A DNA stretch of 26,903 nt. Source: a virus. Numbering within the stretch: the first letter of the stretch is position 1; every line of letters starts with the position of its first letter. Both the position numbers and the translations under genes were made by a program. The notes under the pieces were generated by a model. That model worked only from the letters and a program-made list of their open reading frames with translations. It ran no database searches and was not told the DNA's origin. The stretch is from positions 1 through 26,903 of the IMG/VR virus record IMGVR_UViG_3300008267_000294. One strand, 5' to 3'. Shown one piece after another: positions 1-26,903 of the stretch.

Positions 1-2011
1 TTGCCTGTATTTGAAATTCATTGATACCGACCGTTCCTGTAACACTGAAATATGAGTTTACAACTTGACTTCCGCCAATGTAAACAATACTACCGTCATC
101 ATATATTTGACTATCTCCTAATCCAGTACTACCAGTCCATTTGGAAATTAAGTTAGTTGTTCCTCCACCAGAAACTGATTGTGGCAAATTTTGATATGTT
201 GTTGCCGATATAGTATTAGCACTTAATCCATTTGTAAAATCGGTTGGTCCAGTTACTGTACCACCTGTAAACGTGGAAGAAGGTAAATTATAATAAGTTG
301 TTGCTGATACCGTGGTTGCGGTTATTCCATTTGTATTTGCCGTAAACCCTTGTGTTGAAAATGTTGAACCTGAAATCAATCCATCAGCCCTTAAAAATGA
401 AGTAGTGGTTCCAACTGAATTTTGACCTTCTAAAAGTAGAGTCGACGAGTCAGGATTTCCTGTACCATTTTCGATAGATAAAGCACCTAAACCACTATTT
501 GTAACAATCTCAGGAGTTGAGGAATTATTATAAGCCTGTTGTAGTGTTGTGGTTGATATTCCTCCTGACGAACCTATAGTTTCACCAAATTTTGAAGTTA
601 ATAAAAACCTTGCTTGTGTAGTATCTGATAAATCAGTTGCTGTATGTCTTACAGATAAAATACCTATCAAAATTGCATTATCTCTAAAATTAGTAAAAGT
701 TAAAAAGTTCTCAGTATTTGCAGCAGCAATTGCTGAAGGTAAGTCAGAGTAAATTTGTTGTCCATATTGAACACGTATAGTACCAGTTTGAGTTAAAAAT
801 ATTCTTTGGTTTGTTGACCTATTTGTTCCTCCCCCAACTAAAGTAATAACACCTCCATTATCATAATTTGTTGGGTCGATTAGAGTAATATTTCCTGTTG
901 TCCCACCTGTTTGAGTTCTATATTGAAAAGTTACTGGAGATTGTCCACTAACTATTAATTCATTAGGTGTATATATATTACCTATGTAATTAATTCCAAG
1001 TCCGTATAAATTACCACTTGAAGTATTAAATTGTAGATTGGCTCCGTTTGTTGAAGGGTAAACTCCTGTATTTATTAAACCTATTGGAAAAAACATATCC
1101 CTCATTTGTGACAATGGGGATTGTATATAATCAGGTTCATTAAATGCTTGAATTAATGAAGTTCTATTAGCGTGACCTAATTTCCCTAAATATATATTTT
1201 GTCTTTGTTGTTGTGTTGTTGGGGAGGTGGATGACATTACTATTGTCCCTCCACTTGTTAATGACACATAGGTAATTGTTGAACTACTCAAATATGGTGT
1301 AGTTAAACCTGTTTGACCTGAATACTCAACATAAGTTATTGTTGGATTCATTACATCAGTTTCATTATCAACAATCCACCCTTTTACTGGAGATACACTA
1401 AATGTTGTAAGACTTGTTATTGTTATACCTGTGAAATAAAAAATACCCGTACTTAAATTATTAATAAACTGTTGTGTCCTATAATACTTTTTCCAAACAG
1501 CGTCTTGTCTACTAGTACCACTTACACCCTCAATTGTATTTCCTGTCCAAGCATTTATAAATGAAATATTTTCATTTGAGTCCGCTCTTACAACAGTTCC
1601 AAACTCATTAGTTACAACTGTTCCAGTGGATGCTGTGGCCGCCGACCACAAACTATCGTAGTTATTAATTAAAAACTGATATGTTTGGTCTGTCTCGTAT
1701 ACATATACAATCATACCAAGTTTTCTTCTACCTGATGAAATTAAATCAGAATTAAGATTTAATGTATTAAGTGAAAAAGTTGTCCCACTACCCTTTGAAA
1801 AACTTATTGGTATTGTATTTCCACTATATTGAATTAATCCGTAAGTATTTGAGGGTATTGTGTAATATAGGTCAGATAAATTATATACCTCCATATATCC
1901 TCCAACACCATATGTACTAAAGTGTGTTCCAAATAAAGTTGTGTTAAGTAGCGAAGGGGTACCTACAGATTGAATCGGACTTATTGGATTTTTATATGAA
2001 AGTTGTGGCAT
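1..2011 (-). CDS. Tail fibre protein, N-terminal 670 residues (3' end outside window)
   Basis: From the ATG at 2011 the frame stays open for 670 codons to the left edge, so the stop is outside the window. Residues 1-200 are an unassigned N-terminal region. Residues about 200-480 resemble a domain I know from tail fibres of Bacteroidota and marine phages, with stretches such as GLGINYIGNIYTPN, TFQYRTQTGGTTGN and LIDPTNYDNGGVITLVGGG. After that come Gly/Thr/Ser-rich beta-repeat segments, including two copies of an SATTYxNLP motif (near residues 569 and 602), then TNLISKWTGSTGLGDSQIYDDG-like sequence, often found in fibre shafts upstream of a C-terminal chaperone domain. There is no signal peptide. 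It is last in the visible operon, 9 bases after the 321-aa gene. Likely role: receptor-binding fibre or its shaft. Coding is certain; fibre assignment is good; which fibre it is cannot be told. Confidence 0.85.
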   Translation of the reverse strand, partial: MPQLSYKNPISPIQSVGTPSLLNTTLFGTHFSTYGVGGYMEVYNLSDLYYTIPSNTYGLIQYSGNTIPISFSKGSGTTFSLNTLNLNSDLISSGRRKLGMIVYVYETDQTYQFLINNYDSLWSAATASTGTVVTNEFGTVVRADSNENISFINAWTGNTIEGVSGTSRQDAVWKKYYRTQQFINNLSTGIFYFTGITITSLTTFSVSPVKGWIVDNETDVMNPTITYVEYSGQTGLTTPYLSSSTITYVSLTSGGTIVMSSTSPTTQQQRQNIYLGKLGHANRTSLIQAFNEPDYIQSPLSQMRDMFFPIGLINTGVYPSTNGANLQFNTSSGNLYGLGINYIGNIYTPNELIVSGQSPVTFQYRTQTGGTTGNITLIDPTNYDNGGVITLVGGGTNRSTNQRIFLTQTGTIRVQYGQQIYSDLPSAIAAANTENFLTFTNFRDNAILIGILSVRHTATDLSDTTQARFLLTSKFGETIGSSGGISTTTLQQAYNNSSTPEIVTNSGLGALSIENGTGNPDSSTLLLEGQNSVGTTTSFLRADGLISGSTFSTQGFTANTNGITATTVSATTYYNLPSSTFTGGTVTGPTDFTNGLSANTISATTYQNLPQSVSGGGTTNLISKWTGSTGLGDSQIYDDGSIVYIGGSQVVNSYFSVTGTVGINEFQIQA

Positions 2012-2020
2012 ATTATATAA

Positions 2021-2986
2021 TTATGTTCCAAGTGAATTCCCTTTGAAATACAAAGTAGTTAATGAATTATCAAATAATAGTTCTGTTGATGGAAAAGTAG
2101 TATACACACGGTAAGTTGTTTGTGAATAGGTAGAACCTGTATAATAAAATCCTCTTGTATAAATTAATGGGTCGGTTTTAACTGAATAAAAACTATGGAG
2201 TTCTCCTTGACTTACGTCAATTTTCTTTTGGTAGAGTGAACCTGTTAATCCGGTGGAAATTATAAATGTGTACCATGCAGGGCACTGTATTAAATTTTGA
2301 ATTACTCTAATAGTTTGAAAATTTCCTGAAGTTTGAAAGTTTCCAGAATTATCAAAACCTGTATTACTTATTGAAATTGATGAACCTAGTCTTTGAAAAT
2401 TATTAGTCCATGCTGAAAAATTCATATAAGCATTCATTTCTTTTTGAAATTCAACTGGGTCTTCCGATGGTGCGGTCCCGTTTGAAAATCCCAAAAAATT
2501 TAAATTTTGACTATACATATAATCCCCTATTTCTGAAGCACCTGATATTGGTTCAATAAAAAGCCATGCAACATTTGTTCTAACCAAAGGACTGGGTGAG
2601 GGGGTAATCGTTGGGGTTACAGTTGGGGTAGTTGTAATTGATGCTGTTGGAGTTGGAGTTGGGGTGTTATTACTTGGAGTAATCGATGGGGTTTGAGTCA
2701 CTGTTGGAGTATTAGTTGAAGTCAATGTTGGGGTGACTGTTACAGATGGGGTGGGTGTTTGACTTAAACAAGTATATGTTTCAGTAATTGTACATCCACT
2801 ACTATCAATAATTTTAATTAAAACTATAGGACTATATGTAAAAGCAGAAGGAGATGTAAATGAAATTGAAGGCGGAACAGAAGTTACACCTGTTAATGTA
2901 AGTTCACAATAGATTTGATTTATGTCACAAACATAAATGTCATACGGAGGTGACCCGCTTATTGTATTTATTACAATTTGACTCAT
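2021..2986 (-). CDS. Virion protein with Thr/Pro linker, possible tail-tip adhesin
   Basis: 321 aa, ATG start, 3 bases after the preceding gene. Residues 1-73 look like part of an SprB-type beta-sandwich: an SGSPPYDIYVC start and a closing KIIDSSGCTITETYTC, close to the motifs repeated in the 911-aa neighbour. Residues 77-133 are a low-complexity Thr/Pro/Ser linker. Residues 134-321 form a separate C-terminal domain that I do not recognise, rich in aromatic residues and beta-prone, with a WLFIEPISGA start. No signal peptide or membrane segment is visible, so it is probably assembled onto the virion from the cytoplasm. Its position just before the tail fibre gene, and the binding-domain, linker, domain layout, suggest a fibre or decoration at the tail tip. 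That function is inference; the coding call is secure. Confidence 0.75.
   Translation of the reverse strand: MSQIVINTISGSPPYDIYVCDINQIYCELTLTGVTSVPPSISFTSPSAFTYSPIVLIKIIDSSGCTITETYTCLSQTPTPSVTVTPTLTSTNTPTVTQTPSITPSNNTPTPTPTASITTTPTVTPTITPSPSPLVRTNVAWLFIEPISGASEIGDYMYSQNLNFLGFSNGTAPSEDPVEFQKEMNAYMNFSAWTNNFQRLGSSISISNTGFDNSGNFQTSGNFQTIRVIQNLIQCPAWYTFIISTGLTGSLYQKKIDVSQGELHSFYSVKTDPLIYTRGFYYTGSTYSQTTYRVYTTFPSTELLFDNSLTTLYFKGNSLGT
2588..2758 (-). repeat. Thr/Pro low-complexity linker in the 321-aa protein
   Basis: Codons for residues 77-133 alternate Thr-Pro with Thr-Val, Thr-Ile and Ser-Pro units. At DNA level this gives imperfect short-period repeats of ACnCC type on the coding strand. It is in frame and has no stop. 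Confidence 0.85.
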
Positions 2987-2989
2987 CTA

Positions 2990-5725
2990 TTAATTTAATG
3001 TACATGTTGTTATTCCACTTATTGTAATTCCATATGAACTTCCTGAAACTGTAGGTATCCCACAGAAACATCCGTAAACCGCAGTATTGTTAGGTAAATC
3101 AAATGAAGTTGGTTGTCCAATATAAATTGGGGATATTTCTATTGTTGCAACATTTGGAGTTCTATTTGCCAAATAATAGTAATTTGGTATTGAACAATTA
3201 GTTGCAGGTTGTAAACTAATATTACAAGTAAATGCCGAAGTAACTCCTGTAATTGTACCTCCAAATTCTAAAGTATATCCTGAAAGTGTTGCGTTATCAA
3301 CAAATTGATTACCAAAATAAACAGTTCCAAATAAATCTGTAGTAACTGTATCTCCGGTTGTTAACCCACTTGATGTGCTAAATAACAATTGTGTTACAGG
3401 ATAACAATCAAGTACATTGTCAGTTGTATTATACATATAGAATGTAGAATAAATTGGTTGTAATGAAGAAGGAGTAATTGTTGGTGTAGGTGTGAGAGTT
3501 GGTGTTGGTGTTGTAGAAGGAGTAACACTTGGTGTTGGTGTTGGTGTAACACAAATTACTCCATTTATTGAATTACAAATAATTACATAGTCAATTATAA
3601 TTGTAAACGAAACACTTTCCCCCTTGTAACTTTCTACATTATTATTAACAGATGAAACTATGTTAATTATATTATTATTAACATCTATTGTACAACTATC
3701 AATGTTTGGAATTGATAATACCGATGTTTCTATAAATCCGGCGAAATAACTTAAATCAGGTATACTGTCAAAAGTTTGTGTGAAGTAGAATGGGAATTGG
3801 TACGGTGTCCCCCCTATTGTAATCCTTACTGAAAAAGTTGCACTACTTAACGAACAATTTTGGGAATTTTCAACTAAGTGAGTATAACCTGAAAACATTA
3901 AATTTTTTAAACTCTTTTTACCGGTCGGATTTACAGTGGGTGAACCAGAACTATATTTGAAACTATAACTTGTTGCAGAAATTTGATTACAACTGACCAC
4001 AGTAGAAACTACATTCGTACATCCTCCCTCCCCACTAACTGTCACAGAATAAGTTCCAGCCGTAAGGCCAGTCATATAAATACCTGTTTGACCATTGACA
4101 TTGTTACTCCAAATAAGATTAAACGGACCATCTTGACCGCTGATTAAAGCGGTTATTGTTCCTGAATTTCCATCAAAACAAGTTGTTGGGTATAATGTGA
4201 CTCTTAAAATATCCGATGTAGGTATATTAGCTCTTTTTGTAACAATACAATTATATCTATCAGTAACATTTATCGTATAATTTCCAGAAGTTAAATTAGA
4301 AAATGTATAACTTGTTCCTGTAGTGAACACACTTTGTTGTCCGGTAGATATCGAATACTGATATCCAGTCCCCGTAACTATTATATCTTTTAAACTTACA
4401 GTAATACTACCATTACTTGAGCCACAAGTAGTCGCACTTACAATTAAATCATAATCATAGTTCATTACTTTTTCCACAACAATCTGTTCGGTGTAAGTGC
4501 ATGAACTTAATGCATCTGTAACACTTAAAGTGTAAGTGTCAGCAAGTAACGATGAAAATGTTGTTTGAGTTAAAAACGAATTTTGGGTAAGAGTTCCTCC
4601 GCCTGTGCTTGTTAAAAGATACTGAAAAGGTGGAGTACCTCCTTGTATACTAGCACTTATTGAACCATAATTTGCACAAGTTTGATTACCGTGTGAAGTG
4701 GCAACAACACTTAAAGAATTTGCTGTTTGTAAAGTAACTGAAGCACTTGTCGTGCAAAGACCGGCATCGGTAACGTTTAATATATAATTACCTGATGTAA
4801 GTCCAGTAAAGGTGACTTGATTTGATAATAGTATCTGAGATTCTCCATTACTTAAAAGATAATAGTATGGGGCAGCACCTCCTGAGAAAATAAATGTAAT
4901 TTCTCCATTTGATGCAAAGCATGTTGGATTTGAAAAATTATAAGTAACTAACGATAGATTACTTGCAACTCCTACGGTTGCAAACTTCCTTACTTCACAA
5001 CCATAATAGTCTTTTACGGTACAAGAAAAATATCCTGGAGTTAATCCAGTCAAATAACTTTCGGTAATCCCATTTACATTATTAGTTCCACTCCAACTAT
5101 ACGTAAATGGAGGCGTTCCAGTCACGCCAGTAACATATAATCTTCCGTTGTTTGCAACACAAGCCGGACTATTAACAACGTAAAACCCAAAATTTAATGG
5201 AGTTGAGCCATGTACAACTACAGAATTACTCACACCTTCACATCCCCCGTAATCATAGACTTTAGAGTAATAAACTCCTTCAGAGATTGACGCAAAAAGA
5301 ATTGAATTAGTACTTGTTAATCCACTAGTAATTTGTGTATTTCCGCTGTAAACAATTATAGTATTGGGTCCATTGTTTTGTGTTGTAAAAGCCCTTAAAG
5401 ACCCATTTACTAAACCACACGTACTATCTTGTACTGTCTGTAAACTTATTCCACAACCTGTTGTAACAAAAATATTAACATCAACTCTTGTTTGATTTTG
5501 TGTTATTGAACTATCTGTCAAATAAAAACTATAACTCCCACCTGTCAAACCAGTTACAACATATGGGTTAGATATTATACCTGATGAGAATGAATTACCC
5601 GAAATAGGGTCAACCCAGTAAGCATAAACAGCACTTGCTGAAGCACTATAAGATAATGAAAAAGCCCCTGCTCCCGTATTACTACAGTCACCGGTTAAAT
5701 TATAACTATAAAAAATATTTGCCAT
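2990..5725 (-). CDS. SprB-like repeat protein, putative tail adhesin
   Basis: 911 aa, ATG start 3 bases after the 978-aa gene. Residues 1 to about 580 hold six clear and one divergent (N-terminal) repeat of roughly 80 residues. Each has a TC..NG entry, a G..PF.Y segment, then a closing F..LTSGNYTINVTD...C. This matches SprB repeats (PF13573), known from the gliding-motility adhesin SprB and other Bacteroidota surface proteins. The repeats beginning near residues 175 and 505 share an unusually similar WS..NNVNG..T.Y.TGLT core, suggesting internal duplication. Residues 581-720 are an unassigned beta-rich domain, 726-754 a Thr/Pro linker, and 755-911 a Cys-containing C-terminal domain. There is no signal peptide and no gliding or type IX sorting domain, which argues for a virion part rather than a secreted protein. 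Binding to a surface polymer is inferred. SprB identity is by eye; a general Ig-like fibre is the alternative. Confidence 0.8.
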   Translation of the reverse strand: MANIFYSYNLTGDCSNTGAGAFSLSYSASASAVYAYWVDPISGNSFSSGIISNPYVVTGLTGGSYSFYLTDSSITQNQTRVDVNIFVTTGCGISLQTVQDSTCGLVNGSLRAFTTQNNGPNTIIVYSGNTQITSGLTSTNSILFASISEGVYYSKVYDYGGCEGVSNSVVVHGSTPLNFGFYVVNSPACVANNGRLYVTGVTGTPPFTYSWSGTNNVNGITESYLTGLTPGYFSCTVKDYYGCEVRKFATVGVASNLSLVTYNFSNPTCFASNGEITFIFSGGAAPYYYLLSNGESQILLSNQVTFTGLTSGNYILNVTDAGLCTTSASVTLQTANSLSVVATSHGNQTCANYGSISASIQGGTPPFQYLLTSTGGGTLTQNSFLTQTTFSSLLADTYTLSVTDALSSCTYTEQIVVEKVMNYDYDLIVSATTCGSSNGSITVSLKDIIVTGTGYQYSISTGQQSVFTTGTSYTFSNLTSGNYTINVTDRYNCIVTKRANIPTSDILRVTLYPTTCFDGNSGTITALISGQDGPFNLIWSNNVNGQTGIYMTGLTAGTYSVTVSGEGGCTNVVSTVVSCNQISATSYSFKYSSGSPTVNPTGKKSLKNLMFSGYTHLVENSQNCSLSSATFSVRITIGGTPYQFPFYFTQTFDSIPDLSYFAGFIETSVLSIPNIDSCTIDVNNNIINIVSSVNNNVESYKGESVSFTIIIDYVIICNSINGVICVTPTPTPSVTPSTTPTPTLTPTPTITPSSLQPIYSTFYMYNTTDNVLDCYPVTQLLFSTSSGLTTGDTVTTDLFGTVYFGNQFVDNATLSGYTLEFGGTITGVTSAFTCNISLQPATNCSIPNYYYLANRTPNVATIEISPIYIGQPTSFDLPNNTAVYGCFCGIPTVSGSSYGITISGITTCTLN
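3464..3550 (-). repeat. Thr/Pro linker in the SprB-repeat protein
   Basis: Residues 726-754 are almost pure TP repeats broken by SV, ST, TL and TI. The coding DNA has a hexamer-like ACACCA/ACACCT period, so length change by slippage would keep the frame if it occurs in steps of one codon pair. Confidence 0.85.
3986..5450 (-). repeat. Six clear SprB-like protein repeats, about 80 codons each
   Basis: This covers the six better-conserved repeats (residues about 92-580) of the 911-aa protein. Conserved marks in each unit are an early Cys, an N-G pair, a G-x-P/Y pocket, a [LI]-T-x-G-x-Y turn and a closing Cys. They are repeated at protein level and diverged at DNA level, so this is an old amplification, not a recent tandem duplication. 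Confidence 0.7.
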
Positions 5726-5728
5726 ACG

Positions 5729-8665
5729 TTACAAACATGTGAAATTTACATTTTTATATTCCAAATTAAAATCAATGGATTCAATTATCGTACAATCCTC
5801 TGAAGTAATTGTAAGTTCATTAAATTCATAAGAAGCAGTTAAACCAACCCCTATTAACTCACCCATCAAATATGAAAGTCCCTGAACTATAAAGGTCGTC
5901 CATTGAGTCCCATTTATTACTTGGTTAGGGTATGAGTATACTTGTGGGTCAGTATAATCAAAAGTATATGTGACTCCATTTTTAACAACAACTAACTGAA
6001 ATCCATAATTCAAACTTTTAACTGTTGGACTCAACTTATTACAATCTATTGTTTTAGAAAGTGTCCCTAAATTAGATTGTATTACATTTCCATCATATTT
6101 TAATACTAAACTCATTAAAGACGCTGGACATCCCTGTGGTGCAAATCCTCCCAAAACTTGTGGACCTAATATTTGAACTTCAAGTGGGAGACATCCTCTT
6201 TGCATTCTGTAGGCAAATTTTTGTCTATGGAAAATAGAATTTTCAATTCTTGTACCTGTATTCCAAAGTGTGGTTGCAGGTATGAACTGTTCCACAAGTT
6301 TTATCCAAAAATTACCAATCCCATTTATATAATCAACCATTTTAGTGTAAGAAAATCCATCATTTTCAATTCCTACATTTTCTAAACTTTCTAAATACAT
6401 GTAAAAAATATTTTGTAAAAATGGGTATCCTCCTGTTTTTCCGTCGCTCGATATTTGTCTATTTCTAACATTTATCATATTTTTCCAAAAAGTTTCTTTG
6501 AACTCAAAAAAATCTTTTACTTGGGGCTTTGGGTCAATAATTGTACTATCAACATTATTTATTGGAAACGCAGTAATCAAACCATTATAAGGTATTGGAT
6601 AATCTTTGGTTTGGGAAAGGTACCAAACATCGTACACCAATCCTTGGGCTGGGTTTAGAAATAGGTCAACATTTTTAACATTCATAATTAACTTATCTTC
6701 CGTAACCTTATAAAAAGCATCGTAATTTCCGTCACTATTTTTTCTCAGGATATTTTGCGAATCAACCCAAGATTTTTTATTGTCTATGGTTTTTTGTAAA
6801 CCAAACCCCATTCCTAAGTATGGAAAATTTCTAAATCTATCTAAGTATTTTTCACCATAAGTAAAAGGTTCAAGTGAAGATTGAATAGTCGGACTATCCC
6901 CTGTATACACAGCGGTATTATAATCCAAGACTTCAGGAGACCTGTGTTGGGGAGTTGACTCATACCAACCTTCTCCTTTTTGGAAAAAGAAACCGTCATT
7001 ATTTACCGGAGCACTTGGGTATCCTTCTGAATCCACCGGATAGTCTTCTCTTGTGTATGTAACATCAACTGAAGTTTTAGAAACAGTGTATGCGGTGTAT
7101 GGTGCCCCATTAAATCTATATGTGTTGTTTGGGTCTAAAACTGCTAATTCTGAAGTGTAAGTACCTCCAGTTATGGAACTATAGAGTTGATTAAATCTAG
7201 ATAATTGTATTTTACCCCCTACAGTATAGACATATTCATTGAATTCTACTATAGCTTCGGGTGCCCCAATATTAGACATCAAAAATTCAATAGCCCTTCT
7301 TGTGCCTTTTGATTTAAAAAGATATGCTGAATTTAAAATTAAATTTCTATAATATTGGTATTGAATTTCATCCGTAGGCATTGAATTTGCCATTCCAGGG
7401 AATTGACTTTCACTGGTTTCATAAAGGGTTGATAAAAATGAATTACTTTGGATTGGTGAAATATTCGTATCCCACCCAAGTGTCTCTGCAAAATTTATCA
7501 ACAATTTAGATGGTACATCATTACCAACATTATAATTGACGGAAACCATATGAGATATTGAGTCGGCATATTTTTTTGTTTCGTCAAAACTTCTACCATA
7601 AATTTTAAAAGTTTTTTGAACTTTTTTGTCAAGTGTGTCAAACTCTTTTAAAGACTCAGTTGTATAAAATCTAGATATTAAATCAGTATCGTATTCATCA
7701 AACCTACTACCTATTTGTTCCAATTTTTGGATATAATTTGTAAACTGAGGGGTACGTATATCTATATTCCATACTCCGTCTAAAGGCCAAGTTAAAGTTT
7801 GTAATTTAATAAAATCATTACCGTCTTCCCCTTCTGTTAAAATTTGAAACTTTGAAGTATAGATAGGATATGAGAACCTGTTCAGTAATAGTTCTTCGAC
7901 CTCATCTAATTCCAAATTGAAGACTTCATTTACAGTATAATCATTAGGTCGTATTACTAATGTGTCGATAGTAGTTGTTGCTCCGCTGAAAATATCTCCT
8001 TTAACAACCAGATAAAGAGTTCCGGCACTTAATGAAGTAGTACCAGTCATATCTATAATTTTTGAGGAATTATTAGATGTGAATAACGAATAACTACTAA
8101 ACATCGATGTAAAGTTTCTATACCTTGATACATCGTACCCTAAAGAATTTATATTCCTTGTAGCATTTACAGTAAAATCAATTCCAAATGGATTTTTTAA
8201 TGTTTGAGCATTCAGGGACAAATATGTAATATCTTCTTGACTACTATAAGATATGTCAAATGCAGTATTACCTGTTGAGTAGTCTTGTCGTATCGCGGAA
8301 GATTCTATTGCACCTGGAAAAAAATTAATTATGTTTAAAACAGCCGCAGAAAATCTTTTAGATAAAGGTCCGTAAGAAACAAAATTTAAAACGTCTGTTT
8401 CATCAAAATTTGGATATATTCTAAAATTTACTTCATTAATTTTTTGAGCCTGTGCTACTGAATCAATATTTAAGTTATTAAGGGTAATTGGTCCTGAAAA
8501 AATTCCAGTGTCGAAAAATCTATTTGATTTCTCGTTAACTACCGTTGTGACTTGGAAATTACCTTGCGTTAATCCTCCTCCTTGGACTACTTGTAGTCCA
8601 ACTAAGTTTTCAAAATAAAAACCTTCAGAATTTCTCCTTTGTGGGGGACAACTGTAATTAGCCAT
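5729..8665 (-). CDS. Baseplate or tail wedge protein with a gpI-like segment
   Basis: 978 aa, ATG start one base after the preceding stop. Near residues 435-480 the sequence YRNLILNSAYLFKSKGTRRA followed by IEFLMSNIGAPEAI matches the pattern of contractile-tail wedge proteins of the P2 gpI type, where a 'GTR' helix leads to a short beta element. Residues 1-300 are beta-rich; about 300-440 are more helical and charged. A second conserved-looking stretch near the C-terminal third has FIPATTLWNTGTRIENSIFH and HRQKFAYRMQRGC, which I associate with phages of Bacteroidota. Residues about 815-978 form a Cys-containing terminal domain. Length is near that of T4 gp7, but I cannot show homology. It sits between the core baseplate genes and the adhesin genes, consistent with a wedge that docks fibres. 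Coding is certain, role moderate. Confidence 0.65.
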   Translation of the reverse strand: MANYSCPPQRRNSEGFYFENLVGLQVVQGGGLTQGNFQVTTVVNEKSNRFFDTGIFSGPITLNNLNIDSVAQAQKINEVNFRIYPNFDETDVLNFVSYGPLSKRFSAAVLNIINFFPGAIESSAIRQDYSTGNTAFDISYSSQEDITYLSLNAQTLKNPFGIDFTVNATRNINSLGYDVSRYRNFTSMFSSYSLFTSNNSSKIIDMTGTTSLSAGTLYLVVKGDIFSGATTTIDTLVIRPNDYTVNEVFNLELDEVEELLLNRFSYPIYTSKFQILTEGEDGNDFIKLQTLTWPLDGVWNIDIRTPQFTNYIQKLEQIGSRFDEYDTDLISRFYTTESLKEFDTLDKKVQKTFKIYGRSFDETKKYADSISHMVSVNYNVGNDVPSKLLINFAETLGWDTNISPIQSNSFLSTLYETSESQFPGMANSMPTDEIQYQYYRNLILNSAYLFKSKGTRRAIEFLMSNIGAPEAIVEFNEYVYTVGGKIQLSRFNQLYSSITGGTYTSELAVLDPNNTYRFNGAPYTAYTVSKTSVDVTYTREDYPVDSEGYPSAPVNNDGFFFQKGEGWYESTPQHRSPEVLDYNTAVYTGDSPTIQSSLEPFTYGEKYLDRFRNFPYLGMGFGLQKTIDNKKSWVDSQNILRKNSDGNYDAFYKVTEDKLIMNVKNVDLFLNPAQGLVYDVWYLSQTKDYPIPYNGLITAFPINNVDSTIIDPKPQVKDFFEFKETFWKNMINVRNRQISSDGKTGGYPFLQNIFYMYLESLENVGIENDGFSYTKMVDYINGIGNFWIKLVEQFIPATTLWNTGTRIENSIFHRQKFAYRMQRGCLPLEVQILGPQVLGGFAPQGCPASLMSLVLKYDGNVIQSNLGTLSKTIDCNKLSPTVKSLNYGFQLVVVKNGVTYTFDYTDPQVYSYPNQVINGTQWTTFIVQGLSYLMGELIGVGLTASYEFNELTITSEDCTIIESIDFNLEYKNVNFTCL

Positions 8666-8666
8666 T

Positions 8667-9578
8667 TTATCCTTGTGAAATTATATTTTGAAAATTTTTA
8701 CTGAAATCAATATTATCAATTCTATCTTGGCGAACCTCATAAAGAAGTTCATTGAATTGGTCTCTGATTACATATAAGTTATATTGTCTATAAATGTTAT
8801 TACTTGAATCGTAAATAGTATAGATACCGTCTTCAATTGACTTAGTTTGATTACCATAAAGCGCAATTGCAAGAGTAGAAGCATCATGTTCAACTATTTC
8901 AACTTCAACAACTGTTGGGTTAAAAAATGTATTTGTTAGTATAATATTTTGACTTGGGAAACCTATAAATGGTACTGCGTTTGGTTTTGTTGTTGGGGAT
9001 GATGATGGGGTTAATGTACAAAACATTAGGTTTGTTGTTCCATCTGCATACCTATATCTTATAGCCTTCTGTATTGTATTTGTTAAGTTTTGTGTTACAG
9101 GTTCACAATAAAAATTGGATGTTATTATTCTATAAAAGTTTGGAACTTTTGTTCCGTCAGAATTTAAATATTCAACTCTGAATCCAACAAGTCCTTGGTT
9201 TACAAATTTGTTTCTATAATTAGAAGGAACGTCTTGTAAATTTATAATAATACCCTTGATGTTTGGTGAGGACGAGAGTACTCCACAATCATTTATTATT
9301 GTTCTTATTTGAGCAGGTCTAAAATAGATAGTATATATACCAAGGGCATTGAACTCATTTGCTGGGAGTGTTAAATTATACAACCCTCCTAAAATTTCAA
9401 CATTTGTCCCTCCAATACTACCGTTATTATAGTACGGTCTCAGATATTGAAGTGAGTCTAATTTTGTAAGTGTGAAGTTAGTTGTTTCATCTCTTGATGG
9501 TACATAATGTAAAATTATCTCCACATCCTCGGGACTAACATCTGCGGGTCTAACTGTTCCGTAATTACCTGTAGCCAA
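8667..9578 (-). CDS. Structural protein of unknown function, TTG start
   Basis: 303 aa. The start codon is TTG at 9578, giving an N-terminus MATGNYG after TTG is read as Met; it follows an A-rich leader (ATATAAAAATAAA) as at the other starts, and no ATG occurs at this position. The stop TAA is one base before the next ATG. Residues 1-190 are beta-rich and include a segment on ranges and reaction to 'YRPAQIRTI'-like FRPAQIRTIINDCG. Residues about 187-200 form a short Ser/Thr/Pro hinge (TPSSSPTTKPN), and 200-303 a second domain ending in a mixed tail, DRIDNIDFSKNFQNIISQG. No signal peptide or membrane helix is present. I do not recognise the family. Tight coupling to both neighbours suggests a tail or baseplate component. 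Confidence 0.75.
   Translation of the reverse strand: MATGNYGTVRPADVSPEDVEIILHYVPSRDETTNFTLTKLDSLQYLRPYYNNGSIGGTNVEILGGLYNLTLPANEFNALGIYTIYFRPAQIRTIINDCGVLSSSPNIKGIIINLQDVPSNYRNKFVNQGLVGFRVEYLNSDGTKVPNFYRIITSNFYCEPVTQNLTNTIQKAIRYRYADGTTNLMFCTLTPSSSPTTKPNAVPFIGFPSQNIILTNTFFNPTVVEVEIVEHDASTLAIALYGNQTKSIEDGIYTIYDSSNNIYRQYNLYVIRDQFNELLYEVRQDRIDNIDFSKNFQNIISQG
8669..8674 (-). promoter_or_regulatory. Shine-Dalgarno-like site AAGGAT of the 978-aa gene
   Basis: The coding strand reads AAGGATAAAATG, with the purine motif overlapping the TAA stop of the 303-aa gene and lying three bases before the ATG at 8665. It is the only clear Shine-Dalgarno-like motif among the visible starts. It supports this start; the spacing is shorter than usual. 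Confidence 0.45.
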
Positions 9579-9602
9579 TTTATTTTTATATTTTAAATTT
9601 TA

Positions 9603-12164
9603 TTAAACTTGATTATATTTCTTAACATCAAAAAATCCATACCCATAAGATTCTAAAGCACCCGTATTATTAACTTCACCAATTCTTCTAAAGTTTTCTA
9701 ACCCAGAATACTTTCCTCTTTCAATAAATACATTTGATTGTATTTCCGGCTGCTCAATTACATTCATTAGATACTCAAACTTTGTAATTGTTGTAGCGGT
9801 AGTTGTGTAATCTGTTAAACCTTCGGATTCAACTACAAATATTGTTGTACCATTAGCAAAATCAATATACGTTTGTCCATTGATTACATACTCAATGTAT
9901 TCAGGGGTCTGTGAAACAACATACCCTGTTGTTCCATCCGGTAATGATATTTCTAAATCATTAATAAATGAGTTAGGACCATATACCGCAAGGTCATTTA
10001 GTTTAGATTCTGTAAAACCTGAAACAATAAATGGAACGCTAACGTAATCTAAACTTCTAGAATTAAAAGCATCATAAAATCCTCTTAAAGAACTATCCAC
10101 CGGAGTTGGGGTTGGGGTTGGTTCAGGTGGTGTAGTTGTTGGTCCAGGTGTTGTTGTAGTTACAGTTGATGTAATTGTTGGTGTTGGTCCAGGTGTTGTT
10201 GTAGTCACAGTTGTTGTAACTGTTGGTGTTGGTGGAGGTGGAGTTGGGGGTAATGTAGGGTTAATTGTTGTTGTAGGTGTGGCAGTTGGTGGTAAAATCG
10301 GAGGTTGGCAACCTGTAGAACTTAATAAACTATACCTAGTATTGGTACCAGGGCTAAGCAAAGTTCTAGCTCTAGCCACTTGACCTGGCGTAAACATGTA
10401 GTGGCAAGTGTCATACCCGTAATCCATGTAATTCATGTACATTTGTCCATTTGGCCCGTTACCACAAGATATTATCGTACCACATCCGTCAGTCGGTCCT
10501 TGCTGAGTTGGCGTGTCACTAACAAAGTCACTTCCACAATTCGCGTCACCCCAAATGTGACGAAGACCTAGCCAATGTCCTATTTCATGTGTTAAAGTTC
10601 TACCTCTTCCGTATTGACTTCCAAAACCACCTATAAGATTATTGCTACCTGCGGTACCCCAAGAAATCACAATACCGTCTTTATCGGGTGTAAGATAAGT
10701 TGGTCCTAAAGTGGCAAAACCAAGTAATCCTCCGCCAAGTCTCATAATATATATATTCAAATAACTTTCTCTTGGCCATATTTGTGACCCACCCAATGAA
10801 TCAAAAAAATTCCATCTGTCTTCGGGTCCTTCGTAATATGACCCATAAGGAATATATTTTCTTATAATTCCCGTTGTTGGTCTTCCGTCAGGGTCTTGGG
10901 TTGCTAAGCAAAACTGTATATTCATTGTACCAGCCGTAAAATACGGTGGAGTTAAGTTAATATCAGGATTTGTTCCACCAAAGTCCAAATTTATCTGTTC
11001 CAACTGAGCTAAAATATATGTATCACTAAGATTTGTGAAAACATCATTCCATAAAACATGAAATACTACAGGTATTGTAATTACCGGCGCATTATTTAGG
11101 ACAAGGGCTCTATTATTTTCAACAGAATTTGTTATAAATGATTCAAGTTCATTAAACTCTTTTAATAGACTTGGGTCGATTTGGCTAGGGTTAACTCCAC
11201 ATAGTGAGTTTGTGGGTGAAAAAAGTCCATTACTACCTACTCCATTATTGTTGGTTAGGCTTTTCAATCCAATATTTGAAGCAAAACTTACCTGCCCAAT
11301 GTTAGATATAAAGGCTTGTGTATAAGGAACTTCCACTTTTTTACTCACAGTATATGTTCCTAAAGTACTAGTACCACTAAAGGAAATAGTGTATTTTTGA
11401 GCAATGTCTAAACTACTATAAGTGTGGCAGAATTTCTGTGGAATGAAAACTTCAACTTGTTGAACTGGAGTCCCGTCACCCCAATCGACATAATATACGG
11501 CATTTTGGAAATAATTTAAATTATAATTTGAGGTATTATAAATACAATATTTAAAAGGTTCATCTAAATTTGACTCGAATGTAAAATTTACTTCCTCTGA
11601 AAATTGTGAGATATATCCGTCAAATTGAGAATAATATCCAATATCTTGGTAGTCTTGTTCTAATAATACAGGTATCGATAAATCTATGAGTTCGGAAGTA
11701 TTTGGTTGTACTATTTTTAAATCCACTGTTTCCCCGATTGGGATTGTTTCGGTAACATTATTTGGCGAAACAACAAAAGAAAATACATTAGTTCCATCAG
11801 GGTTTACACTTAATTGTGATTTTTGTGTCGTTTTAAACTCTAAAGTATTCCCTTGATTGTTTTTAACAAAAAAAGAAGAACCGACTACCACATCTTTGAA
11901 ATATCCATTCCAAATCTTATCATCTAAACCTTTATCATTTATCCAAATGACACTTGTATTAGGACCTAGTAATTGGGTTGTCGTGACACCGATACACCCT
12001 ACTCCAGGGAAATTTTGGACGTTCCAACTCCCCAAATCAATTGTTCCGGCCGACAATACATGAGATAATCCACTATAAAAACCGAGTGTTTGTCCACTAT
12101 ATTCAACTCTACTTAAATCTTCTTTGAGTACTTCTGGCGATATTTTTACTTTAAACTTTTTCAT
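9603..12164 (-). CDS. Virion protein with PKD-like and M43 metalloprotease domains
   Basis: 853 aa, ATG overlapping the previous TAA by one base (TAATG). Residues 1-200 are an unassigned beta-rich region. Residues 220-282 hold a PKD-like signature (DWGDGT, then CHTYSS and YTISFSG). Residues about 360-615 form a peptidase M43 (cytophagalysin/pappalysin) domain: zinc motif HEIGHWLGLRH (H526, H530, H536 ligands, E527 catalytic), a DFVSDTP segment at 546-552, and Met-turn NYMDY at 578-582, with several cysteines (543, 561, 567, 587) as in secreted members. Residues 620-690 are a Thr/Pro linker. Residues 691-853 form a C-terminal domain ending in VFIERGKYSGLENFRRIGEV and ESYGYGFFDVKKY, which looks like a conserved structural tail. 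There is no signal peptide, so the protease is probably delivered on the virion. Likely role: digestion of host surface protein during adsorption. Self-processing of the virion is an alternative. All catalytic residues appear intact. Confidence 0.88.
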   Translation of the reverse strand: MKKFKVKISPEVLKEDLSRVEYSGQTLGFYSGLSHVLSAGTIDLGSWNVQNFPGVGCIGVTTTQLLGPNTSVIWINDKGLDDKIWNGYFKDVVVGSSFFVKNNQGNTLEFKTTQKSQLSVNPDGTNVFSFVVSPNNVTETIPIGETVDLKIVQPNTSELIDLSIPVLLEQDYQDIGYYSQFDGYISQFSEEVNFTFESNLDEPFKYCIYNTSNYNLNYFQNAVYYVDWGDGTPVQQVEVFIPQKFCHTYSSLDIAQKYTISFSGTSTLGTYTVSKKVEVPYTQAFISNIGQVSFASNIGLKSLTNNNGVGSNGLFSPTNSLCGVNPSQIDPSLLKEFNELESFITNSVENNRALVLNNAPVITIPVVFHVLWNDVFTNLSDTYILAQLEQINLDFGGTNPDINLTPPYFTAGTMNIQFCLATQDPDGRPTTGIIRKYIPYGSYYEGPEDRWNFFDSLGGSQIWPRESYLNIYIMRLGGGLLGFATLGPTYLTPDKDGIVISWGTAGSNNLIGGFGSQYGRGRTLTHEIGHWLGLRHIWGDANCGSDFVSDTPTQQGPTDGCGTIISCGNGPNGQMYMNYMDYGYDTCHYMFTPGQVARARTLLSPGTNTRYSLLSSTGCQPPILPPTATPTTTINPTLPPTPPPPTPTVTTTVTTTTPGPTPTITSTVTTTTPGPTTTPPEPTPTPTPVDSSLRGFYDAFNSRSLDYVSVPFIVSGFTESKLNDLAVYGPNSFINDLEISLPDGTTGYVVSQTPEYIEYVINGQTYIDFANGTTIFVVESEGLTDYTTTATTITKFEYLMNVIEQPEIQSNVFIERGKYSGLENFRRIGEVNNTGALESYGYGFFDVKKYNQV
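10089..10307 (-). repeat. Thr/Pro linker in the metalloprotease protein
   Basis: Residues 620-692 are Pro, Thr and Val with a few Gly and Ser. It separates the M43 domain from the C-terminal structural domain and is the longest of the three linkers in the window. Confidence 0.85.
10141..10230 (-). repeat. Two tandem 45-base direct repeats in the linker
   Basis: Bases 10141-10185 and 10186-10230 differ at three positions. Each unit codes for 15 residues, TPT[IV]T[ST]TVTTTTPGP. The high DNA identity points to recent duplication or slippage. Confidence 0.85.
10557..10589 (-). other. Zinc-binding active site HEIGHWLGLRH (M43 metalloprotease)
   Basis: These eleven codons form the metzincin motif HExxHxxGxxH with all three histidines, the catalytic glutamate and the glycine turn present. 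The paired Met-turn lies about 44 residues downstream. Confidence 0.93.
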
Positions 12165-13237
12165 TAAATTCCAATTGGCGGATTTTTATATTCATACCAA
12201 TAAACGGTATCTGTAAATGCATTAGTGTTTGTATAATAAACGCTATATTCGTTATTTGTATAGTCTAATTCAACTCTGTAGTAAAAATCTTGGTATGGTA
12301 TTCTATATTTGTTAGCATAATTAATTTGGTCATTAACAATAAACTTAATATATTTACCGACACTTGCGTCAAAAAATTTTGCAGACATGTATAAATTATC
12401 AATATTTAATACACTTTTATCTTGGAACCAATGTAGGAAAAACCCTTCTTGGTTTTTATTAAAATCGGTCTGAATTATGGGAACCGCAAGAGGTCTTGAG
12501 TTTGTACCACTTGGTAATGCGCTGTCACACTTACATGTCCCGACATTGAAAATTGTATATCTTGTTGTACTTTCATTTAAATTCACAGGACTTGTAATTG
12601 TAGTATATTGTCCATTAGCACCTAACCTTCTTCTTAGATAATAAACATTTGTACCAAACTTGTAGCAGAAACTAACAGTTGTGTCAGGTACGCCATCAGT
12701 ACCTCCCTTCCCTAAAACTGACTTTTCTTGTCCACAACAGTTTGTATACTTTAATTCGTTCAAAAATTCTGATTCTTCTGTAAAAATAAATTGGTATTCT
12801 TCACACCCATTTTCTTCCAAAGTGTTACTCATTCTTGTTGGGAGAATAATTGTAAGATAATTTTTTTGTTTCTTAGGGTCCATTGAATCATAAAAATCCA
12901 ATTTATAAAATGAATTTTTAAAAGCATCTGTATTATATCTTAATTGGTTTTCAGTAAATTTAGATAAATAACTATTTTCAGAGGGTGCGTTTATATCTTG
13001 TGAAAAATTAAATATGTAGGTAAGAGAAGTATCCTGAGCCAAAATAATTGAATTTTTAGCTCTACTATACCTTGATAATTCATAGTTTATTGGTGAACCT
13101 ATAATCTGTTGTACAATGTTTTGTTCTTCTTCAATTATAGCACCTTCCCTATCCAATAAATCAGGATTAATACTTATTGGAACAACAATCTCCTTGTTAC
13201 CAATTGATTCTATTATTTTAATTTTATTCACATCCAT
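12164..13237 (-). CDS. Structural protein of unknown function (357 aa)
   Basis: 357 aa, ATG at 13237 inside the last codons of the 592-aa gene (14-base overlap); its TAA shares one base with the next ATG. Residues 1-60 are charged and may be helical (DREGAIIEEEQNIVQQIIG). The rest is beta-prone with many Tyr and Phe. A Cys-rich middle (CEEYQF, CCGQEK, CYKFG, CKCDS, about residues 144-240) could bind metal or form disulfides. Near residues 280-310 a KSVLNIDNLYMSAKFFDASV stretch looks like a compact folded core. There is no signal peptide or membrane segment. I do not recognise the family. Overlapping starts on both sides imply translational coupling with virion genes, so a baseplate component is likely. 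Confidence 0.75.
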   Translation of the reverse strand: MDVNKIKIIESIGNKEIVVPISINPDLLDREGAIIEEEQNIVQQIIGSPINYELSRYSRAKNSIILAQDTSLTYIFNFSQDINAPSENSYLSKFTENQLRYNTDAFKNSFYKLDFYDSMDPKKQKNYLTIILPTRMSNTLEENGCEEYQFIFTEESEFLNELKYTNCCGQEKSVLGKGGTDGVPDTTVSFCYKFGTNVYYLRRRLGANGQYTTITSPVNLNESTTRYTIFNVGTCKCDSALPSGTNSRPLAVPIIQTDFNKNQEGFFLHWFQDKSVLNIDNLYMSAKFFDASVGKYIKFIVNDQINYANKYRIPYQDFYYRVELDYTNNEYSVYYTNTNAFTDTVYWYEYKNPPIGI

Positions 13238-15002
13238 CTATCGTCGGTGTTTGAACAACTACAAAATTTTGAATATTTGTTCCTTCAGGAATAATCCTAA
13301 AAACAAAATTATCATATGGGTAATGTCTTCCATTAAAGAATGGAAAATTTACTCCATTCCCATCAGAGTCCACGTACCCATAAGGATAAATATCCCTCCA
13401 TAAAAACCTATTTAAATAGTTTGAAAAGTAAGCATAACTTGGTATTCCAACTGTTGTGGTTTTATCTCCTTCTTCAATATAATCTCCATAATCTTTTATC
13501 TTTAAAGAAAATAATGGTTTATAGTAATATCCCATAGGGTTTTCTAAACCTTCTCCAATATTAAAAACTGCAGGGTTAAATATAAATTTATGATAACAAT
13601 CCGAAATTACTGTTTCAGTTTGGGTTATATCATTCCATTCACATAAATCTCCATTTAATTTTTCTCCAGGTGTTAAATCATTATTATAGAAAAATTGTCT
13701 AGTTCCATTATTATAAGAACTTGTACCTATATTAGTATCTGAAAAAAAGTTTGACCTATTCCACCAAGAGGTACTTTGAGTGCCGAAATTAAACTCCCAA
13801 CCCTCTTTTAATGCATTTCCAGCCTGAGTCGGTGGGTTAAAATACCCAAAATAACCTCGGTTAATTACTGTAATAAATAATTCAGATATTGGTCTTCTTA
13901 AATTATCAATTAATCCATTAATGTCAATTGAGCCATTAAATGAAATATTATAGGATTGGGAATCCTCTTTTATAGAAATCCTAGATTTCTGATTGGGTGT
14001 TAAATCGGCCGACTCCCACCTTTTAACAGTTCTAAAAGCGGTTTGTTCAAAACCTGAATTTGTAACAATTGAATCTTGACTATTGGTTAATATCGTATGT
14101 TCCCTTACATAATATTTTGATTGGGACTCTTCAGGGTTATCAATATCTACAACTCTAAAGAACTGTCCTATTTTTCCGTCTTGAAAGGTAGATACATTTT
14201 TTGGAGTTCCTGGGTCAATAATATTAAATATCTTTTTTTCTGAGTCGTAAAATCCATTTCCAAGACTGTACACTTCAAAATAACCTCCCTTTGAAACGGG
14301 TAATCCTTCTCCCGTAATTATTGATACATTTGTTAAATACACATACTCACCGACTTGTAAATTGTGTTTCACAGGACAAGTGAATTGCCAAAAAGTTTTG
14401 CCGTCAATCGAAACTAAATTCATTATGTATGGCAACCCATAAAATGGCTGCCAATCAAAAATAGTCCCATCTGAGAATTCATATTGTAAATTTTTCAAAG
14501 GGTTGCTATAACTTGGGTAACTTATATAAAATCTCCAATTATAGTTTGTAACATCGCTCGGTAATCCAAGAATATGTCTGTCAACACCCGTAGTATATCC
14601 GTTCACTCCCATATCAGTTCTTATAAAGTTAAACTCATTATACTGAGGTAAACCAGGCCAAGCAAGTGTTACACTTGATTGTACTTGTAGTAACTTTATA
14701 GACTCGGGGTTAACATAATATAAATTATTATTAAACGGAGGGTAAGGATTATCAGGTGTTTGAGTAACTCCACTGTAATTGTTAGAAAATATCAATTGGA
14801 ATTTACATGACGGCTCAAAAAAAGTTGACTTCTGCCTTTCAATGTCATATACCTCGGCTAAATCAATAGTAATATTTCTCTGATACTCATCAAGTTCCTT
14901 TAATTTACCTGACAAAGGTGCGGTAATGTTTATAGGAACCTCTGGAGCCCTTTTATACCTAAGACTTCCTTTTACAAAAGTTATGTTACCTAAATCACTC
15001 AT
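13224..15002 (-). CDS. Structural protein of unknown function (592 aa)
   Basis: 592 aa, ATG at 15002 overlapping the end of the 2241-aa gene by 8 bases (ATGAGTGA). The sequence is rich in Tyr, Phe, Asn and Gly and looks beta-structured throughout, as in peripheral baseplate or fibre-dock proteins. The C-terminal part has a striking aromatic segment, FLWRDIYPYGYVDSDGNGV, then FFNGRHYPYDNFVFRIIPEG, which reads like a conserved core; I associate similar wording with other Bacteroidota phages but cannot name a family. Only about three cysteines are present, unlike the Cys-rich neighbours. No signal peptide or transmembrane helix. Role: unknown virion component, supported by position between the giant protein and the metalloprotease protein. 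Confidence 0.75.
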   Translation of the reverse strand: MSDLGNITFVKGSLRYKRAPEVPINITAPLSGKLKELDEYQRNITIDLAEVYDIERQKSTFFEPSCKFQLIFSNNYSGVTQTPDNPYPPFNNNLYYVNPESIKLLQVQSSVTLAWPGLPQYNEFNFIRTDMGVNGYTTGVDRHILGLPSDVTNYNWRFYISYPSYSNPLKNLQYEFSDGTIFDWQPFYGLPYIMNLVSIDGKTFWQFTCPVKHNLQVGEYVYLTNVSIITGEGLPVSKGGYFEVYSLGNGFYDSEKKIFNIIDPGTPKNVSTFQDGKIGQFFRVVDIDNPEESQSKYYVREHTILTNSQDSIVTNSGFEQTAFRTVKRWESADLTPNQKSRISIKEDSQSYNISFNGSIDINGLIDNLRRPISELFITVINRGYFGYFNPPTQAGNALKEGWEFNFGTQSTSWWNRSNFFSDTNIGTSSYNNGTRQFFYNNDLTPGEKLNGDLCEWNDITQTETVISDCYHKFIFNPAVFNIGEGLENPMGYYYKPLFSLKIKDYGDYIEEGDKTTTVGIPSYAYFSNYLNRFLWRDIYPYGYVDSDGNGVNFPFFNGRHYPYDNFVFRIIPEGTNIQNFVVVQTPTIDGCE

Positions 15003-18000
15003 ATACTATATTTGTGTCAACATATTTTTGTATAAATCTATCCATAGCACTTGCACCTTGTTTCAAACCAAAATAGAAATGAAATGGTGCTCCAAATGTA
15101 TATCTGAATCTTGCACTATCAGGTATTCTATTAACAGGAATTACAACTACATTACCGTCAGCATCTGTACCCGCACTATAATTAATTAAATATCCTTTAT
15201 AATAAAATGTATTGTTTAATCCTGGTGCAAAGTATTCTGATGTCAGTCCAAATCTATCTAAAGTTTGATATCCATGTGAGAAAAATCCATTTGGAAAAGT
15301 ACTACTATTAGTGTAAAGTCCAGAATTAAATTCAGTAATAAAGTTATTAGATTGGGTACCAAACAAACTTGGCGGTGAATCTAAATTATGGAATACATTC
15401 CATTGATAAAAAGGAACAACTTGTGTTTTAACTGTAATATCGGTAAAATCACCTGGCTGTGGCAATGTGCTAGCGGTAACGTTCCAAATTGTTCTTCTTG
15501 GTGAAATATAATCTCGCATTTGATTATCCCCACTAAAGAAAATACCAAAGTACGGATATGTCGGGGTAACTGTGTCTTCAGCAAAAATTAGGTCATTATT
15601 AGTATAATTTTCAGGTGAAAATTCATTAACACCAAATTCAGAGTTAATAGAAATTAGTTGACTGTAATCAGCATCAACAAGTCCTGGTAACAACCCACTT
15701 CCGAACAATTCTCCATTTTGCCATCTAGAGTTTTTGAAAAATGCTCCAACACTTGGGTCATCCCCACCTTGTTCATTTCCACTAGCATCAGGTAATGGGA
15801 ATAATTGTTGGATAAATGATGTGTTAACTAATCTACTTAAAATAAATAAATTAAGTATGTCAGTGACATCTTGAAAAGTTGTAGACGGTATTCTTGGTAT
15901 AATATATCCATCGTAATCATCCGAATAAACTATTTCTTGGATAAATGAAGTTTTTGGTCCCATGTCTATTATTGTAGTCGGGAACAATAGATTTCTAACA
16001 TTACCATATATTCGACTTTCGGATGAGGAATATCTTGGTCTTCCAATAAAATCGGTTCCATTCCAAGGACTTGAACGATAATAATAATTGTTTAGTGGGT
16101 CATGGAAATATATTGTATCTCTACAAAAAGCTCTTACGGGTTTGTTCTGAGAATTAAAAGTTGTTGCGTTTTGGAAAGGGAAGGCATATAATGTACCATT
16201 AATCCAGTTATTTGAGAACGTGTGTGAATACACATCAAAACAAAGTGAAAAAGTTAGTTTAAGTCTTTGAATCCATTCAACAACTGTTGCAAAGTCTGAA
16301 TATTTTTTCTGTGTTCCTCCTGGGTCAACAACACCGGCATCTGCAGGTACATCATGGAAAAATAAAGACCTTAAAGGTTTAGATACAATATTGTAACACC
16401 CTACTCCTCTAACAAACCATAACCAATCAGCACCACTTGCTGGTTCTGAACTATATCCATCTCCACCAGGTTGTATTTGTGGATTTTCATCAGCGTCAGT
16501 ATAGTAACTATTAAGGTCAACTGCTTTAGTACAATCTGTTAAAGATGCTGCAACATTACCTAACGGACTGTCGACACCTCCTAATATGTCGTAATCCAAA
16601 TCTGAGGTAAATTCAGGTGTCGGTAAATCTCCTCCTCCTTCTTGTTCAAATGTACAATCTCTATTAATTACGAATATAGAAAATCCACCATTTTGATGTA
16701 ACAAATACCCATTACCATTACCATCTGTTTGTACACTTGTTGATGAGGGTAATCTGTCAGTTCTCATAACTTGGTTAAACCTGTTACTCATTGTTACATA
16801 GTGGTTAGGATTAACATACCAAAGATTTTCGGGTATTCCTGGCGATGGTACATTAGGGAATACAGCGTAAACAGGTGAAATATATTGAGCGGTAAACCAA
16901 GTCCAATTTCTAACCTGAGTTGGGTGGTCGTTTTGTGAACCTTCACAATTTCCTCCCCCACTTAAATACGCACCACTAGGAGTAAACTGTATAGGTCCCC
17001 ATTGTGGACCATTAGCATTTGACCCCCCGTTCGGGTTTTCATATACACAATTTAAGTAAGTAGAATAAACTTTTTGCCATGTATCTTGATATCTTTCATA
17101 TTTATTTGCAAGAGCCGACCCTCCTTCAACATATTCTCTTCCCCAATATCCACCAACATTATTCCTATCAATGTTTCTTGGAGCACTGTGATAAGTTAAA
17201 TAATCATCATACAAATTTGCTCTATATCTACAACAACCTGGACATTCTGTATATCTTCCATTATCTGTAGAATCCCAACGGTTATCACTATCGCATACAT
17301 AATTTTGTCCGCCAGCTTCTTGGTCTTGCAAAGCGTCTCCACACACATAACTATTTTCGAATCCACCAGAGTCAGAAAGTCCTAGCGTGCTTCTTGAGCA
17401 AGGTATATAAAGGTGACTATCGGGTGAAGGAGCGGCTAAAGCCCCCATACTTCTGTAGTACCAATTATCAGGTGAAATTGTTAAGAAACTATAGGTCTCT
17501 TGTCCATATACTCCATCTTCCAAATTAAAACTTGCATTAGGTCTCCATCTTTCTCCATCAACCCAACCATACTGAATTGCCTCAGTATCTAAAGCCGAAT
17601 AGAAATTTGGCATTGTAGTATCATAACTAGTATAATTACTACCATACGTAAAAAATTGGCTTGGGAAATATATTTGTGGTTGTTCATTATTAATAATCAA
17701 ATGATGTTTTGGTAATCTTAGTCCGTTTGGATTATCCGTAACCCAAGATGGAGTATCAGCTAACAATGTTATATTTCCACTACTCAAATTTAAAAATCCT
17801 AACTCATATCTAATAGTGGGGTCAACTTCAAACCCGCTAACATTAAAGGTTTGGTCTATAGTGTTTTCTCCAATTGTTATAGGGAATGTGTTAACAACTA
17901 TTGAGGTTACTCCAGGAACATTATCAAGTTTTAAAAACAGTACCCGAAGTCCTTCTGGGTCATTCACTTCAGATTCAAATCTTAAGAATATTCTAATCCT

Positions 18001-21000
18001 TGCGGTTAAGTCTGACGGTGGTCTTAGTGCCGAATTTTCAAAAATATTATTAGTATCAGGTGGTGTAGGAGATTCTATTAAATTTGGATAAACGCTTGCT
18101 CCGGCGGATATTACTACATTAGTTTCTATAACGGCCTGACAACTTGATTCAGTATTAATTATTGGAATATTTTGTAGTGGTGGTGGAAAATATCCTGTAA
18201 TATAACCTATATACGTAAAACCACAAGTTCTAGTTACGTCAAAACCCGCAGTTAAACTATTTCCTCCAGGTAGTATCGGTTGGTTAGCCTTAAATCTTGC
18301 TTGTACAATACACGTACTACTTATATCTGTTCCGTTTATGACGGGAGCATTATCATAATCTGATTCAACACCATAAAATCTTCTAAGGTCAAATCTAGTC
18401 TCAATGCTCGGTGAATTAATGTCGACCCCTCTTTGTAAAAATACTATTCTTGTATTTGGGTTTTGTCTTAAAAAAAGACCCCAAGTATCAATGTGTCCAA
18501 CATTGTGTGTTGTTTCATTCCAACAAACTTGTAAACAATTTGGGGATTGTCCATTATAACTTCTACTAATTAAAGCCGAATTAAACCATCTTGATGAATC
18601 TCTTGAAATGGGATTATCAAATGGTCTATCTGACCTTAAAAATCTCCATGGAAGTGAGAATCTTCTTTGGCTAGTATCGCTCGGTATGTCTAAACCTGGA
18701 ATCTCGCAATATACCCCGCCTTGAGCCGTAACACAAAGATATTCAGAGAGTAATCTCTCATCAATTACTTGGAAATATTCAATATCCGATGGATAACAAG
18801 TATTTCCGGGTCTTGAGCCGTCTCCAAATTGTAGTCCGGGTAATCCATTACCGTAAGCATCCTCCATACTGTAAACTGTAGTTAATAATGGTTCTGAACT
18901 TGTAATATCAGGATTTGCATATCTTACAGTATATGATTCAGGTTCCAATATTGTGGCCGAAACACCTGAAAATGTTCCAGTTCCTAAAAGTTGACTATTA
19001 TAATTTACATCAGTTGATTTACTTGGGTCCTGAAAAGTTAAAATATTTCCTCTTGTAAATCCAGTATTATCAACTAGTAAAACAATCATATTATCAAAAT
19101 GATAAAAATCATCGGGGTCATTCACATCAGGGTTAATAGTAACTTTAGCTTGATTCCATCCTATATTACCAGGACTAGGTGATTGGTCAGAATACGTATC
19201 TCCATTTGTAATAAAATGAGATGATACATTGTCAAAGTATTTTGCCTTAGTGTTAAATAGATTTAATCTTTCAGCAGGTGGTAAGGTTGTAGAAAACAAA
19301 TCTACGTTTGCATTTCCTATAGCTCCTCTCCAAAAAGTAACTTTTCTTATAAATGGGTCAGCCGCTGAATTACCTACACATGCAGCCCTCAATCCTTGTT
19401 GATACTCTTCATCGTTAAAAATTAGACCAGTTCCAGGTCCTGTACCTCTAAATGCGCTACCTAAACGGCCGAAAGGCCCGTATTGGTGTTCAAAAAATTC
19501 AGGATATGCGGAGTTAGTATTTAAATCCGCCAAATAAGATATATTACCCTCTTCTAACTGCTCTAAATTTTGATTTAACTGAAAAGCAATAGTATTATTT
19601 GTCTCATCCAAATCTTGGTCAACTACTTTACATCTACATCTTTCGCATCCATCTTCGGTATACAAAAACAAAGGTAACCTAACATTTTTAAACGGATTTT
19701 TTAATAATTCATCAAGTGGTTGTGGTTCTTTACATTCTTTGTCTCGTATTCCTAATTTTCTTAAAGAATTACAAATCCAATATATTAATTTTTGTATAGC
19801 CCAAACAATTGTTAACACTACCGCAAAAATTGGCCATAAAAAGGCAAGTACGTGTAGAAATATTAATATTTGAAAAAATGAGAATTTGAGTATGGTCAAT
19901 AATACGTTTGCCAGAACATACAATAGATTATATCTATAATACACGTCATTTGTTGGGAATGTATTATAATTCCCTTCACATGTGTCGTCCAATATGTGTT
20001 TTACTTGTATTGATTTTTGTGGAAAAATTCTATTTGTGTATCTGTCTAAGAGTTGGGAGATAGTATAGACTTTATTATATTGGAACTCGTAAAATCTATC
20101 TTGGCAATTTATTGCTTCGTTAATCATTGCAGAATCTCCATAATCTTCCCAGCTAACACTAAAAGCATAGGACGATTGCATTGTAAACTGAGAAGTATTG
20201 AGAACATCAAAAGTAATAGTTGTGTCTTCAACAGTTGTGTCAATTATATAATATTTTATTTCAACAACATTAGCCGCCAAAAGTGGCATCGGAATAGTAT
20301 TATAATACTCAGGTCTTTCTACACCATCAACTAAAATTACATATGACTCTAAATTATTAGTATTAATTACATTATAATAATCGTCATTTGTTGGTGTTAT
20401 TTGAACTTCATATGGACCAAGATTTGCTTGTTCTCCTTCGGCAGGTACTTCAATTGGTAGGTCTATTGTCAACTTTGGGATGGTTTCAATAGAATTATTC
20501 CCACCTGGGTCATCTGCAGGATTGTCCATATTGGAGTCATTCCAACCATACTCTTTAATGTTTGGGACTAAGAAATATGCTCGTCTATTTTCTTCACTTA
20601 ATGATGGTGACTGTTGCCATTTAATTTTAAATCTATATTTTCCTCTTACGGGAACACCTACCTTACCGTCAGGAGATATTCTTCTAATCCCATTCTCATC
20701 TGTGTAGACATAGTCTAGGTTCATTGGTAATTCAATCATCCAAGTACCGTTTTCGTCAATAAGTTTTCCGTCATTTTGTAATTTAAAATTTTCAAGAACG
20801 GGTCTCCCTAAATTGTCGGTAAAAATAGTTTGTCTTATCGTTTCAATTTGACCCGGTCCCGCAATCATATTACAAAGCCATCCTTGTTTTGCCGGTACCC
20901 TACATCTTTTTTTCAATTTCTTTTTGTCAGTACTCGAGAACATAGAACCAATAAAAACCGCAGTGGGTTGGAATTCAATCCCACCTTCTGAAGTTAAGTC

Positions 21001-21720
21001 AAAGTCAGCTCTTGTTATGTAGTGTTGACACACTCCGTCTTGTCCAAAAAAAGGTTGAATTTGTACTACTTTAGTTAAAGTAACAATTTGTGGTAATTCA
21101 CTATAATTCTCAGAAAATTTAAATTTGGTTCCATTAACTTGAGCCTCAGTAGCTCTTCCCATTCTTATTAAATCTTGAGGTGTTAATGAAAATTCACCAA
21201 TGTCTGAAAGGTCAACTTGCATAAAAATGTCATGTTGTCCAAGGGGTAAACCAAATATCATGTAGTCACCAGCGTCATTTGTTTTTGCGGTAAACTTATA
21301 GTATTTATCGTAAACTTCAATTACTGTTGGGTTTGTTAATGCGTCAATTCTTTCAGGAAAGGTTCCAACCGCAACGTGACCAGAGTGTGAAGGGGTGTAA
21401 GGTAATAAATTATACTTGTACCCGTCCTCATTGAAGTCATCAAATCCTTTATATGGATAAAGAGTTGATACGATGGGATTACTTTCGTCTTCGGGGCTAA
21501 TTGGTATAAAAATAGAAACTCTAGCGTTAACAATCCCATAACCTTTATTTGCAAAAACTCTTCCGCAAATTACACCATAATCAGCACAACTTCTTGTGTA
21601 TACATTGTTTGGATAAATCGCTAAAGATAAAATTTCTAATTTATCGTAGTCTTGGTCAAGTTTTACTGGTATTGTTCTATTCGCACCTAATTGCGTACGA
21701 ATTCTAAAAGAATTGGGCAT
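14995..21720 (-). CDS. Giant virion protein with CNA-B-like domain and hydrophobic segment
   Basis: 2241 aa, one uninterrupted frame of 6.7 kb from the ATG at 21720. Residues about 49-171 resemble a carboxypeptidase-regulatory/CNA-B-like beta-sandwich (GVICGRVFANKGYGIVNARV, then TNDAGDYMIFGLPLGQHDI). Residues about 296-368 may be a second such fold. Residues 597-655 are strongly hydrophobic with few charges, enough for two membrane helices, followed by a basic stretch (RKLGIRDKECK) and a CERCRC cluster at 692-697. Near residues 770-810 a TLPPAERLNLFNTKAKYFD motif looks conserved in phages of this kind. A further Cys cluster (CPGCCRY) lies near residue 1497. The C-terminus ends in APFHFYFGLKQGASAMDRFI. 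It follows gp6 and precedes other tail genes, so a baseplate wedge or central spike-fibre protein is likely; T4 gp7 occupies that place, but I see no homology to it. It is not a helical tape measure. Confidence 0.72.
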   Translation of the reverse strand: MPNSFRIRTQLGANRTIPVKLDQDYDKLEILSLAIYPNNVYTRSCADYGVICGRVFANKGYGIVNARVSIFIPISPEDESNPIVSTLYPYKGFDDFNEDGYKYNLLPYTPSHSGHVAVGTFPERIDALTNPTVIEVYDKYYKFTAKTNDAGDYMIFGLPLGQHDIFMQVDLSDIGEFSLTPQDLIRMGRATEAQVNGTKFKFSENYSELPQIVTLTKVVQIQPFFGQDGVCQHYITRADFDLTSEGGIEFQPTAVFIGSMFSSTDKKKLKKRCRVPAKQGWLCNMIAGPGQIETIRQTIFTDNLGRPVLENFKLQNDGKLIDENGTWMIELPMNLDYVYTDENGIRRISPDGKVGVPVRGKYRFKIKWQQSPSLSEENRRAYFLVPNIKEYGWNDSNMDNPADDPGGNNSIETIPKLTIDLPIEVPAEGEQANLGPYEVQITPTNDDYYNVINTNNLESYVILVDGVERPEYYNTIPMPLLAANVVEIKYYIIDTTVEDTTITFDVLNTSQFTMQSSYAFSVSWEDYGDSAMINEAINCQDRFYEFQYNKVYTISQLLDRYTNRIFPQKSIQVKHILDDTCEGNYNTFPTNDVYYRYNLLYVLANVLLTILKFSFFQILIFLHVLAFLWPIFAVVLTIVWAIQKLIYWICNSLRKLGIRDKECKEPQPLDELLKNPFKNVRLPLFLYTEDGCERCRCKVVDQDLDETNNTIAFQLNQNLEQLEEGNISYLADLNTNSAYPEFFEHQYGPFGRLGSAFRGTGPGTGLIFNDEEYQQGLRAACVGNSAADPFIRKVTFWRGAIGNANVDLFSTTLPPAERLNLFNTKAKYFDNVSSHFITNGDTYSDQSPSPGNIGWNQAKVTINPDVNDPDDFYHFDNMIVLLVDNTGFTRGNILTFQDPSKSTDVNYNSQLLGTGTFSGVSATILEPESYTVRYANPDITSSEPLLTTVYSMEDAYGNGLPGLQFGDGSRPGNTCYPSDIEYFQVIDERLLSEYLCVTAQGGVYCEIPGLDIPSDTSQRRFSLPWRFLRSDRPFDNPISRDSSRWFNSALISRSYNGQSPNCLQVCWNETTHNVGHIDTWGLFLRQNPNTRIVFLQRGVDINSPSIETRFDLRRFYGVESDYDNAPVINGTDISSTCIVQARFKANQPILPGGNSLTAGFDVTRTCGFTYIGYITGYFPPPLQNIPIINTESSCQAVIETNVVISAGASVYPNLIESPTPPDTNNIFENSALRPPSDLTARIRIFLRFESEVNDPEGLRVLFLKLDNVPGVTSIVVNTFPITIGENTIDQTFNVSGFEVDPTIRYELGFLNLSSGNITLLADTPSWVTDNPNGLRLPKHHLIINNEQPQIYFPSQFFTYGSNYTSYDTTMPNFYSALDTEAIQYGWVDGERWRPNASFNLEDGVYGQETYSFLTISPDNWYYRSMGALAAPSPDSHLYIPCSRSTLGLSDSGGFENSYVCGDALQDQEAGGQNYVCDSDNRWDSTDNGRYTECPGCCRYRANLYDDYLTYHSAPRNIDRNNVGGYWGREYVEGGSALANKYERYQDTWQKVYSTYLNCVYENPNGGSNANGPQWGPIQFTPSGAYLSGGGNCEGSQNDHPTQVRNWTWFTAQYISPVYAVFPNVPSPGIPENLWYVNPNHYVTMSNRFNQVMRTDRLPSSTSVQTDGNGNGYLLHQNGGFSIFVINRDCTFEQEGGGDLPTPEFTSDLDYDILGGVDSPLGNVAASLTDCTKAVDLNSYYTDADENPQIQPGGDGYSSEPASGADWLWFVRGVGCYNIVSKPLRSLFFHDVPADAGVVDPGGTQKKYSDFATVVEWIQRLKLTFSLCFDVYSHTFSNNWINGTLYAFPFQNATTFNSQNKPVRAFCRDTIYFHDPLNNYYYRSSPWNGTDFIGRPRYSSSESRIYGNVRNLLFPTTIIDMGPKTSFIQEIVYSDDYDGYIIPRIPSTTFQDVTDILNLFILSRLVNTSFIQQLFPLPDASGNEQGGDDPSVGAFFKNSRWQNGELFGSGLLPGLVDADYSQLISINSEFGVNEFSPENYTNNDLIFAEDTVTPTYPYFGIFFSGDNQMRDYISPRRTIWNVTASTLPQPGDFTDITVKTQVVPFYQWNVFHNLDSPPSLFGTQSNNFITEFNSGLYTNSSTFPNGFFSHGYQTLDRFGLTSEYFAPGLNNTFYYKGYLINYSAGTDADGNVVVIPVNRIPDSARFRYTFGAPFHFYFGLKQGASAMDRFIQKYVDTNIVYE
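19756..19932 (-). other. Hydrophobic membrane-type segment in the giant protein
   Basis: Residues 597-655 are mainly Leu, Ile, Val, Phe, Ala and Trp, with isolated Lys at 612, 644 and 654. It fits two transmembrane helices and is followed by basic residues. The flanking domains look soluble and beta-rich. Confidence 0.75.
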
Positions 21721-21743
21721 AACTATTTTTTTTATAAATAGTT
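21721..21743 (-). promoter_or_regulatory. Possible hairpin directly before the giant-protein start
   Basis: On the coding strand, arms AACTATTT and AAATAGTT form an 8-base-pair stem around a 7-base A-rich loop, ending right at the ATG of 21720. It has only one G-C pair per side and lies in AT-rich DNA, so it may be chance. It is within the 57-base gap after gp6, the largest gap in the window. Confidence 0.3.
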
Positions 21744-21777
21744 TAAGTAAAATTTTAAAAAAATAAATGATGAATCC

Positions 21778-23616
21778 TTACGAGAAGTTCACAGAGGACA
21801 TATTTTTAACTCTAATTATAATATCTTCTCCGGGTATTCTAACTTGATATATTTGAGTTGGTTCCGCAAATATTGTGTCATCAATTAATTCAATTTTTTT
21901 AGTTGTTACATCAGAATATTTTTGAGACGTTTCAGATGAAGAATATTGTCCACCAACTTTATTGTACACTGAAATATCTGATATTGTTACAACCCCATTT
22001 TCTGACTGTATAATTCTTCTTAATTCAGATATATTAACATTTTCACCCATTTCTCTATTAATAGGGCTCATAAAATCAGAAATTTTTACAATAACATTTG
22101 AAATTATTACCCCCTGATTTTGTGAAGCGTCCAAAACTAAAGATACATCAAAAGACAAATCTATTACATTTGCTGAAGTTACAAAAATATAATCATTAAT
22201 CATTCTATAGTTTGACAAATAGTTTGCGATATTTCTTTTTAAAGTGTCAGAAATTACAGGCACCAATTTTCCAGCACTATCATAAGATAATATATTAATT
22301 TTAATTTTGTTATCTTCTTCTGTAATAGCAACTTTAGCAGGTGCTCCGAATTGGGATGGCATTTTTCTTAATAATGACTCGTAATCATTAACTGTTACAG
22401 CTCTATTTTGGGCCGAAAAATTAAATGTTGTATAATATCTAACTTCTTCAGTTGTTGGGACTCCAGCCCCTCCAATTGCTGCGGTTATATTTGTACAACC
22501 TAATGAATTTATTACATTTGTATTTGTCGTTGTTGAGGGTCCATTTACATTAAAATTTACCGTACCAATTTGGTTAATTACATTAACACCGACATTTGTA
22601 CCTAAACCACCACCTATTCTATATTGAATAAAAAGAGTTGAATTTGATTTTAATGTCGACCCTAAAGAAAAATTATTTTGGTATTTTGAGAGGTCTAGTG
22701 GGGCTCCGTTTCTTGCAAAATCTCTTAAAAGTTCATCAGATGAAACATTACCTCCACCAAAAGTAAGTTTACAAAATCCTTCGGGGGTAAATTCACTAAT
22801 AAATCTACTATTTGTTTGAATATACCTACCAACTTTAATTCCAGGGGTATCAGAAGCCTTGGTTGGGTCTTCTACAAATATTCTATCTTCAGCAAGTGCT
22901 TGAACTTCATACCATCTATTTGTCGCCCCCAAAAATTCTTGGGTGGATGGTACATTTGTATATGTGGTTCCATCTTTAAGTAGAACACTAGTAACTCCTA
23001 AAACATTTTTTTCAGGTAAAAAAACTTCGTAGAAGGGTCTTGATTCCGCATCTCCAATACTTTTTCTAAATACTTTTGTTAATCCATTAACAACTGCCTC
23101 ACGTTTAACTATTGTGTAGTTAATTAATTGACTATTAGCATTAAAATTTGGAATTACTTTTCTATTCGGGAATCCGCTACTATTATAATTTGATGAAAAA
23201 TCAATGTCATCAGCAAGTTCAAAAACTTGTCCAGCACCAAGAACTTGGCTACCTCTTCTTAATATCCCACAATATCTCAAATCTTCTTTGTCTCCAAGAG
23301 CTGGAACAACAATAGAAAACTCACATAATGCAACCGAAGGTCTTTGACCTGGTATTTTTAACCCGTAAGTTCTTGCAATATTGTATATTGAAGACCTTTG
23401 TTGAGCATATTGAAGAACTGTTTCTTGTAAACTTCTATCAATATGGTAATGAAGATTATCGGTTACCGCAGCGTTCAAATCCATGAAAACACTGAATATC
23501 GCGGCGTCATTAAAATTTGTTACTAACTCAGGATAATAAGTTTTTGTGAAATTAATCAGCTCTTGTCTGATATTTTGAAAATCTCTTGTGGTATATGAAA
23601 TTTGCTTATTAGCCAT
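21778..23616 (-). CDS. gp6: Baseplate wedge protein, gp6/Baseplate_J-like
   Basis: 612 aa, ATG start 5 bases after the gp25-like gene. In contractile tails gp6-type proteins form the wedge ring around the hub that couples sheath contraction to baseplate opening. The N-terminus (residues 1-90) has the family pattern: YTTRDFQNIRQELINFTK, then FNDAAIFSVFMDLNAAVTDN and YHIDRSLQETVLQYAQQRSS leading to a YGL turn. The middle holds an FGGGNVSSD segment (286-294) and QYRIGGGLGTN. The C-terminal part has NRAVTVNDYESLL (404-416) followed by alternating strands and helices, the usual end of Baseplate_J proteins. Length is close to T4 gp6 (about 660). Adjacent gp25 supports the call. The start lies after an A-rich leader without a Shine-Dalgarno motif. 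Confidence 0.9.
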   Translation of the reverse strand: MANKQISYTTRDFQNIRQELINFTKTYYPELVTNFNDAAIFSVFMDLNAAVTDNLHYHIDRSLQETVLQYAQQRSSIYNIARTYGLKIPGQRPSVALCEFSIVVPALGDKEDLRYCGILRRGSQVLGAGQVFELADDIDFSSNYNSSGFPNRKVIPNFNANSQLINYTIVKREAVVNGLTKVFRKSIGDAESRPFYEVFLPEKNVLGVTSVLLKDGTTYTNVPSTQEFLGATNRWYEVQALAEDRIFVEDPTKASDTPGIKVGRYIQTNSRFISEFTPEGFCKLTFGGGNVSSDELLRDFARNGAPLDLSKYQNNFSLGSTLKSNSTLFIQYRIGGGLGTNVGVNVINQIGTVNFNVNGPSTTTNTNVINSLGCTNITAAIGGAGVPTTEEVRYYTTFNFSAQNRAVTVNDYESLLRKMPSQFGAPAKVAITEEDNKIKINILSYDSAGKLVPVISDTLKRNIANYLSNYRMINDYIFVTSANVIDLSFDVSLVLDASQNQGVIISNVIVKISDFMSPINREMGENVNISELRRIIQSENGVVTISDISVYNKVGGQYSSSETSQKYSDVTTKKIELIDDTIFAEPTQIYQVRIPGEDIIIRVKNMSSVNFS

Positions 23617-23621
23617 TTTTG

Positions 23622-24065
23622 TTATAAATTTATAATTATGAAGTCACTAGAATTAAATACATTACTAGTAATTGTGTAATCTATTTTTACTTTAGCTGTA
23701 TATTCTACTGAGGACCTTCCAGGCATTTCAAAAGTTTTAGTTTCATTAACTCCCCCAATCTCATCATCCGTTGCTGGATATACTGATATTTTATTAATCT
23801 GTAGATTTGGGATGTATATTCTAACCGAATCTCTTATCTCGGCCTCTATTTGATTAAACGTTGGCCCATCGAGAGGTTCAAATATAAATTCATATAAACG
23901 AGTCCCAAAATCAGGCATGAAATATCTTGAACCTTTTCTTGTCAATAAAAGATGAATTAAACTATTTCTAATCTCTTCATCTTCAAAATCGGAAAGGTCT
24001 AAATATTTTCCGTCAAATGAATCTCTAAAAGGAAACGTTACACCGTATGTTTTTCCATTTGCCAT
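23622..24065 (-). CDS. gp25: Baseplate wedge protein, gp25-like (GPW_gp25 family)
   Basis: 147 aa, ATG start, 17 bases after the 207-aa gene. Members of this family sit in the inner baseplate and help start sheath assembly. The diagnostic segment is GSRYFMPDFGTRLYEFIFEP at residues 45-64, with the P-x-F-G-x-x-L core and the FEP end. It is followed by an amphipathic helix (FNQIEAEIRDSVRIYIPNLQ) and a strand pair with a short insertion at about 100-118. Size is normal for the family (about 130-150). It is directly upstream of the gp6-like gene, a common pairing in phages and in contractile injection systems. Confidence 0.93.
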   Translation of the reverse strand: MANGKTYGVTFPFRDSFDGKYLDLSDFEDEEIRNSLIHLLLTRKGSRYFMPDFGTRLYEFIFEPLDGPTFNQIEAEIRDSVRIYIPNLQINKISVYPATDDEIGGVNETKTFEMPGRSSVEYTAKVKIDYTITSNVFNSSDFIIINL

Positions 24066-24082
24066 ATCATATAAATATGGAA

Positions 24083-24706
24083 CTATTCAATTTCATTAAT
24101 ATCATAATAATAACAATCTCCATTATCTGCAACCCATCTATCAGATAGTGTTTCAACTGAAGGTAATTCAGTATCAACTTTTATTTCTTTTGGTTCAATT
24201 GGGAATTTATTTGTTATCCAATTTGAGTCTTTCCAAAAAATTCTATTGTTTGGTTGACACATTAAATATCCATCGTCAGCTACTAATATATGCCCACACT
24301 TATAGTCTGAGGGTTCGTCCGAATAAGAATTTTTATACCAATCTACTGTCATCATATATGTCGCCCAAACCTTTGACCCATCTCTTAAAATTACTTGACA
24401 TCTTTTTTCGTACAAATAATCATATGTTATTACTGTAACATTTTCAGAAAAACAATCCCATAATTGTTTAAAATGAAATGGAACATCCTTGTCTGGTTCA
24501 CGCATGAATATATCTGAAATTGGTACTCTTGACCTTAACATTCCATAATCCGTCATTATATGGAAAGTAAGTATTTTACCGGCCACAGACTGAACCGCAA
24601 ATGCATAAGCTTTGTGAAATTTATTATTATCCTCAGGATTTTTTGTAAAATGTGAAACCCTAATCAAACACTTAAATAATTCAATATTTTCGTTTAATAC
24701 CGCCAT
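24083..24706 (-). CDS. Conserved phage protein of unknown function, upstream of gp25
   Basis: 207 aa, ATG at 24706, first gene after the terminator hairpin and so probably first in the tail transcript. It begins LNENIELFKCLIRVSHFTK, then a core with AFAVQSVAGKILTFHIMTDYG, PFHFKQLWDCFSENVTVITY and a KCGHILVADDGYLMCQPNNR segment. I recall proteins with the same order of motifs (a 'F.C.vR..y', 'LWDC.S', 'KCGH', 'QPNN' series) in large phages, where they sit near structural genes, but not a function. There is no signal peptide or membrane helix; the protein looks like one compact alpha/beta or beta-barrel domain. A small baseplate or tail accessory protein is the simplest reading from its place. 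Confidence 0.75.
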   Translation of the reverse strand: MAVLNENIELFKCLIRVSHFTKNPEDNNKFHKAYAFAVQSVAGKILTFHIMTDYGMLRSRVPISDIFMREPDKDVPFHFKQLWDCFSENVTVITYDYLYEKRCQVILRDGSKVWATYMMTVDWYKNSYSDEPSDYKCGHILVADDGYLMCQPNNRIFWKDSNWITNKFPIEPKEIKVDTELPSVETLSDRWVADNGDCYYYDINEIE

Positions 24707-24719
24707 AGTTTTAAATTTA

Positions 24720-24741
24720 AAATCCCGATTTCTCGGGATTT
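24720..24741 (-). terminator. Terminator hairpin after nrdA, GAAA tetraloop
   Basis: On the coding strand a perfect 9-base-pair stem (AAATCCCGA with TCGGGATTT) closes a GAAA tetraloop, three bases after the nrdA stop. It is followed by TTAAATTTAAAA, only a partial U-run. It separates the nucleotide-metabolism gene from the tail operon. Readthrough or an RNA-processing/3'-end-protection role is possible. Confidence 0.75.
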
Positions 24742-24744
24742 ATT

Positions 24745-26903
24745 TTATGATGAACATCCAAAACATTCAAATTCACTATTCTCAGGTTTTGGTGGTAAAT
24801 TTAAATTTGAATAATCGACCTTTGGTGGTTCGGGTGTAACATTTGGTTTTTTAATCTTTGAAATGTCTACCGCCAGGTGTTTTGCTCCCGTCGAGATTGC
24901 CTTTGTTCTAACATAGTAACAAAGTGTCTTGAGTCCCTTTTCCCATCCATAAAAGTGAGATGATGAAATCTTTGATAGAGTTGGGTTACCCATATAGATA
25001 TTCATTGATTGAGATTGGTCAATGAATGGTGCTCTATCAGCCGCCATTTCAATCAATTCTTTTTGGGAAATTTCCCAAATTGTTTTGTACTTTGGAATTA
25101 AATGTTCAATTCTCTTAACCTTCTTATTATAGTGTCTATCTTCAGGGTCAAGATAATTGTTAAAGTTAATACCCTGAACTGAACCTTCGTTTAGAATAAT
25201 TTCGTTCTTTAAGTCTTCACCCCAAATTCCAATCTTCTCAAAGTCATTAATTAAATACTTGTTAACAATCATAATCTCCCCACCAACAACACGTCTGTTA
25301 AAAATAGCTGAGTGAGCCGGTTCTGTCATCTCATATGAACCTGTAATCTTAGCTGAAGACGCCACTGGCATTTGTGCGGTGAATAATGAATTACAAACAC
25401 CATAATCTTTAACTTCTTCTTTCAGTGAAGTCCAGTTCCATCTTCCTGATAAGTTCTCTTCACTTAGTCCCCACATATCAAATTGGAATACCCCTTCTGA
25501 CATTGGTGAACCATTGAAATAATCGTAGGGTTTGTATTCTCCTGACTTACATAATGAACAACTTTCAGTAATTGCCGCAAAATAAATTGTCTCAAAAATT
25601 TCTTTGTTCAATTTACGAGCTTCTTCAGATGTAAAAATGTAGTCCATCAAGTAAAATACATCGGCAAGTCCTTGGGTTCCAATTGCAATTGCTCTCTGTT
25701 CAAGTCCACCTTTACGTCCTTTCTCAGTAGAGTAATTGTTAATGTCAACAACTTTGTTAAGTGCTCTTACAACTTTACGAGTCTCCTCATATAAAAGTTG
25801 GTGGTCAAAAGTTCCATCTTTAACGAAGTTCTTCAGTACCATTGAAGACAATGTGCAAATAGCAGTTGTGTTCTCATCTGTGTATTGATAAATCTCGTTA
25901 CAAAGATTTGATTGTTTGATTACACCAATGTTTTGGTGGTTCGTCTTTTTGTTAGCATTATCCTTAGAACAAAGGTATGGTACGCCAGTTTCAATTTGTG
26001 ACTCAATTACTTTAGACCAAACCTCTTGTGCTCTTACTTTTTTACCAAGACCAAGTGACACTGCTTTATTATAGTTTTCTTCATACTCGTCTCCGTAAGA
26101 TTCTTGGAGTGCCTTTATACCAGCTTTTTTAATATCATTAGGACAGAACAAATACCAATCATCGTTATTTCTAACGGCTCTCATAAAGTTGTCAGGAATC
26201 CAAAGAGCGGTGAACAAATCCCTTGCTCTAAGTTCCTCAGCACCTGTGTTCTTTTTAATGTCGAGTAAGTCAAAAATATCTTTGTGCCAAGGCTCTAAAT
26301 AAATTGCCGCAGAACCTGGACGACGACCTTGTTGGTTAAAGAATCTAAGTGACTCATTAACAATCTTCAAATACTTTAAAAGTCCTCCCGCAAATCCACC
26401 TGAAGAGGTAATACGACTTTCTTTACTGCGGATATTTGACATAGAAAGTCCAATACCAGCAGCGTCAGATGAATAAGTTGATATGTCTCTCATTGTATTC
26501 AAAAGACCTTCCCTTGAGTCTGCATCGTTATAGTGAAGAACACAAGAAGCAAGTTGTGGGGTCTTTGTACCAGCATTAATCATAATTGGAGTTGCCGGTG
26601 AAATGAGTTGACTTGATAGAGACTTGTAATACTCTACAGCCTGTTCAAACGACTTGGTTACCCAAATTGCGACACGCATGTACATATGTTGGGGTCTTTC
26701 AACTGTTTTGCCATTTGGCAGTTTCAACAAATACATTTCTTGTAATGAACGCCAAGCAAAGTAGTCAAAGTTATAATCGTTATCGTGATTAATCACTTCA
26801 TCGATATTATTTGGACCATAGGAGTTAATCATATTGATGAACTCGTCATTTACTATTCCTTCTTTATGAAGGGTCATCATAGTATTTGAGAAACTTGGGT
26901 CAG
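24745..26903 (-). CDS. nrdA: Ribonucleotide reductase large subunit, class I (5' end outside window)
   Basis: The frame is open to the right edge; translation there reads DPSFSNT before the first internal Met at 26880, so the true N-terminus, with any ATP-cone, is missing. The enzyme reduces ribonucleoside diphosphates to deoxy forms and needs a radical-generating NrdB subunit, not in this window. Counting from the Met at 26880, visible features are the redox Cys C113 (LASCVL), the thiyl-radical loop NLCNE (C327, E329), the second redox Cys C342 (AICTLSS), the phosphate loop PVASSAKITGSYE (505-517), the radical-path Tyr pair Y655-Y656 (TLCYYVRTKA), and the C-terminal shuttle pair C706-x-x-C709. 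Motifs such as ERPQHMYMRV, FAWRSLQEMYLLK, RPGSAAIYLEPWH and FIDQSQSMNIYM place it with the RRM1-like group rather than the E. coli NrdA group. All active residues are present. Phages use it to supply dNTPs. Confidence 0.95.
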   Translation of the reverse strand, partial: DPSFSNTMMTLHKEGIVNDEFINMINSYGPNNIDEVINHDNDYNFDYFAWRSLQEMYLLKLPNGKTVERPQHMYMRVAIWVTKSFEQAVEYYKSLSSQLISPATPIMINAGTKTPQLASCVLHYNDADSREGLLNTMRDISTYSSDAAGIGLSMSNIRSKESRITSSGGFAGGLLKYLKIVNESLRFFNQQGRRPGSAAIYLEPWHKDIFDLLDIKKNTGAEELRARDLFTALWIPDNFMRAVRNNDDWYLFCPNDIKKAGIKALQESYGDEYEENYNKAVSLGLGKKVRAQEVWSKVIESQIETGVPYLCSKDNANKKTNHQNIGVIKQSNLCNEIYQYTDENTTAICTLSSMVLKNFVKDGTFDHQLLYEETRKVVRALNKVVDINNYSTEKGRKGGLEQRAIAIGTQGLADVFYLMDYIFTSEEARKLNKEIFETIYFAAITESCSLCKSGEYKPYDYFNGSPMSEGVFQFDMWGLSEENLSGRWNWTSLKEEVKDYGVCNSLFTAQMPVASSAKITGSYEMTEPAHSAIFNRRVVGGEIMIVNKYLINDFEKIGIWGEDLKNEIILNEGSVQGINFNNYLDPEDRHYNKKVKRIEHLIPKYKTIWEISQKELIEMAADRAPFIDQSQSMNIYMGNPTLSKISSSHFYGWEKGLKTLCYYVRTKAISTGAKHLAVDISKIKKPNVTPEPPKVDYSNLNLPPKPENSEFECFGCSS

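Follow-up and report, generated by a model that had tools for sequence, protein, structure and literature searches.

The window analyzed here is the whole of a 26.9-kb stretch of viral DNA (26,903 nucleotides; IMG/VR virus record IMGVR_UViG_3300008267_000294). On its minus strand, an 853-amino-acid (aa) reading frame that starts at ATG lies within a cluster of tail genes (Table 1). Upstream are a gp25-like protein and a gp6/BaseplateJ-like protein, followed by proteins of 2241, 592, and 357 aa; downstream are the 303-aa, 978-aa, SprB-repeat, 321-aa, and tail fiber proteins. The gene had been predicted to sit among baseplate and adhesin genes, and this neighborhood agrees with that placement. 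By profile, the 978-aa protein resembles large proteins encoded close to gp6 in the Flavobacterium phage immuto and the Microcystis phage Mel-JY01 (E = 1.2e-5 and 1.9e-7, respectively). The 2241-aa protein (14995-21720), which adjoins gp6, has conserved ends and a middle that varies among relatives. Neighboring tail-cluster proteins (2021-2986 and 2990-5725) contain Pro/Thr linkers and SprB repeats, the latter being typical of gliding adhesins in Bacteroidota.

Table 1. Features of the tail-gene cluster, in window positions
Feature	Position	Strand	Evidence
gp25-like baseplate protein	23622..24065	-	blastp, 4.9e-12, to the phage immuto baseplate assembly protein
Baseplate wedge gp6/BaseplateJ-like protein	21778..23616	-	phrog_219, 2.4e-17; PF04865
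853-aa chimera: M43B zymogen cassette inserted into a conserved phage tail-cluster protein	9603..12164	-	ORF; both ends homologous to the 355-482-aa proteins of relatives, which lack the middle
N-terminal tail-cluster part, residues 1-290	11295..12164	-	51% by blastp to the 482-aa L095 protein (its residues 1-312)
Inserted cassette (residues ~305-696, approximate ends) with pro-segment, catalytic domain, and Pro/Thr linker	10077..11252	-	absent in L095/L090 and in 77/79 relatives
Pro-segment, residues 320-351, with predicted cysteine switch Cys322-Gly323	11112..11207	-	alignment and model
M43B catalytic domain, residues 352-619	10308..11111	-	phmmer, residues 361-611 to mirolysin
Zinc motif HEIGHWLGLRH, residues 526-536	10557..10589	-	
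Met-turn NYMDY, residues 578-582	10419..10433	-	S1' specificity residue Asp585 three residues beyond
Pro/Thr-rich linker, residues ~620-690	10095..10307	-	composition
C-terminal tail-cluster domain, residues 697-853	9606..10076	-	blastp
303-aa neighbor, highly conserved (69-93% in relatives)	8667..9578	-	
978-aa protein like large baseplate-cluster proteins of other myophages	5729..8665	-	profile similarity
911-aa SprB-repeat (adhesin-like) tail-cluster protein	2990..5725	-	PF13573, E = 1.1e-10
Tail fiber protein, incomplete at window edge	2..2011	-	phrog_16641, 2.6e-21

Relatives were retrieved through neighboring genes, and a gp6 search of viral contigs yielded 585 confirmed relatives. Gene order was the same in the relatives read in detail; in those without the insert, the protein encoded in place of the 853-aa gene (the slot) measured only 360-482 aa. 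These insert-free proteins match residues 1-304 and 697-853 of the window protein and nothing between. The cassette boundaries, taken from the gap between the homologous blocks, are approximate. A profile of the slot protein had no significant match among PDB sequences and found no counterpart in immuto, Mel-JY01, or LR756508. The family candidate PF22763 proved irrelevant.

The N terminus of the 853-aa protein is homologous to the phage tail-cluster protein, and hydropathy revealed no N-terminal hydrophobic stretch, consistent with the signal peptide having been called absent. In a structure model, the N-terminal part comprises a beta domain (residues 41-155, pLDDT ~90) and a PKD-like domain (residues 190-284), the latter with a fold match to a PKD-containing chain (Z = 8.8). 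The C-terminal domain is the best-conserved part of the protein (75% identity to L095 over 161 residues). From the full-length AlphaFold model, only the N1, PKD, and C domains were used; a shallow alignment left the protease part with low confidence, and the protease was modeled separately. Matches of the full-length model in a viral library included a PKD-domain caudoviral protein and a baseplate wedge-tail fiber connector; the superposition was poor, and we give these matches little weight. The beta domain (window 11700-12044) is missing from many 355-397-aa relatives. With both this domain and the cassette optional, the slot protein has two modular sites.

Sequence, fold, and zymogen design all place the inserted enzyme in peptidase family M43 and show it to be of the mirolysin/ulilysin type. 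The original prediction had described a complete zinc protease site, and the motif, the catalytic Glu527, and the Met-turn are all present as claimed. Motifs and matches together go far beyond a chance HExxH, and the M43 assignment of the 853-aa protein held in the HMM check (PF05572, E = 4.1e-13; 50-53 bits against a curated cutoff of 23, with 53 bits in the DNA search). Among PDB sequences, phmmer matched mirolysin (7.5e-55) and ulilysin (5.5e-51). Structure prediction gave the M43 fold as well: the AlphaFold model of residues 300-624 (pLDDT 84, pTM 0.86) superposed on promirolysin with Z = 37.2 and an rmsd of 2.1 over 290 residues, pro-segment included. Scores were lower for proulilysin (Z = 35.1), PAPP-A (Z about 20), and other metzincins (Z about 13).

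Residue conservation was read from 45 aligned M43 proteins, drawn from this phage group, from other viral contigs, and from Bacteroidota genomes. An earlier alignment, which combined full-length, slot-only, and M43-only proteins, was dropped because the protease was misaligned in it. Ten residues were invariant in 45/45 sequences: Cys322, His526, Glu527, His530, His536, Asp546, Thr551, Met580, Tyr582, and Cys587. Asp546 and Thr551 are residues of the double calcium site, and Cys543, Cys561, Cys567, and Cys587 correspond to the four cysteines that form the disulfides of mirolysin (pairs 543/567 and 561/587). In mirolysin, two disulfides and two calcium ions hold the domain, and Asp289 sets the preference for basic P1' residues (PMC6949598). 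The position of the equivalent Asp585 is Asp in 42 of the 45 proteins, and from this residue the window version is expected to prefer cutting before Arg or Lys. Two sister tail versions carry Gln (L189) and Ser (L192) instead, so this specificity would not be common to them and is not predicted for either. Catalytic competence of the M43B domain is a well-supported prediction.

The cassette also encodes a predicted means of silencing this enzyme. Promirolysin is kept silent by Cys23 of a Cys-Gly motif, which binds the zinc (Guevara et al. 2020, PMC6949598), and it is activated by autolysis at Ser54-Arg55 (PMC6949598). The protease model aligned with promirolysin and proulilysin from residue 321, which covers the Cys-Gly switch region; the codon of Cys322 lies at 11199-11201. 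On this evidence, the window protease is a zymogen with a predicted cysteine switch. Arg352 falls near the position of mirolysin Arg55, which makes Asn351|Arg352 a candidate activation site by analogy. The pro-segment is 5 residues shorter than that of promirolysin, and Ser320 replaces the Arg that fills the S1' pocket of promirolysin, two residues before the switch Cys. This Arg is present in 28/45 relatives, and we did not take it as defining, because many bacterial members vary there too. With a short pro-segment and without the S1'-filling Arg, latency could be weaker than in promirolysin. The original prediction, right about M43 identity, tail-cluster position, and the lack of a secretion signal, had missed the switch, the cassette and its linker, and the absence of the protease from most relatives.

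M43 proteins in other phage contigs fall into two kinds. Among other lineages of this phage group, G011 and G057 carry the protease module in the same slot. In G023/G024 and G049 (L192/L193 and L187), the slot protein lacks a protease, and the gene after the SprB-repeat protein encodes a 1131-1133-aa M43 protein with a pro-segment from the very start (switch Cys11), a catalytic domain, a Pro/Thr linker, and SprB repeats. M43 proteins without a signal peptide and with a Pro/Thr linker also occur in two large viral contigs (L208 and L211), on a separate deep branch. Contig L208 (323 kb) has tandem M43 genes (7905-9707 and 9797-11695), each with a Pro/Thr linker and fn3; the fn3 domain after the first matches minor tail proteins. 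L211:3844-10317 encodes an M43 protein of 2158 aa that also has an FGE-sulfatase-like domain. Signal peptides were called by a simple heuristic, the best 11-residue N-terminal hydropathy, which was 0.4-1.2 in 8/8 tail-type M43s versus 2.5-3.4 in 18 other phage-contig M43s. A Pro/Thr linker followed every tail-type M43 domain checked and none (0/18) of those with hydrophobic N termini. Two viral contigs of 137 and 172 kb (L188/L191) encode, at 7842-9806, an M43 protein with a signal-like N terminus, fn3, and a Por_Secre_tail domain for type IX secretion system (T9SS) sorting. No gp6 of this phage group was detectable in either contig, and the phages may export their own protease by the host T9SS. 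A 380-kb viral record (G110) encodes a signal-like M43 (L207) and two gp6-like baseplate genes (27326-29137 and 259107-260936), possibly reflecting two tail clusters or mixed assembly. The only match in the "phages" collection, MT837139, was a fragment with an actinobacterial-looking M43 for which no context was given, and it was set aside.

Since the tail-type proteins lack a signal and the 18 others have one by this measure, phages appear to export M43 proteases by two routes, through the host secretion system or, as we propose, on the particle itself. For the window, our main reading is a protease that the tail carries in self-latched form and that acts on proteins of the host surface; we assign this reading a probability of roughly 55%. 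An unlikely alternative is that the protease acts after lysis, shed or released to cut debris, vesicle proteins, or public proteins, thereby freeing virions or feeding other cells. Other phage-contig M43s do resemble ordinary secreted enzymes, one even bearing a T9SS domain, and mirolysin and ulilysin trim both of their termini (PMC6949598), such that C-terminal autolysis could undo a tether. However, the tail versions lack secretion signals and combine linkers with tail-cluster domains, a design that fits retention on the particle.

How often the protease occurs bears on a second alternative. Slot loci were fetched via the conserved 303-aa neighbor, and the slot protein was compared in 79 of them, some being near copies. 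In 77/79 it was 355-482 aa long and lacked HExxH; the remaining two (L110 and L112, from different metagenomes) encoded 846-aa proteins with the protease. Record-level M43 searches of relatives were positive in 3/48 and 1/50. The module is therefore rare, at about 3 of 80 slots, and infection in general does not need it. Slot proteins without the protease had no Pro/Thr linker either, so linker and protease travel together; in the window, residues 620-697 (78 residues) include 24 Pro and 30 Thr. Judged by the position of the block NPYG..F, the cassette of L092/L189 enters the protein ~25 residues further upstream than that of the window. No 16-mers were shared between the cassette linker and the linkers of neighboring genes; thus, we saw no DNA trace of recombination there.

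On the second alternative, the enzyme would be a maturation protease that processes its own or neighboring tail proteins during assembly, with no action on the host. Mirolysin-type zymogens self-process (PMC6949598), Arg352 stands at the expected junction, and a role in maturation has been suggested for several peptidases of jumbo phages (PMC7824862). Yet tail assembly must proceed independently of the protease in the 77 of 79 relatives that have the same tail genes without it. These include the closest insert-free relative, L095, whose 303-aa and 978-aa genes are 93% and 86% identical, respectively. The module also sits in a different tail gene, and we regard a role in maturation as quite unlikely.

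The history of the module was examined in a 35-row maximum-likelihood tree from which the longest branches were left out. The five tail versions of this phage group formed one clade (97/88), and the T9SS-type enzyme of L188/L191 was its nearest outgroup (98/93), among Bacteroidota sequences. The window, on a long branch, grouped with L187 (99/91), and L189/L190 grouped with L192. The tree thus intermingles slot and non-slot positions, as would arise had the module passed from one tail gene to another; an alternative tree with the slot versions together, in which the insertions of the window and L189/L190 could be one event, was not rejected (AU P = 0.064). A 110-row tree had set the window beside another long branch and was not retained, as dropping the long branches put the window in the tail clade. 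Between L189 and L190, dN/dS was 0.13 for the protease (21 nonsynonymous versus 42 synonymous changes) and 0.05 and 0.03 for the flanking tail domains. Judged by these ratios, the protease of this pair is under purifying selection that is somewhat weaker than that on the scaffold.

These data also bear on whether the fold is an inactive protease retained as a binding domain, which we consider very improbable. The slot protein and its neighbors are rich in adhesion-type domains (PKD and SprB), but every catalytic and zinc residue is retained in the aligned tail versions, as are the switch Cys and those calcium residues that were checked, and a dN/dS of 0.13 speaks against a pseudo-enzyme. A mis-joined contig is hardly credible: the exact window version comes from a single metagenomic contig and has a long branch in the tree, but its frame is unbroken across both junctions, its flanking gene order is the usual one, and the same architecture recurs in L110 and L112 from two other metagenomes.

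For the tail-borne, self-latched protease, the case for presence in virions is strong, although we infer it from synteny and homology: the cassette lies in a conserved tail-cluster protein that belongs to no family of known function, and the module recurs in tail genes without signal peptides. Its likely targets are host-surface proteins; the S-layer, gliding adhesins, and SusC/D-like proteins named in the original prediction are guesses at the actual substrate. The steps beyond a zymogen in a tail-cluster protein are ones that we infer as follows. Inside the cell, by analogy with promirolysin, the free thiol of Cys322 would plug the catalytic zinc and keep the protease silent while tails are assembled; the lack of a secretion signal, the reducing cytoplasm, and an intact thiol switch would together be well suited to latency at this stage. 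The particle would then carry the zymogen outside, into calcium and oxidizing conditions, where disulfides would form and, with Ca2+, autolysis at or near Asn351|Arg352 could free the active domain. The freed domain would stay tethered to the tail by the ~70-residue Pro/Thr linker, which would give it reach, and by the conserved C-terminal domain. On contact, it might trim host-surface proteins, preferably before Arg or Lys given Asp585 and the S1' pocket, with a benefit for adsorption, receptor access, or release from debris. We advance only tentatively, and as less probable than the main reading itself, the full version in which a cysteine-switch zymogen in the baseplate region is off during assembly, turns on outside or at the host surface, and cleaves surface proteins much as depolymerases do glycans, the module being portable between tail genes. 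The nearest cellular M43 sequences, the SprB repeats, and the baseplate likeness to Flavobacterium phage immuto suggest Bacteroidota as the host phylum. Large freshwater Bacteroidetes myophages exist (PMC9723584), and the phage in the window might belong to the same group.

The tail enzymes known so far have sugars, peptidoglycan, or polyglutamate as their main substrates. If tail-borne, a pappalysin zymogen would add protein barriers, such as adhesins and sorted surface proteins, to what tails can clear, and it would illustrate how a phage can hold a dangerous protease in check while its own particles are being assembled. Protease modules of this kind would moreover seem to move from one tail gene to another within a phage group that has hundreds of IMG/VR relatives. 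The consulted parts of a review of virion-associated enzymes cover glycan-active enzymes, a polyglutamate peptidase, and lipases, with no protein endopeptidase of the pappalysin kind (PMC5380687). A survey of 224 jumbo phages lists maturation, ClpP, SprT-like, and ArdC-like peptidases, and the word pappalysin is absent from it (PMC7824862). We found no report of a tail-embedded M43 protease or pappalysin in open-access PMC papers, which does not prove that none exists.

Among known systems, the closest are mirolysin and ulilysin, the unicellular pappalysins (MEROPS M43B). The window protein shares their fold (Z = 33-37), zinc motif, Met-turn, two disulfide pairs, calcium-site residues, short pro-segment with a Cys-Gly switch, and S1' Asp. 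It differs in lacking a secretion signal, a feature that is typical of the family and not defining and for which export on the particle would substitute, in lying between tail-cluster domains, and in having the Pro/Thr linker; in addition, Asp231 of the mirolysin zinc motif is Gly here. The secreted M43 of phage contigs L188/L191 would leave by a host secretion route, whereas the window version is part of a tail gene. In the BFVD viral structure library, the good M43 matches were from giant viruses; the ulilysin-like proteins of Tupanvirus and Yasminevirus have a predicted M43-like fold but belong to viruses of eukaryotes and have no tail context. The matrixin-family protein of Maribacter phage Colly_1 is a metzincin from a phage of a Bacteroidota host, but it is 199 aa long, belongs to another metzincin family, and gave a weak fold match. 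Like tail depolymerases, the window enzyme is a domain in a tail-cluster protein with a sporadic distribution between close relatives. In contrast to the depolymerases covered in the consulted parts of the review, which cut glycans, polyglutamate capsule, and lipids (PMC5380687), it is a protein endopeptidase zymogen. By position, it would work like a tail depolymerase, with protein in place of glycan as its likely substrate.
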